Assembly (NCBI RefSeq): GCF_017311415.1
Contig: NZ_JAEKIS010000024.1
Location: forward strand, 1 to 54,313
Direction: 5' to 3'
DNA: 54,313 nt
DNA from: Salipiger abyssi
Lineage (GTDB): Bacteria > Pseudomonadota > Alphaproteobacteria > Rhodobacterales > Rhodobacteraceae
Under the pieces are notes generated by a model. That model made no database searches, was not told where the DNA came from, and saw nothing but the letters and a program-made list of their open reading frames with translations. Positions 1 to 54,313 of the stretch are shown in pieces. Position 1 is the stretch's first letter; the number at the start of each line of letters is the position of its first letter. A program made the position numbers and the translations under genes.

Positions 1-1
1 A

Positions 2-88
2 GCGTGGCTTGCTGATGTCCTCGACCGTATCCACGATCACAAGATCAACCGCCTCGACGAACTGCTCCCGTGGAACTGGAAGTCGTAG
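2..88 (+). CDS. IS66-family transposase (TnpC), C-terminal fragment
   Basis: The window opens inside a reading frame that ends with the residues RLDELLPWNWK and one Ser before a TAG stop. This LLPWNW ending is the hallmark C-terminus of the IS66 large transposase, which catalyses insertion-sequence transposition with a DDE active site. Only 28 residues are visible, so the catalytic core lies to the left. The same frame runs open past the stop into the flanking TniQ-like gene, which places this element as the disruptor of that gene. Family assignment is based on the recognisable tail only. Confidence 0.75.
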   Translation, partial: AWLADVLDRIHDHKINRLDELLPWNWKS

Positions 89-119
89 GATCAGGCGACG
101 GTATCAACCGGTCGGTTAC
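89..119 (+). repeat. Right end of the IS66-family element
   Basis: Between the transposase stop and the resumed TniQ-like frame lies a short non-coding tail ending in CGGTCGGTTAC. Read inward this gives GTAACCGACCG, resembling the GTAA-type terminal inverted repeat of IS66 elements. The next eight bases (gggttaac, 120-127) are the expected position of an 8-bp target duplication, but the left copy is outside the window, so the exact end is an estimate. Confidence 0.5.
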
Positions 120-712
120 GGGTTAACCCAGATGTTGTTCGATCTTTGACCTTTCCGGCAATGACGCCACGAGAAGCCTCACTGACGGCTCAGATGCCAT
201 TCCAGCATTGCCTGCGATGCTCCAGAGAGGGTCTTTTGCTCAGGCATTGGAGGCGGGCCTGGGCATTTGACTGCCAAGTTTGCGGGACGAGACTTGTGCA
301 GACCCTTGGCAAACTCCGTGAGGAACAAATATCTGGAAAACTGATATACCGAGCGCGCCGCGGGGCAGAGATGCTTGAGTGCGCCGCGCGCTCGCGCGGC
401 CCCAAGCAACTTCGGCGCGCAATGCGCGCAGTCACCTTTGCCATGTCACTCAAAACCTTCCGCGGGGATCCGTCGTTCGCTGTCCAGAACCCCAGATCGG
501 AAGTTAGGCTGTTCTGCCTCGCCGCAATCGCCGCCGCTCGATCTCATCCCTTGGCTAAGGCAGCCATCGTCAGCAAAAGCATCGACGACTATGCAAGGGT
601 TGCTCTCTTGCGCGCCTTCGAGAAGGAGCCTCGATTGCTTGCCGCGGTTGATCACATCGCGCAAAGGTGCGCGAGAAACAGGGGCCCCATGACAGCCGTA
701 TCTCACAATTAA
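120..712 (+). pseudogene. TniQ-like protein, 3' remnant cut by IS66
   Basis: After the IS66 end an open frame continues for about 195 codons without a convincing start; the first usable codon is TTG at 146. The beginning reads like the LNPDVVRSLT segment and the CLRC...LLRHWRRAWAFDCQVCGTRLV zinc-finger block (about 20-55 residues in) of TniQ proteins, which select targets in Tn7/Tn5053-type transposition. The two CxxC pairs are present. The amino-terminal part is missing, so the gene is probably dead. The stop overlaps the stop of the convergent CDF gene by four bases. The TniQ call rests on motif layout, not on a search. Confidence 0.6.
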
Positions 713-1689
713 GGGCAAAAATTGTCGCCAAACGCGTCGCGTCTCAGATTAAAGGGCAACGCGACAGCAGCCTTTGCAGCCGCTATCTGGACTATATCAA
801 GATCCCGCGCGTGGCGCTCGTCGAGACACTCTGTTTCGAGCTGCAGCGTGACCATGTGAAACCCATGCTGTTCCGTCAGCCGCCGATAGGCCCGGTTCAG
901 CAGGTCCGCGGCCTCTGCGGGCTCACCATGGCGGATATGGGCAGAAAATGCGTGTTTGCCGCTGGTCAGCGTCCAGGCATGCACATGGTGAACGTCCAGA
1001 ACCCCGTCCTGGCCGCGCAGGTCCGTCGTCACAGCCTCGAGATCCGTTCCCTCTGGCGTGCCTTCCATGAGGATGTGGACCGCTTCCTTGATGACGCCGA
1101 CGGAGGCCCAGAGGAGAACCACCCCGAACGCCATGCCGAGGATCGGGTCAATCGCCAGAAAGCCGGTGAACTCGATCACTAGAGCGGTGACGATGATCAG
1201 GAGGCTGCCGACAAAGGTCTGGATGATGTGCCAGAGCGCACCACGGGCATTCAGATCGTCCTTGCTCGATTGCCACATCAGCCCCAGCGAGATCACTTCG
1301 GTGACCAGGCCTCCGAAGGCGACCCAGAGCATGGGACCCGTGGCCAGGTGAATCGGATTCCCGAGCCGCATCGCGCCCATCCAGATCACCAGAAGCGCCA
1401 TACCGAGAAGAAAGCCGCCATTCACCAGTGCCCCGATGATCTCGGCGCGGTACCAGCCGAAACTCCGCGCCGAATCCGCCGGGCGGCGCGCAATGCGCTG
1501 CGCGATGATGGCCACCAGAACGCCGCCAACCGCCGACAGGGTGTGAAACGCATCCGACAGGACGGCAATCGAGCCAGTCCAGAGCCCGACGGCCAGTTCA
1601 ATCACGAAGTAGACGCCGGTGAGCCAGGCCGAAATCACAAGGGCCTTGCCGGAACTCGGCATATGCCCGGCGTGGGAATGACTGGCCAT
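709..1689 (-). CDS. Cation diffusion facilitator-like transporter with altered metal site
   Basis: 326 residues from ATG 1689, chosen because AAGGAG lies just upstream; a longer frame to 1797 has no such signal. The protein has a His-containing N-terminus (HSHAGH), six membrane segments, and a cytoplasmic domain with the CDF signature DVHHVHAW. In the family, metal is bound by HxxxD or DxxxD in TM2 and HxxxD in TM5. Here TM2 reads HTLSA and TM5 reads HIIQT, so both second aspartates are replaced. The paralogue at 50588 keeps both (HNFSD, HNLSD). The gene is last in the minus-strand run 2808-709, one base after the VTT gene, behind a CueR-type promoter. Family sure; substrate unknown. Confidence 0.85.
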   Translation of the reverse strand: MASHSHAGHMPSSGKALVISAWLTGVYFVIELAVGLWTGSIAVLSDAFHTLSAVGGVLVAIIAQRIARRPADSARSFGWYRAEIIGALVNGGFLLGMALLVIWMGAMRLGNPIHLATGPMLWVAFGGLVTEVISLGLMWQSSKDDLNARGALWHIIQTFVGSLLIIVTALVIEFTGFLAIDPILGMAFGVVLLWASVGVIKEAVHILMEGTPEGTDLEAVTTDLRGQDGVLDVHHVHAWTLTSGKHAFSAHIRHGEPAEAADLLNRAYRRLTEQHGFHMVTLQLETECLDERHARDLDIVQIAAAKAAVALPFNLRRDAFGDNFCP

Positions 1690-1690
1690 A

Positions 1691-2353
1691 TCAGCTCTCC
1701 TTCCGTTTCGTACCGGTCTTTCGCGTCGCGGCGAAGAGAACCGACAGGCCGGTAAAGCCACCCAGCGCAAGTGCGGTCCATGTGGCAGTGCGGGCATCGC
1801 CGTTCATCGCCTGGCTGCCCATGTGAGCGAGCAAGAAACTCGCTGGAATAATCCCGGCCATCGTGGCCAGCGCGAACCTCCAAAGATGCAGCTTGCTCAG
1901 ACCTGCGGCGTAACTGATCATATCGAAGGACAGAAACGGCATCAGGCGACTGCCGAAGACCAGGAAGGTCAGAGTGTTCTGGGACCCGAACAGGCCTGCG
2001 TTAATCTTCTGACCGAGATGACGCTCAACGAAGGGACGACCCAAGCCGCGGGCCAGACCAAAGGCGGCAAGCGCACCGAGTTCCGCACCTAGAACGACGA
2101 AGAGCGTCCCGTACGTGTGTCCATAAGCCGCTCCGGCGGCGAGTGCGATTGGCGCCGAGGGCAGGGGGCTTGCGACAATAGCGATTGTCATGAGCGCCAC
2201 GATGACAATTGGTCCGGCAAGACCTGCCGCCTCGATCCAGCGGTCAATTTCCGCGCGATCCGGCAGGCGAATGTCAACGCCAAGGACGTCCGGGAAGGCC
2301 AATGCGACGACTCCCATCAGGAACACCGCCATAAGAAGGATGCGCATCATCAT
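1691..2353 (-). CDS. TVP38/TMEM64 (VTT domain) membrane protein
   Basis: 220-residue inner-membrane protein of the SNARE-associated/DedA-like VTT superfamily. Visible features are an N-terminal TM (about 3-22), a re-entrant-like stretch PLPSAPIALAAGAAYG (about 63-79), the typical G-R-x-MPF...AGLS motif (GSRLMPFLSFDMISYAAGLS, about 132-151) and a C-terminal TM. VTT proteins are linked to lipid scrambling and to envelope stress and selenite or metal tolerance, but the role here is not defined by sequence. The ATG overlaps the upstream stop as ATGA and the stop is one base from the CDF start, so the three genes form an operon. Confidence 0.85.
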   Translation of the reverse strand: MMMRILLMAVFLMGVVALAFPDVLGVDIRLPDRAEIDRWIEAAGLAGPIVIVALMTIAIVASPLPSAPIALAAGAAYGHTYGTLFVVLGAELGALAAFGLARGLGRPFVERHLGQKINAGLFGSQNTLTFLVFGSRLMPFLSFDMISYAAGLSKLHLWRFALATMAGIIPASFLLAHMGSQAMNGDARTATWTALALGGFTGLSVLFAATRKTGTKRKES

Positions 2354-2808
2354 GGATCAAAACACGGCATAGAGCAGAACGAAGAACGTCGCTGCAAAAA
2401 AAGGTCAAAGGCCACGCAGAATGGAATATACCAGTTCGGAATCCGGGCGAGACGATAAGAATTGTGGTGTGACATGTCCCAAAGGGCGTGAAGGGCCAAG
2501 CCCAAGGGGAGGAAGGCCCACTGCCATATCAGCCCCAGGAACGCTGCTAAGCCGAACAAAAGGGCGACCGCGAGCTCTGCCCAGAACACGCGCGCTCTGC
2601 CGTCCGCAGCGCCAAAGCCGATATAGGCACCGCCAATCAAAGCAAGCGTGATCGAAGCAAGAGCTATCGAGCTTTGCTCATCCAAAAAAAGGTGAGCCGG
2701 CAATGTGAGAACGACAAGCAACACGCCAACCCATACGGGAGATTTCAAGATATCCCCGTGTCGATGGTGCGATACGTGATCGCCTGTCTTTTCGAAAATC
2801 TGTGCCAT
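2350..2808 (-). CDS. Small multi-TM membrane protein (possibly DUF6010-like)
   Basis: 152 residues with four hydrophobic segments (about 23-40, 47-64, 73-90, 93-110) and a conserved-looking HALWDMSHH motif (about 106-115) near a YIPF segment. The general look matches small DUF6010-type membrane proteins, but I cannot confirm the family. It begins the operon that continues with the VTT protein and the CDF homologue. The -10 of a well-formed MerR-type promoter ends seven bases before the ATG, so the mRNA is predicted to be leaderless or nearly so. There is no room for a Shine-Dalgarno sequence. The function is unknown; metal control is inferred from the promoter. Confidence 0.65.
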   Translation of the reverse strand: MAQIFEKTGDHVSHHRHGDILKSPVWVGVLLVVLTLPAHLFLDEQSSIALASITLALIGGAYIGFGAADGRARVFWAELAVALLFGLAAFLGLIWQWAFLPLGLALHALWDMSHHNSYRLARIPNWYIPFCVAFDLFLQRRSSFCSMPCFDP

Positions 2809-2815
2809 GGCTTTG

Positions 2816-2846
2816 TACCTAGGGATTCCAGCAACTGGAAGGTCAA
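2816..2846 (-). promoter_or_regulatory. CueR-type promoter/operator of the 2808-709 operon
   Basis: On the minus strand TTGACC, 19 bases, TAGGTA. The 19-base spacer holds the dyad CCAGTTGCTGG flanked by TTC/GAA. The over-long spacer with an internal dyad is the mark of MerR-family promoters. It closely matches the boxes before copA (19661), copZ (19632) and the ATPase at 31033. Confidence 0.75.
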
Positions 2847-2969
2847 GGGCTATTCATCCACGCGCGCAACGCAGCGCTCACTCAACCGTTCCACGGTGAG
2901 GTCAAAGGACCGATATCAGGACGTATTTGACGCTGACGCCAAGCTCATGTCCGACGCGCGTGGCGATTT

Positions 2970-3407
2970 TCAGTCATCTTTCGCCTTCTGCCAGACTTGC
3001 TGGCAGGCTGAGTAAAGAAACGTCGCTGACCAGGTCAGCAACATGAAGCCCAAAAGCGATTGCAGCATCAGCAATAGTCGAAAGGGCCCGACCACCTCTA
3101 TGGACGAATAGCCAAGGGTCGAGAACGAGATGCCCGTAACATAGAGAACATCCTGAAACATCGGAGGGCTGTTGCTGAACGATTGCGGCAGAACGCTTGC
3201 CACCACCATCGTGTTGAACACGGCGAGCGTCACAAGTTCCAAGACATGCAGCAACAGCAACGTGGAAAACGTCAGGATGATCCGAAAGCCGGAGCCATCC
3301 GACCGCTGCGGGGAAAACTTCAGAATGCCCGACAACGCATAATGATGGACAATTCCCATCACGATCGCCGCGCATATTCCGACAAACATAGCCATCAACT
3401 CGGTCAT
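2970..3407 (-). CDS. Two-TM ion channel-like membrane protein
   Basis: 145 residues if started at ATG 3407 (MTELMAMF); an upstream ATG at 3455 would add 16 residues but neither start has a strong ribosome site. There are two N-terminal hydrophobic segments, then a pore-helix-like stretch TGISFSTLGYSSIEVVGPF followed by a final TM. This is the layout of the Ion_trans_2 pore domain. The selectivity filter, TVGYGD in K+ channels, reads STLGYSS here, so ion choice is open. It lies 88 bases downstream of the rhodanese gene on the same strand. Assignment is by motif and topology only. Confidence 0.6.
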   Translation of the reverse strand: MTELMAMFVGICAAIVMGIVHHYALSGILKFSPQRSDGSGFRIILTFSTLLLLHVLELVTLAVFNTMVVASVLPQSFSNSPPMFQDVLYVTGISFSTLGYSSIEVVGPFRLLLMLQSLLGFMLLTWSATFLYSACQQVWQKAKDD

Positions 3408-3495
3408 ACACCCAAACCCGTCTTCCTGTTCAAACAGGTCAATTTGACCATACATCAGGCTTTTAGCACAACGGGACCAATTGATTCTTCACTGG

Positions 3496-3969
3496 TCAGG
3501 CCAACGCGGGGGGCAACCCGTTCAGGGCGACATCCACCGGAACGGTCGGCAAGTTCGATGCGATCCAGCCAGGCCCTTCGCCTGATCCCAACATCCCTTC
3601 CGAGATATCGGCGTAGCCCGAATAACCAGCTTGTCTCAACGCTCGAAGCAGCGATGCGGAGCGTCCGCCAGTGGCGCAGATCAGTCCAACAGTGCGATCA
3701 CCGCTCAGTTCCTTGGCCCTGAACAATCGGTCCGGAAAACCGGACGCGTGCATGCTTATCGGCCATACACCAGCACCTACGCCGGTTTCTTGCCACTCTT
3801 TGTGCGTTCTGACATCGATGATCCGCGCCGTATCCGATAGAAGCGCGTCAAAGGCATTCTCTGCCGACCAGACAGATCGGCTCTGCGCCAACAGCGGTGA
3901 CGCCGCGACGGTCAGCACCGTCATATGAGCACCCAGAACGAAACGGCGCCGGTTCAAATCAAGAGCCAT
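3496..3969 (-). CDS. Tat-exported rhodanese-like sulfurtransferase
   Basis: 157 residues from ATG 3969, preceded by GAGG at nine bases; frames extending to 4122 lack a signal. The N-terminus carries a twin-arginine signal (NRRRFVLG plus hydrophobic stretch ending ASPLLAQ). The single rhodanese domain includes the DVRTHKEW entry motif and the active-site loop CATGGRS, where the cysteine carries persulfide. Periplasmic rhodaneses are often found with copper and thiol-redox genes. The domain call is secure; the sulfur acceptor is not indicated. Confidence 0.8.
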   Translation of the reverse strand: MALDLNRRRFVLGAHMTVLTVAASPLLAQSRSVWSAENAFDALLSDTARIIDVRTHKEWQETGVGAGVWPISMHASGFPDRLFRAKELSGDRTVGLICATGGRSASLLRALRQAGYSGYADISEGMLGSGEGPGWIASNLPTVPVDVALNGLPPALA

Positions 3970-4066
3970 ATTCGAAAACCTCATCCTTTGATCGGTTGCG
4001 ATCCCAAAGGTCACATAACATACGCGCGACGCTACCCGGGAGCACGACACGGTGCAGGCACAGATT

Positions 4067-4113
4067 TGTATCCATCTGTAGCAAGGGACTGACCTGATAC
4101 AAACGGCTACAAT
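4067..4113 (+). promoter_or_regulatory. Two candidate response-regulator boxes and promoter of the two-component operon
   Basis: Two 16-bp elements precede the regulator gene. 4067-4082 reads TGTATC-CATC-TGTAGC and 4096-4111 reads GATACA-AACG-GCTACA. Each is a pair of hexamers with a 10-base period, as expected for a dimer of an OmpR-family regulator on direct repeats. A possible -10 TACAAT lies at 4108-4113, so the second element would overlap the core promoter. Matching elements occur at 13651, 26439 and 28666. Confidence 0.5.
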
Positions 4114-4157
4114 TCTGCCCATGAAACAGAATGCAACGATGATCTAGGAAGGACGCC

Positions 4158-4880
4158 ATGGGACCGCCACCTCATATCCTTATCGTGGACGACCACGCTC
4201 AGATACGCGAAAGCGTCGCGCGCTTCCTGGAGAAGAACGGAATGCGCACGACCGTCGCCAGGGATGCCGTGGAGATGGATGCCAAGCTGGCCACTGGTCA
4301 CTTCGACCTCCTCGTGCTCGATGTCATGATGCCGGGCGAGGACGGTTTGTCGGTTTGCCGCAGACTTGCGCCAGAGGGTGATCTTCCGATCATCATGCTG
4401 ACGGCGCTTGGTGAGGAAACGGATCGGATCGTGGGTCTGGAAATCGGTGCGGACGATTATCTCGCCAAGCCGTTCAATCCACGAGAACTGCTCGCCCGCA
4501 TCAAGTCGGTTCTTCGGAGAAGCAACCGCGACGAACCTGTGGCCGGAAGCCTCGCTGGGAGGAAAGTCTCTTTTGCGCACTGGATACTGGATACCGACCG
4601 GCAGGTGCTGATTGACGAGTCCACCACCGAGACCCCATTGACGACCTCCGAGTTCAAATTGCTGGCGGTCCTGCTGGAACGCGCGAGGATGGTGCTCAGC
4701 CGTGACCAGTTGCTTGACCTGACCGCTGGTCGGACGGCAGGCCCGATGGATCGCACCATCGACAATCAGATCAGCCGTCTCCGCCGCAAAATCGAGCCGG
4801 ATGTACTTAGGCCCAGTGTCATCAAAACGGTGCGGAACGGCGGATACTGTCTGGCTGCCGATGTCGAGGATGCGCCGTGA
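4158..4880 (+). CDS. OmpR/PhoB-family response regulator
   Basis: 240 residues. The receiver domain (about 5-120) has the acidic pair D11/D12, the phosphoryl-accepting D55 in VLDVMMPG, the switch threonine in MLTAL and the conserved lysine in LAKPF. The DNA-binding winged helix (about 140-235) ends with the SRLRRKIEP...KTVRNGGYCL signature. Its stop overlaps the sensor-kinase start. Two 10-base-period hexamer pairs lie directly upstream, suggesting autoregulation. Neighbouring copper and cytochrome genes suggest an envelope or metal signal, but the ligand is not shown. It resembles the CusR/CopR and OmpR groups generally. Confidence 0.93.
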   Translation: MGPPPHILIVDDHAQIRESVARFLEKNGMRTTVARDAVEMDAKLATGHFDLLVLDVMMPGEDGLSVCRRLAPEGDLPIIMLTALGEETDRIVGLEIGADDYLAKPFNPRELLARIKSVLRRSNRDEPVAGSLAGRKVSFAHWILDTDRQVLIDESTTETPLTTSEFKLLAVLLERARMVLSRDQLLDLTAGRTAGPMDRTIDNQISRLRRKIEPDVLRPSVIKTVRNGGYCLAADVEDAP

Positions 4881-6346
4881 TGCGCCGTGCGATGAGATCT
4901 CTGAGCGGCCAATTGATCCTGCTTGTGGTCGCGGCACTTGTCGTGGCCCAGGTGATCAGCCTGTTCCTGTTCGCCGACGAGCGCAGCCTTGCGATCCGTG
5001 CAGCTTTAGGATTCGAGGCCGCGGGTCGCGCAGCGAATGTCGCGCGGTTGATCGAAGAGGCCCCGCTGGATCTGCAGGACTCGATCCTTCGCGCGGCAAA
5101 TTCGCCTCTGATCCGGTTCGATCTGTCGGACGCTCCGATCGTGGATCACACCGGTCATTCGGACGGCGGCATCGTGGAAGCGCGCATACGCGCCCTGATG
5201 GATGACAGCTACAGCCGGGATATTCGCGTTGAATTGCACGAGGTCGAGGGCGAGTTGCGGCCTCTTCCCAATCTCTCGGACGAGATGACAGAAATGCATC
5301 TCGCGATGATGCGCGGAGAGTTGACAGCGGTTGAAATGAACCTGTCCATCGCCATCAAGGGAGCGCGTTGGCTGAATGTCGGAACGCGGTTCGAGCGACC
5401 GCCGATCCAATGGCCTTTCTATTCGATGCTGACCTTCGGGATTTCCGCCGGACTGCTTCTGGTGGCGATCTTCTGGTTTGTAATGACGCGCCTGACGCGT
5501 CCTTTGCGGCACCTGTCGAAGGCCGCGGACCATCTTGGCCGGGGCGAAGATGTGGGCGAATTGGCGGTCACAGGGCCGACCGAGGTCAGAGATCTGACCG
5601 TCGCATTCAACCGCATGCAACGACGGCTGACCCGGTTTGTCAGTGATCGTACACGTATGCTCGCAGCCCTTGGCCACGATTTACGCTCGCCGTTGACTGC
5701 CATGCGTGTCCGCGCGGAGCTGGTTGACGAAGAAGAGACGCGGGACAGCCTCATCGCATCGGTCGAAGAGATGCAGAGTATGGTCGAAGCGACGCTCACC
5801 TTTGCACGCGGCCTTACCGGATCCGAAGGTGCCGAAGTGGTCGATCTGCGCAATTTTCTGGACAGCTTGTGCAGCGATATGGCGGCACACTGCACCTTTG
5901 CCCCGAGTGATGATGTTGCCGTGCGGCTTCGACCCAACGCGTTCCGAAGGGCACTGAGGAACTTGCTTGAGAACGCCGTTCGCTACGGTGGTGCCGCAAA
6001 AGTCAGCTGGGCGACCCACGGTTCGAACCTCGTACTCAACATCGATGACAATGGGCCCGGCATTCCCGTCGACCAGTTGGAAAAGGTCTTCGATCCGTTC
6101 TATCGCCTCGAGCAATCGAGGTCTCTGGAAACGGGCGGTTATGGGCTTGGGCTCTCAATCGCGAGGACAATCGTCCAATCCCATGGCGGCGATATCCAGC
6201 TGGTCAATCAGAACAGCGCGGGTTTGCGCGCTGTTGTCACCATCCCGTTGGATGAAACCGAACTGATCGAAGGAGAAACAGATGAAACTGAACGCGTTGA
6301 TCCTGCCGTTGCTGGCCAGCTTGCCCGCCAGCATGGCGCAGGCTGA
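4880..6346 (+). CDS. Membrane sensor histidine kinase (HAMP, HisKA, HATPase)
   Basis: 488 residues from ATG 4880 (GTG at 4877 is an alternative); the start overlaps the regulator stop. TM1 is at about 5-27 and TM2 at about 174-199, enclosing a periplasmic sensor of about 145 residues with no recognised fold and no evident His/Met metal cluster. A HAMP linker follows, then the phosphorylated histidine H266 in LGHDLRSPL, the N box NLLENAVRYGG, the G1 box DDNGPGIP and the G2 box GYGLGLSIA. The C-terminal 20 residues extend past the ATPase fold and overlap the SHOCT gene by 65 bases. It is the cognate partner of the upstream regulator. Confidence 0.93.
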   Translation: MRRAMRSLSGQLILLVVAALVVAQVISLFLFADERSLAIRAALGFEAAGRAANVARLIEEAPLDLQDSILRAANSPLIRFDLSDAPIVDHTGHSDGGIVEARIRALMDDSYSRDIRVELHEVEGELRPLPNLSDEMTEMHLAMMRGELTAVEMNLSIAIKGARWLNVGTRFERPPIQWPFYSMLTFGISAGLLLVAIFWFVMTRLTRPLRHLSKAADHLGRGEDVGELAVTGPTEVRDLTVAFNRMQRRLTRFVSDRTRMLAALGHDLRSPLTAMRVRAELVDEEETRDSLIASVEEMQSMVEATLTFARGLTGSEGAEVVDLRNFLDSLCSDMAAHCTFAPSDDVAVRLRPNAFRRALRNLLENAVRYGGAAKVSWATHGSNLVLNIDDNGPGIPVDQLEKVFDPFYRLEQSRSLETGGYGLGLSIARTIVQSHGGDIQLVNQNSAGLRAVVTIPLDETELIEGETDETERVDPAVAGQLARQHGAG

Positions 6347-6587
6347 TGGACCAGGCTCCTGGACGGGGCACATGTGGGGCAGTGGCTATGGCTTTATGGG
6401 CGGCTTCATGATGCTCGCCTTCTGGGGTGCGCTGATCGCATTGGTGGTGTTTCTGGTGTTCAGGCTGCGGGACAATGGCACCCGTCCCCCGGACTCGGAC
6501 GCGCAGGAAGCGCTCAGGCGCCGCTTTGCAAATGGGGAAATCGACGAAGAAGAGTTCCGTCGCCGCAAAGCAACGCTCGACGAATAG
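6282..6587 (+). CDS. Small SHOCT-domain membrane protein
   Basis: 101 residues with signal peptide (about 1-20, ending SMAQA), a Gly/Trp/Met-rich linker (WTGHMWGSGYGFMGG), one TM (about 41-62) and a C-terminal SHOCT helix pair (about 75-99, ALRRRFANGEIDEEEFRRR). The GAAGGAG upstream fixes the start even though it lies inside the kinase gene. SHOCT proteins of this kind commonly sit in copper-resistance operons, and the Met/His-containing linker would face the periplasm. The molecular role is unknown. Confidence 0.85.
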   Translation: MKLNALILPLLASLPASMAQADGPGSWTGHMWGSGYGFMGGFMMLAFWGALIALVVFLVFRLRDNGTRPPDSDAQEALRRRFANGEIDEEEFRRRKATLDE

Positions 6588-6652
6588 ACCCCGCCGCGGA
6601 CGCCAAAGCCGTCCGACGCGACGCCCACCGACGCTGAATAGGAAAGAACGCC

Positions 6653-8653
6653 ATGGTCCCGGAAATTGGTCACTTCGCACTGGCCCTCGCACTGGCGCTT
6701 GCGCTTGTTCAGAGTGTTCTACCGATTGCAGGTGCGTCGCGTAGAAATGCCGTCTGGATGAAATCCGCCCAGGCGACGGCAATAGGACAAGTGCTGTTTG
6801 TGGCCATCGCCTTCGCAGCGCTGATGCAGGCTTTCATCGTCAGCGATTTTACCGTCAGGAACGTCGTCGAGAACTCCCATTCGCTCAAGCCAATGCTCTA
6901 CAAGGTGGCCGGGACCTGGGGCAGCCATGAGGGTTCGCTGCTGCTCTGGATCCTGATACTCGCGGTGTTCGGCGCGGGCGTCGCCTGGTTCGGATCGAAC
7001 ATCCCCGCCGAGACCAAGGCGCGCACCTTGTCGGTGCAGGCGTGGATCAGCGTCGGCTTCCTGTCCTTCCTGCTGCTGACGTCGAACCCCTTCGAGCGGG
7101 TGTTTCCGCCGCCGCTCGACGGCAATGACCTCAACCCGTTGCTTCAGGACATGGGTCTCGCCATGCACCCGCCGCTCTTGTATTTCGGGTATGTCGGCTT
7201 CTCCATCGTGTTTTCCTTTGCCGTTGCGGCTCTTCTGGAAGGGCGCGTCGATCCGGCCTGGGCCAGATGGGTCCGCCCGTGGACATTGGCCGCGTGGGTC
7301 AGCCTTACGGCAGGTATCGCTCTTGGATCGTGGTGGGCCTATTATGAACTGGGCTGGGGCGGCTGGTGGTTCTGGGACCCGGTCGAGAACGTGAGCTTCA
7401 TGCCCTGGCTTCTGGGCACGGCGCTGCTGCATTCCGCCATCGTCACCGAAAAGCGCGACGCGTTCAAAAGCTGGACCATCCTACTTGCCATCCTGACTTT
7501 CTCGCTTTCACTTCTCGGGACGTTCATCGTCCGGTCAGGCCTGCTTACATCCGTGCATGCCTTCGCCGTCGATCCAGAGCGCGGGCTTTACATTCTGGGT
7601 CTGCTGGCCGTGTCCATCGGTGGGTCGCTGGCGCTCTACGCCTGGCGGGCGCCCGAAATGGAGCCGGGTGGTCTGTTTCGCCCGATCAGCCGCGAGGCCG
7701 GGCTGCTCGTGAACAACCTCATTCTGGCCGCCGCTACGGGAACGGTCCTGTTCGGGACGCTTTATCCACTGATCCTGGAGGCTGTCACCGGGGACAAGAT
7801 CTCGGTCGGTCCACCTTTCTTCAACGCGGCCTTCATTCCGATGATGCTGGCACTGGTCGTGTTCATGGGTCTTGGTCCATTCCTGTCGTGGAAGCGGGCT
7901 GATATCGCCGGTTTGCTCGATCGCATCCAATTCGTGGCCGTGCTGGCGGTCATTGCAGCCTTGGCCGCATGGTATCTTCTGAACGGTGGGCCGATCATGG
8001 CCTATCTTGCCATCCTCGGCGCAGCGTGGCTGCTTTTTGCGACCCTGCGGGAATGGGCGCTACGCATCCGTCTGTTCGAGGTTTCCCTTGCAGAGAGCGC
8101 GAGACGCGTGCGCAACCTGCCACGCGCCTCTCACGGTATGACGCTTGCCCATGCCGGCGTCGCTGTGTTGATGATGGGGATGATCGGCTCGACCGGATGG
8201 AAGAGTGAGGAGATCGTCTTTGCCGCCCCCGGGACCGAAGTCACGATCGCCGGGTTCGACATCACCTTCGAAGGGGCCGCAAAGGTTCAAGGGCCGAACT
8301 ACATCGCGGATCGCGGCACCCTTGTGGTGCGTCGGGATGGCGAATTGGTCACGACACTTTTCCCGGAACGGCGGTATTACCCGGTCGCGGAAAGCCAGAC
8401 GACGGAGTCGGCCATCCGCTCCACATTGGCGGGTGATCTCTATACGTCGATTGCAACGCCAGCCTCCGATCAAGTGAACAACGCCGGAGCATGGACCCTT
8501 CGGATCCTCTATGAACCGCTCGTCAACCTGATCTGGATCGGCTCGATCCTGCTGGTGATCGGTGGCTGTTTGTCCTTGTCGGATCGCCGTTTGAGGGTCG
8601 GGGCGCCGCGCCGTGCCAAACAGCCAGCCACCGATGCCGTTCCTGCCGAGTAG
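6653..8653 (+). CDS. ccmF: Cytochrome c haem lyase subunit CcmF
   Basis: 666-residue polytopic inner-membrane protein that ligates haem, delivered by CcmE, to apocytochrome c CXXCH motifs. The tryptophan-rich WWD signature GWGGWWFWDPVEN is at about residues 235-247, followed by membrane segments and a large periplasmic loop near the C-terminus. The ribosome site AGGAAAG precedes ATG 6653. It starts the ccmFGHI set. ccmABCDE are absent here, so CcmE-haem must come from the host genome. Length is typical for the family. Confidence 0.95.
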   Translation: MVPEIGHFALALALALALVQSVLPIAGASRRNAVWMKSAQATAIGQVLFVAIAFAALMQAFIVSDFTVRNVVENSHSLKPMLYKVAGTWGSHEGSLLLWILILAVFGAGVAWFGSNIPAETKARTLSVQAWISVGFLSFLLLTSNPFERVFPPPLDGNDLNPLLQDMGLAMHPPLLYFGYVGFSIVFSFAVAALLEGRVDPAWARWVRPWTLAAWVSLTAGIALGSWWAYYELGWGGWWFWDPVENVSFMPWLLGTALLHSAIVTEKRDAFKSWTILLAILTFSLSLLGTFIVRSGLLTSVHAFAVDPERGLYILGLLAVSIGGSLALYAWRAPEMEPGGLFRPISREAGLLVNNLILAAATGTVLFGTLYPLILEAVTGDKISVGPPFFNAAFIPMMLALVVFMGLGPFLSWKRADIAGLLDRIQFVAVLAVIAALAAWYLLNGGPIMAYLAILGAAWLLFATLREWALRIRLFEVSLAESARRVRNLPRASHGMTLAHAGVAVLMMGMIGSTGWKSEEIVFAAPGTEVTIAGFDITFEGAAKVQGPNYIADRGTLVVRRDGELVTTLFPERRYYPVAESQTTESAIRSTLAGDLYTSIATPASDQVNNAGAWTLRILYEPLVNLIWIGSILLVIGGCLSLSDRRLRVGAPRRAKQPATDAVPAE

Positions 8654-8661
8654 GAGAGAAG

Positions 8662-9228
8662 ATGAAACGTCTCATTGCCGGGCTGCCGTTTATTGCGGCG
8701 GTCATATTCGGTGGGTTTTTTCTCTGGGGGCTCAATCCCGACCGGGATCCCAACGAGATCCCTTCCGTCCTGATCTCGCAACCGGCCCCGGCGTTCGACC
8801 TCGATCCCGTGCCGGGGTTGGAGACACCCGGCCTGGCCCGAAGCGATCTTGTCGGCAACGAACGACCGGTCGTGGTCAATGTCTTTGCGTCCTGGTGCGT
8901 GCCCTGCCGCGCGGAACATGCCGTGTTGACAAGATTTGTCGAACGAGACGGCATGCGGTTGTTCGGAATAAACTACAAAGACAAACCTGAGGATGCCGTG
9001 AAGTGGCTCAATGACCTCGGCAATCCCTACGAGCGGATCGGGTCCGACCTGTCGGGCCGGACCGGGATCGAATGGGGCCTGTCGGGCGTGCCGGAAACCT
9101 TCATCGTCGATAGCGATGGCACCGTTTTGTTTCGCTATGTCGGGCCGGTCGTGGGTCCGGACGCCGTCGAACGGTTCACGCAAGCCCTGAAGCAGGCAGG
9201 CGCACTGCCAAATGGAGCAGGTTCATGA
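8662..9228 (+). CDS. ccmG: CcmG/DsbE-type thiol:disulfide oxidoreductase
   Basis: 188 residues with one N-terminal TM anchor (about 5-24) and a periplasmic thioredoxin fold. The active site is CVPC in FASWCVPCRAEH, with the cis-proline loop GVPETF further on. The GxxFxxxxxP-type entry (PAPAFDLDPVPG) is as in CcmG. It keeps the apocytochrome CXXCH cysteines reduced for haem attachment, drawing electrons from CcdA or a DsbD-type protein; both ccdA and scsB are in this window. AGGAGA precedes the start and the stop overlaps ccmH (ATGA). Confidence 0.93.
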   Translation: MKRLIAGLPFIAAVIFGGFFLWGLNPDRDPNEIPSVLISQPAPAFDLDPVPGLETPGLARSDLVGNERPVVVNVFASWCVPCRAEHAVLTRFVERDGMRLFGINYKDKPEDAVKWLNDLGNPYERIGSDLSGRTGIEWGLSGVPETFIVDSDGTVLFRYVGPVVGPDAVERFTQALKQAGALPNGAGS

Positions 9229-9698
9229 GACAGTTGATTTTCGCGTTTTGCATCGGGCTCCTTCCCTTTGCCGCCAATGCGGTGGAACCGGACGAAATGC
9301 TGACCGACCCGGTATTGGAACAGCGTGCGCGGGAGATTTCCAAGGATCTACGATGCGTCGTCTGTCAGAACCAGGACATCGACAGTTCGAACGCGGGTGT
9401 GGCGCGGGACTTGCGTCTGCTCGTACGCGAGCGCCTGGTCGTTGGAGACAGCGACGCGGAGGTGATCGAATACATACGGGCGCGGTACGGGGATTACGTG
9501 CTGCTGAAACCGCCTCTGGAGCCTGCGACCTACGCGCTTTGGTTCGCTCCGATCGCTTTCGTTCTGATCGGGGTTTTCGTTGGTGGCGGGCTACTGATGA
9601 GTCGGCGAAAGCAAGAGGCATTTGAAGACTTGGGCTCGGAGGATGAGAACACCGTGTCCGAAATTCTCAGGCAAAACGAAGCGGGGGATGCGTCATGA
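9225..9698 (+). CDS. ccmH: Cytochrome c maturation protein CcmH (CycL)
   Basis: 157 residues: signal peptide (about 1-19), a three-helix redox domain with the family motif LRCVVCQNQ (about 41-49), and one C-terminal TM (about 103-124). CcmH forms a mixed disulfide with apocytochrome c and presents it to CcmF. Start and stop are both ATGA overlaps with ccmG and ccmI, so translation is coupled. It is the short, single-domain form usual in alphaproteobacteria, with the TPR part on the separate CcmI. Confidence 0.95.
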   Translation: MRQLIFAFCIGLLPFAANAVEPDEMLTDPVLEQRAREISKDLRCVVCQNQDIDSSNAGVARDLRLLVRERLVVGDSDAEVIEYIRARYGDYVLLKPPLEPATYALWFAPIAFVLIGVFVGGGLLMSRRKQEAFEDLGSEDENTVSEILRQNEAGDAS

Positions 9699-10846
9699 TC
9701 TGGGGTATTTTCGTTCTTTTGACGCTGGTCGCAATCGGAATTGTCCTCTACCCGCTGCTGCTGTCCAAATCGAACACTCTCACCAGAGGGGATGCGGTAC
9801 CGGCGATCCTCGCCGATCAGATGCGGGAAATCCAACGAGACATGGACCGCGGTTTGATTTCTGAACAGGAAGCTCAAGCGGCCAGACTCGAGATCAAGAA
9901 ACGGATCCTCGCGACGACCCGCAATTCGGAAGAAAAAGCCGGATCATCCCGTAATGGTGGCAGAGTCACTCTCGTTGTCGCGGCGGTCCTCGCGCCGGTT
10001 ATTGCCGCGGGCTACTATCTGACGATGGGATCGCCGGAGGTTCCTTCAATGGCCTTCGCTGCCCGTGCAGAGGAGCGGGCACAGACTGATGAAGTGACGG
10101 CGCTGGCAATACAACTTCGCGAAAGGCTTGTATCCGATCCGACCGGCGGCCCTAGCGAAGGGTGGATGCTGTTGGGCCAGACCTATCAGCGCATGGGCAG
10201 AGCAGCCGATGCCGTCGAAGCCTTCGAAGTCGTTGCCGAACGGGAGGATGCCACCTCCGCGACATTCTCCATGCTGGCAGAGGCTGTCGCGGTTGCCAAT
10301 GACGGCGTTGTTATTCCACGGGCGAAATTGGCCATTGATCGCGCTTTGGACCTTGACCCATCCAATCCTGCGGCAACCTACTTCGAGTCTCTGTATTACT
10401 TTCAGCAAGAAGAGACGCGTAAGGCCTACGATCTGCTTGTTTCACGACTGAATCAGGAAGAGGCTTACGTTCCCTGGATGGAGACCTATGCAGCGCAGAT
10501 CAACCGGATTGCAGCGGCAGCTGACCTTCCGGTCGTCAATCTACCCAGCGGGCCGACGTCGCAACCAGGCCCGAGTGCCGCAGATGTCGCGGCGGCGTCG
10601 GAGATGAATGACGCGGATCGCGCGGAGTTCATCCGATCGATGGTCTCGCGGCTGGCCGAGCGTCTTGAGGATGAACCGGACGATCTGGATGGTTGGATGC
10701 GGCTGGCAAATGCCTATACCGTCCTTCAGGAGCCCGATCGCGCCGTTGAGGCCTACCGCAAGGCTGAAGCGCTGTTGGAGCAGCAGCCCGCCAGTGATCC
10801 TCGGCGTGCGGCGGTCCGTGCCGCGCTTGAGCGGCTCGGCGGCTGA
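9695..10846 (+). CDS. ccmI: Cytochrome c maturation chaperone CcmI (TPR)
   Basis: 383 residues. Two TM segments (about 1-22 and 91-112) flank a cytoplasmic loop with a leucine-zipper-like helix, followed by a periplasmic TPR region (about 130-380; repeats such as GWMLLGQTYQRMGRAADAVEAF and the later GWMRLANAYTVLQEPDRAVEAY region). CcmI holds the C-terminus of apocytochromes and delivers it to CcmFH. It is last in the operon and convergent with scsB. Length and layout match Rhodobacter-type CcmI. Confidence 0.93.
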   Translation: MIWGIFVLLTLVAIGIVLYPLLLSKSNTLTRGDAVPAILADQMREIQRDMDRGLISEQEAQAARLEIKKRILATTRNSEEKAGSSRNGGRVTLVVAAVLAPVIAAGYYLTMGSPEVPSMAFAARAEERAQTDEVTALAIQLRERLVSDPTGGPSEGWMLLGQTYQRMGRAADAVEAFEVVAEREDATSATFSMLAEAVAVANDGVVIPRAKLAIDRALDLDPSNPAATYFESLYYFQQEETRKAYDLLVSRLNQEEAYVPWMETYAAQINRIAAAADLPVVNLPSGPTSQPGPSAADVAAASEMNDADRAEFIRSMVSRLAERLEDEPDDLDGWMRLANAYTVLQEPDRAVEAYRKAEALLEQQPASDPRRAAVRAALERLGG

Positions 10847-10849
10847 CTA

Positions 10850-10873
10850 CTGCTCGGTGTCCCGGTCGAGCAG
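10850..10873. terminator. Weak inverted repeat between ccmI and scsB
   Basis: CTGCTCG and CGAGCAG flank a ten-base loop in the 28-bp gap between the two convergent stops. There is no clear T-run on either side, so this is at most a weak bidirectional terminator. Confidence 0.3.
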
Positions 10874-10874
10874 G

Positions 10875-13004
10875 TCACTCCTGTCCGGCAACCTTTGCGG
10901 AAACATCCCGACCACTGGCTTGCGCCAAGGCGTTCATCACGTCCTCGGTTTTTAGCAATTCGGACAGCACAATGCCGTTCGGTGCCGATGGTCCGTAGAC
11001 GGCATTGAAGGGGATGCCGTATCTGCCGAAACTCTCAAGGTAGCGGGAAATGCGCGTGTCCGGGCGTGTCCAATCTGCCTGCATCGCCGTGACTCCAGGC
11101 GCTTCAAGCGCGCTCCGGACTGGCTCCCGATCGATGATAAGTGTCTTGTTCGCTTTGCAAGTCAGACACCAGTCAGCGGTCACATCGACAAAAACGACCT
11201 CTCCTGCGGACACGCGTTTCGCTATTTCCGAACGATCAAATGCGATCCAAGCCATTGCCAACTGCGGCGTCGAACGCGCAGGTGCTGATTGCTGCAAGAG
11301 AGGACCTGCGGCAATGGCCAGGACAAGGCTGGCTATGGCAATAGACCACCTGAATTGGGACTGCACATTCGGGAGAGATAGTATCAGAACGGCGAGACCG
11401 GACAACGCCGCGACCGCGATGACAGACGCAAGCCCGGCGACACCGTCGAGCACCCAGAACAGCCACACGGCGGTTGCAAGCAACAAAACCCCCATGACGC
11501 TTTTGATGATCAGCATCCATCGACCAGGCTTGGGCATGAATGCGACCAGACGCGGGAACGCGGCGATGACGAGATAGGGCAGGGCGAGGCCGAGCCCGAG
11601 GCTCGTAAAGACGATGAGGATGTCCACGCCACGCCCGGCCAAAGCAAAGGCCACCGCGGTGCCGAGGAACGGTGCCGAACAAGGCGTCGCCATGACGGCA
11701 CCGAACATGCCAGTGAAAAAGTCGGCGGAATACCCGTTGCGTCCTCCGGCCCCTGCAAGCCGCGTCTGCATGCCGTGTGGAAGGGCGAACTCGAACGCTC
11801 CGAACAGATTTGCCGAAAAGACGAGCAGGACAGCGATCATCGCCGCAAGAAACAGCGGGCTTTGAAACTGCAAACCCCACCCGACGCTGAGGCCTGCCGT
11901 CTGGAGCGCCCAGAGGACGAGCGCCAGACCCCACATGAACGTCATGATGCCGGCGCTGGCAGCGACGAAACCGAACCGGACACGGGTTGTGTCGTGATCG
12001 GTGTGTTTGAGCACAGACGACACCTTGATGGACAGCACCGGCAGCACGCAGGGCATCACATTCAGGATCAATCCGCCCAGCAGCGCGATCGCGGCAATCC
12101 AGATCAGTTCCATCATGTCCGGTGTCGTGGCGGCCAGTTCAAAGGGTGGTGCTATTCCTTGCGCCACGCGATCCGCGATGATCGTGAAGGCCCGGTTCTC
12201 GCCGTCGGTGACGGTAATCGACGGAGCCACTGTCACATCCGTATTCGACGAGAGGATCGGCAAGCGCGCCCAAAGCAAACGATCCTCTTCTCCCAAACGG
12301 ATATCGGGTTTGCCAAGCGCAACACCCATACCCAGTTCGGGAAACACATCCGGCGACTGGAGTGGTTCATCGACGCGAAGGCTGACGATCAACTCCGTGA
12401 GGTCTTCGTCGATGAAGGCATTTGCCTCGCTGACGCCGCTCGTCTTGGCCCCTTCGGGGACGCGCTCGGAAAACGTACCGATCAGCCCAGCCGAAGTGCT
12501 GTCGATGACGTTGCCCCGTCCGAGGCGAAGTGACAGGTCAAACTCTTCCGGGACACAGACATTGGAGCACACCAGCAGTTTGACCTGCGCGGAAAGAGTC
12601 ACAGGTGCGCCGGGATCTTTGAGCGTTATGCGCAGCGGAAAGACGACTTCACCCGCATAACCAAAATTTTCGATGCCGAAGGCGGTGAAGCGCGTCGGGG
12701 CGGGCCACATGAATTCGACATCTGCGACGTTTTCGGAACCGCTCCATTCGACCGAAGGCGGTATTCCCACCTCGCCCGCCGACCGCCAATAGGTCTTCCA
12801 GTTTTCGTTCAGTTGAAGGTGAAGCCCGGCTGACAGAGTCTGTGTGTTCTCGGGAACGCCGTCCTGTACACTAATGAGATGCGCGGTGAGTGGCGCGCTC
12901 TGGTATTCAGCAGAGGTTGCTGCCGCGACACTTCCAGAGACAACGGCCAGGAGCACGAAGGGAATAAGCAAAACCCGTCGCAGGATCAAAAGGCAATCGA
13001 TCAA
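10875..13004 (-). CDS. scsB: ScsB/DsbD-family transmembrane thiol reductase
   Basis: 709 residues. Signal peptide (about 1-27); periplasmic N-terminal region (about 30-290) with the cysteine pair CSNVC near 148-152; eight-TM electron-carrier domain with MPCVLPVLS and ATPCSAPFLG, whose cysteines pass electrons across the membrane; C-terminal thioredoxin domain with DWCLTCKANK. The long N-terminal region marks the copper-sensitivity-suppressor ScsB form rather than classical DsbD. Likely partners are ScsC-like 18595 and CcmG. It lies 57 bases after a small lipoprotein gene in a minus-strand operon behind the 13649 promoter. DsbD-superfamily identity is certain; ScsB subtype likely. Confidence 0.9.
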   Translation of the reverse strand: MIDCLLILRRVLLIPFVLLAVVSGSVAAATSAEYQSAPLTAHLISVQDGVPENTQTLSAGLHLQLNENWKTYWRSAGEVGIPPSVEWSGSENVADVEFMWPAPTRFTAFGIENFGYAGEVVFPLRITLKDPGAPVTLSAQVKLLVCSNVCVPEEFDLSLRLGRGNVIDSTSAGLIGTFSERVPEGAKTSGVSEANAFIDEDLTELIVSLRVDEPLQSPDVFPELGMGVALGKPDIRLGEEDRLLWARLPILSSNTDVTVAPSITVTDGENRAFTIIADRVAQGIAPPFELAATTPDMMELIWIAAIALLGGLILNVMPCVLPVLSIKVSSVLKHTDHDTTRVRFGFVAASAGIMTFMWGLALVLWALQTAGLSVGWGLQFQSPLFLAAMIAVLLVFSANLFGAFEFALPHGMQTRLAGAGGRNGYSADFFTGMFGAVMATPCSAPFLGTAVAFALAGRGVDILIVFTSLGLGLALPYLVIAAFPRLVAFMPKPGRWMLIIKSVMGVLLLATAVWLFWVLDGVAGLASVIAVAALSGLAVLILSLPNVQSQFRWSIAIASLVLAIAAGPLLQQSAPARSTPQLAMAWIAFDRSEIAKRVSAGEVVFVDVTADWCLTCKANKTLIIDREPVRSALEAPGVTAMQADWTRPDTRISRYLESFGRYGIPFNAVYGPSAPNGIVLSELLKTEDVMNALAQASGRDVSAKVAGQE

Positions 13005-13061
13005 GATACCTGCTTCCTTCCCATATTTTCCGCAGATTTCGCCAGGACGGCGGAAATTGCG

Positions 13062-13286
13062 TCAAAGTCCACCTGTGGCAAAACCCTGACGACCGTCCGC
13101 ACAGACAATTCGCGCAACGCCAGTCGCAGAAGATGAAAGGGTTCGACACCCATCCGGCAGAAGGTCTGACGCTTGCTTCGTGGACACGATAGCCTTCAGA
13201 TCTAGGCAGTCTGCAAGGCTTCCCGCGCAACCTCCAAGTAATGTAACCATCAACAGCAATACGAATACCTTTGCTTTCCCTCGCAC
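13062..13286 (-). CDS. Small hypothetical lipoprotein
   Basis: 74 residues with a typical lipoprotein signal: hydrophobic run and lipobox LLGGC, so lipidation at Cys20. The mature part is about 55 residues with three further cysteines (DCLDL, DGCRTL, IVCADG). Three cysteines outside the lipobox are unusual for such a small periplasmic protein and fit the thiol-redox setting. It sits between the small membrane protein (gap one base) and scsB. No family is recognised; the start has only a weak ribosome site. Confidence 0.6.
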   Translation of the reverse strand: MRGKAKVFVLLLMVTLLGGCAGSLADCLDLKAIVSTKQASDLLPDGCRTLSSSATGVARIVCADGRQGFATGGL

Positions 13287-13287
13287 A

Positions 13288-13590
13288 TCACTGCCTGTTG
13301 CGGGCGACGCTAGGAATCACGGAACTTATGGGCTCGGGCGCTTCCTCGATAGTATCGTTTGCCTTGTCGGAATGGCACGATTTCCCCATGAATCTATGCA
13401 TCACAAGATGCGCTCCAACGCACAACAGGAGCGGGGCGAAAGCCGATGCATTGCCCCACATACCCGCAAGCGTTCCGCCAGCGAGAAAAAAACCGATCAC
13501 GGGCAACAGCATCACAATGCAACACGCCATCATTCCGTAATGCATGAGCTTGTCTGTAATCGGCTTATTCTTGGGATTTTCGTCGTCCAT
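13288..13590 (-). CDS. Small membrane protein (DUF2933-like)
   Basis: 100 residues with two TM helices (about 17-38 and 47-65) joined by a short Gly-rich turn, then HLVMHRFMGKSCHS, a His/Met/Cys-containing tail seen in DUF2933-type proteins of copper islands. An acidic C-terminal tail follows. First gene of the operon leading to scsB; its ATG lies about 29 bases after the -10 of a CueR-type promoter. A metal-related role is inferred from the promoter and the His/Met/Cys tail, not from a known function. Confidence 0.65.
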   Translation of the reverse strand: MDDENPKNKPITDKLMHYGMMACCIVMLLPVIGFFLAGGTLAGMWGNASAFAPLLLCVGAHLVMHRFMGKSCHSDKANDTIEEAPEPISSVIPSVARNRQ

Positions 13591-13618
13591 GACACCCTCT
13601 TTGTCTCGTTCCTGGCGT

Positions 13619-13666
13619 CATTTGCGACCCTCCAGCAGGGTAAGGTCAAGGATACAAATGGATACA
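13619..13666 (-). promoter_or_regulatory. CueR-type promoter with abutting response-regulator box
   Basis: On the minus strand: TTGACC (13649-13644), 19-base spacer with dyad ACCCTGCTGGAGGGT, then CAAATG. One base upstream of the -35 is the hexamer pair TGTATC-CATT-TGTATC (13666-13651). The same 16-mer type lies upstream of the response-regulator gene. The layout suggests combined CueR and two-component control of the 13590-10875 operon. Confidence 0.65.
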
Positions 13667-13745
13667 CTTCTCGCGGCCTTGTCAGGTTGCCTGATGCCGG
13701 GTCTCCCGTAAAAGACATGTACAAACCGTAGGCTAGGAGTGTGTC

Positions 13746-14306
13746 ATGACGACATCGCGAAACAACAAGATCAATCGATGAAGCCTGTTGGGGTATGCGG
13801 CTGTCGCTTTGGTTGCACCAAGCGTGGTTCGAGCCGAAACCATTCGCCGCAACATTTCTTCTTTCCGAGTTCATGACTGGCAAGACCATTTCGACACGCT
13901 CGGCAAAGGGATCATCATCTCAGACACCGTGACGATGGCGCTACAGCACTGGACAGCGGACGGCGAGATGCGGATTTACCCGACATCCGTTCCGCTGACC
14001 GACGAACTCACCAAACGCGGTTACACTGAAGTGGTGGAAAAACGCAAAAACCCCAGTTGGGCGCCGACGCCCTCCATGCGGGAACGCAATCCGGAATGGC
14101 CGGCACGTATCGAGGGGGGTGATCCGGACAACCCCTTGGGTACTCGCGCACTGTACCTGTCGTGGCAGTACTACCGTATTCACGGGACACAGGACACGCG
14201 CAAGATCGGCCGCCGGTCGTCAAACGGCTGCATCGGTTTGTTCAACGAACAGATCGAGGAAGTCTACGAGCGAGCGCCTGTCGGCACTCAAGTCAAACTC
14301 ATCTGA
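13746..14306 (+). pseudogene. YkuD L,D-transpeptidase with in-frame TGA in its Tat signal
   Basis: ATG 13746 follows AGGAG at six bases and reads MTTSRNNKINR, then TGA (13779-13781), then SLLGYAAVALVAPSVVRA. One base change (CGA to TGA) would restore the twin-arginine motif RRSLLG and a normal signal peptide. The rest is an intact YkuD domain with HGTQ...SSNGCIG, the catalytic His/Cys motif of L,D-transpeptidases that cross-link peptidoglycan. A TTG at 13788 could give a 172-residue product lacking the arginines. It is first in the cytochrome/multicopper-oxidase operon. Either nonsense mutation, sequence error, or rare restart; export would be lost or weakened. Confidence 0.75.
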
Positions 14307-14334
14307 CCCAACGGGCAAGGCGGAAGATACAGGC

Positions 14335-14793
14335 ATGGACAAATTAACTGCGCTGATTGGTGCCGTTTTTGTTATCGGCGGGGGTTTTGCCGTTTGGCAG
14401 TTCGTTGGAGCCGAAGATTTAGCGGTTGGCCACTCCATGACGCCACCTGACACAAGCGAGATTGCCGAAGGCGATCCGATCGTCCAGGTCCAGCTGCCTG
14501 ACGCACTCTCGCAGCAGGCGGCGCTTGGGAAGAACATATTCGAGGCAAAATGTTCCGAGTGTCACGGCGAAAATGCCGCCGGTCGCAACGGTGTTGCGCC
14601 GCCTCTCGTGCACAAGATCTACGAACCGAGCCACCATTCGGACATGGCTTTTGTTCTGGCAGCTCAAAACGGCGTCCGTGCACATCACTGGAATTTCGGT
14701 AATATGCCTAAGATCGAGGGATTGACCCAAGGAGACGTCAAGATGGTGGCCGCCTATGTCCGCGAATTGCAGCGGGCCAACGGGATCAACTGA
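14335..14793 (+). CDS. Membrane-anchored or exported c-type cytochrome
   Basis: 152 residues from ATG 14335 (GGAAG upstream). An uncleaved-looking N-terminal hydrophobic helix (about 5-25) leads to a periplasmic class-I cytochrome fold with haem site CSECH (about 75-79) and downstream methionines (NMPKIEG) that can supply the sixth ligand. The C-terminal helix VAAYVRELQ is typical. Start 28 bases after the YkuD gene and stop overlapping the next ATG show one operon. Electron partner is probably one of the neighbouring cytochromes or the multicopper oxidase. Confidence 0.88.
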   Translation: MDKLTALIGAVFVIGGGFAVWQFVGAEDLAVGHSMTPPDTSEIAEGDPIVQVQLPDALSQQAALGKNIFEAKCSECHGENAAGRNGVAPPLVHKIYEPSHHSDMAFVLAAQNGVRAHHWNFGNMPKIEGLTQGDVKMVAAYVRELQRANGIN

Positions 14794-15119
14794 TGCGTTG
14801 GTCGAAGACGAACCGATGGATTCTGTCGGCCGTTTTCGGCCTTTTCCTTGTAGTACTCGGGGTGCCAGAGGCGCCGGTATATCATGGTGAAACGTCGTTG
14901 GGGCAGGAATACCATGGTCACGAAGACGCAGGGCCATCGACCGAGGCCTCTGGCCACTGCCATCCAGGCCTCGATTGTTCTGTCCCGGCAGCGTTATTGC
15001 TTCAGCCGAACATGGCGTACGAGCCTTCTTTTCTGAAAGCCGTCATGCAAGACGGCGCGATCCAACGAACCGAATTGCGCCCGATCAGCGATCCTCCACC
15101 GCCCCGACGGTGGGTCTGA
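14793..15119 (+). CDS. Small hypothetical exported protein
   Basis: 108 residues; N-terminal hydrophobic segment (about 9-24) followed by a His-rich stretch (YHGETSLGQEYHGHED) and HCHPGLDCSVPAAL, with two cysteines and two histidines close together. This motif resembles small DUF2946-like secreted proteins of copper clusters, which I cannot confirm. TGATG coupling to the upstream cytochrome gene argues that it is real. Possible metal ligation by the His/Cys cluster is inference. Confidence 0.6.
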   Translation: MRWSKTNRWILSAVFGLFLVVLGVPEAPVYHGETSLGQEYHGHEDAGPSTEASGHCHPGLDCSVPAALLLQPNMAYEPSFLKAVMQDGAIQRTELRPISDPPPPRRWV

Positions 15120-15162
15120 TTTCACATCGCTCGAAAAGCAGACCCAAAGAAGGATCGAAGAC

Positions 15163-15756
15163 ATGAAAAAGACGACTATCGTAGCGGCAGTGTTGATTGC
15201 AGGTACTGCGGTCACGGCATTCGCGCATAGCGGTGCCACCGGCATCGTGAAAGAGCGCATGGATGCCATGCTTGCAATGGGGAAGGCGGTCAAGACCGTG
15301 GCCCCGATGATGCGGGGCGAAACGGCCTATGACGCAGAAACAGTGCGCGATGCCGCGCGCCTGTTCCAGCAGCACGCCGGTGAGAGCATGACAAAGCTGT
15401 TCCCAGAGGGCACAGGGGGCATGCCCTCGGAAGCCAAGGACGAGGTGTGGACCGACTGGGAGCGCTTCGCGGCATTGGCAAGTCAGCTGGAAGAATACTC
15501 TGAGGGCCTGGAACGCGCAGCCGACAATGGATTGGGCGGCATGAGCGGCAATACCTCCATGGATGGCGCCTCGATGATGGGCGGCGGGTCAATGATGGGA
15601 GGCGATACAACCATGATGGGCGGGAGCACGATGATGGGCCGAGGCGACATGATGGATGCGGCCGCCATTGCCGAAATGCCCGCCGACGCAGCATTCGCGA
15701 TGACTACCCAGGTCTGTTCCGCATGCCATGAACGCTTCCGGGCGGAAGAAGACTGA
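15163..15756 (+). CDS. Cytochrome c' (class II) with Met-rich insertion
   Basis: 197 residues: signal peptide (about 1-21), four-helix bundle of the cytochrome c' / c-556 family with KERMDAMLAMGKA as helix 1, and haem site CSACH at about 187-191 near the C-terminus, as in class II cytochromes. Between helices 3 and 4 (about 125-165) is an insertion of repeated MMGG units (SMMGGGSMMGGD and similar). Family members normally have no such block. Methionine runs of this sort bind Cu(I) in CopA/CueO-type proteins, so the protein may couple copper binding to haem. Lies in the multicopper-oxidase operon. Confidence 0.88.
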   Translation: MKKTTIVAAVLIAGTAVTAFAHSGATGIVKERMDAMLAMGKAVKTVAPMMRGETAYDAETVRDAARLFQQHAGESMTKLFPEGTGGMPSEAKDEVWTDWERFAALASQLEEYSEGLERAADNGLGGMSGNTSMDGASMMGGGSMMGGDTTMMGGSTMMGRGDMMDAAAIAEMPADAAFAMTTQVCSACHERFRAEED

Positions 15757-15758
15757 CC

Positions 15759-16676
15759 ATGCGCCGGTTCTTGACACTCGTCAGCGGGGCCGCCGTGCTC
15801 GGCGCGGCCAGCCTCGGCGTCGTGATTGCATGGCCTGTCGGCAGTGCAGTGACTCCGATTGCAATAGAGGGCAATGTCGACCGGGGCGCATATCTGGCGC
15901 GCGCCAGTGGGTGCATTGCCTGTCATACCAATTTTGAAGCGGGCGGCGCACCACTTGCCGGAGGGGCGCCGCTCGAAACCCCGTTCGGAACGTTCTACCC
16001 GCCCAACCTGACGACAGACCCGGAACATGGCATGGGCGAATGGACGGCAGAACAGTTCGCAAAAGCCGTGCGGCAAGGCATCGGCCCCGATGGAACGCCG
16101 TACTATCCGTCTTTCCCGTACACCTTCTATGCGGATTTTTCTGATCAGGATATCGCTGACCTCTGGGCGGCGTTTCAAACCGTGCCGCCCGTGGACGAGC
16201 CTGCACCAGAAAATGATGTCAGCTTCCCATTCGACCAACGATGGGGGCTGAAGCTCTGGCGAGCGGCGTTCTTCTACGATCCGGATACCGAACCGATTGA
16301 AGGGCGAAGCGACGCATGGAATCGAGGACGGGAATTGGTGCGCGGTGCGGCACATTGCGGAGCCTGCCATACGCCGCGCAATCTTGCGGGAGGCCGCGAT
16401 ATCGGTGCTTCCTTTGCAGGCAACGCCCAGCTTCCCGGTGGCAGCAAGGCCCCCGCGATACGGCCAAAAGACCTGGTCAAAAATGACTGGACGGTTTCAA
16501 ACCTCGCTTATGCGCTCCAGACCGGCATCACCCCTTCGGGCGATGCTTTCGGCGGCAGCATGGCGGAAGTGGTTCGCGAGGGAACTCGGTTTCTGACACC
16601 TGCCGATCGCGAAGCGATGGCGCTTTTCCTGCTGAACAAGGACACGGTCGAGGCGGAGAACCCCGCGTCGAACTAA
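15759..16676 (+). CDS. Dihaem c-type cytochrome
   Basis: 305 residues with signal/anchor (about 5-25) and two class-I cytochrome domains, haem sites CIACH (about 52-56) and CGACH (about 202-206). The ETPFGTFYPPNLTTD and PYTFYADFSDQDI stretches are those of the cytochrome subunits of membrane dehydrogenases and of related FixP-like electron carriers. Starts two bases after the cytochrome c' stop. A likely electron acceptor or donor in the same periplasmic chain; the physiological partner is not given by sequence. Confidence 0.88.
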   Translation: MRRFLTLVSGAAVLGAASLGVVIAWPVGSAVTPIAIEGNVDRGAYLARASGCIACHTNFEAGGAPLAGGAPLETPFGTFYPPNLTTDPEHGMGEWTAEQFAKAVRQGIGPDGTPYYPSFPYTFYADFSDQDIADLWAAFQTVPPVDEPAPENDVSFPFDQRWGLKLWRAAFFYDPDTEPIEGRSDAWNRGRELVRGAAHCGACHTPRNLAGGRDIGASFAGNAQLPGGSKAPAIRPKDLVKNDWTVSNLAYALQTGITPSGDAFGGSMAEVVREGTRFLTPADREAMALFLLNKDTVEAENPASN

Positions 16677-16682
16677 CACCAC

Positions 16683-16703
16683 GCGGGGGCAACACGCCCC
16701 CGC
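16683..16703 (+). terminator. GC-rich hairpin inside the operon, before the multicopper oxidase
   Basis: GCGGGGGC-AACAC-GCCCCCGC followed by TTTCT. An eight-base perfect stem with a short T-run between the dihaem cytochrome stop and the oxidase start, placed so that it could attenuate or terminate transcription or stabilise the upstream mRNA end. Confidence 0.65.
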
Positions 16704-16719
16704 TTTCTCGAGGATCGAA

Positions 16720-18114
16720 ATGAGACAAACACGTCGGGATTTCTTGCGCCATGCAACACTGGCGGCCTGCGCGGCGGCCATCCCGCAGTCGGCTTTTGCC
16801 GCGACCCCGTTCGAGGACCTGATTGCCAAGGTTGCACGTCGACAGCTTCTTCCGGACACCTACCCGGAAACAGAGATCTGGGGCTATGACGGCCTCGTTC
16901 CGGCCCCGGAAATCAGGGTCACACAAGGCGATCGGGTGCGTCGCAGGTTTCGCAACGAGGTACCCGATCCCAGTTCGGTTCACTGGCACGGAATCCGGAT
17001 CGACAACGCGATGGATGGCGTTTCAGGGCTGACCCAAGAGGCCGTAGCGCCGGGTGGAACCTTTGACTACGACTTCGTCGTACCGGACGCGGGCACCTAT
17101 TGGTATCACGCGCATAATCGCTCATACGAGCAAGTCGCGCGTGGTCTGCGCGGTGCCTTGATCGTCGAAGAGGTCGATGGACCGGACATCGACCGCGAGG
17201 AAGTCATCGTTCTGGAGGACTGGTTGCTCGACCCTGAGAGCGGGCAGCTGTTCGACAATTTCGAACAGCCCATGATGATGAGCCACGGTGGACGTACCGG
17301 CAACTTTATCACGACCAACGGGCGCTATGACCTGACCTTGCCCGCGCAGCGCAACGAGCGCATTCGCTTGCGGATCATCAACGCAGCAAGCGCTCGAATT
17401 TTCCCGCTGAGGCTCTCTGGATTCAGTGGCTGGACGGTGGCCGTGGATGGAATGCCAACCGGCCAACCCCAGTCGGTTGACGGCGAGTTGATCCTCGGCC
17501 CGGCACAGCGCGTCGACTTAATTGTGGATGTGACCGAAGACGAAGGCGGCACCGCCCAATTGCTTCGCATCGGCGATGATGATCAACTGACCCCGTTGGT
17601 GAGTTTTCTGGTCAACGGCACAGCCAGTTCAGTACCAAGAGGCAAGCCACTGCCGTTGCCGCCGAACCCCGCGGCACACGCCCCGGACCTTGCCGATGCG
17701 CGTGATTTGCGACTGGTCATGTCCGGCGGGGCAATGGGGCGAATGCAGTCCGCATTGCTTGGCGGGGAACGTCTTGGATTCCGTCAGCTTGCCCAAGCGG
17801 GCAAATTCTGGGCCCTGAATGATGTCGCCGAAATGACCTACACGCCACTGGCCGATCTATCCCTGAACGAGCCGGTGCGCCTGAAGATCGAGAACCAGAC
17901 CGTTTTCCCACATGCGATGCACCTGCACGGGATGCATTTCCGCGAGCTGCGCCCCGACGGCGCGTTCGGGCCGATGCGGGACACGATCCTGTTGGCCGGC
18001 AACGAGTCCCGGGAGATCGCCTTTACGGCAGACAATCCCGGCAAGTGGCTGTTCCATTGCCACATGCTCAGCCACGCCGCATCTGGCATGACAACCTGGA
18101 TACGGGTCACATGA
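16720..18114 (+). CDS. Multicopper oxidase (CueO/CopA-like), Tat-exported
   Basis: 464 residues. Tat signal RRDFLRHA and hydrophobic stretch to SAFAA. Three cupredoxin domains with all four copper motifs: H88WH90G, H130AH132, H398xxH401LH403 and H446CH448 with H452 and axial M457, so type 1 and the trinuclear centre are complete. Such enzymes oxidise Cu(I) to Cu(II) in the periplasm using oxygen. There is no long Met-rich insert as in CueO; the nearby Met-rich cytochrome c' may supply that function (inference). It follows a hairpin and overlaps the next cytochrome gene (ATGA). Confidence 0.93.
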   Translation: MRQTRRDFLRHATLAACAAAIPQSAFAATPFEDLIAKVARRQLLPDTYPETEIWGYDGLVPAPEIRVTQGDRVRRRFRNEVPDPSSVHWHGIRIDNAMDGVSGLTQEAVAPGGTFDYDFVVPDAGTYWYHAHNRSYEQVARGLRGALIVEEVDGPDIDREEVIVLEDWLLDPESGQLFDNFEQPMMMSHGGRTGNFITTNGRYDLTLPAQRNERIRLRIINAASARIFPLRLSGFSGWTVAVDGMPTGQPQSVDGELILGPAQRVDLIVDVTEDEGGTAQLLRIGDDDQLTPLVSFLVNGTASSVPRGKPLPLPPNPAAHAPDLADARDLRLVMSGGAMGRMQSALLGGERLGFRQLAQAGKFWALNDVAEMTYTPLADLSLNEPVRLKIENQTVFPHAMHLHGMHFRELRPDGAFGPMRDTILLAGNESREIAFTADNPGKWLFHCHMLSHAASGMTTWIRVT

Positions 18115-18593
18115 GATATCTCGTTTGGTCCCTTCCGATCACTGTCGCAGCAGCCGCCTTCACGTATTGGCTCTCGACCAGTGCATCCTCGGATGTCGGC
18201 AGCGCGTCCAGGGCGGAGAGCTACGACATCGAAGAAGGCGCGTTGCTCTACGCAGAAAACTGTGCGTCTTGTCATGGCGCGGGTCTGGAAGGCCAGCCGG
18301 AATGGCGAACGCCCGGCGCGGATGGGCGCCTGCCAGCACCACCACATGATGAGACGGGTCACACCTGGCATCATCCTGACAGCCTGCTCTTCGATTACAC
18401 AAAACTGGGGGGTGCGGCGCTTCTGGCGCGTCAGGGCGTCGAATTCGACAGTGGCATGCCCGGTTTCGCAGACGTGCTGACCGACCAGCAAATTCACAAC
18501 ATCCTGGCCTTCATCCGGTCCACCTGGCCAGACCGCATCCGCGAAGTCCAGGCCGCGCGGACAGAAGCCGACGAACAACGGGGAGAGAACTAA
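18111..18593 (+). CDS. c-type cytochrome, single haem
   Basis: 160 residues from ATG 18111, which overlaps the oxidase stop. N-terminal hydrophobic helix (about 4-22), then haem site CASCH (about 49-53) with GAGLEGQPEW following, and a C-terminal IHNILAFIRSTWP helix with MPGF as likely axial methionine. Its translational coupling to the oxidase suggests it exchanges electrons with it. An internal His cluster (HDETGHTWHH) is unusual and might bind metal. Confidence 0.88.
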   Translation: MRYLVWSLPITVAAAAFTYWLSTSASSDVGSASRAESYDIEEGALLYAENCASCHGAGLEGQPEWRTPGADGRLPAPPHDETGHTWHHPDSLLFDYTKLGGAALLARQGVEFDSGMPGFADVLTDQQIHNILAFIRSTWPDRIREVQAARTEADEQRGEN

Positions 18594-18594
18594 A

Positions 18595-19326
18595 ATGCGT
18601 TTCAGACAAGCCTTCACGACGGTCGCGATAGCTGCCTTGCTTCCGATACCGGCACTCGCGGACGAACTGTCAGAGTCCCGGGTCAAGGAACTTGTGCTCG
18701 AGGCAATCCGCGAGAACCCGGAGATTGTCATGGAGGCCGTGGCGATCCTCGAACAAAGGCAGGCGCAAGCGCAGGAGCTCAGTCAGGCCCAAGTTCTGAA
18801 TGACCAGCGCGATCTGATCGAGAACGATCCGAATGCGCCGGTTCTCGGCAACCTGGAAGGGGACGTCACTGTTGTGGAATTTTTCGACTACAACTGTCCC
18901 TATTGTCGGCGGGTCAAACCCGAGGTGCGGGCTTTGATCGAAGACGATCCCAACATTCGCCTCGTCTATCGTGAATGGCCCATTCTCGGAGACGGATCGG
19001 TGTTTGCCGCGAAAGCGGCCTTGGCAGCGCGCAAGCAGGACAAATACGAAGAGTTTCACTGGGCAATGATGGGGCTGGAAGGCCGCGCGGAAGAGGCCTC
19101 CGTGCTGCGCGTGGCCGAGGAGATCGGCCTGGATATCGCGCAGTTGCGCAAGGACATGGAGGCCCCCGAGGTCGAAGAGCACATTGCGACCTCCATGCAA
19201 CTGACCCAAGCTCTGGGCTTTAACGGCACGCCGTCTTTCGTGATCGGGGATGCGCTGGTCCCGGGCTTCGTCGAAAAGGCGCAGCTTGCCGACTTGGTCG
19301 AGGAAGCCCGCAAAGTCGAAGACTGA
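18595..19326 (+). CDS. DsbA/ScsC-like periplasmic thiol:disulfide protein
   Basis: 243 residues: signal peptide (about 1-22), a helical N-terminal segment (about 25-70, ESRVKELVLEAIRENPEIV) and a DsbA-type thioredoxin domain with C101PYC104 and cis-proline loop GTPSF. The N-terminal helical region is the trimerisation stalk of ScsC and Com1-type proteins. ScsC is an isomerase or copper-chelating thiol protein kept reduced by ScsB, whose homologue is encoded at 13004-10875. Starts one base after the cytochrome stop and ends before a strong terminator. Confidence 0.88.
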   Translation: MRFRQAFTTVAIAALLPIPALADELSESRVKELVLEAIRENPEIVMEAVAILEQRQAQAQELSQAQVLNDQRDLIENDPNAPVLGNLEGDVTVVEFFDYNCPYCRRVKPEVRALIEDDPNIRLVYREWPILGDGSVFAAKAALAARKQDKYEEFHWAMMGLEGRAEEASVLRVAEEIGLDIAQLRKDMEAPEVEEHIATSMQLTQALGFNGTPSFVIGDALVPGFVEKAQLADLVEEARKVED

Positions 19327-19332
19327 AATTCT

Positions 19333-19364
19333 GTGCCCGGACCACCCTTGGGTGGTCCAGGCAC
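19333..19364. terminator. Bidirectional terminator between the ScsC-like gene and copZ
   Basis: GTGCC-c-GGACCACCC-tt-GGGTGGTCC-a-GGCAC: a perfect nine-base inner stem extended by five more pairs across a single mismatch. It separates two convergent genes. No long T-run, but the stem is the strongest hairpin in the region. Confidence 0.75.
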
Positions 19365-19368
19365 TGCA

Positions 19369-19569
19369 TCAAGCGGCCGCAGGTTCCACGTTGTAGCCCG
19401 CATCCCGAATGATCGCTTGGACCTGATCGGCTGGTAACACGCTGTCGACATGCACCTGTCGGGCAGAAAGGTCACATTCTACGCCTGCATTCGGATCTGC
19501 GCTCTTCACCGCGCTTTCGATTGCTGCGGTGCAATGCCCACAGCTCATGTCCGGAACGCTGAACTTCAT
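19369..19569 (-). CDS. copZ: CopZ-like copper chaperone (HMA domain)
   Basis: 66 residues from ATG 19569; AAGGAG sits eight bases upstream, favouring this start over GTG 19578. A single heavy-metal-associated fold with metal site MSCGHC at about residues 9-14. It would carry Cu(I) in the cytoplasm to the CopA pump or to CueR. Expressed from its own CueR-type promoter, divergent from copA. Length and motif are typical. Confidence 0.92.
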   Translation of the reverse strand: MKFSVPDMSCGHCTAAIESAVKSADPNAGVECDLSARQVHVDSVLPADQVQAIIRDAGYNVEPAAA

Positions 19570-19601
19570 CGGAACCACTCCTTGATCTGATTTCTATCGG
19601 T

Positions 19602-19632
19602 GACATGGGGCTTCCCCCCGCTGGAAGGTCAA
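19602..19632 (-). promoter_or_regulatory. CueR-type promoter of copZ
   Basis: Minus strand TTGACC-N19-CATGTC; the spacer reads TTCCAGCGGGGGGAAGCCC, keeping the CTTCC/GGAAG arms of the dyad. Twenty-eight bases from the divergent copA promoter. Confidence 0.78.
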
Positions 19633-19660
19633 GTGAAGAAATTTATTTGGCGCCCTCCCA

Positions 19661-19691
19661 TTGACCCTCCAGTAACTGGAAGCCTCATATT
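19661..19691 (+). promoter_or_regulatory. CueR-type promoter of copA-cueR
   Basis: TTGACC-N19-CATATT with spacer CTCCAGTAACTGGAAGCCT, centred on CCAGTAACTGG. This is the clearest CueR box in the window and places the transcription start near 19698, upstream of ATG 19722. Confidence 0.82.
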
Positions 19692-19721
19692 CCACTTCGA
19701 ATGGAAAAACAGGTGACACAT

Positions 19722-22232
19722 ATGCCCGAACCCAAACAGATCAGCCTGCCGATCGAAGGCATGTCATGCGCGTCCTGCGTTGGCAGGGTCGATCGCGCAT
19801 TGAATGCAATCGACGGCGTAGAGGATGTGTCGGTGAACCTTGCCTCGGAAACTGCTCGCATGAGCGTGGACGCGCTCAAGCGCATTCCCGACATCATCGA
19901 ATCCCTTCGCGAGCTGGGCTACCCCGCGCGGAAGGCCAGGGCCGAACTCACGATTGCAGCGATGTCCTGTGCCTCTTGCGTCGGGCGGGTCGATAAGGCG
20001 CTTGCCGCGGTGCCCGGGGTGGTCGAGGTGAACGTCAACCTCGCCTCAGAGACGGCGACGGTCATTTACGTCGAAGGTCTTGTCACGACATCCGATCTGA
20101 TCGAATCAAGCGGCGCGGCAGGGTATCCAGCAACCGTGGCAACGGCCCAGGCCGGTGACGACAGAGTTGCGCGCAAGGAGGAAGAGGCTCAGGCGCTTGC
20201 CAAACGGGTCACCTTTGCGGCCATCCTCGCCTTGCCGGTCTTCCTGATCGAAATGGGTGGCCACGTCATTCCGGCCGTTCATATGCTGATCGAGACCACG
20301 ATTGGCCAGCAGACGAGTTGGCTTCTTCAGTTCGTGCTGACGACAATCGTTCTCTTCGGCCCGGGCCGGACGTTTTACACCAAGGGTTTCCCGGCCTTGT
20401 TCCGGGGTGCCCCCGACATGAACAGCCTCGTCGCGGTCGGCACCGGGGCGGCTTACCTTTATTCCGTGGTTGCGACATTCGTACCGTCGGTCCTGCCTGA
20501 CACGCTGCGCACCGTCTATTTCGAGGCGGCAGCGGTCATCGTCGTTCTGATCCTTCTGGGGCGGTTTCTTGAAGCGCGCGCCAAGGGGAGAACGGGCGCG
20601 GCCATCCAGAAGCTATTAGGGCTTCAGGCGCGGACTGCACGCGTGATGCGGGACGGAGAAAGCGTCGAGATCGAGATCGATGCGCTGGTTCAGGGTGACA
20701 TCGTCATCGTGCGCCCTGGTGAACGCATCGCGGTCGATGGCGAGGTCATCGAGGGGACCAGCCGCGTCGACGAAAGCATGCTGACAGGCGAGCCGATCCC
20801 CGCTGAAAAAGGTGCCGGAGATACGGTGACCGGCGGGACGGTCAACGGCGCCGGAAGCCTACAGTTCCTCGCCACGCGGGTCGGCGCCGACACGACCCTG
20901 GCGCAGATTATTCGCATGGTCGAAGAGGCCCAGGGCGCCAAACTGCCGATCCAGGGATTGGTCGACCGGATCACCTTGTGGTTCGTGCCTGCCGTGATGG
21001 CGATCGCGGCGGCGACCGTGCTGGTCTGGCTGTTTTTCGGGCCTGATCCGGCCCTGACGATGGCGCTGGTCGCCGGTGTGTCGGTGCTCATCATCGCGTG
21101 CCCCTGCGCGATGGGGCTTGCGACGCCGACCTCGATCATGGTCGGGACGGGACGTGCTGCGGAAATGGGTGTCCTGTTCCGTAAAGGTGACGCCTTGCAG
21201 CAACTTGATTCCGTTGATGTGGTCGCCCTCGACAAAACAGGCACGGTGACCGAGGGGCGACCCGCACTGACTGACCTTGTGCTGGCGGAAGGGTTCGATC
21301 GCCCAACAACGCTCTCGAAGATCGCTGCCGTGGAGTCGCTCTCCGAGCATCCTGTCGCGGACGCCATCGTGCGGGCCGCGCGGGCCGAGGGCGCACCTCT
21401 TGTGGCGGCCGAAGGCTTTCAATCGGTCACAGGTTACGGCGTGCGCGCCGTGGTCGAAGACGTGGAGGTGTTGGTTGGGGCCGACCGCTACATGGCGCGC
21501 GAAGGCATTGACGTCTCGGCATTGGCTCCAGAGGAAACGAAGATCGCAAGCAAGGGTCGCACGGCGCTTTACGCTGCCATAGATGGGCGTGTCGCCGCCG
21601 TGATCGGCGTGGCCGATCCGGTCAAACCGGCAAGCCGCGCAGCCATCGCAGCGCTGCACGAAAAGGGTCTTGCGGTTGCGATGATCACCGGCGACAAACG
21701 CGAAACCGCCGAAGCCATCGCCCGCGAAACCGGTATCGACCACGTCATCGCCGGCGTCCTGCCGGACGGCAAGGTTGCGGCGCTCGACAGTTTGCGCCAA
21801 GGGAACAAGCGCATCGCCTTTGTCGGCGACGGGATCAACGACGCCCCGGCGCTGGCGCATGCCGATGTGGGCATCGCCATTGGAACCGGCACCGATGTGG
21901 CCATCGAATCTGCGGATGTCGTCCTGATGTCGGGCGATTTGCGCGGCGTGGTGAACGCCTTCGAAGTATCGCGGCGGACCATGCGCAACATCCGGCAGAA
22001 CCTGTTCTGGGCCTTTGCCTACAACGTGGCACTTATTCCGGTCGCTGCCGGGGTGCTTTATCCCGCCTTTGGGTTGCTCCTGTCACCAATCCTTGCGGCG
22101 GGTGCGATGGCGTTGTCCTCGGTGTTTGTCCTGACCAATGCCCTGCGGCTGCGGCGCATCGCGCCTGCGATGGACGAGCAGCGCGCAATCCCGGCAGAGC
22201 TGGCAGCCGCCACTCCTGCTCCAGCAGAATAA
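19722..22232 (+). CDS. copA: Cu(I)-exporting P1B-type ATPase CopA
   Basis: 836 residues. ATG 19722 has AGGTGA at six bases; ATG 19701 would lie at the predicted transcription start. Two N-terminal HMA domains with MSCASC at 14-19 and 81-86, eight TM helices, the Cu(I) channel motif C460PC462, phosphorylated D504 in DKTGT, the TGD motif and the [10 protein letters not shown] hinge. These are the marks of P1B-1 pumps, which expel cytoplasmic Cu(I) to the periplasm. Followed after 12 bases by cueR, so the pump and its sensor share one CueR-type promoter. Confidence 0.96.
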
Positions 22233-22244
22233 CGGAGGTTCGAC

Positions 22245-22643
22245 ATGAACATCGGAGACGTTGCCCGACAATCGGGTGTGCCCCCAAAAACAATCCGCTA
22301 CTACGAGGACATCGGGCTGATCCGCCCGAACCGTAGCGAGAACGGCTACCGCGCGTTCACCGAGAGCCACATTCACAAGCTGGCGTTTCTGGGTCGCGCA
22401 CGGGCCTTGGGGTTCACCATCGAAGATTGCAGGACGCTCCTGTCGCTCTACGAGGATGAAAACCGCGAAAGCATGCAAGTGAAGGCGGTTGCGGAAGACC
22501 ATCTGCGCCAGATCGAGGAAAAGATCGCGAAACTGCAATCCATGCGCGCGACGCTCGCCGAACTGGTGGAAAAATGTGCCGGGGATCACCGGCCCGACTG
22601 CCCCATCATCGAGGATCTGTCGCCGGAGCGGTTGGCCAAGTGA
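22245..22643 (+). CDS. cueR: CueR-like MerR-family copper sensor
   Basis: 132 residues. Winged helix-turn-helix (about 1-70, with TIRYYEDIGL), long dimerisation helix, and metal loop C111-AGDHRPD-C119. Residue 76 is Ser, the position that is Ser in monovalent-metal sensors and Cys in Zn/Cd/Pb sensors, so Cu(I)/Ag(I) sensing is expected. GGAGG precedes the ATG. The 19-base-spacer promoters of the TTGACC family in this window are its likely targets, including its own operon. Confidence 0.93.
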   Translation: MNIGDVARQSGVPPKTIRYYEDIGLIRPNRSENGYRAFTESHIHKLAFLGRARALGFTIEDCRTLLSLYEDENRESMQVKAVAEDHLRQIEEKIAKLQSMRATLAELVEKCAGDHRPDCPIIEDLSPERLAK

Positions 22644-22664
22644 CAGGCAAGAAGGGGCTGTACC

Positions 22665-23429
22665 TCAGAACCAGATCGCGCGGACCGGCATCCAGATACC
22701 CATGAAGATCATCATCAGGTTTTCCGTCAGCGAAATGAACCCCAGCGGGACGGAACTGTCACCGCCGACGCAGGCGCATTTCAGCTCTCTCTTGTCGATA
22801 TAAACAGCCTTGAACACGCTGACAGCGCCGACCGTGCCGATAAACAGGGCGACAGGCGCCGAGAGCCACAGCAGCGCGCCGGCAGTCATCAGGACACCTG
22901 CCAACGCTTCGCCGAACGGGTAGACCTTGCCGTATCGCACCCATTTGCGCGCCAGCAGATCGTAGTTGAGGAACATCGTCGAAAACCCTTCGACATCCTG
23001 CAATTTCTGGATCGCGAGAATGGTCATGGACAGCGAAATGAACCATTCGAACCCCCGCAAGGTAAGGACCGACCCGTACTGGTGCCAAGACAGGCCCAAT
23101 GCCAACAGCGCGGCAACGGAAAAGATCGCGATGACCGGCTGGTAGGTCGTGTCGCTTTGCTCTTCCTCGGGTGGGTCAATGTCGAAAAACACCCTGAGAT
23201 CGTCGTAACCGCCGATCCGTTCGTCCCCGATGAAAGTCTGCGGCGTCGTCTCGACCCCGTGCTTCTCCATGAAAGCATCGGTGTCTTCACGGGTGTCAAG
23301 CGGATGGTCTTCCACCTCGAAGCCTTGCCGCTCCAGCAGGTCTTTCGATTTCAGACCGTAGGGGCAGACATGGCCCGGCATGACCATGCGATAAAGCTGC
23401 GCGGATTTACTGTCTGTGTCGCGGGGCAT
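22665..23429 (-). CDS. Glutaredoxin-MauE/DoxX fusion membrane protein
   Basis: 254 residues. N-terminal glutaredoxin-like domain (about 10-85; HVCPYGLKSKDLLERQGFEV, with a single active-site cysteine instead of CPYC, and the TTPQTFIGDERIGGYDDL substrate loop). A short linker follows and then a four-TM MauE/DoxX-type domain (about 98-250) containing the cysteine pair LKCACVGG. The combination suggests electron transfer between a thiol domain and a membrane cysteine pair. It is 12 bases downstream of the DUF305 gene. Domains are recognised; reaction not known. Confidence 0.8.
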   Translation of the reverse strand: MPRDTDSKSAQLYRMVMPGHVCPYGLKSKDLLERQGFEVEDHPLDTREDTDAFMEKHGVETTPQTFIGDERIGGYDDLRVFFDIDPPEEEQSDTTYQPVIAIFSVAALLALGLSWHQYGSVLTLRGFEWFISLSMTILAIQKLQDVEGFSTMFLNYDLLARKWVRYGKVYPFGEALAGVLMTAGALLWLSAPVALFIGTVGAVSVFKAVYIDKRELKCACVGGDSSVPLGFISLTENLMMIFMGIWMPVRAIWF

Positions 23430-23441
23430 GTCCTTTCCTCC

Positions 23442-24278
23442 TTATCCGCTGCACGTAAGTTGACCACGGAACCCGGCTTCGTAGTCGGTTCCCGCGCTGA
23501 CGATCAGATCGGTCAGGTCACCGTTCGTCTCTGCGATCTCGGCCGACAGCGGGCCTTCAGAAAATGCATTTTCGCCCTGCGCATTCAGGCGCACCAGATC
23601 ACCGCTGATCTTCATTGCGGCGGCAGACCCTTCGCCGGTTTCACCAGTCACCAGTACAGCCGGACTGTCCGAGGTGTAAGCAAAGCGGCAATTTCCGCCA
23701 TTCGGGAACACCGCAGCGATTTCGTCTTCCGTCAGAAACTCAGGATCGACCTTCGACACGACCTCCGTTTGAAGCGCCTGTTGCGCATCCACAACCTGCG
23801 CCGGCGTTTCGCTTCGCGTGGCCGATGCTTCGCCGTTTGCTCCAATGTCAGCAATAAGGTAGCGCATTTCGGCGATTTCCTTGTCCTGCGCATAGATAAT
23901 GTCGTCTGCGAGCCCCCGGACGCGCGGGTCGGTGATCTCGGCACGAGTCGACGTCATGATGGCGATCGAGTGGTGCGGGATCATGGCGCGCATGTAGGAC
24001 CTGTCCTGCACCGTGAATTGCCCGCGAACCAGCCAGAGGCTCGCCGCGAAAAGGACTATTGCGCCAACGAAAATCGCGATGTTGGCTTTGGTGTTCTGAT
24101 ACATGGACAACATGTACGCCAACATGATCACGGCCATGGTCGCCCCCATCAGGATGGCCATGTAAAGGCGTGTCTCCGAAAAGAAGATATGGCCCCAAAG
24201 ATAGGTGTTCAGGTACATCAGAACGAACATGACCACGGTCGATGTTCCGATCATCATAAAGAATCGTGAGTAGTGCAT
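23442..24278 (-). CDS. DUF305 membrane protein with extra C-terminal domain
   Basis: 278 residues: three TM helices (about 6-28, 38-57, 66-83), then the DUF305 core with RAMIPHHSIAIMTSTRAE (about 97-114) and QDKEIAEMRYLI. A further periplasmic region (about 155-278) has no family I can name. DUF305 proteins are common in copper and heavy-metal islands and have paired His/Met residues that could bind metal. The promoter region upstream contains a weaker CueR-like dyad. First gene of the two-gene operon with glutaredoxin-MauE. Confidence 0.8.
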   Translation of the reverse strand: MHYSRFFMMIGTSTVVMFVLMYLNTYLWGHIFFSETRLYMAILMGATMAVIMLAYMLSMYQNTKANIAIFVGAIVLFAASLWLVRGQFTVQDRSYMRAMIPHHSIAIMTSTRAEITDPRVRGLADDIIYAQDKEIAEMRYLIADIGANGEASATRSETPAQVVDAQQALQTEVVSKVDPEFLTEDEIAAVFPNGGNCRFAYTSDSPAVLVTGETGEGSAAAMKISGDLVRLNAQGENAFSEGPLSAEIAETNGDLTDLIVSAGTDYEAGFRGQLTCSG

Positions 24279-24309
24279 TTCCAGTCACCTCCTTGCAGTT
24301 CTCTGTAAA

Positions 24310-24340
24310 ACAACAACATTCCAGCGCTGGAGAGTTCCAA
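24310..24340 (-). promoter_or_regulatory. Possible CueR-like promoter of the DUF305 operon
   Basis: Minus strand TTGGAA-N19-TGTTGT, spacer with perfect palindrome CCAGCGCTGG. The dyad is displaced by one to two bases relative to the copA box and the -35 is poorer, so this assignment is less certain than the others. Confidence 0.45.
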
Positions 24341-24457
24341 AAGCACGAATTTTCGTAGTTTCAAGGCAACAAAGGCGCGTCGTTTGCCCCGGTTCACGGC
24401 TTCTTTTCTTTGCCCCTGACGCGCACTGAATTTTCATGGGTCCGAGGAGATCGCGCC

Positions 24458-25039
24458 ATGCAGAATTTCACGAGACGAGAATTGATTTGTGCCGGAGCGA
24501 TGGGTTGCTTTCTGCCCACAACTGCCTGGGCCCACAAAGTCAAATTGCCCGAACGGTTCGAACCACAATTGGTAAACACCCGTCGTGGTGACTGGGTTAA
24601 AGGCGATGTCCACGTCGTTCCCGACGATTTTTTCCTTTATTTCATGCTCGAGGACGGGATGGCGATCCGCTACGGGGTCGGGGTAGGGCGCAAAGGTTTG
24701 TACGAACCCGGAGAGTTCACGGTAGCGCGCAAGGCCAAATGGCCATGGTGGCGGCCAACGAACGCCATGATCCGGCGCGAGCCACGCAAATACGCAAAGT
24801 ACAAGGATGGACTGAAAGGCGGGCCAAACAACCCGCTCGGGGCCCGCGCGCTCTATCTCTACGATGCCGAGGGACGCGATACCTATCTTCGCATTCATGG
24901 AACGAACGCCCCGGAGACAATTGGGTCTGCCGTGTCGAATGGATGCGCGCGGTTGACGAATGAACATGTGAAGGATCTGTACGAACGCGTTGAAATCGGC
25001 GCCCGCGTCTTCCTGTATCCCAAAGTGACAACGGCGTGA
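24458..25039 (+). CDS. YkuD-family L,D-transpeptidase, Tat-exported
   Basis: 193 residues from ATG 24458 (GGAGA upstream). Twin-arginine-type signal FTRRELICAGAM to TAWA. YkuD domain with HGTN...SAVSNGCARL, giving the catalytic His and Cys. These enzymes make 3-3 peptidoglycan cross-links or attach or detach wall-bound lipoproteins. It is divergent from the DUF305 operon and 83 bases before the second multicopper oxidase. One of four YkuD genes in this window; it lacks the WGLHP segment shared by the 27096 and 36549 copies. Confidence 0.88.
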   Translation: MQNFTRRELICAGAMGCFLPTTAWAHKVKLPERFEPQLVNTRRGDWVKGDVHVVPDDFFLYFMLEDGMAIRYGVGVGRKGLYEPGEFTVARKAKWPWWRPTNAMIRREPRKYAKYKDGLKGGPNNPLGARALYLYDAEGRDTYLRIHGTNAPETIGSAVSNGCARLTNEHVKDLYERVEIGARVFLYPKVTTA

Positions 25040-25122
25040 GGAGTGTTCTGTCGCCTTGAAGTTCCTCTTCCGGAAATGGCACAAGTGCGGCAGTTGGCGA
25101 AAGCCAGTCTATCATTCATGAG

Positions 25123-26427
25123 GTGACGGAATTGTCTTTGAGCCGGAGGTCTTTCCTTGGCGGGATGACCGTTGCGCTGGCTGGTACCCGCTTGCCAGCA
25201 GCGACACACGAGTTGATCCTCGCGCCCCAATCGATCAAGGCGCACCTTGCTGGGTACGACGTGTCGATGTTGGGCTTCAACGGTGGTCTGCCGGGCCCAG
25301 AAGTCAGAATGCGACAAGGACAAACCGCCCGCATTACCCTCGATAACCGATTGGAGGAGGGCGCTCTCGTTCACTGGCATGGGTTGCGGGTTCCAAATCG
25401 GATGGATGGTGTCAACGTCCTCACTCAGGATGTGGTCATTCCGGGCGACTCGTATCGTTATCAATTCGGCGTCCCGGATGCCGGCACGTATTGGTATCAC
25501 TCGCATTACCTGTCTTACGATCAGGTCAGCCGCGGTCTTTTCGGCGCCTTCATCGTCGAGGAGCAAAATGCGCCGGCTGTCGACCATGACATCGTTGTTC
25601 AGTTCTTCGATGTCTTGCTGGATCAGTCCGGGCAGTACGACGAAGCGTTCAACCCGGCCCACTTCGCAACCGAGGGCCGTATCGGCAATACGGTCACGGC
25701 ACTTGTTTTCAATGGAACCGGCAAGACTGTGAAACGAGGCGACCGTCTGCGACTGCGTCTCATAAATCCCTCTATCGACAGGGTGTACCGTGTCGGCCTG
25801 GATGGTTTGATAGGCAAGATCGTTGCACTGGATGGCATGCCTCTGGCGCATCCTCGGACGCTCGAACCGATCCTTCTCGCTCCGGGGCAAAGATGCGATG
25901 TGATTGGTGATGCGACCGGGCCTATTAGATTCGACGACAGCTTTGGAGAACAGACGTTGAGCCTTGGCGAAATCGCTGTTTCCGGTTCCCGTGAGCCCGC
26001 GAAAGCGCCCATCACCGCATTGCCCGCCAACCGAATGCCCGCCCCGAAAGACCCCGGCCAAACCGCGGAGCTGGTGCTCCAGGGAGGTGCGGGAAGCGCG
26101 TCCCACAACGGCACAGGGACATGGGCGCTCAATGACGTATCCGGCCTGCCTCGAAGGCCTTTCCTATCCGCCGCGCAGGGGACGACCGCGCGCATTTCGA
26201 TCCGCAACGAAACCGGGTTCCCACACGTCATGCATCTGCATGGCCACCATTTCTGGGAACTCGATGCGGCGGGTGAAGCCGGTCCATACCGGGACTCGAC
26301 CTATCTGGATACCGGCGAGACGCGGGATATTCTCGTCGTCCTGGACAATCCGGGATCGTGGATGCTGCATTGCCACATGTTGAGCCACCAAGCCGACGGT
26401 ATGGCAACGTGGATCAGAGTCGGCTGA
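25123..26427 (+). CDS. Multicopper oxidase, second copy, Tat-exported
   Basis: 434 residues from GTG 25123; the frame has no ATG before the upstream stop. Tat signal SRRSFLGG. All copper ligand sets are present: H84WH86G, H126SH128, H368xxH371LH373, H416CH418 with H422 and M427. It is about 30 residues shorter than the oxidase at 16720 and clearly diverged from it, so it is not a recent duplicate. Likely role is periplasmic Cu(I) or phenolic/siderophore oxidation. Gene lies between two YkuD genes and before DsbB. Confidence 0.92.
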   Translation: MTELSLSRRSFLGGMTVALAGTRLPAATHELILAPQSIKAHLAGYDVSMLGFNGGLPGPEVRMRQGQTARITLDNRLEEGALVHWHGLRVPNRMDGVNVLTQDVVIPGDSYRYQFGVPDAGTYWYHSHYLSYDQVSRGLFGAFIVEEQNAPAVDHDIVVQFFDVLLDQSGQYDEAFNPAHFATEGRIGNTVTALVFNGTGKTVKRGDRLRLRLINPSIDRVYRVGLDGLIGKIVALDGMPLAHPRTLEPILLAPGQRCDVIGDATGPIRFDDSFGEQTLSLGEIAVSGSREPAKAPITALPANRMPAPKDPGQTAELVLQGGAGSASHNGTGTWALNDVSGLPRRPFLSAAQGTTARISIRNETGFPHVMHLHGHHFWELDAAGEAGPYRDSTYLDTGETRDILVVLDNPGSWMLHCHMLSHQADGMATWIRVG

Positions 26428-26438
26428 GGGTCGAGACG

Positions 26439-26454
26439 GATACATACCGTTACA
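26439..26454 (+). promoter_or_regulatory. Candidate response-regulator box before dsbB
   Basis: GATACA-TACC-GTTACA, a 10-base-period hexamer pair matching the elements at 4067, 4096, 13651 and 28666. It lies 87 bases before the TTG start of the DsbB gene. Its orientation with respect to that gene is opposite to that seen at 4067 and 28666, so activation from this site is uncertain. Confidence 0.4.
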
Positions 26455-26540
26455 AATCTCTGAATGATAACAGGCCTTTCGCCGTCTACGTAACCTGACA
26501 AGCGAGAAACAGGTCCATCGACTGCCAATGGGAGCGTTCA

Positions 26541-27053
26541 TTGACCCTGACACCAAAATCTCTCGGCATGACTGCGGCGGCAGGATCAGCCGCCTTGCTG
26601 TTGGGGGCCTTCGTTTTCCAGGCTCTTGGGTACGCGCCGTGCGCAATGTGCATCTGGCAACGCTACCCACACGCAATCGCCATTGGAATGGGCGCTCTGT
26701 TGCTCTTTGCTCTGCCGATTTTGCCAATCCTGATAATCGGTGCCCTGTCGGTACTCAGCACATCCGCGTTGGGAGTGTTTCATACCGGTGTCGAGCGCGG
26801 CTGGTGGGAGGGACCGACTTCTTGCACGGGATCCGGCCTCGATGTTTCCCAAATGTCGGTATCGGAATTGCTGCCCTCTGCCAGTTCAAATACGTCCAAT
26901 CTTGTTCTGTGCAGTGAGGTTGTCTGGGAATTTCTGACGTTGTCCATGGCCAGTTGGAACGCGATCCTAAGCGGTGTCCTTGCTTGCCTCTGGTTGGTCG
27001 CGATCGCAAGACATCAAAAGGTTCGGTGGCATGGGGTCGCGGACGTTTCTTGA
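26541..27053 (+). CDS. dsbB: DsbB-type disulfide oxidoreductase
   Basis: 170 residues, TTG start at 26541 supported by GGGAG six bases upstream. Four TM helices; first periplasmic cysteine pair CAMC (about 35-38, followed by WQRYPH) and second pair split as SCTG and LVLC around 95-120. DsbB reoxidises DsbA by passing electrons to quinone. The HTGVERGWWEGP segment is typical of alphaproteobacterial DsbB. A second, BdbC-like copy is encoded at 48048-47626. Confidence 0.85.
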   Translation: MTLTPKSLGMTAAAGSAALLLGAFVFQALGYAPCAMCIWQRYPHAIAIGMGALLLFALPILPILIIGALSVLSTSALGVFHTGVERGWWEGPTSCTGSGLDVSQMSVSELLPSASSNTSNLVLCSEVVWEFLTLSMASWNAILSGVLACLWLVAIARHQKVRWHGVADVS

Positions 27054-27095
27054 ATCGTCCCGCATTCATCGAAAACAAACAAAGGGCTTCGCTTC

Positions 27096-27761
27096 ATGGT
27101 TACAAGACGACACTTCCTTGCACTTTCCGGCTCGCTGTTTTCAGCGTCTCTGAGTTCGCCAGCATTCGCTAAGACCTGGCCGTCAACAGCCGAAAAAGCA
27201 GCTTGGGATGCGCAGATCACGCCCGCCAACTATGACCCGGCAACAACCAACCCATGGGGGCTGCATCCCAGGCTGCTGCCGCAACGCGTTTTGGCGAATG
27301 ACGGTTTGCGCCCGGGTGACATTCACGTCGATGCGATCGCGCGCTATCTGTACCATATCGAGGAAGGTGGCACCGCGATGCGATACGGGGTGGCGATTGC
27401 CAAGGGCGATCTCTATGAACCCGGCACCTATACGATCCGCCGAAAGGTCGAATGGCCGCACTGGACGCCAACGCAGTCAATGATCGAACGCGATCCGGAG
27501 GCTTACGAGCGGTTTGCCGACGGTATGGAGCCCGGCCCCAACAATGCCTTGGGCAGCAGGGCTTTGTATCTATTCGTCGGAGATCGGGATACGTACCTTC
27601 GAATTCACGGAACGCCGAGCCCTCGCAGCATTGGCGGCCGGGCCAGTTCGGGATGCGTGCGCATGGTGATGGCCCACATCAATGATCTCTATCCGAATGT
27701 CGCTGTCGGATCGACGGCGTTCCTTTACTCGGCCGAAGACAGCGTTACCGCTCGAAGCTAA
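27096..27761 (+). CDS. YkuD-family L,D-transpeptidase, Tat-exported
   Basis: 221 residues. Tat signal VTRRHFLALSG to PAFA; N-terminal conserved NPWGLHPRLLPQRVL segment; YkuD core with RIHGTP and SSGCVRM catalytic motifs; ends YSAEDSVTARS. Same length as the product of 36549 and near-identical over long stretches, so the two are recent paralogues placed about 9 kb apart under different promoters. Lies 42 bases after dsbB and probably co-transcribed with it. Confidence 0.9.
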   Translation: MVTRRHFLALSGSLFSASLSSPAFAKTWPSTAEKAAWDAQITPANYDPATTNPWGLHPRLLPQRVLANDGLRPGDIHVDAIARYLYHIEEGGTAMRYGVAIAKGDLYEPGTYTIRRKVEWPHWTPTQSMIERDPEAYERFADGMEPGPNNALGSRALYLFVGDRDTYLRIHGTPSPRSIGGRASSGCVRMVMAHINDLYPNVAVGSTAFLYSAEDSVTARS

Positions 27762-27837
27762 CCTATTGCATCTTTGGCTCACACGCCGAGGACTGCGTCG
27801 TGCAGGGACATCTTCCAATGAATTGTTGGACGAACAC

Positions 27838-28467
27838 TCACGGCTGTGTCGCAAGTGAACTTTCGAACTGTGCGATCGCTACGGATTTGTCGTCCTCATC
27901 GTTCTCGAACAGCTTTGTGGTTCGCACGCCCGGCAACTTGCCAAAATCCGCCATCAGGCGCTTTGGAAAAAATGTGCGTCCGATGGATTCAAATCCTGGT
28001 AATTGTCTGAGTACCGCGGAGGTACTGGCACTACAAAAACCGGAAGCGGCTGGGCCGCTGGCAATTGCAAGGCGCAAAGCCTGCTCCGCGACTTCGGGAG
28101 ACACATCGATCTCTTGTATGACGACATGGTAGGTCTCGCGAGCATGAGCCCGCGCATAAAAATCGGCCACTTGTGGAGTAATGCCATAAAGCACATCTCC
28201 CCGTTCCGGTACAGCGCTCAGCCGGACCGTTCCTGCCGGATCGAAGATAACACGCTGCGACCCATTAATCATGACGCTGCTATGCGCACCCGCCCCGGAC
28301 CTGTTGTTGATCATGGTGTACAACGTCAGCGCGGCCGGTCCATCGTGACGGTAGGATGCGCTACTGATGACTTCGGCTGAAGCATCCGGGCGCATGTCGT
28401 TTCCTGCACCGCACCCCGCCAAAATTACCAAGGTTAGAACTGAGAAAATGCGGTTCAAAAAGAGCAC
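27838..28467 (-). CDS. Hypothetical lipoprotein, possible papain-like fold
   Basis: 209 residues from GTG 28467; AGGAGG seven bases upstream decides this start over ATG 28485 and over much longer frames. Lipobox LAGC follows a clean hydrophobic run. The mature part has AHSSVMI near residue 60 and FCSASTS near 145. His and Cys in such contexts recall permuted NlpC/P60 or DUF4105-like hydrolases, but the order and spacing are not enough to be sure. Convergent with the YkuD gene at 27096. Function unknown. Confidence 0.65.
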   Translation of the reverse strand: MLFLNRIFSVLTLVILAGCGAGNDMRPDASAEVISSASYRHDGPAALTLYTMINNRSGAGAHSSVMINGSQRVIFDPAGTVRLSAVPERGDVLYGITPQVADFYARAHARETYHVVIQEIDVSPEVAEQALRLAIASGPAASGFCSASTSAVLRQLPGFESIGRTFFPKRLMADFGKLPGVRTTKLFENDEDDKSVAIAQFESSLATQP

Positions 28468-28792
28468 CCTGCAGCCTCCTGCCATGGGTTGAATGATTGA
28501 ATTTTCGGGATATTCAGGGCCTCTAGCAATCTCGACATCAACTCTTCCGGATTTCACCTCTACCGAAACATGGGTTCGGTTTCGGTTGGTATACGGATCC
28601 TCGACACCTTTTTTTCTGGATATCGCATGTTTCAGATGAAGAGGAGCGTTCGCCCCGAATTGATTTGTCGCAATTTGTAACAGACCCCGCCTTTGTGACC
28701 TCGCGATACAAAACACCGGCTCGCGTGGCATTCCGCATCTGCAGGTGCCCCCCATATGCTGGGTATCGCAACACTGACACGAGGTGATCGAA
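28468..28792. other. Non-coding gap between divergent lipoprotein and EF-hand genes
   Basis: 325 bases with no supportable gene; short frames here lack starts and ribosome sites. It holds the lipoprotein ribosome site (28475-28480) and, at 28666-28711, a candidate response-regulator promoter for the EF-hand gene. Nothing else is recognised. Confidence 0.6.
28666..28711 (+). promoter_or_regulatory. Candidate response-regulator promoter of the EF-hand gene
   Basis: TGTCGC-AATT-TGTAAC (28666-28681), then one base, a GACCCC -35-like hexamer, and ATACAA about 17 bases on. The site-to-promoter spacing copies that at 4067 upstream of the response-regulator gene. Confidence 0.45.
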
Positions 28793-29401
28793 ATGAAACG
28801 CAACACTTTACTCGCTGCAATGACCCTGGCTGCAACCGCCCTTGGCGGTGCCGCATTCGCGGACGCCAACCACGGGCGTGGGGGACAATTTGGCGCCCAG
28901 AGCGGACCAGGCATGATGCAGAACGGTGGTCCCGGTATGATGGGGAACATGGGCGGAATGATGGACATGATGAAGCGCATGCACGGAAACATGATGGGCG
29001 CAGGCATGATGGGCGCAGGCATGGGCAGTGGTATGATGAGCCCAGGCATGGCTGGCGGCATGATGCAAATGTTCGACACTGATGGAGACGGCACAACGAC
29101 GCCGGAAGAAATGCGCACGCAGCTGCAGGCCAAGCTTTCCGAGTTTGACAGCGACGGGGATGGAAGCCTCTCGATTACCGAGTTTGAAGCTCTCCACAGC
29201 GCGATGATCCGCGAAATGATGGTGGATCGCTTCCAACACCTCGATGCCGATGGCGACGGCGCGGTGACGCCGGAAGAGATGGCCGCTCCTGCCGATAGGA
29301 TGGAGCGGATGCAGATGATGCGGTCGAATATGGCAGATGCGCCTGCGCGGCCTGGCAACGGTCAGGGCATGGGCAACGGCTCCATGATGCAGGACAACTG
29401 A
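28793..29401 (+). CDS. Met-rich EF-hand periplasmic protein
   Basis: 202 residues from ATG 28793 (GAGG upstream). Signal peptide (about 1-23), then a Met/Gly-rich block (about 35-95; GPGMMQNGGPGMMGNMGG and similar) and three EF-hand loops: DTDGDGTTTPEE, DSDGDGSLSITE and DADGDGAVTPEE. EF-hands bind Ca2+; the methionine block looks like a Cu(I) or Ag(I) binding region. Such Met-rich EF-hand proteins occur in copper-resistance clusters but their job is not established. A strong terminator follows. Confidence 0.85.
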   Translation: MKRNTLLAAMTLAATALGGAAFADANHGRGGQFGAQSGPGMMQNGGPGMMGNMGGMMDMMKRMHGNMMGAGMMGAGMGSGMMSPGMAGGMMQMFDTDGDGTTTPEEMRTQLQAKLSEFDSDGDGSLSITEFEALHSAMIREMMVDRFQHLDADGDGAVTPEEMAAPADRMERMQMMRSNMADAPARPGNGQGMGNGSMMQDN

Positions 29402-29407
29402 GCCAAT

Positions 29408-29432
29408 GGGTGCCGGTTTTTTTCCGGCACCC
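29408..29432 (+). terminator. Terminator after the EF-hand gene
   Basis: GGGTGCCGG-TTTTTTT-CCGGCACCC, a perfect nine-base stem with a seven-T loop, seven bases after the stop codon. Strong hairpin, though the T-run is in the loop and not in the tail. Confidence 0.75.
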
Positions 29433-29541
29433 GTCCTCACAACCCCAAAACCATTCGCGGTCGGGACATTGAACCGAACCGCGACCTGAACCGTTTAGCC
29501 TCGGTATGCCAACAAATAGAGACACGGAAAGGAAAATTCCC

Positions 29542-29928
29542 ATGGCCTATACCTATGATCGCGTCCTGAAAGACACCAAAATCGATGACGCAGAGATGCG
29601 TGTTCGGGATGCTTTGGCAGACAAGGGCTTCGGCGTTCTGACTGAGATTGACGTCAAAGCGACGATGAAAAAGAAACTTGATGCGGACATGCCGCCTTAC
29701 CGCATCTTGGGGGCCTGTAATCCGGGCATGGCGCACAAAGCCATCGAGATCGAGCCTCGCATCGGTGCGATGCTTCCCTGCAATGTTATCCTGCGGCAAC
29801 TGGACGGCGACACCGAGGTCAGCGCGGTCGATCCTGTCGCTTCGATGCAGGCGGTGCAGAACCAAGACCTGGACGCGGTCGCCGGCGAAGTCCGCGATCT
29901 CCTTCGGGACGCCCTCGACACCGCGTGA
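29542..29928 (+). CDS. DUF302 family protein
   Basis: 128 residues from ATG 29542 with GAAAGGA upstream. Single DUF302 domain (about 30-100) with the typical ADMPPYRILGACNP and MLPCNVIL cores. No signal peptide, so cytoplasmic. DUF302 proteins are widespread beside metal and stress genes; no reaction is known. Free-standing transcript between two hairpins. Confidence 0.85.
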   Translation: MAYTYDRVLKDTKIDDAEMRVRDALADKGFGVLTEIDVKATMKKKLDADMPPYRILGACNPGMAHKAIEIEPRIGAMLPCNVILRQLDGDTEVSAVDPVASMQAVQNQDLDAVAGEVRDLLRDALDTA

Positions 29929-29959
29929 TGGCGGGATGGGCGTTGGATGCCCTGTCGCA

Positions 29960-29987
29960 GATCGAGCGCCTTTAGCGGTGCTCGATC
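29960..29987 (+). terminator. Hairpin after the DUF302 gene
   Basis: GATCGAGC and GCTCGATC, a perfect eight-base inverted repeat around a 12-base loop, 31 bases after the stop. No T-run follows, so terminator function is tentative. Confidence 0.4.
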
Positions 29988-30033
29988 AATGCCATCTAAT
30001 CCCCACGTAAATTCCTGATGAGGAACTCACCCA

Positions 30034-30954
30034 GTGCTGCCAGCGGGATTGCCATTTCCGGATATTGGAACCGACCTCTTCTCCTTCGACATCGGGGGGG
30101 TCACATTCGCACTCCGCTGGTACGCGCTAGCCTATATCTTCGGTATCCTGATTGGCTGGCGCATTTGTTCGAGTGCCATAAGCCGTCCCGCGCTCTGGAC
30201 GTCAGCTGGACCGCCGCTTGACCGAACGCAGATCGAAGATCTTCTGACGTGGATCATCATCGGCGTGATTGCTGGTGGTCGCCTGGGCTTTGTACTGTTC
30301 TACCAGCCCGCATATTATCTCGCCAATCCCTTGGAAATTCTGATGGTCTGGCAAGGCGGCATGTCTTTCCACGGGGGGTTCGCGGGAGTTGTCATCGCGG
30401 CCTTGCTGTTCTGCCTTAGACAGAACGCGTCATTGCTCAGCACTGGCGACTTGCTGGCTTTGGCAACACCACCAGGCTTGTTTCTTGGAAGGCTGGCGAA
30501 CTTCACCAACAATGAGTTGTGGGGGCGTCCAACGGACGTTCCCTGGGCGGTGATCTTTCCCGGCGAAGTCGCGCAGGCCTGCCCAGGGGTTAGCGGCCTC
30601 TGCGCCCGACACCCGTCCCAGCTGTACGAGGCGGTATTGGAGGGGCTCATTCTTGGAATACTGCTCATTTATCTCGCTTGGGGCCGGGGCTGGCTGAAAA
30701 TGCCCGGTGCCTTGGCTGGCGTGTTTCTGACCGGCTATGGTCTTGCCCGAAGTTTCGTCGAGATGTTCCGGCAACCGGACCAACAATTTGTGACGGCGGA
30801 CAACCCGATCGGCCATGCGCTTCATTTTGGTGAGTGGGGTTTGACCATGGGCCAGTTGCTCTCCATGCCAATGGCGCTGGTCGGGCTGGCGTTGATCGTG
30901 TTCGCCCGGCGGGAACGGGGCCGGACAGCGCCACCCCGCAGAGCCGCAATGTAA
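30034..30954 (+). CDS. lgt: Prolipoprotein diacylglyceryl transferase Lgt
   Basis: 306 residues from GTG 30034 (GAGGA upstream). Seven-TM enzyme that transfers diacylglycerol from phosphatidylglycerol to the lipobox cysteine. Family motifs visible: RWYALAYI (about 30-37), [28 protein letters not shown] and [10 protein letters not shown]. Complete and normal in length. Together with lspA and lnt at 43209-41168 it gives this island the whole lipoprotein maturation pathway, normally chromosomal. Confidence 0.95.
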
Positions 30955-30972
30955 TCGCCGTACTGATCTCTC

Positions 30973-31003
30973 TTGACCCTCCCGCGGATGGAAGCCCTAG
31001 GCA
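30973..31003 (+). promoter_or_regulatory. CueR-type promoter of the second Cu-type ATPase
   Basis: TTGACC-N19-TAGGCA, spacer CTCCCGCGGATGGAAGCCC. The -35 TTGA could be misread as a TTG start codon; the ATG at 31033 lies 29 bases after the -10 and has its own ribosome site. Confidence 0.75.
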
Positions 31004-31032
31004 AGAGAAGCATTCTCGGAAAGGACCGCAAA

Positions 31033-33378
31033 ATGAGCACTCCCGACAGTTCTGAAACCACAGCAGCTTCTTCGGTATTCGTTTGCCCCATGCACCCTGA
31101 GGTGCGGCAGGACGAGCCCGGCAATTGTCCGAAATGCGGGATGCACCTCGTGCCGGAATCGGAGCTCGAGGTCCATTCAGCACATGATCATCACGAACAC
31201 CACGCGGGTGCCACGCCGGCCGATGGCCGATATGATCTGGTTCCTACAGGACATGATGGTCCCATTTTCACCTGCCCGATGCACCCTCAGGTGCGGCAGC
31301 CTGATCCGGGCGCGTGTCCGATCTGTGGTATGGGATTGGAACTGGAATCCGGTGTGCCGGGCGATGAAGGTCCAAACCCCGAACTGGTGGATTTCACACG
31401 GCGGTTCTGGGTCGGCACAGTCCTGACGATCCCGCTCCTTGTCCTCACGATGGGGCCATTCGTCGGTTTCCCCGCAGTCCGGACTTTTTTTGGCGAAAGC
31501 ACCACACAATGGATCGAATTGATCCTGGCAACGCCAGTGGTCTTGTGGTGCGGCTGGCCGTTTCTGGAACGCGGATGGATTTCGTTCCGCACATTGAACC
31601 TCAACATGTTCTCCCTGATCGGCATGGGCGTTCTTGCCGCCTGGCTCTTCAGCGTCGTTGCCGTTCTCGCACCGGACATATTCCCTGATGGGTTCCGAGA
31701 CTCCGAAGGCCATGTCGGCGTCTATTTCGAGGCGGCGGCGGTGATCGTGACGCTGGTGCTGCTCGGCCAGGTGATGGAACTACGCGCCCGCGAGGGGACC
31801 GGCAAGGCGATCCGCGCGCTTCTCGACATGGCGGCAAAGACCGCGCGGGTCATCCGGGACGACGGATCCGAGGAGGAAATCCCGCTGGAGGACGTGCAAG
31901 TCGGGGACCGGCTGCGCGTGCGGCCCGGTGACAAGGTGCCGGTCGATGGCGTGGTTCTGGACGGCCGGTCCTCGGTCGACGAAAGCATGATCTCCGGTGA
32001 ACCCGTGCCGGTCGAGAAGACCGAGGGCGACCCGCTGACCGGCGCGACGATCAATGGCACCGGCAGTCTGGTGATGGAGGCGACGCGTGTCGGGTCCGAC
32101 ACGATGCTGGCTCAAATTGTCGAGATGGTGTCGAACGCGCAGCGCTCGCGCGCCCCGATCCAGAAATACGCCGACAAGGTGGCGGGATATTTCGTTCCGG
32201 CCGTCATCGGTATCGCGGTCCTGTCCTTCATCGCCTGGGCGATCTGGGGGCCCGCGCCTGCGCTTTCCTACGCATTGATTTCGGCGGTGGCGGTTCTGAT
32301 CATCGCCTGTCCTTGTGCGCTTGGCCTGGCGACACCGATGTCGATCATGACAGCGACAGGACGGGGCGCTCAGGCAGGGGTGCTGATCAAGAACGCCGAG
32401 GCGCTGGAGCGGTTCGAGAAAGTCGATACCCTGATCGTCGACAAGACCGGCACGTTGACCGAAGGCAAGCCGCGGCTTGTCGACGTACTCCCGCAACCCG
32501 GCCACGACGAAGCCGAGGTCTTGCGTCTCGCCGCATCGCTTGAGCGCGGATCGGAGCACCCCTTGGCCGAAGCGATCGTCAGGGGTGCGGAGGAGCGAGA
32601 TGTCAAAATGGACGAGGCACGGGACTTCGAGGCGGTCACTGGCAAGGGCGTCAAGGGGGTCGTTGACGGCAAAGCGGTCGCGCTCGGCAATTTGGCGATG
32701 ATCCGCGAATTGGGGCTCGAGGCGGGCGCGTTGACCGCCAAGGCCAATGCCCGCCGCGACGAAGGCGAGACGGTCATGTTCGTTGTGCTGGATGGCGAGA
32801 TCGCCGGTCTAGTTGCTGTCGCCGACCCAGTGAAGGAGACCACGCCAGAAGCCATCGAGGATCTGCATGAACTGGGGTTCCGCGTCATCATGGCGACCGG
32901 CGACAACGAACGCACGGCCAAGGCCATCGGCACGCGGCTCGGAATCGATGAGATCCGGGCCGACGTGCTGCCGGAGGACAAGGCGCGGATCATCCTTGAG
33001 TTGCAAGAGGCGGGCCACAAGGTCGCCATGGCCGGGGATGGCGTCAACGACGCCCCCGCGCTCGCGCAGGCCGATGTCGGCATCGCCATGGGCACCGGCG
33101 CCGATGTGGCCATCGAAAGCGCGGGCGTCACGCTGGTCAAGGGCAACCTTGATGGTATCGTGCGTGCGCGGCGGCTCGCCCGGGCCACGATGCGCAACAT
33201 CCGCCAGAACCTGTTCTTCGCGCTGATCTACAACGCCTCCGGCGTGCCGGTCGCGGCGGGAGTTCTGTTTCCCTTCTTTGGCATCCTCATCAGTCCGATG
33301 TTTGCTGCCTTCGCCATGAGCGCGTCGTCAATCTCGGTGGTGCTCAATTCGCTGCGCCTTCGCGGCGTTCGTATCTAG
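31033..33378 (+). CDS. Cu-type P1B ATPase with two CPMHP/CGM domains
   Basis: 781 residues from ATG 31033 (AAGGA seven bases upstream). Instead of HMA domains it has two copies of a small zinc-ribbon-like metal domain, CPMHPEV...CPKCGM (about 18-39) and CPMHPQV...CPICGM (about 80-101), with a His-rich linker ([10 protein letters not shown]). The pump core has C426PC, phosphorylated D470 and [10 protein letters not shown]. This architecture is typical of CopB/SilP-like or CopA-related exporters in resistance islands. Control by CueR is inferred from the promoter. Substrate Cu(I)/Ag(I) is probable. Confidence 0.93.
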
Positions 33379-33426
33379 AAGCGCGCAACAGCGTTCGGAT
33401 GAACCAAAATTAAAAGGGGGCCATTT

Positions 33427-34764
33427 ATGCAGAGCGAAAAAGAAACGTACCGCGAAAATTCCATCAGTCTGGGCGGAGCCGTTGCGATGGGGACAGGCGT
33501 GATGATCGGCGCTGGAATCTTTGCGTTGACGGGGCAAATCGCGCAGCTCGCCGGCCCGCTTTTCCCGCTTGCATTCATCGCCGGCGCGGTCGTCACAAGC
33601 TTCAGCGCCTACAGCTACATCAGGATGTCGAACAAATGGCCGTCCTCGGGTGGCATCGCCATGATCCTGCAGAAATGCTATGGCCCCGGAGCCATCGCGG
33701 GCGGGGCCGCACTGCTGATGGCGCTCAGCATGGTGATCGCGGAAAGCCTCGTCGCGCGAACCTTCGCCACCTATGTCCTGCGCCCTTTCGATATCGAAGG
33801 TGGCCCATTGGTCCCCGCTCTGGCTGTGGCCGTGATCGTTTTCGCCTTTTTGGTGAACATGGCCGGAAACCGCTCGGTCGGGCTGTTCTCGTTGATCATG
33901 GCCGCGATCAAGATCGGAGGCATAGCTCTGTTTGGCATCGCGGCCCTGTGGTCCAGTGGTTTTGCGTTCGCCGCGGCGTCCGAGACCTCACAATCCTACG
34001 GGCTCACGGGGTTCATCGCCTCTACGGCGCTGGCCATCCTTGCGTTCAAGGGATTCACCACGATCACCAACAGCGGAGCCGAGATCACTGAACCAAATCG
34101 CAATGTTGGCCGAGCGATCATGTTCTCTATCGGAATCTGCGTCGTCGTCTACCTGTTGGTCGCCTACGGGGTCGGTTCGAGTCTCACGATCGAGGAGATC
34201 ATCTCAGCGCGTGACTATTCGCTGGCACAAGCGGCGCAGCCCGCCCTTGGACAAACCGGCTTCATACTCACGGTGATCCTGGCCGCTGTCGCAACGGCGT
34301 CCGGCGTTCTGGCCAGCGTCTTCGCGGTGTCGCGTATGCTGGCGATGCTGACCGACATGGAAATGATCCCGCACAGCCACTTCGGTATGCCAGGTCCCAT
34401 CCAACGCCACACCCTGGTCTATACTGTCGTCATCGCCGCGACGTTGGCCGTGCTCTTTGATTTAGGCCGGATCGCATCCCTCGGTGCTTTCTTTTACCTC
34501 GTCATGGACATGATCATACATTGGGGCGTGTTCCGCTATCGTCGAGCAGACGTCGGCGCCTTCGGTATCGTGCTTTTGACTGCCCTGGCGCTCGATGCGA
34601 TAGTACTGGCAGCTTTCACCGTGATGAAGCTTCAAAGCGACCCGATGATCGTTCTCTACGCCGCTGTCGGGATGATCGCTGTGTTCGCCTTCGAGCGCGT
34701 TTACTTGTCGCAATGGGTGGCACCGCAAGTCGCCCCCGCCCCCGCCCACGCCCACGGTGATTAG
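33427..34764 (+). CDS. APC-family amino-acid permease-like transporter
   Basis: 445 residues with about twelve TM helices. The first helix carries GTGVMIGAGIFALTGQ, the unwound G-(S/T)-G-I-GAGIF substrate and sodium-site motif of the APC superfamily. The C-terminus ends in a His-containing tail (PAHAHGD). AGGGGG precedes the ATG. It follows the ATPase at 31033 by 48 bases and may be co-transcribed. Why a metal island carries it is unclear; import of a metal-binding amino acid is one idea. Confidence 0.88.
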   Translation: MQSEKETYRENSISLGGAVAMGTGVMIGAGIFALTGQIAQLAGPLFPLAFIAGAVVTSFSAYSYIRMSNKWPSSGGIAMILQKCYGPGAIAGGAALLMALSMVIAESLVARTFATYVLRPFDIEGGPLVPALAVAVIVFAFLVNMAGNRSVGLFSLIMAAIKIGGIALFGIAALWSSGFAFAAASETSQSYGLTGFIASTALAILAFKGFTTITNSGAEITEPNRNVGRAIMFSIGICVVVYLLVAYGVGSSLTIEEIISARDYSLAQAAQPALGQTGFILTVILAAVATASGVLASVFAVSRMLAMLTDMEMIPHSHFGMPGPIQRHTLVYTVVIAATLAVLFDLGRIASLGAFFYLVMDMIIHWGVFRYRRADVGAFGIVLLTALALDAIVLAAFTVMKLQSDPMIVLYAAVGMIAVFAFERVYLSQWVAPQVAPAPAHAHGD

Positions 34765-34771
34765 CCTGCCA

Positions 34772-35416
34772 TCACCTGGCCTGAAGAGATGCGATGCCTT
34801 GTGCGCCGATCGTGATCAGCCCGACCGACAAGGCAAACGCAGCCAGGGCAAGCAGCATCACGCCCGTGTTCATGGGCAAGCGACGTACAACCGGTCCAAG
34901 AAATTCCGACCGCCCGAAAGCCGAGACGTAGAGCGGCAACGCGCTTATCATAGTCGCATAGAGGTAAACGCCGGAGATGTTCTCGAAAAACGCCGAACGC
35001 GCAAGAGTCGGGGATACAACCGCCAAAGCGGTTGAACGATTGCCGCCGAATGACCCGAACCAGTCGGCAGATAGAACGTATATCAGCACGTGGAGACCTG
35101 GAAAGAGAAGGGCTCTGAGCAAGACATCGACCAGCACGAAAAACGCCGTGTCTCTTGAGCCCGCCTTTGGTTGCTTTGTCATAGCGAAAAGGAAAAAACT
35201 GACATAGTTGACGGCAAAAACCACGGGCAAACCGTTGGTCGCAACCTGCCTTAGTAAGCGCATGAGTGCCGGTCCGCCGGCAGCAAGAGCCGGAGCAAAG
35301 CCCGGAGCCAGTAAGACGTAGAACAACAGGACCGGCAGTAATGCAGCGAAGCTGAACAGCAGGACATTTCTAACAAACTGAGCCGCGGGCATACTGATAG
35401 AGAAAAATCTATCCAT
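34772..35416 (-). CDS. Hypothetical polytopic membrane protein
   Basis: 214 residues from ATG 35416; a GTG at 35443 is possible but has no ribosome site. Six hydrophobic segments are visible (for example FSFAALLPVLLFYVLL, VVFAVNYVSFFLFAM and VMLLALAAFALSVGLITIG). No motif ties it to a family I know. It stands alone, convergent with the permease and divergent from the IS5 remnant and ccdA. Function unknown. Confidence 0.55.
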   Translation of the reverse strand: MDRFFSISMPAAQFVRNVLLFSFAALLPVLLFYVLLAPGFAPALAAGGPALMRLLRQVATNGLPVVFAVNYVSFFLFAMTKQPKAGSRDTAFFVLVDVLLRALLFPGLHVLIYVLSADWFGSFGGNRSTALAVVSPTLARSAFFENISGVYLYATMISALPLYVSAFGRSEFLGPVVRRLPMNTGVMLLALAAFALSVGLITIGAQGIASLQAR

Positions 35417-35457
35417 TGAAATAGCCTGCCATGTGGGCACCACTAGGTCGATGATAC

Positions 35458-35645
35458 GGGGCGTTGTTGTACAAGTCTGACGCCTCAGGATTCCCTTCGC
35501 GAACCCATGCTGTTAGCCGCATTCCATGAGCAACCCATCTCCCGCCCGCTATCGTACGACCAACTGGTCCAGCTACAACGCATCGCTGCGCAAGCGGGGG
35601 TCCCTGCTGATCTGGGTCGACGAAGACATCACTTGGCGCGCGCCC
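35458..35645 (+). mobile_element. Truncated IS5-family element, left end and transposase start
   Basis: GGGGCGTTGTTGTACAAG at 35458 resembles the left terminal repeat of IS1031/IS5-type elements. ATG 35526 starts MSNPSPARYRTTNW, continuing SSYNASLRKRGSLLIWVDED and ITWRA, the canonical N-terminus of these transposases. About 38 residues on, homology stops and ccdA sequence begins in another frame. The right part of the element is missing. The right junction is estimated. Confidence 0.75.
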
Positions 35646-36355
35646 TCACCGCCGCCCTCCTAGCCGGCACGATATCATTTCTGTCCCCCTGCGTGCTACC
35701 TCTTGTGCCAGGTTATGTCTCCTACGTAACCGGGCGCACAGCCGCTGAGGGCGGGGTGGTCGGCGCTTCGCCGTCGCGCGCGGTCTGGCTGAGCCTGTGT
35801 TTTGTCCTCGGCTTCTCCACCATCTTCATGGGACTTGGCGCATCCGCGACTGCAATGGGTCAGGCCCTGCTTCGGTGGCGGTATGAACTCAACCTCGTTG
35901 GGGGCGGCATCATCATTTTCTTCGGGCTCTTCATGATAGGAGCCGCGCGTGTTTCGGTCATGGAACGCGACTTCCGATTCAATCTCAACATCCCCGGGGG
36001 CCAACCCGCTGCGTCCTATGTCCTCGGTCTTGCCTTCGGTTTCGGCTGGACTCCGTGCATCGGCCCGATCCTCGGCGCGATCCTGACAGCCAGTGCGGCG
36101 AGTGCCACGATGGGCGAAGGTATCATGCTGCTTGCCGTCTATTCCGCCGGCCTTGGAATACCGTTTCTGATCGTGGCCGGATTCACCGACCAGATCGCGG
36201 GACGGTTGCGGGCCATCGGCCGGGTTGGCCGCCGCCTCCACCAGCTTGCGGGCATAGTGATGATCTTGATGGGGCTGGCGATGATGACAGGGCAGTTGAG
36301 CGCGCTGTCATACTGGATGCTCGACGTATTTCCGGTTCTGGGACGGATCGGATAG
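35507..36355 (+). CDS. ccdA: CcdA-type cytochrome c biogenesis/thiol-electron carrier, chimeric 5' end
   Basis: The CcdA core runs from about codon 44: LTAALLAGTISFLSPCVLPLV, then GWTPCIGPILGA, the two membrane cysteines that move electrons from thioredoxin to periplasmic CcmG. Six TM helices and normal C-terminus. The first 40 or so codons, from ATG 35507, are out-of-frame IS5 transposase DNA, so the native start is lost. A TTG at 35633 would give a 240-residue protein of usual length. Whether translation starts at 35507 or 35633 cannot be told from sequence. Function likely supports CcmG and other periplasmic thiol proteins. Confidence 0.85.
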   Translation: MLLAAFHEQPISRPLSYDQLVQLQRIAAQAGVPADLGRRRHHLARALTAALLAGTISFLSPCVLPLVPGYVSYVTGRTAAEGGVVGASPSRAVWLSLCFVLGFSTIFMGLGASATAMGQALLRWRYELNLVGGGIIIFFGLFMIGAARVSVMERDFRFNLNIPGGQPAASYVLGLAFGFGWTPCIGPILGAILTASAASATMGEGIMLLAVYSAGLGIPFLIVAGFTDQIAGRLRAIGRVGRRLHQLAGIVMILMGLAMMTGQLSALSYWMLDVFPVLGRIG

Positions 36356-36395
36356 CTCCATTAGTAGCAGCGTCTATTGATAACAGAAAATTTTC

Positions 36396-36426
36396 TTGAA
36401 CCTCTAGTAGCTTTAGGAGTTAAGCC
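36396..36426 (+). promoter_or_regulatory. Divalent-metal MerR-type promoter of the fourth YkuD gene
   Basis: TTGAAC-N19-TAAGCC, spacer CTCTAGTAGCTTTAGGAGT. It belongs to the TTGAAS family shared with the boxes at 37664, 48693 and 49975, distinct from the TTGACC boxes of the copper genes. Confidence 0.7.
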
Positions 36427-36548
36427 ACCGACAAAGAACGGCACCATGGAGCAAGTTGCCAATAACGCCTCACTCCTTCCCGGGCGAACAACACTGCGTT
36501 CGGGGTAAGGTTCGGTTTGCCGTCCAATGCGTGAACGGAGCAATCTAT

Positions 36549-37214
36549 ATGCTGACAAGACGACATTTCATCCAGACGACCACCGCGCTGTTTTCGGCAT
36601 CGATATCCAGCCCGCTCCTTGCAGACACGTGGCCTACCGATGCGCAGAAGGCAGCTTGGGACGCACAGGTTACACCTCCCGGCTACGACCCGGCCACGTC
36701 CAACCCTTGGGGCCTTCACCCTCGCTTCCTGCCACAGCGGGTCCTCGCGAAGGACGGACTTGTACCCGGTGATATCCATGTCGATGCTGTTGCGCGCTAT
36801 CTCTACCACATCGAAGAAGGCGGCACGGCGATGCGCTATGGCGTGGCGATCGCGCGCGGTAAACTTTACGAACCGGGCACCTATACGATCAAGCGCAAGG
36901 TCAGGTGGCCGCATTGGCAGCCGACACAAAACATGATCGACCGCGACCCAGAGCTTTACGCCGATATCGCTGACGGTATGGAACCCGGACCTGAAAACGC
37001 GCTCGGATCGCGAGCCCTCTATCTCTTCGTCGGCGACCGAGACACCTATCTAAGGATTCACGGGACACCGTATCCAAGAAGCATTGGCGGCCGTGCGAGT
37101 TCCGGCTGCGTCCGAATGGTCATGGCACACATCAATGATCTCTATCCCAACGTCGAGATTGGCTCGACGGCATTCCTGTACTCGGCGGAAGACAGCGTCA
37201 CCCCGAGAAGTTGA
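36549..37214 (+). CDS. YkuD-family L,D-transpeptidase, Tat-exported
   Basis: 221 residues from ATG 36549. Tat signal LTRRHFIQTTT to LLA; NPWGLHPRFLPQRVL; core with RIHGTP and SSGCVRM; ends YSAEDSVTPRS. Paralogue of the 27096 product, equal in length and highly similar. Its promoter is the divalent-metal MerR type, while the 27096 copy sits behind dsbB. The two copies therefore may serve different metal signals. Leader of about 120 bases. Confidence 0.9.
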   Translation: MLTRRHFIQTTTALFSASISSPLLADTWPTDAQKAAWDAQVTPPGYDPATSNPWGLHPRFLPQRVLAKDGLVPGDIHVDAVARYLYHIEEGGTAMRYGVAIARGKLYEPGTYTIKRKVRWPHWQPTQNMIDRDPELYADIADGMEPGPENALGSRALYLFVGDRDTYLRIHGTPYPRSIGGRASSGCVRMVMAHINDLYPNVEIGSTAFLYSAEDSVTPRS

Positions 37215-37261
37215 CTGGCGCATCATGTGTTACGCGTGGGCTTGACGCATCTATGGGCTGA

Positions 37262-37534
37262 TCAGGACTGGCGCGAAGTGCAGATGGGGTTGCCACCTGC
37301 CGAGCGTAGCGGAACCAAGGTGTTTTCCACCGGACCGCTGTGTTCATACCAATAACAGCCATCCTCGGGACGAAGCCGCGCCGTGGTGAGATCCTGACCA
37401 GGCGCAGCAAGGGCAATGACGGCCTCGGGAACACTTCCCACTTCGTTGCGAGCGCCGCCGTCGTCCAGCGTTGGCACCGCGCAGCCAGCAAGCACCAATG
37501 TCGCTGCGATAATCGGCGCGTTTCGTTTCTGCAT
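37262..37534 (-). CDS. Small hypothetical lipoprotein
   Basis: 90 residues from ATG 37534, which has GAGG at five bases; longer frames lack a signal. Lipobox VLAGC at about residue 18. Mature part of about 73 residues with the stretch RLRPEDGCYWYEHSGPVENTL and a C-terminal cysteine (PICTSRQS); the two cysteines could form a disulfide. Divergent from the Zn/Cd/Pb ATPase. No family recognised. Confidence 0.7.
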   Translation of the reverse strand: MQKRNAPIIAATLVLAGCAVPTLDDGGARNEVGSVPEAVIALAAPGQDLTTARLRPEDGCYWYEHSGPVENTLVPLRSAGGNPICTSRQS

Positions 37535-37663
37535 GTCTACCTCACTCATTCTGATCGCTTCGTACCGGCAAGCGTTGCTCCAACCGCGTCGTTTCAAGGG
37601 GGCGGCTAGCTTCAAGCCTCCGCAGGGCGCCTTTCTTGCTGGACGAATATCCACTTGTTGCCC

Positions 37664-37694
37664 TTGAAGCTCTAGTTACTGTAGGGGCTATGTC
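37664..37694 (+). promoter_or_regulatory. Divalent-metal MerR-type promoter of the Zn/Cd/Pb ATPase
   Basis: TTGAAG-N19-TATGTC with spacer CTCTAGTTACTGTAGGGGC, whose dyad CTCTAGTTACTGTAGGG is the best member of this box family. Start codon 33 bases after the -10. Confidence 0.78.
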
Positions 37695-37726
37695 AATGTG
37701 GAATCAATGAATCCTGAGGTCAATCC

Positions 37727-40081
37727 ATGTCTTCCGACGGCAACCGCAACGATCACGGCCATCCGGGTGATCAAGAGCATTCTGACCCAAGAGGCAACTC
37801 CTGTTGCGACGCCAGCAAGGACGTCGCGTCCACGGCGCCAGCGCCGTCTGGCGGAAGGAGCTTTCAGGTCTCCGGGCTCGATTGCGCCGAAGAGGTGGCG
37901 ATCCTGAACCGGGTTGTCGGGCCGAAAGTGGGCGGAACCGAACACCTGGCATTCGACGTGATCAACGGGCGAATGACCATCCTCGATAGCGCCGAGAGGA
38001 TACCAGACGACGAAGTCACGCAGTTGGTCGCAACGACCGGCATGAGCGCCAAGCCATGGGATGCCGACAACGCAGCAGAGGACCAGGCGGCGCATCTGGC
38101 ACGTCAGAAGCGCTTTACCTCGTTGAGCGGCGGCTTCTGGGCGGCGGGATTCCTTTTTCACATTGTCGAGACCGGCATGGGCGGCGCGCTCGGGCTCTTT
38201 GCGGGCCATGGCGAGGTGCCTATGCCTATGGTGGAAGCAGGGATCTTCGCCGTCGCGATTCTTTTTGGCGTCTGGCTTGTCGCGCCCAAGGCCTGGTCTT
38301 CGGCGCGGAGGCTTAGCCCCGACATGAACCTGCTCATGGTGGTGGCCGTCGCGGGCGCCATCGGCCTCGGCGAGTTTTTTGAGGCCGCGACGGTCGCCTT
38401 CTTCTTCTCGCTTTCGCTTTATCTTGAGAGCTGGAGCGTGGGGCGGGCGCGTAATGCGGTTTCCGCGCTCCTCGATCTGGCGCCGCCAACGGCGCGGGTT
38501 CTTTACGACGACGGATCTGAATCCGACGTTCCGGCCGCGGCCGTGGCAGTCAATGCAAGGTTTATCGTGCGCGGCGGCGACCGGATCCCCCTCGACGGTG
38601 AGGTCGTGGACGGGGCAGGGGCCGTCGATCAGGCCCCAATTACTGGGGAAAGCGCGCTAGTGCCCAAGGAACCAGGCGACGAGGTCTATGCCGGCACGAT
38701 CAACGGCGAGGGCACACTGACGGTGCGGGCGACGAAGGCCGCCTCGGACACGGTGCTCGCGAAAATCATTCGCATGGTGGGCGATGCCCATGCCCGCCGC
38801 GCGCCGGTCGAACAGTGGGTGGCCAAGTTCGCGCGCATCTACACACCCATCGTGATGGCTTTGGCGATCGCCATCGCGCTGGTGCCGCCACTGCTGCTCG
38901 GCGGCGCCTGGGACTACTGGTTCTACAATGCTCTGGTCCTTCTGGTCATCGCATGTCCTTGCGCGCTGGTCATTTCTACGCCGGTCTCCATCGTGGCAGC
39001 GCTGACCGCGTCGGCACGGGCGGGGGTGCTCATCAAGGGCGGCGCCTATGTCGAGGCGCCGGGGCGGACCACGGCACTGGCGATGGACAAGACCGGGACG
39101 ATCACCATGGGCGAGCCTGAGGTGGCGGCGGTTCACCCACTGGTCGGCGTTTCCGCACGCGATCTCATGGCGCTGGCAGCAAGCCTGGAGGCGCGGTCTT
39201 CACACCCGCTGGCACGCGCCATCCTCTCGCGCGCCGAAGCCGATGGTGTTTCCGTGTCTGCCGCAGAGGACACCCGTACCGTGCCCGGGCGCGGTCTGGA
39301 AGGACGCGCCGACGGGCGCGCTATCTGGCTCGGCTCGGATCGCTTCGCCGAAGAGAAGGGGTTCGGCAATGCCATTCCGGCGGATCTGCGGGATCGGATC
39401 GAAGGGGCAGGGAGCACCCTCGTTGCCGTGGGTGACGAGACCGGCGTGACCGGCGTACTGGAGCTTCGCGACCGCATCCGCCCAGATGCAAAGGGGATCG
39501 TTGCGCGTCTGCATGCGCAGGGTGTGAAGACCATTGTGATGTTGACGGGCGACAACGAACGCACCGCGCGCGCGGTGGCAGCCGAAGTCGGCATCGACGA
39601 GGTGCGCGCCGAACTTTTGCCAGAAGACAAGGTGACGGCCATTGAGGAACTCGTCGAAAGCCACGACATGGTGGCGATGATCGGCGACGGTGTGAATGAC
39701 GCACCGGCCATGGCGCGGGCGCATTATGCCATCGCCATGGGCGCTGTCGGATCGGATGCCGCGATCGAGACGGCCGACATCGCGCTGATGACCGACGACA
39801 TCGGCAAGGTACCCTGGCTTATCGGCCATTCGCGCCGTGCCATGACGATCATCCACCAGAATATCGGCATATCGCTGGCGACCAAGGCGCTGTTCGTCGG
39901 GCTGACCGCGTTCGGTATGGCCTCAATGTGGGGCGCCATTGCTGCGGATGTAGGCGTGTCTCTGCTGGTGGTCGCCAACGCACTTCGGCTCCTGAACGGC
40001 CATCAGGTTGAGGCCGGGCCTTCAGGCGGAGAACCGGTGGGCGAGCAGATGGCGAAAGGAGCACTGGCGCACGGTCATTGA
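37727..40081 (+). CDS. zntA: Zn/Cd/Pb-exporting P1B-type ATPase (ZntA/CadA)
   Basis: 784 residues. N-terminus has a His/Asp stretch (NDHGHPGDQEH) and SCCD, then one HMA domain with SGLDC53AEEV, the D-C variant of ZntA/CadA rather than the CxxC of copper pumps. Pump core: C410PC in IACPCALVIS, phosphorylated D454, TGDN and [11 protein letters not shown]1B-2 class, exporting Zn2+, Cd2+ and Pb2+. Driven by a TTGAAG MerR-type promoter that matches the divalent-type regulator at 48834. Its last bases overlap the convergent small-protein gene. Confidence 0.94.
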   Translation: MSSDGNRNDHGHPGDQEHSDPRGNSCCDASKDVASTAPAPSGGRSFQVSGLDCAEEVAILNRVVGPKVGGTEHLAFDVINGRMTILDSAERIPDDEVTQLVATTGMSAKPWDADNAAEDQAAHLARQKRFTSLSGGFWAAGFLFHIVETGMGGALGLFAGHGEVPMPMVEAGIFAVAILFGVWLVAPKAWSSARRLSPDMNLLMVVAVAGAIGLGEFFEAATVAFFFSLSLYLESWSVGRARNAVSALLDLAPPTARVLYDDGSESDVPAAAVAVNARFIVRGGDRIPLDGEVVDGAGAVDQAPITGESALVPKEPGDEVYAGTINGEGTLTVRATKAASDTVLAKIIRMVGDAHARRAPVEQWVAKFARIYTPIVMALAIAIALVPPLLLGGAWDYWFYNALVLLVIACPCALVISTPVSIVAALTASARAGVLIKGGAYVEAPGRTTALAMDKTGTITMGEPEVAAVHPLVGVSARDLMALAASLEARSSHPLARAILSRAEADGVSVSAAEDTRTVPGRGLEGRADGRAIWLGSDRFAEEKGFGNAIPADLRDRIEGAGSTLVAVGDETGVTGVLELRDRIRPDAKGIVARLHAQGVKTIVMLTGDNERTARAVAAEVGIDEVRAELLPEDKVTAIEELVESHDMVAMIGDGVNDAPAMARAHYAIAMGAVGSDAAIETADIALMTDDIGKVPWLIGHSRRAMTIIHQNIGISLATKALFVGLTAFGMASMWGAIAADVGVSLLVVANALRLLNGHQVEAGPSGGEPVGEQMAKGALAHGH

Positions 40082-40350
40082 TCCGGCGGTTTCGGTAGCT
40101 CGATATCGCTTTTGCGGTCCAGCCACGCCAGCGCCCCGACAGAGAATTCCGAACCCCGGTAGGGTTCCGTCCAGGCGGTCTCGATGTCGTCCCAGGGCAG
40201 AGGCTCGAGATTTCCAAGAAAGAGCGTCAGACGGTAGGCCGCTGCCTCGGGAAGCCAAGGCGCCTCCTTGGCCGGCGTCGCGGCGACAGGTCCGGACAGG
40301 AGGAGCGCACTTGCGAGTGTGGCGAGCAGCACTCTCATAATATTTCGCAT
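40075..40350 (-). CDS. Small hypothetical exported protein, candidate MntR target
   Basis: 91 residues from ATG 40350; GGAGG lies eight bases upstream. Signal peptide MRNIMRVLLATLASALL to PVAA, and a short mature part rich in acidic and aromatic residues (PWDDIETAWTEPYRGSEF). No known domain. Its promoter region contains the palindrome at 40372-40391, which also faces mntR. It is likely manganese-responsive by position only. Seven-base overlap with the 3' end of the ATPase gene. Confidence 0.65.
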   Translation of the reverse strand: MRNIMRVLLATLASALLLSGPVAATPAKEAPWLPEAAAYRLTLFLGNLEPLPWDDIETAWTEPYRGSEFSVGALAWLDRKSDIELPKPPDQ

Positions 40351-40371
40351 CACCACGGCCTCCAAAGTAAA

Positions 40372-40391
40372 AAGTTAGACATGGCTAACTT
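40372..40391. promoter_or_regulatory. MntR-type palindromic operator
   Basis: AAGTTAGACATGGCTAACTT, a near-perfect 20-base palindrome (one mismatched pair) in the divergent region between the small exported protein and mntR. It resembles alphaproteobacterial MntR boxes with GTTAG/CTAAC arms. Probable site of autoregulation. Confidence 0.7.
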
Positions 40392-40447
40392 ATCTACCCG
40401 AAGCAAACAAGTTGTCAATCCCGCTGTTTCGCTGCAAAGTCCCGAGT

Positions 40448-40906
40448 ATGACAAAGCTACAATCACAAGGGCGTGAGCCATTCGAAGCGGTCGACCGGGC
40501 TCCCGAGGCGCAGGCCGATGGCTTTGCGACCGTGCGTCAGGCACATGAAAGCGAGATGGCGGAGGATTACGTCGAACTGATCGCGGAACTGATCGAGACG
40601 CGCGGGGAGGCCAGACCGGTCGAGATCGCCGAGCGGCTTGGCGTGAAGCCGCCGACCGTGACCAAGAACATCTCGCGGCTCAAGGCTGCTGGTCTGGTCC
40701 GGCGGGAGCCATACCGCGCGATATTCCTCACCGATGCCGGGCAGGACCTCGCGGAGATCTGTCGACGCCGCCACAGGGTCGTCGTCGCCTTTCTTCTGAG
40801 CCTGGGAATCGACGAAGAGACCGCGGAACGCGATGCGGAAGGGATCGAGCATCACGTCAGCGGGACGACATTGGAGGCGTTCGAGCGACGGCTCAATCAG
40901 AAATGA
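40448..40906 (+). CDS. mntR: DtxR/MntR-family manganese regulator
   Basis: 152 residues from ATG 40448. N-terminal winged helix (about 35-95; EIAERLGVKPPTVTKNISRLKAAGLV), then the dimerisation and metal-binding region (about 100-150) with RRRHRVVVAFLLSLGI and GIEHHVSGTTLEAF, containing the His and Glu positions of MntR-type sensors. No SH3-like third domain, so MntR class rather than DtxR/IdeR. It represses Mn uptake in Mn-replete cells; the nearest candidate transporter is the ZIP protein at 43996-43214. Confidence 0.9.
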   Translation: MTKLQSQGREPFEAVDRAPEAQADGFATVRQAHESEMAEDYVELIAELIETRGEARPVEIAERLGVKPPTVTKNISRLKAAGLVRREPYRAIFLTDAGQDLAEICRRRHRVVVAFLLSLGIDEETAERDAEGIEHHVSGTTLEAFERRLNQK

Positions 40907-41000
40907 GCTCGCCTAGATGCACATTCGCGCGATTCTCTATCGGGACCTCGAGCTATCAGGTCTTCAAGCCGCTGACACGTTTGCGCAATTTCGAAGCTCG

Positions 41001-41168
41001 CTAGCCGAGAACCCGCGACAGCACGATGGTTGCAAACAGGGCGACAAGTCCGAAGGCGATCGCAGACGCTACCGCATATTGGAGGATATCCAGGTGATTC
41101 CCCCTCCTCCGTCGTGCCAGATAGCCACCCCAGATCGCGCCTCCGATAGCGCTCACGATCACAAGCAT
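41001..41168 (-). CDS. Very small membrane protein at the end of the lspA-lnt operon
   Basis: 55 residues: TM helix (about 1-18, MLVIVSAIGGAIWGGYLA), basic patch RRRRGN, second TM (about 32-52). GGAGG seven bases before the ATG and a one-base overlap with the lnt stop support it as a real coupled gene. No family recognised. Position suggests a role with the lipoprotein enzymes or ZIP transporter. Confidence 0.65.
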   Translation of the reverse strand: MLVIVSAIGGAIWGGYLARRRRGNHLDILQYAVASAIAFGLVALFATIVLSRVLG

Positions 41169-42739
41169 CAGGATACCTCCGTTCCAAAATGCCGCGCATC
41201 GGGATCTCGTCCGAGCAAACTGGCCAGCCAGCCGAAGACCCAGCACCCAAAAACAAGAACCAACAAGGTCCAGTCGCCGAACCGCGCATAGGGCGTTGGA
41301 GTACGCGCGCCCGGCAGGCCGGCATCAATGGTGCCTGTTTCCCCGGTATCAAGACGCGCGACGACATTTCCATTGGCGTCGATGATCGCGGATATCCCAG
41401 TGTTGGCCGCCCGGACCACGGGAAGTCCCTCCTCGACCGCGCGCATCCGCGCGGAGGCGAGGTGCTGCTCGGGTCCGATGCTGGTTCCGAACCAGGCATC
41501 ATTTGTGGCGTTGAATATCCAGTCGGGGCGGAAAAGGTCATCGACCACGTGGCCCGGAAAGATGATCTCGTAACAGATCGCCACCGCGACCAGAGGCGCG
41601 CCAGGGATCGCCAGCGTGCGCGGCCCTGGTCCCGGCGTGAAATCGCCCAACCCTTCGGTCAGCCGCTCGATGGGCAGCCAGCCTTTCAGGGGCACATATT
41701 CCCCGAACGGAACAAGATGATGTTTTGCATACCCCGTCAGAACCTCGCCGCTGCCGTCATAGGCCTGAACCGTGTTGAAATATCTGGTTCCCCCATCGCC
41801 CTCCACTCGGTCAGGCGCACCTGTCAGTAGGATCCTGCCGTCTGGCAAAGCTGCAGATATCCGCGCGCGTGCCGCAGCATCTTCGTCCAGAAAGCCGGGG
41901 AAGGCCGTTTCCGGCCAAAGCAGCAAATCGAAACGTCCGGGTTGCGCGGACAAGCCCAGGTATTTTTCCAAGGTTCGCTGGCGGCTGCCCGGTACCCACT
42001 TCTCGACTTGTGGCACATTGCCTTGGACGATGCGCAAAGCAACGTCTGTCGGCGGCATGTCCTGCCCTGACCGAAGCGCACCGCCAACCCAGAAACCCGC
42101 CACAGCAACGGCGAAGAGCACGAGAACAGGCGCGCGTCTCTTTGGCGCCGCCACAGTCAACACACCTGGCAATATGCCGATGAAGACCGTGAGAAAGCCC
42201 AAACCGTAGCTTCCGACCCAGGCGGCGGGTTGGCGCAGGGCGGCATAGTCGACAAGGGCATAAGCGGCAAGGTTCCAGGGAAACCCTGTCAGGACATGAC
42301 CCCGCAGCCATTCCGTGGCCACCCAGCAGGTTGCAAACAGCAGGCCCGCCGCAATGCCGCCGACAGCTCGGCGCTGCATGATGGCGGCAAAAAGCATCGC
42401 CGCCATGCCCGGGAAGATGGCAAGTCCGGCGGACAGACCCGCGACCGCCGGAATCGCCAGTGCGCCGAAACGTTCGGCATCGACGTAAAAGCTCTCGGCG
42501 ATCCAGGAAATTCCAATCCCGAATTGGCCCAGTCCGAAAGCCCAACCGACAAGGAAAGCGCGCGAGGTTGAGATGTTCCGGAGAACGATAAAGAGCACGG
42601 AGAAGGCGACAGGGACCGCGATGAGCCAAGAAAACGGCGGAAGAGTCAAAACCGTCAATCCGCCGGCAGCAAGGGCAAGACCCATGCGCTGGAACAGGTT
42701 CAGGTCCTCACTAACGAACTGCGGCAATCCCGGCTTCAT
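41168..42739 (-). CDS. lnt: Apolipoprotein N-acyltransferase Lnt
   Basis: 523 residues from ATG 42739, overlapping the lspA stop (ATGA). N-terminal TM region (about 15-215) and nitrilase-type catalytic domain (about 235-500) with WPETAFPGF (catalytic Glu), a Lys in the central region and the catalytic Cys in AICYEIIFPG. Adds the third acyl chain to lipoproteins. Complete and of normal length. It belongs to the 48656-41001 operon and duplicates an essential chromosomal function. Confidence 0.94.
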   Translation of the reverse strand: MKPGLPQFVSEDLNLFQRMGLALAAGGLTVLTLPPFSWLIAVPVAFSVLFIVLRNISTSRAFLVGWAFGLGQFGIGISWIAESFYVDAERFGALAIPAVAGLSAGLAIFPGMAAMLFAAIMQRRAVGGIAAGLLFATCWVATEWLRGHVLTGFPWNLAAYALVDYAALRQPAAWVGSYGLGFLTVFIGILPGVLTVAAPKRRAPVLVLFAVAVAGFWVGGALRSGQDMPPTDVALRIVQGNVPQVEKWVPGSRQRTLEKYLGLSAQPGRFDLLLWPETAFPGFLDEDAAARARISAALPDGRILLTGAPDRVEGDGGTRYFNTVQAYDGSGEVLTGYAKHHLVPFGEYVPLKGWLPIERLTEGLGDFTPGPGPRTLAIPGAPLVAVAICYEIIFPGHVVDDLFRPDWIFNATNDAWFGTSIGPEQHLASARMRAVEEGLPVVRAANTGISAIIDANGNVVARLDTGETGTIDAGLPGARTPTPYARFGDWTLLVLVFGCWVFGWLASLLGRDPDARHFGTEVS

Positions 42740-43209
42740 GAATCGGTCTGAAGTCGAGCGCCAACCCACGGCGCAATGAGCAGCAGCATCACGCCGCCAA
42801 CCACAAAAACATCGGCCATGTTGAAGGCAGGCCAGTGCGCCGTCCCGATGTAGAAATCGAGGAAATCCGTCACCGCACGATAGCGCAGGCGGTCCAGAAT
42901 ATTGCCGAGTGCACCGCCGATGATCGCACCATAGGCAATGGCCTCGACCCGGCTGCTGGTACGGACCAGCATGAACGCCAGCCAGACGCAGATGCCAAGC
43001 GCCAGTAAGACAAGGCTCCACCACGGCGCGCCGCCGAGAAGCCCGAAGGTCACTCCGTCATTGCGCAGGTAGATGAGATTGAAGCCGGGAAAGACCGATA
43101 CGCCGGAACTAAGAACAGTCGCATTGGACACAACGATTGCCTTCGTTGCCTGATCGACAAGAAAGGCGATCAGCGCAGCAAGCAGACCGACGAAGAGGCA
43201 AGTTCTCAT
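42736..43209 (-). CDS. lspA: Lipoprotein signal peptidase LspA
   Basis: 157 residues with four TM helices. Catalytic aspartates are visible in GALGNILDRLR and FNMADVFVVGG. It removes the signal peptide of diacylated prolipoproteins. LspA homologues often occur beside Pb/Zn/Cd pumps in resistance islands, which fits here. Four bases after the ZIP gene stop and coupled to lnt. Confidence 0.94.
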   Translation of the reverse strand: MRTCLFVGLLAALIAFLVDQATKAIVVSNATVLSSGVSVFPGFNLIYLRNDGVTFGLLGGAPWWSLVLLALGICVWLAFMLVRTSSRVEAIAYGAIIGGALGNILDRLRYRAVTDFLDFYIGTAHWPAFNMADVFVVGGVMLLLIAPWVGARLQTDS

Positions 43210-43213
43210 CAGC

Positions 43214-43996
43214 TTATCCCAGCCAGACGTCGAGGAACAACATGATCACAAGACCAACGGCGAGGCCGAGCGTCGCCCTGTTCTGATGGCCGGATCGGTG
43301 GGTTTCCGGAATGATCTCGTGGCTGATGACGTAGAGCATCGCACCTGCTGCGAAGGCGAGACCCCAGGGCAGCAGCGGTTGCGAAAGACTGATAATCCCT
43401 GCGCCGAGAAGTCCACCGACGGGCTCGACGAGACCGGTCAGAGCGGCGATGCCCCAGGCGCGAAGCCTGGAATAGCCCTCGCCGAGCAACGAAACCGCCA
43501 CCGCCAGACCTTCGGGGGCATTCTGTAATCCAATACCGATCGCAAGTGGCAACCCGCCCGACAAACCGTCAGCCCCGAACCCGACGCCGACGGCAAGCCC
43601 TTCGGGAAAATTGTGGATAGTGATCGCGATGATGAAAAGCCAGACGCGCCGCAGCGATGCGGCGTCGGGACCTTCCCGCCCCGTCTTGAAATGTTCATGC
43701 GGTAGCCGTTCGTTCATCAGAGCGATCGCGCCCATGCCAAGCAGGATCGCAACACATACGATGGCCGCCGGGAGAGCACCGTTGTCGAACTGTCCTTCAG
43801 CTGCGTCGAGAGCCGGGATGATCAGCGAGAAGAACGAAGCCGCGAGCATGACACCCGCCGCGAAGCCAAGCAGCAGATCGCGCGTGGCCCGGGACGGGAT
43901 GCGCCCAAAAAGAACGGGGACCGCCCCGACCGCGGTCAGCGATCCGGCGGCCAGGCTTCCAAGAAAGCCAAGCGCTATGGGGGAGAGGGGTTCCAA
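43214..43996 (-). CDS. ZIP-family divalent metal transporter
   Basis: 260 residues from TTG 43996; the preceding codons contain a stop (TAA) two codons upstream, and there is no ATG before the first TM. Eight TM helices; the metal-binding helices carry IAITIHNFPEGLAVG (TM4) and IGLQNAPEGLAVAVS (TM5), where the first His-Asn and second Asn plus Glu are typical of GufA-type ZIPs. His is absent from the TM5 HxxxE, replaced by N. The protein takes up or releases Zn/Mn-type cations. In an efflux operon it might be an importer balanced against the pumps. Confidence 0.88.
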   Translation of the reverse strand: MEPLSPIALGFLGSLAAGSLTAVGAVPVLFGRIPSRATRDLLLGFAAGVMLAASFFSLIIPALDAAEGQFDNGALPAAIVCVAILLGMGAIALMNERLPHEHFKTGREGPDAASLRRVWLFIIAITIHNFPEGLAVGVGFGADGLSGGLPLAIGIGLQNAPEGLAVAVSLLGEGYSRLRAWGIAALTGLVEPVGGLLGAGIISLSQPLLPWGLAFAAGAMLYVISHEIIPETHRSGHQNRATLGLAVGLVIMLFLDVWLG

Positions 43997-44018
43997 TTGT
44001 TAAGGTTCTGCCGCGAGT

Positions 44019-44477
44019 TCAGTCAGGAGCCGAGTAGCTGGTGTAGACCTCGGTCGATCCGTCTTCGTGGATCAGGAAGACATCGTAAGCCTCCCGGTCG
44101 TCCTCCGGTCCCATGCCGGGCGACCCGTAGGGCATTCCCGGCACCGCCAGGCCTACCGCGTCTGGCCGGTCCTCCAGCAGGCGTTGGATGTCAGCCGCCG
44201 GCACGTGGCCCTCGATCACATAGCCGTCGACCAAAGCCGTATGGCAGGAGACCATGCGCTGCGGCACGCCATTGTCGAGTTTGAAGCGCACAAGAGATCC
44301 TCCGAACATGTCCTCGCCCATCGGCGCGAAGCCATTCTCCTCGAGGTGCTTCATCCAGGACAGGCAACAGCCGCAGCCGTTTGTCTTCCGGACGTCGATC
44401 TGAATCGCCTCTGCGACGGCCTGCGCCGCAGGAAGCAAGGCAAATGCGATGGCAAGGGCGGGAGTAAATCGTTTCAT
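44019..44477 (-). CDS. DUF411 metal-binding periplasmic protein
   Basis: 152 residues: signal peptide (about 1-22) and DUF411 domain with the motif KTNGCGCCLSW (about 31-41), followed by HTALVDGYVIEGHVPA. DUF411 proteins (CopG-like) bind copper or other soft metals through the CxCC and His residues. Three bases after the M23 gene in the 11-gene operon. Confidence 0.85.
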   Translation of the reverse strand: MKRFTPALAIAFALLPAAQAVAEAIQIDVRKTNGCGCCLSWMKHLEENGFAPMGEDMFGGSLVRFKLDNGVPQRMVSCHTALVDGYVIEGHVPAADIQRLLEDRPDAVGLAVPGMPYGSPGMGPEDDREAYDVFLIHEDGSTEVYTSYSAPD

Positions 44478-44480
44478 GGA

Positions 44481-45854
44481 TCAAAGCCTTTCGGTTGTCG
44501 TCTGTGCAAATTCGCTGGCGAGCCTCTCAGCAAGAAGTGAACGCGCCTCACGCAGTCGCTCAAGCGCGGCCGTGTCGTCCGCTTCACGCTCGGCCGCCTC
44601 TGCCAATCGGTCGTCAGAGAGAGGGTCGGTTGGGCGACCGTCCACCAGCACTTCGTAATGTAGGTTGGGGCCTGTCGCGGTACCCGTCGCACCGACCCGC
44701 CCGATCATATCTCCGGCCATCACGCGTTGCCCTTGTGTGAGCCCGTCCGGTACGGCGCTCAGATGCGCATAGCGCGTCAGGGTGTCGGAGCCATGAGCGA
44801 TCTCGACGACCCGGCCATACCCACCGCGTCGGCCGATGAAGCTAACGCGGCCCGGCGCCGTCGCCTGTACCGGCGTGCCGCGCGCCGCCGCGAAGTCGAC
44901 TCCTGTGTGCATCCGTACATTGCCGTAGACCGGATGGGTGCGGCGCCCGAACACAGAACTCAGCCGTGCACCTTCGACCGGTTGCGCAAACACGCGCAGG
45001 ACTTCTCCGTCGACATAGATCGTCGCTTGGCCGCTGCCGTCGTTCGGCCAGACGATTTCATAGACCGAGCCATCGATATCCAGTGCGGCAAAGGCAAGCT
45101 CGGGCTGACCAATCCTCTTGTTCCCGTCTCGGGCCTCGCGCCAAAGGAGGCGCATCGTCTCGCCACCCGCAAGATCACGACGGAAATCCACGGTGCCGCC
45201 CAGCATCTGCGCCAGGTCCACCGCAAAACGGGCGGGGATGTCTGCCGTGTTCAGGGCGGCGAAAATCGAGCTCTCGATCACCGCCTCGCCGGCGAAAGTC
45301 ACCAATTCGGGATCCGGGTCCAACACGCGGGCGGCAAGCTGTTCGCCGAAGACCGCCTCTATCCGGACACCGTCTTCGACGGCGAGCTCTACACGACGCG
45401 GGTTGTCGTCCGTTGTGGAAACCACCGTAATGATGTGACCCGGACGCAGACGGCGCAGATCGTATTCCGTGCCAATCGCCAAGGCGATTTCGGCGCGATC
45501 CGAAGCATCCAGCCCCGCATCGGAAAGGACCGCATCAAGCGTCTCGCCGGACGCAATCTCCCGCGACCAGGTGACCAGCGGGGGCTCGATAGATGGCAAG
45601 GAGGTATCAGCGGGGGAAACGGTCAGGAGCGGCCGGGGTCTGAACTCGAATGCGATATCCGCCTGGGAGAGTGTAGGGCGGACCGAATTGGTTTCGGTAA
45701 TCCGAGGCGGCGCAAGCGGATTGGGAGTCCAGAGGGTCGCTTCAGCAATCGCAGGGGGCACCGGTTCTTTGGACAGAACGCCAGAGATGGCGATGGCGGT
45801 CACCGAAAATGCGCCTGCGACCGCAACGGCCGCCAAGACAGTTCTTATCTTCAT
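44481..45854 (-). CDS. M23-family peptidoglycan endopeptidase
   Basis: 457 residues. N-terminal membrane anchor or signal (about 5-27), an OapA/LysM-like region with SGETLDAVLSDAGL (about 100-115), and a C-terminal LytM/M23 domain with zinc ligands in RMHTGVDFAA (H and D) and GPNLHYEVLVDG (H). It cuts cross-bridges in the cell wall. Coupled by ATGA to the SCO gene upstream. With four YkuD genes in the window it adds a second wall-remodelling activity. Confidence 0.9.
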   Translation of the reverse strand: MKIRTVLAAVAVAGAFSVTAIAISGVLSKEPVPPAIAEATLWTPNPLAPPRITETNSVRPTLSQADIAFEFRPRPLLTVSPADTSLPSIEPPLVTWSREIASGETLDAVLSDAGLDASDRAEIALAIGTEYDLRRLRPGHIITVVSTTDDNPRRVELAVEDGVRIEAVFGEQLAARVLDPDPELVTFAGEAVIESSIFAALNTADIPARFAVDLAQMLGGTVDFRRDLAGGETMRLLWREARDGNKRIGQPELAFAALDIDGSVYEIVWPNDGSGQATIYVDGEVLRVFAQPVEGARLSSVFGRRTHPVYGNVRMHTGVDFAAARGTPVQATAPGRVSFIGRRGGYGRVVEIAHGSDTLTRYAHLSAVPDGLTQGQRVMAGDMIGRVGATGTATGPNLHYEVLVDGRPTDPLSDDRLAEAAEREADDTAALERLREARSLLAERLASEFAQTTTERL

Positions 45855-46477
45855 GTTGCCCCCTCTACGTCTTCTGTCAGTGCGCGCTGGATCTTCGGCA
45901 CCGCGAATTCTCTTTGCTCGTGATAGTCGATCATGGTGACGAGCTCACCCTCGGCATCGAACAGGAATACGCTTGCCGTATGGTTCATCGTATAGCCGCC
46001 GCCCTCAGTCGGGACGCGCTCAAATGAGGCACGAAACCCTTCTGCAGCGCGGGCAATTTGGTCTTCCGGCCCCGTCCAGCCACGAATGACCGGATGAAAA
46101 TAGCCGACATATTCGGCCATGGCCTCGACCGTGTCCCGCTCCGGGTCGACCGTGATGAAGACCACGTTCATCTCTGATGCTTCGTCGCCCAGTTCCTCAA
46201 GCCAGCCGGAAATATCCGATAGGGTCGTCGGGCAGACGTCCGGGCAGTAGGTGAACCCGAAAAACACCATTGTGGGACGACCGATCAGGTTGCCAGGCCC
46301 TACCTCATTTTCCTCGTGGTCGGTCAGCCGGAACTCCATCGCCGATAGGGGCAGGGGCCGCTGCCCTTTTGGTTCAGGCGCACCGGGCCCGTCCACCCGC
46401 CACCAGCCCACGAAGAGCGTCAGGCCAAGAACGCCGGCACCGGCTGCGCCGTATAGAAGGAGCTGCCGACGTTGCAT
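45851..46477 (-). CDS. SCO1/SenC-family copper chaperone
   Basis: 208 residues: N-terminal TM anchor (about 7-25) and a thioredoxin-like fold with the copper-binding YCPDVCP (about 77-83) and distant His in NHTASVFLF. SCO proteins deliver copper to, or reduce the cysteines of, the CuA site of cytochrome oxidase and related sites. Overlaps PCuAC upstream and M23 downstream. A second SCO gene starts the operon. Confidence 0.93.
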   Translation of the reverse strand: MQRRQLLLYGAAGAGVLGLTLFVGWWRVDGPGAPEPKGQRPLPLSAMEFRLTDHEENEVGPGNLIGRPTMVFFGFTYCPDVCPTTLSDISGWLEELGDEASEMNVVFITVDPERDTVEAMAEYVGYFHPVIRGWTGPEDQIARAAEGFRASFERVPTEGGGYTMNHTASVFLFDAEGELVTMIDYHEQREFAVPKIQRALTEDVEGAT

Positions 46478-46947
46478 CAGCCCTCCGGTCCACGCGCGGC
46501 GATTCCGAGGATTGGGACCTCGACCGTCACCTTGCCGCCATCCGAGAAGGTCAGTGTCAGCGGGAAATTCTCGCCTTCGGTCATCGGCTCTTGCAGCTTC
46601 ATGAGCATGGCGTGCAACCCGCCCGGCTCCAATGCCACGCTTTGGCCGGGCTCAATCGTGATCTCGCCTGCAGGCGCCATGGAACTGACGCCATCGGAGT
46701 TGGTTTTCGACTCATGGATCTCGGGCATCATTGCCAGCGGTGTCGCAAGTCCGGTCAGCGTAACGGCGTCTTCACCCGTGTTGCGCACGGTCATATAGGC
46801 GGCACCTGGCCTGTTGACGCCGATCGAGGCGCGGGACCACGCATTCTCGACCACGACATCCTCCGAACCGGCCAGTGCGGGGGCCGACAGCCCTGCAACC
46901 GTCAAAAGCACGGCCAATGCATTGGTATATCTCAACTTCTTCACCAC
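46477..46947 (-). CDS. PCuAC-type periplasmic copper chaperone
   Basis: 156 residues from GTG 46947, chosen for AGGAG six bases upstream; longer frames have no signal. Signal peptide to PALA, then a cupredoxin-like DUF461 domain with the H-M-H-M copper site: IHESKTNSDGVSSM and GGLHAMLM. PCuAC binds Cu(I) and hands it to SCO or oxidase CuA. Here it lies directly between DsbA-like and SCO genes. Confidence 0.92.
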   Translation of the reverse strand: MVKKLRYTNALAVLLTVAGLSAPALAGSEDVVVENAWSRASIGVNRPGAAYMTVRNTGEDAVTLTGLATPLAMMPEIHESKTNSDGVSSMAPAGEITIEPGQSVALEPGGLHAMLMKLQEPMTEGENFPLTLTFSDGGKVTVEVPILGIAARGPEG

Positions 46948-46969
46948 TCGTTTCTCCTGCCTCCGCAAA

Positions 46970-47629
46970 TCAGCTTTGGCTTGCCGCAACTTCCACTGCC
47001 ACCAGCCTCTGCAATTCGGCCTCACCGAACGGATCGAGAGGCTTGCCGTTCACGAAGAACGTGGGCGTTTGGCGGACCCCGACTGTCTCGACATCGGCGC
47101 GGTCCTGGTTGAGCACCGCCACAACACCGGGGGCCAGCATCTGTGTCCGGGCAGCTTCGACATCCAGACCTCCGCTTGCTGCAATCTCAAGGATCAATCC
47201 GGGTGCCGGGGTCCCGTGAGACGCCCATCTGGGCTGCTCTCGCAAGACTGCCTCGAGCACAGGTTCAAACACGTCCTGCATGCGCGCCGCCTCGAGCACA
47301 CGGATCGCTTCTACCGACGCCTCGCCGTGAAAAGGCGTATAGCGGATTACAACGCGCACCGCGTCTCCGTGCTCCGCCATGATATCCTCGACGACCGGAT
47401 AGAAAGCGCGGCATGCCTCGCAGGCCGGGTCGAAGAATTCAACGATGGTTACGGGCGCATCCTCGGGCCCGAGGATCGGGGAATAGGGTCGGATCAGCGC
47501 GTCGGCCATTTCAGGGTCGATGGGATCGGACGCGGCAATCGGGTCGGGGCGGGTGGCATACCAGGCGGCACCGCCGAAACCGGCGACCCCGAGCGCGAGA
47601 ACGGACAGGATGAGGCCGCGTCGTTTCAT
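46970..47629 (-). CDS. DsbA-family thioredoxin-like protein
   Basis: 219 residues from ATG 47629. N-terminal anchor/signal (about 5-25) and a DsbA/Com1-like thioredoxin fold with active site CEAC in FFDPACEACRAF (about 73-76) and cis-proline loop QTPTFF. The ATG overlaps the DsbB stop (ATGA), so these two form an oxidising pair. Substrates could be SCO and PCuAC. CEAC is atypical; most DsbA proteins have CPxC. Confidence 0.88.
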   Translation of the reverse strand: MKRRGLILSVLALGVAGFGGAAWYATRPDPIAASDPIDPEMADALIRPYSPILGPEDAPVTIVEFFDPACEACRAFYPVVEDIMAEHGDAVRVVIRYTPFHGEASVEAIRVLEAARMQDVFEPVLEAVLREQPRWASHGTPAPGLILEIAASGGLDVEAARTQMLAPGVVAVLNQDRADVETVGVRQTPTFFVNGKPLDPFGEAELQRLVAVEVAASQS

Positions 47630-48048
47630 TTTTGTGTTTCCTTCAGTGAGAGAGCCGACAGCAGACCGATCATCGCGAAGGCGACGAGCGCCATCAAAGG
47701 AATCGGAATGCCGAAGACCAGTTGATTGTCGTCGGTACAGGATGGGCCGGTCGCCGTGCAGGGCTGGATACGCTCGGGGATAACGCCGACATAGAGGCCC
47801 AAGTGCCAAAGCGCGACGGCGGCACCGCCCAAAGCCAGCGCGATCCCGTAGCGACCCACGCGCCGATCCTGCCACCACAGCCCAAGCCCGAGGATGATGG
47901 CCAAGGGGAACATGAAGGCACGCTGGAACCAGCAGAGCACGCAAGGTGTCTGCCCCAGAACCTCGCCGATGAAGAGCACGGCAAGCGACGCGGTGAGCGC
48001 GATGATCCAGGCCAGGCCAAGGGCCGTCTCTCCGGAAAGTCGGGTCAT
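47626..48048 (-). CDS. DsbB/BdbC-type disulfide-forming membrane protein
   Basis: 140 residues with four TM helices; first pair CVLC in TPCVLCWFQRAFMF (about 36-39) and a second periplasmic pair in QPCTATGPSC (about 97-107). Shorter BdbC-like form. It transfers electrons from the DsbA-like partner to quinone. Five bases after the SCO gene at 48656-48054 and coupled to dsbA. Confidence 0.9.
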   Translation of the reverse strand: MTRLSGETALGLAWIIALTASLAVLFIGEVLGQTPCVLCWFQRAFMFPLAIILGLGLWWQDRRVGRYGIALALGGAAVALWHLGLYVGVIPERIQPCTATGPSCTDDNQLVFGIPIPLMALVAFAMIGLLSALSLKETQK

Positions 48049-48053
48049 GACGA

Positions 48054-48656
48054 TCAGATCCTCTGTCTCAGATCGGCGAGGATCTCTTCGGCGGGCGTGC
48101 CGTAGGGCCAGGAGTCCGCGAAGCCTGCTTGCGTGTCGAAAAGGAAAAGATGCGACGTGTGACCCATCGTGTATCCGCCCGGCGCAGTCGCCTGCTCGAT
48201 CCGCTCAAAGAATATCGGAAAGGTTTCGGATGTCGCGGCGATCTGCTCCGGTGTACCGGTCAGCCCGATGATCCCTGCGTCGAACAGGGGCACATACTCG
48301 GCAAGTGCAGTCGGCGTATCCCGCTCCGGATCAATCGTTATGAAAATCGGCTGAACCATTGCTGCCTCATCGCCCAGGCCCTCCATCACGGCCGCGACTT
48401 CGGACAGTGTTGTCGGACAGACGTCGGGGCAATTGGTGAAGCCAAAGAAGACCAGCATCCAGCGCCCTGCGAAATCTTCGTCCGTTTGGACCATGCCGCG
48501 ATGATCGGTCAGTTCGAAATCAGCAAGAAACGGTGGTTCACTCTCGGTGCGGGCAAGATCGGCACGGTAGTCGGACCATAGCAACAGCCAGATGAAAACG
48601 AACGCCGCCGCGCCCGCCAACACCCACAATACCTTCTGAAGACCTGAAAGCCTCAC
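48054..48656 (-). CDS. SCO1/SenC-family protein, first gene of the 11-gene operon
   Basis: 200 residues from GTG 48656. TM anchor (about 8-27), thioredoxin-like fold with NCPDVCP and the distant His in GHTSHLFLFD. Only moderately similar to the SCO at 46477, so an old duplication. Its leader carries the divalent-metal MerR-type promoter, from which ten more genes follow on the same strand with gaps of 22 bases or less. Confidence 0.92.
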   Translation of the reverse strand: MRLSGLQKVLWVLAGAAAFVFIWLLLWSDYRADLARTESEPPFLADFELTDHRGMVQTDEDFAGRWMLVFFGFTNCPDVCPTTLSEVAAVMEGLGDEAAMVQPIFITIDPERDTPTALAEYVPLFDAGIIGLTGTPEQIAATSETFPIFFERIEQATAPGGYTMGHTSHLFLFDTQAGFADSWPYGTPAEEILADLRQRI

Positions 48657-48692
48657 GCCGCTCCGCCCGAACCTGATTCTATATTTTGTGTG

Positions 48693-48723
48693 CGTTTACA
48701 TCCTCTAGCTACTGTAGGTTCAA
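48693..48723 (-). promoter_or_regulatory. Divalent-metal MerR-type promoter of the 11-gene operon
   Basis: Minus strand TTGAAC-N19-TAAACG with spacer CTACAGTAGCTAGAGGATG. Same box family as 36396, 37664 and 49975; it is the only promoter-like signal ahead of 48656-41001. Confidence 0.75.
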
Positions 48724-48800
48724 GCGTGATTGTCATCGATCGGCCAACAATCACCGATCTGTGAAACTCGGGTGAAGCTTGTGATGCGCACCGCATAAAG

Positions 48801-48815
48801 CTACACCCACTGTAG
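48801..48815. promoter_or_regulatory. MerR-type dyad ahead of the divalent-metal regulator gene
   Basis: CTACACCCACTGTAG, a dyad like those inside the TTGAAS boxes, 18 bases before the regulator ATG. No good -35/-10 pair fits on either strand, so it may be an autoregulatory site of low affinity. Confidence 0.5.
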
Positions 48816-48833
48816 GTAATGTGGGGAGCGGAA

Positions 48834-49262
48834 ATGCTGACGATTGGGACGCTGGCGAAGAAGACCGGAACAAAGGTGCAGACCATCCGGTATTACGAGC
48901 AGATCGGACTTATGCCTGAGCCCGGCAGGACCGAGGGGGGCCAACGACGCTATGGCGACGCCGAACTCGACCGCTTGTCATTCGTCCGGCACGCACGGCA
49001 ACTGGGGTTCTCGTTGGACGCGATCCGTGAGCTCCTCGATCTCAGCGATCATCCGGGAAAGTCCTGCGCTGAGGCGGATGCAATAGCCCGTCGGCAACTC
49101 AAACAGGTCGAGCAACGATTGGCGCGGCTCGAGGCGCTGCGGACGGAATTGAAGCGGATGGTGCATGAGTGCAGCGGCGGACAGACTTCTGATTGCCGTG
49201 TGCTCGAGGTACTGCGCGACCATTCCGAATGCCTGACCGACCATGAAGAGATCGGCGCCTGA
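48834..49262 (+). CDS. MerR-family divalent metal sensor (CadR/PbrR/ZntR-like)
   Basis: 142 residues from ATG 48834, with GGGAG five bases upstream. Winged helix with TIRYYEQIGL, long dimerisation helix, C78 in HPGKSCAEA (Cys here marks +2-metal sensors), and the metal loop C113-SGGQTSD-C121 with an extra C133. It would recognise Zn, Cd or Pb. It is divergent from the SCO operon and placed among four TTGAAS-type promoters that are its likely targets. Exact metal not resolved. Confidence 0.9.
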   Translation: MLTIGTLAKKTGTKVQTIRYYEQIGLMPEPGRTEGGQRRYGDAELDRLSFVRHARQLGFSLDAIRELLDLSDHPGKSCAEADAIARRQLKQVEQRLARLEALRTELKRMVHECSGGQTSDCRVLEVLRDHSECLTDHEEIGA

Positions 49263-49344
49263 GCAATTTCGACGACCTTTGATCGGAACGCAAAAAGCCC
49301 GGTGTTAGTTACTCATTGGCAATTCACTAATTTGGATACCCGGC

Positions 49345-49965
49345 ATGGCGGAGCAGAGAAACGCAACGGAAAGACGCACACTCTGGATCGTGCTGGGTCT
49401 CAACATCGGGCTGGCAGTCGCTTTCTTCGCCTCGGGCGCATTCGGCGAGTCAAGCGCGCTTATCGCCAATGGCCTCGACAATCTGTCGGACAGTTTCGTC
49501 TACGCGATCAGCCTCTTCGCGCTGTCCCGCTCCGCCAAGTGGAAGCGCGGAGCGGCGAACGTTTCGGGCGGCCTGCTGATCCTCTTCGCCCTTGGAATCC
49601 TGTATGACGCGTGGCGCCGCTACGTCGGCGGATCGGATCCTCTTGGCACGATCATGATTGTCATGGCGCTGGTAGCGGCGGCCATCAACGCACTTTGCGT
49701 CTGGCTGCTGGCACGGCTTCGCGATCCAGACGTAAACATCCGAGCGGCGAATACGTTCAGCTGGAACGACTTCGCGGCCAATCTCGGAATCGTCGTCGCA
49801 GGCGGGCTCGTAGCCTGGCTCGGAACGAATTGGCCGGACCTTGTCGTGGGCGTGATTGTCGCCGGCATCGCGGCCTGGGGTGGCGTCGGAATCCTGAGAG
49901 ACGCGCATGGTGAACACCACAAGGCGGTGCACAATGACGATCAGGTAACCAAGGACTCGGCCTGA
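49345..49965 (+). CDS. Short cation diffusion facilitator-like transporter
   Basis: 206 residues, TM domain only. TM2 carries LDNLSDSF with the DxxxD pair; TM5 reads FSWNDF, so the usual His is replaced while Asp is kept. There is no C-terminal cytoplasmic domain, only a His/Asp tail (HGEHHKAVHNDDQ). Transport of Zn, Cd or Co-type ions is likely. It starts 82 bases after the regulator gene, without a clear own promoter. Confidence 0.85.
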   Translation: MAEQRNATERRTLWIVLGLNIGLAVAFFASGAFGESSALIANGLDNLSDSFVYAISLFALSRSAKWKRGAANVSGGLLILFALGILYDAWRRYVGGSDPLGTIMIVMALVAAAINALCVWLLARLRDPDVNIRAANTFSWNDFAANLGIVVAGGLVAWLGTNWPDLVVGVIVAGIAAWGGVGILRDAHGEHHKAVHNDDQVTKDSA

Positions 49966-49974
49966 AATCGGGGC

Positions 49975-50005
49975 TTGAAGCTACAGTGACTGTAGCAACT
50001 ACATA
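49975..50005 (+). promoter_or_regulatory. Divalent-metal MerR-type promoter of the transglutaminase-CDF genes
   Basis: TTGAAG-N19-TACATA, spacer CTACAGTGACTGTAGCAAC with the perfect-armed dyad CTACAGTGACTGTAG. Start codon 29 bases after the -10. Confidence 0.78.
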
Positions 50006-50034
50006 TTCTCGTGAACGATTCGAGGAGGTATCCC

Positions 50035-50598
50035 GTGAACCCCGCCGACCCTCATTTGGCCAAAACCCGGCTGCTGGATTTTGACGCGACCTCAATTGCA
50101 AAACTGATCGAGGAGCGCGGCTGGGCAGACCTTCCCAGCGACGACCGAATTGGGGCCATCTACGATTTCGTCAGGAACGAGATTACCTTCGGCTACAACC
50201 GCGCCGACGACATTCCGGCGTCCGAGGTCCTCGCAGATGGCCACGGGCAGTGCAACACCAAGGGCACGCTCCTCATGGCCCTGCTGCGTGGCGTGGGAGT
50301 TCGCTGCCGACTGCACGGGTTCACAATCCACAAGGCGCTTCAGAGAGGCGTCGTTCCGGAACTCGTCTATCCCCTCGCGCCGTCCGAAATCCTCCACTCC
50401 TGGGTAGAGGTGGACTTGGGCGACGGATGGGTCAATCACCGCCAGAACTTCGGATTTGTGCGCGACTTGCTCTATCGCCACGTCATCCGTCACTGGATGA
50501 ATGCCAGGGTTCGCCGCATCCGCCGCGGAATCTTGCCGCCGGTCCCCGGATTCGATCGGCCGAACCACCGCCATGAGGAGACGAACCGTGCCGCATGA
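50035..50598 (+). CDS. Transglutaminase-like cysteine protease-fold protein
   Basis: 187 residues from GTG 50035; AGGAGG six bases upstream decides against the earlier GTG 50011. Transglutaminase-core fold with catalytic Cys in GHGQCNTKG (about 79) and His in LHSWVEVDLGDGW, where the Asp follows. No signal peptide, so cytoplasmic. Operonic with the CDF gene, whose start lies inside the end of this gene. Substrate unknown; a metal-linked proteolytic or amidase role would be inference. Confidence 0.82.
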   Translation: MNPADPHLAKTRLLDFDATSIAKLIEERGWADLPSDDRIGAIYDFVRNEITFGYNRADDIPASEVLADGHGQCNTKGTLLMALLRGVGVRCRLHGFTIHKALQRGVVPELVYPLAPSEILHSWVEVDLGDGWVNHRQNFGFVRDLLYRHVIRHWMNARVRRIRRGILPPVPGFDRPNHRHEETNRAA

Positions 50599-51553
50599 TC
50601 ACGGCCACGCCCACATCGATCCTCAATCCGGTGATCGTCGCGTCTCCATCGCCATCTGGGCCAACGGCCTCCTGACGGTCGCGCAGATCGTCGGCGGGAT
50701 CCTTTCCGGCAGCCTCGCGCTGATCGCGGATGCCCTCCACAATTTCTCGGACATGGCGTCGCTGGTGATCGCCTTCTTCGCGCGTAAGATCGCTCGCCGC
50801 CCGGCGGACAAGCGCATGACCTTCGGCTATGGGCGGGTAGAAATCGTCGCAGCGCTCATCAACTACACGACACTTATCCTGATCGGCTTCTACCTGATCT
50901 ACGAGGGTGGCATGCGCATGATCGACCCACCAGAGGTACAGGGCTGGACGGTGGTGATCCTGGGCGGTGTGGCACTGGTCGTCGACACGTTGACGGCGCT
51001 GCTCACCTATTCGATGCAGAAAGGCAGCGTGAACATCCGTGCGCTCTTCCTGCACAACCTATCGGACGCTTTGGCCTCCGTGGCGGTCATCATCGGCGGC
51101 TCGCTCATCCTCCTCTACAACATGCGGTGGGTCGACCCGGCGATCACCATCGGCATCGCTCTCTACATCCTCTACCTCGCATTTACCGAGATCGGCGGTC
51201 CGATTCGGACGCTGATGCTCGGCAGTCCACCGGACATCGATAATGAAACCGTCGTTCAGGCGATGCGGGGTGTGGATGGTGTCGCGGACGTTCATCACGT
51301 GCATCTGTGGCAGATGCAGGAGCACGAGGCGGCTCTGGACTGCCACGTCGTGCTGACAGCGGACGGCTGGGGTCAAATCGAAAAGATCAAGGCCGCGATC
51401 AAGGACCGGCTGAAGGACGATTTCAGCATCGGTCATTCGAGTCTGGAATTTGAGCACGAAGACCGCGCACACGAAAACGCTGACCTTTACGGTCACGGCA
51501 AACCGGAAAAAGAGGAGGAAAACCATGTTCACCGAGACACTGACAGCTCATGA
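50588..51553 (+). CDS. Cation diffusion facilitator (CzcD/ZitB-like)
   Basis: 321 residues from GTG 50588, which has AGGAGA six bases upstream; it overlaps the transglutaminase gene by 11 bases. His-rich N-terminus (PHDHGHAHID), six TMs with the metal site intact: HNFSD in TM2 and HNLSD in TM5. Cytoplasmic domain has DVHHVHLW, and the tail is HVHRD. Zn/Cd/Co efflux by proton antiport is expected. Start codon context and full metal site contrast with the CDF at 1689-709. Confidence 0.92.
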   Translation: MPHDHGHAHIDPQSGDRRVSIAIWANGLLTVAQIVGGILSGSLALIADALHNFSDMASLVIAFFARKIARRPADKRMTFGYGRVEIVAALINYTTLILIGFYLIYEGGMRMIDPPEVQGWTVVILGGVALVVDTLTALLTYSMQKGSVNIRALFLHNLSDALASVAVIIGGSLILLYNMRWVDPAITIGIALYILYLAFTEIGGPIRTLMLGSPPDIDNETVVQAMRGVDGVADVHHVHLWQMQEHEAALDCHVVLTADGWGQIEKIKAAIKDRLKDDFSIGHSSLEFEHEDRAHENADLYGHGKPEKEEENHVHRDTDSS

Positions 51554-51887
51554 CGACACGATTGGCCTCGCCTGCGAGGGCAAGCTCAGCGAAAGCGACC
51601 TGAAACGGATGCACGCCCTGCTTCATGAGCGCCTGCAAGAGACAAGTAAGCCCGGCCTGGTTCTCGATCTCACGAGGTTCGAAGGCTACGATGGGCCGTC
51701 CGCTCTGCTCGAAGATCTGAAAATCGACACAGCCCATAGGAATGACTTCCGCCGCGTCGCTGTGGTGGGCGAAGGGGCTTTGTTGGAGTGGGGAACCAGG
51801 TTCGCCGACGTGCTGACCACGGCAGAACTCCGTTAGTTCGACCCGGCGGAAATGAAGGCGGCAATCGCCTGGGCAAGTGAAAGGTAG
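51525..51887 (+). pseudogene. STAS/SpoIIAA-like (DUF3478) protein broken by an amber codon
   Basis: ATG 51525 has GGAGG six bases upstream. The 103-residue frame ends LTTAELR then TAG (51834-51836), but the same frame continues FDPAEMKAAIAWASER to a second TAG at 51885-51887. Family members typically read ELRYFD at this point, so TAG replaces a tyrosine codon. The C-terminal helix would be lost. Either a real nonsense mutation or a sequence error. It overlaps the CDF gene by 29 bases and is last in that operon. Confidence 0.75.
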
Positions 51888-51950
51888 AGTAGCTTTCAAT
51901 CAGATGCCTTCGCAGAAGACAGCATCTGTTCGAAACCATAAACAAAAAAA

Positions 51951-52807
51951 CTAGGTCATGTTGACAAATGGCGGATCCAGAGACGGATCGACGTGATGTC
52001 AATGAAGCCGAGGAAGCTTTCCGCCGTCTTGTCGTAGCGGGTCGCGACACGCCTGGCGTTCTTGAGCTTGTTGAAGCAGCGTTCGACCAGATTCCGCAGG
52101 CGATACAGCGAGCGATCGACACCAATCCGCTTCTTGCGGGACTTGCGCATCGGTATCACGGGCAGGACGTTGCGCGCCTCCATGCCTCCTCTGATCTTGT
52201 CTGCATCGTAGCCGCGATCCGCGAGCAGCACGCTCGGGCGGGGCAGATTATCCGCCATCACCAGATTGAAGCCGAGATAGTCCGACGTCTGGCCTGGCGT
52301 GATCTCTGTCCTCATGGGAAGCCCGTGTGCATTGACGAGGAGGTGGATCTTGGTCGTAAAGCCACCTCGAGAACGGCCGAAACCCTGTCGTGGAGTCCCC
52401 CTTTAGCGCCCGCTGCCTGATGGTGGGCGCGGATCACGGTGCTGTCGATCATTTGCAGGGCGCTTGGCACGGCTCCGCTCTGGTTCAGAGCATCCATTAT
52501 GTCCTCCCAGAGGCCCGCCAGTGTCCAGCGCCGGAACTGTCGGTAAACGCTTGACCATTTGCCGAACTCGCCAGGTAGGTCCCGCCATGGCGCCCCGGTT
52601 CGGGCAATCCAGAAAATCCCATCAAGGACGAGGCGGTGGTTGGTGGCTTTGCGTCCGTTCGGGGCGCGGGCGGCGAGGATGAAGCGCTCAAAGAACGCCC
52701 ATTCCTCGTCCGATATAAGGTTTCGTGCCAAGCTGGTCTCCATCGCAGATGCCAGCTTGAATCATGCCCTACGCCCGAGGGGAATCCCTTTTGTCAACAC
52801 GACCTAG
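51951..52807. mobile_element. Complete IS427-group (IS5 family) insertion sequence
   Basis: Terminal inverted repeats GTCATGTTGACAAATGG (51955) and, inward from 52803, GTCGTGTTGACAAAAGG, flanked by the direct repeat CTAG at 51951-51954 and 52804-52807. The 849-bp element holds a transposase in two overlapping frames. The right end reads into the TerB-domain gene. Insertion at CTAG is typical for this group. Confidence 0.88.
51956..52743 (-). CDS. IS427-group transposase, two frames joined by -1 frameshift
   Basis: First frame (52743-52312) starts METSLARNLISDEEW and contains the first DDE aspartate in MIDSTVIRAH. Second frame (ends 51956) has the next aspartate in LADRGYDAD and the glutamate in NLVERCFNKLK. 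The second frame lies -1 to the first and they overlap around 52379-52385, where GGGTTTC could be the slip site. This split layout is normal in the group, so the element may be active. Confidence 0.88.
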
Positions 52808-54196
52808 GAACCATTCAAGGTTTGCACGCAGCCTGCGGCGTTCCTGATCGCTGAGGGTCGCGGCAGAAACCTGATCTTCCAACGCCCTGCGTTCAGGCTC
52901 CGCGATGCGACCATCCGCATGGACGACGAACGACCCAAGTGCCAATTCGATCAAGGCGCTTCGATAGCTGTCGGAAACTTCCTCCAGTCTTTCGATGGGT
53001 TCACCCAGACTAAAAAGCACAACGGGCTCCTCCGCCTTGGGCGACCGGAGAGCAAACCGAGGGTCGGGTGCCAGACCGAAACCGAGGCGCGCGAGCGCGT
53101 CGGCGGCTCCAGTCATTTGCCGTTTCCCGATCTTCTCGTTCGTTTCTCCCTCCAGACGCCCGATCACCTCCTCAAGCGGCACCAATCCCCCCCGATCGAC
53201 AATATCGCTTGCCCAAGATTTCAAGTGGTCCATTTCCTCTGATGGGAAGGCATCCCACAGTTCAGAAGGCAGCAAGGCATGCGCTTCAACGCTTCCGCGA
53301 CCATCAGGATTTCGGCCCAAGAAGCGACTGAGCTTGTCGAGATCGTTCATCACCTCGTCAGCCAACTCCTGGGCAATCTCGACCGGTTTGCGCAGGCCGG
53401 AAATATCCGGGACCGGCTTGCCATCAACGGTTGGGTTGGCAGATCCCTGAAACTCGCTGGAGGCGGCGCGATAGGATGCCGTGAGTGATTTCCGGGGTTT
53501 TGTCACTTTGAGCCCATCAGGAAAACGCCGATCAAACCGCATACGGAAAAGAGCGGCGAACTCGTCACGGCACCGCGTCGCGGGAGTTCTCAGATTTGTT
53601 TCCGGATGGCAGATGAACCAACTCAGCAACCAGTCAGCCGTCAGGTTCTCGCCTTTGTCGATCTGGGCTCCGATTGCGTATTTGAGTGAGAACGGAAGTT
53701 CCCAGCCCTGCTTCTCGAAAATCGGCTCGATAGCGTCAAGGTCGGTTTCGGCAATCATTGCGATATCGAGGAACTCGCCCAAATACCGCCTGACGGAATG
53801 GTTATCAGGGTAGAGTGACTGCAGCCGCCGAACTTCCTGGACGATCTCCTTTGCATCTTCGTTCGACTGATCGACGAAGAAGCGACGCTCCAGCCCGTAG
53901 AAGTACAGGAACATGTAGCCGGGGTTATAGGAGGCGTCGCTTCGCCCAGTTGCCAACCACTCCAAGTAGGTTGCTCGACACTGGGGTGAGATATCCGAGT
54001 ATCCGGGCCAATACGGCATGCCATCGCCAGCCTTGTCCCTGCCCGAGCGCGCGACCGGCAGGGATGGATCGATATAGGCTCGGCATTTGTCGCGATACCC
54101 GTAAGAGTTCAGCAAGGGAGGCGTGCCAACATAGACCATCCCGCCGATGTTGCGACCGGCGACGCTAGCTGTTTCGCTAGAGGGGACCCACCCGTG
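52769..54196 (-). pseudogene. TerB-N/TerB domain protein truncated at both ends
   Basis: Long frame with a TerB_N-type start (GRNIGGMVYVG), a middle region rich in DISGLRKPVEIAQEL, and a TerB-like helical block ALGSFVVHADGRIAEPERRALE near the end. Upstream of ATG 54139 the frame is open for 19 codons (HGWVPSSETASVAG) to the IS21 end at 54195, so the true start is lost. At the other end NLEWFLG runs into the IS427 repeat and stops inside it, replacing the missing TerB_C part. TerB-family proteins are tied to tellurite and stress or defence systems; function here is gone or altered. Confidence 0.75.
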
Positions 54197-54313
54197 TCAA
54201 TCGGCACCGAAAAATGACCCCCTATCGGCGTCCAAAAATGACCCCCTCATGCACGACGTAAGCTGGCCCGATGCGGTGTAGCCACCACACAGCGCAGCCG
54301 CGTCGGGCCAGCG
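54195..54313. mobile_element. End of an IS21-family element
   Basis: Starts TGTCAATCGGCACCGAAAAAT and repeats the pattern GGCGTCCAAAAATGACCCC about 25 bases later, the multiple terminal repeats of IS21 ends. A 14-base imperfect inverted repeat (CTGGCCCGATGCGG and CCGCGTCGGGCCAG) follows before the window ends. Its istA/istB genes would be further right. It cuts the TerB-domain gene. Confidence 0.75.

Follow-up and report, generated by a model that had tools for sequence, protein, structure and literature searches.

A conserved envelope-enzyme operon behind a predicted CadR-type promoter in a mobile metal island of Salipiger abyssi

A mobile metal-resistance island of Salipiger abyssi, of a kind shared among marine bacteria, contains an operon which, on balance, we think would be switched on by a CadR-type sensor and would supply second envelope enzymes in place of those blocked by copper, zinc, cadmium or lead. 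The window, i.e. the whole stretch of 54,313 nucleotides that was analysed (assembly GCF_017311415.1, contig NZ_JAEKIS010000024.1, positions 1-54,313, forward strand), contains the operon within an island of about 50 kb, which also encodes Lgt, four L,D-transpeptidases, Dsb/Scs proteins and CcmF-G-H-I. This reading starts from features that are directly observed, namely gene content and order, box sequences, conservation, selection and the catalytic motifs of Lgt, LspA and Lnt.

The operon and its conservation

All eleven genes named in the initial annotation are present, on the minus strand and in the order that it gave, from 48656 down to 41001. The series opens with a SCO family protein (48054..48656, RefSeq start 48620; Pfam SCO1-SenC, 5.4e-49; CPDVCP motif), followed by a DsbB-like disulfide oxidoreductase (47626..48048; Pfam DsbB, 1.5e-13; CVLC), a DsbA-like thioredoxin (46970..47629; Thioredoxin_4; CEAC), a PCu(A)C copper chaperone (46477..46944) and a second SCO family protein (45851..46477; again CPDVCP). 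Then come an M23 peptidase (44481..45854), a DUF411 protein with a CGCC motif (44019..44477), a ZIP metal transporter with 80 relatives (43214..43996), the signal peptidase II LspA (42736..43209), the apolipoprotein N-acyltransferase Lnt (41168..42739) and a membrane protein of 55 residues (41001..41168). Only this last protein is without a Pfam match; the others all score above the curated cut-offs, and LspA and Lnt also pass the NCBIfam equivalog cut-offs.

The two lipoprotein enzymes keep their catalytic motifs. LspA (TIGR00077 score 112.8, cut-off 73.95) keeps the aspartate motifs NILDR and FNMAD, and Lnt (TIGR00546 score 301.6, cut-off 132.9), aligned to 5n6m, keeps the motifs of its Glu-Lys-Cys triad (WPE, KHHLVPFGEY and CYE). 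In the M23 peptidase HTGVD is kept and the HxH motif reads NLH, in the window as in six of the nine relatives inspected; the other three gave no match to the search pattern.

The computed gaps along the operon are 5, -4, 25, -1, -4, 3, 22, 4, -4 and -1 bases. The tight spacing noticed at the outset is thus confirmed but not its upper limit of 22 bases, since the widest gap is 25 when PCuAC starts at 46944, as in RefSeq. No sigma-70-like site was found in the operon region. Ten conserved genes and one small gene likely form a single transcription unit.

Conservation of this order elsewhere had been named as a check, and it is found: the ten-gene order SCO-DsbB-Trx-PCuAC-SCO-M23-DUF411-ZIP-LspA-Lnt is intact in 52 of the 66 relatives with enough flank, all of which were retrieved through the ZIP gene and are thus close kin. 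Each of the ten genes is under purifying selection (median dN/dS 0.06-0.21), which is slightly weaker on LspA and Lnt than on the others. Retention in the 66 loci is 62 for LspA, 56 for Lnt and 63 for M23, with 63-65 for SCO and PCuAC. Moreover, a second, shuffled architecture (loci L105 and L107) brings most of these families together again, though not ZIP, and there too the 55-residue protein follows Lnt.

A CadR-type regulator and four predicted boxes

Divergent to the operon lies a MerR-family regulator of CadR type (48834..49262, plus strand). Its cysteines 78, 113 and 121 stand where CadR/PbrR proteins have theirs (near 77, 112 and 119), and they align with those of the closest solved structures, CadR 6jgv and 5gpe, the latter a PbrR protein. 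The predicted operon promoter (48695..48723, minus strand) reads TTGAAC-19-TAAACG, with an inverted repeat in the long 19-bp spacer between -35 and -10, as is typical of CadR/PbrR promoters; 55 of 59 relatives retain this pattern. Three further predicted boxes of this pattern lie on the plus strand of the window: at 36396..36424, preceding an L,D-transpeptidase of the YkuD family (36549..37214, plus strand; SSGCVR motif); at 37664..37692, preceding a metal P-type ATPase (37727..40081, plus strand; ZntA-type by our own reading) and a divergent lipoprotein gene; and at 49975..50003, preceding a transglutaminase-like protein (50035..50598) and a cation diffusion facilitator (CDF; 50588..51553, RefSeq annotation), both on the plus strand. 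Four such boxes in the window compare with none in 200 simulated sequences. The box ahead of the L,D-transpeptidase is found in only 12 of its 36 relatives, and these 12 are one sequence. No CadR-type box was found in front of lgt.

The initial annotation had placed the copper-delivery genes behind a promoter of the divalent-metal MerR type and not a CueR box. As a prediction this holds: the closest kin of the regulator among solved structures are CadR and 5gpe, and the CueR-like box of the window is a different one, at 19611, ahead of a copper ATPase (19722-22232) and with a CueR regulator at 22245..22643 (plus strand). The arrangement had also been regarded as odd; it is less odd than supposed because CadR of Rubrivivax gelatinosus is reported to control Cu tolerance genes (PMC11591864).

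The suggestion that the genes act as one unit for envelope metal handling and repair is in keeping with the conserved gene order, the single conserved promoter box, the purifying selection and the absence of sigma-70-like sites from the region. Its boundary was drawn too narrowly, as three other units of the island share the box of the operon.

Second copies of envelope enzymes

Judged by homology, island and operon together duplicate the entire lipoprotein pathway. The window makes up 1.04% of the genome bases and holds one of two LspA, one of two Lnt, one of three Lgt and four of 15 L,D-transpeptidases. Lgt, the prolipoprotein diacylglyceryl transferase (30034..30954), scores 232.7 against a PF01790 cut-off of 24.9, keeps its core motifs and adjoins a copper-translocating P-type ATPase (31033..33378). 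The remaining L,D-transpeptidases lie at 27096..27761, 24458..25039 and 13788..14306, on the plus strand like lgt and this ATPase gene. Genes for cytochrome c assembly (CcmF, the DsbE-family CcmG, CcmH and CcmI; 6653..10846), a DsbA family protein with a Pfam ScsC_N domain (18595..19326), a second DsbB (26541..27053), a CcdA-like protein (35633..36355) and a cation transporter (49345..49965, RefSeq annotation) are likewise on the plus strand; a DsbD/ScsB-like reductase (10875..13004) is on the minus strand. The island also carries several P-type ATPases and CDF proteins, together with two multicopper oxidases, CueR and four cytochrome c genes.

Two Lnt occur in nine of the 121 genomes of the order. 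In all nine exactly one copy adjoins operon genes, as against none of the four single Lnt inspected (P = 0.0014), and the Lnt proteins of islands group in a single clade (SH-aLRT 100). The complete Lgt-LspA-Lnt set is not always present: only two of these nine genomes (G000 and G100) have a second full-length Lgt, and the 10-kb flanks of the 66 operon loci contain CcmF in 8 and an L,D-transpeptidase in 39 but Lgt in none. On 10 of 15 plasmids of other genera, a P1B ATPase or multicopper oxidase is encoded no more than about 9 kb away from lgt. A Psychrobacter plasmid combines an Lnt (29% identical) with CadR and CcmFGHI, a combination that apparently arose independently.

Explanations and comparable systems

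How would such a set protect the cell? The published envelope targets of copper, i.e. lipoprotein acylation, L,D-transpeptidases, disulfides and cytochrome c assembly, match the gene list of the island. Copper is reported to block lipoprotein acylation, cutE being lnt (PMC6538781), to inhibit L,D-transpeptidases and to disrupt disulfides (PMC6593411). In Mesorhizobium, zinc is reported to induce a PbrC-like LspA and a CcdA (PMC3668242). From the sequence we infer induction, the identity of the metal and each functional step as follows. The MerR protein would sense a thiophilic metal and activate all four units that carry the predicted box, namely the operon, the L,D-transpeptidase, the ZntA-type pump and the transglutaminase-CDF pair. 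Pumps, CDF and SCO/PCuAC/DUF411 proteins would lower the periplasmic metal or pass it on, and DsbA/DsbB would restore disulfides. Together with the Lgt encoded at another place in the island, the additional LspA and Lnt would give more capacity to finish lipoproteins whose cysteine is blocked by metal, and the extra L,D-transpeptidases and M23 would maintain wall remodelling. Because the Lgt of the window is not cysteine-poor, we prefer a metal-controlled increase in enzyme dose to variants that resist the metal. It is not obvious that surplus enzyme cures a blocked substrate cysteine, and the Ccm genes may be there just for the cytochromes encoded on the island.

An ordinary metal-resistance island, in which pumps, CDF proteins and chaperones confer the tolerance and transposition has brought in the envelope enzymes as useful or neutral passengers, is the rival that we take most seriously, although we consider it unlikely. 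The pumps, multicopper oxidases and CueR of the island fit it, heavy-metal detoxification genes are named on these plasmids (PMC5513947), and only one of 20 second-lgt regions fetched from Pseudomonadota genomes lies near a P1B ATPase or multicopper oxidase. Passengers would hardly explain the purifying selection on LspA and Lnt, even if slightly weaker, the island-only Lnt clade, the single box before the operon in nearly all relatives, or the re-joining of most of the same families in another order. It is less probable still that LspA, Lnt and Lgt are dedicated to maturing a metal-induced lipoprotein of the island. Its client would be the predicted lipoprotein of 90 residues (37262-37534, minus strand), which has a clear lipobox (LAGC), shares its box region with the ZntA-type pump and is kept in seven relatives at 45-69% identity; the model would be PbrC, which resembles a signal peptidase and belongs to a metal operon (PMC3668242). 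However, of the 54 stop-free island proteins checked it is the only clear lipoprotein, which calls for no whole second pathway, and therefore the enzymes are hardly there for the island's own cargo alone; the genome also has other copies of all three. We give a similarly low standing to the idea that, where copper is displaced by zinc or cadmium, cytochromes and oxidases are rebuilt with the help of SCO, PCuAC, DUF411, Dsb and Ccm. The two SCO, the PCuAC, the four cytochrome c genes and CcmFGHI agree with it, but LspA, Lnt and M23, which would be secondary, are left unexplained and yet are retained nearly as often as SCO and PCuAC. Help of the wall and lipoprotein enzymes in building the plasmid's type IV secretion system seems very improbable: 100 of 142 matching plasmid records are typed conjugative, but 40 are typed non-mobilizable, one operon copy (L111) sits on a 2.1-Mb contig, and the genes are placed among metal genes behind a predicted metal box.

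The metal-induced replacement that we favour has partial counterparts. The pbr lead-resistance operon of Cupriavidus metallidurans combines a CadR/PbrR-type MerR-family regulator with a metal ATPase and, in PbrC (an LspA homologue), an additional signal peptidase II; it is not known to include Lnt, Lgt, SCO, PCuAC, Dsb, M23 or L,D-transpeptidase. We rejected identity with it on gene content, as LspA and the MerR type are shared and the rest differs. On gammaproteobacterial plasmids, cadR, a cation transporter gene (CDF) and lspA stand in a row, adjoining an ISPpu12-family transposase in one locus (L199) and an unnamed transposase in another (L200), but this module has just three genes and its lspA is 36-37% identical to that of the window. 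Scs (suppressor of copper sensitivity) comprises copper-linked thiol-disulfide proteins and concerns disulfides only; the window resembles it in its ScsC_N-domain DsbA and DsbD-like protein. The tcrYAZB-cueO island of Enterococcus is likewise a mobile copper island with lgt (PMC4511184; L033), for which its authors mention oxidative stress as the reason; it differs in being Gram-positive and in having no LspA-Lnt pair in the 18.5 kb of L033 seen. Copper tolerance is also tied to lipoprotein maturation in E. coli through cutE (lnt) and NlpE-Cpx (PMC6538781), but there the link runs through resident host genes and a stress response and not through a mobile second set.

It is possible, and we propose it tentatively, that the island represents a distinct metal resistance that spreads on plasmids: beyond removing or binding the metal, the cell would switch on a full second envelope set for poisoned lipoprotein maturation, L,D-transpeptidation, disulfides and cytochrome c assembly, and such sets would have been assembled independently in several phyla. 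There is continuing debate about the periplasmic targets through which copper and related metals kill. If the same envelope enzymes are repeatedly packed in metal islands, such an island would be a natural read-out of the lethal metal targets. This would explain the recurrence of lspA and lgt genes on metal plasmids, and would cast plasmids that are common among marine Rhodobacterales in a new light.

Gene order and spacing of the operon

The initial annotation described eleven tightly spaced minus-strand genes between 48656 and 41001, and all of them were found in the window. Its claim that no gap exceeds 22 bases was correct as to the tight spacing but not for the gap before PCuAC, which is 25 bases. 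At least 99% identity to the window over 10 kb was observed in ten of the 142 matching plasmid records, and plasmids identical or nearly so over this length come from Dinoroseobacter, Salipiger, Sagittula, Phaeobacter and Actibacterium. In the marine laboratory strain Dinoroseobacter shibae DFL 12 the block is present on two plasmids, pDSHI01 and NC_009957 (pDSHI03).

Conservation of the order was examined by scanning species genomes with the ZIP protein and keeping the best 80 loci, of which 66 had enough flank; these are close relatives, so that some of the shared order is to be expected from descent. The succession SCO-DsbB-Trx-PCuAC-SCO-M23-DUF411-ZIP-LspA-Lnt is intact in 52 of the 66 loci, and the MerR gene (48834-49262, plus strand in the window) is divergent to the operon in 58 of them. 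Median pairwise dN/dS is lowest for ZIP (0.06) and highest for LspA (0.21), with Lnt at 0.19. In Jannaschia rubra the ZIP gene is present twice on one contig, about 36 kb apart (L172 and L173).

Distant plasmids retain the operon families but not the gene order. ZIP, M23 and Lnt are absent from the 40 kb examined of a Labrenzia plasmid, and on a Pelagibacterium plasmid, where Lnt is absent from the 40 kb examined, the families are split into several separate groups. Furthermore, in two Rhodobacterales genomes (L105 and L107) Lnt adjoins an L,D-transpeptidase gene, LspA-DsbB-Trx lies about 6 kb off, and no ZIP gene is present. This re-ordering of nearly the same gene set speaks for a common function and not just a common ancestry.

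The 55-residue membrane protein (41001-41168), which had no match in a Pfam search, is encoded after Lnt in the window arrangement and again in the re-ordered one (L105 and L107, 50-53% identity). As it follows Lnt in both architectures, it may be an Lnt partner. The M23 protein (44481-45854) carries NLH instead of HxH in the window and in six of nine relatives examined, while HxxxD is retained; judging from these motifs, it may be an activator rather than a cutting enzyme.

A predicted CadR-type promoter

Among solved structures, the divergent MerR protein is closest to 5gpe and CadR, and a CadR-type box (TTGAAC-19-TAAACG) is predicted upstream of the operon. The same pattern precedes the L,D-transpeptidase gene at 36549, the ZntA-type ATPase gene at 37727 and the transglutaminase gene at 50035. 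These four sites in the window compare with none in 200 simulations, and a stricter half-site pattern finds three sites against 0.06 expected. Of the relatives, 55 of 59 retain the operon box and 33 of 44 that of the ZntA-type ATPase; the L,D-transpeptidase box is retained in 12 of 36, all twelve being one identical sequence. A search of 40000-49400 gave no sigma-70-like site. It gave seven terminator-like matches, each on the same strand as the operon, a number below the chance expectation of 9.5. A CueR-like box is located at 19611, upstream of a copper ATPase gene. In Rubrivivax, copper tolerance genes are also reported to be under CadR control (PMC11591864).

A 90-residue predicted lipoprotein (37262-37534) is encoded divergently to the ZntA-type pump, with the CadR-type box in between, and is retained in seven relatives at 45-69% identity. 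A simple pattern search of 54 stop-free island proteins returned one clear lipoprotein; a further match lies within a twin-arginine-like signal.

Additional copies of lipoprotein maturation genes

The island around the operon carries lgt, four L,D-transpeptidase genes and genes for CcmF, CcmG, CcmH and CcmI, together with redox genes (a DsbD-like protein, a DsbA with a ScsC_N domain, a second DsbB and CcdA) and metal genes (copper ATPases, multicopper oxidases and CueR). At the right edge of the window, two overlapping minus-strand frames (51956-52743) resemble, in translation, a transposase divided between two reading frames. Genome-wide there are two LspA, two Lnt, three Lgt and fifteen L,D-transpeptidase genes; the window, 1.04% of the genome, holds one, one, one and four of these, respectively (P = 1.5e-5 for the L,D-transpeptidases).

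Two Lnt genes were found in nine of 121 Rhodobacterales genomes. All nine carry one of the two next to operon genes, although in one case (L099) the contig is only 3.4 kb long and shows M23, DUF411, ZIP and LspA only. The other copy lies away from operon genes, save for a 34% ZIP-like match near one, and none of the four single-copy Lnt genes examined has operon genes beside it. Counted per genome, the association is 9/9 for two-copy against 0/4 for single-copy genomes (P = 0.0014). Counted per copy it is 9/9 against 0/13 (P = 2e-6), where copies are labelled by their own neighbours; for Lnt as for Lgt the extra copy is defined in this way, so that per-copy counts are partly circular and per-genome counts are not. 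The twelve island Lnt proteins, of which three are plasmid-borne, group in a single clade apart from 13 housekeeping Lnt (SH-aLRT 100). Outside the order, three plasmid Lnt genes were fetched and, judging from the annotation, two of these lie within metal islands. One of the two is on a 41-kb Psychrobacter plasmid (L203:1-15850), where Lnt is found together with CadR, a metal ATPase, CcmFGHI, DUF411, CDF and a CHAP-domain protein.

At least two full-length Lgt genes are present in 5 of 149 genomes of the order: of ten genomes with a second match that were checked, four have two or more full-length genes, and G000 is the fifth. A P1B ATPase or multicopper oxidase gene lies near Lgt in four of these five and in none of 20 single-copy genomes (P = 4e-4); in the fifth two-copy genome, G011, neither copy is near such a gene. 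The extra Lgt proteins, including that of the window, form one group (five rows; two, L048 and L054, are identical; SH-aLRT 93), separate from plasmid Lgt of Sphingobium, Pseudorhizobium, Paraburkholderia and Moraxella. A complete set of Lgt, LspA and Lnt is not typical. Of the nine genomes with two Lnt, only two carry an additional full-length Lgt, and no Lgt was found in the 66 operon loci with 10-kb flanks, beyond which the 12-kb distance seen in the window would fall.

On plasmids of other genera, from four phyla, lgt lies near a P1B ATPase or multicopper oxidase gene in 10 of 15 cases; a search of plasmids for P1B ATPases as such matched at least 5000 records. These 15 were picked from 60 matches listed among 473 records, omitting Rhodobacterales, Martelella, Roseibium, Lactococcus, Listeria, chromosome-sized records and same-genus repeats except two Enterococcus. 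L033 and L036 also supplied marker queries, which makes their own match trivial, and their metal genes are visible in the annotation. L034 has only a multicopper oxidase as its marker, and L032, L035, L037 and L041 have only a P1B ATPase. Neither was found near lgt in Phocaeicola (an unannotated record), Leptolyngbya, Streptomyces, Microbacterium, where his/trp genes surround it, or Cnuibacter. On the Paraburkholderia plasmid (L037:6804-9831) an extra SecY gene directly precedes lgt, behind a MerR gene, with the metal ATPase about 3 kb off. Two Sphingobium plasmids (L034 and L201) carry lgt or lnt among ArsR, MBL-fold and YeeE/YedE sulfur genes, a setting that may relate to sulfide or persulfide stress; in L034 a multicopper oxidase and mer genes are also nearby.

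We also considered a link of second lgt copies to metal genes wherever they occur. At least two lgt matches were found in 27 of 120 Pseudomonadota genomes. Leaving G000 aside, 18 of the remaining 26 genomes supplied 20 regions, two genomes giving both copies. Only one (L095, multicopper oxidase) lies near a marker; L079 has SCO-like and PCuAC-like matches, and ten of the 20, distant paralogues, gave no Lgt match with the queries used. The metal-gene link therefore applies to lgt on plasmids and to the Rhodobacterales island but does not extend to second lgt copies in general.

Copper targets and proposed role

The Lgt, LspA and Lnt of the window retain their catalytic motifs. We also considered that the island enzymes might be metal-proof, cysteine-poor versions, and dropped this since the window Lgt, with 4 cysteines, is not poorer than eleven main or single copies with frames of 295-308 residues (2 to 4; longer frames were ignored).

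The presence of lspA in metal operons or modules is already known, as in the pbr operon and in cadR-CDF-lspA modules. In Mesorhizobium, zinc is reported to raise a PbrC-like LspA and a CcdA (PMC3668242), and copper islands with lgt have been seen before (PMC4511184, PMC6256500). Single lgt or lspA cases have been published, and among the papers listed by our literature searches none describes the operon or the combined gene set. For a different, 102-kb plasmid of D. shibae, copper, cobalt and zinc resistance are reported as unchanged and silver resistance as slightly up (PMC9426580).

Copper is reported to mimic depletion of Lgt, and the copper-tolerance locus cutE to be lnt (PMC6538781); it is also reported to inhibit L,D-transpeptidases and disrupt disulfides (PMC6593411), and cytochrome c assembly is named as a key target in the title of Durand 2015 (cited in PMC7283390). 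The enzyme list of the island agrees with these published envelope targets. The envelope metal-handling and repair unit proposed in the initial annotation pointed in the right direction but was too narrow: we infer that the operon would provide a metal-induced second supply of the envelope enzymes that copper targets.
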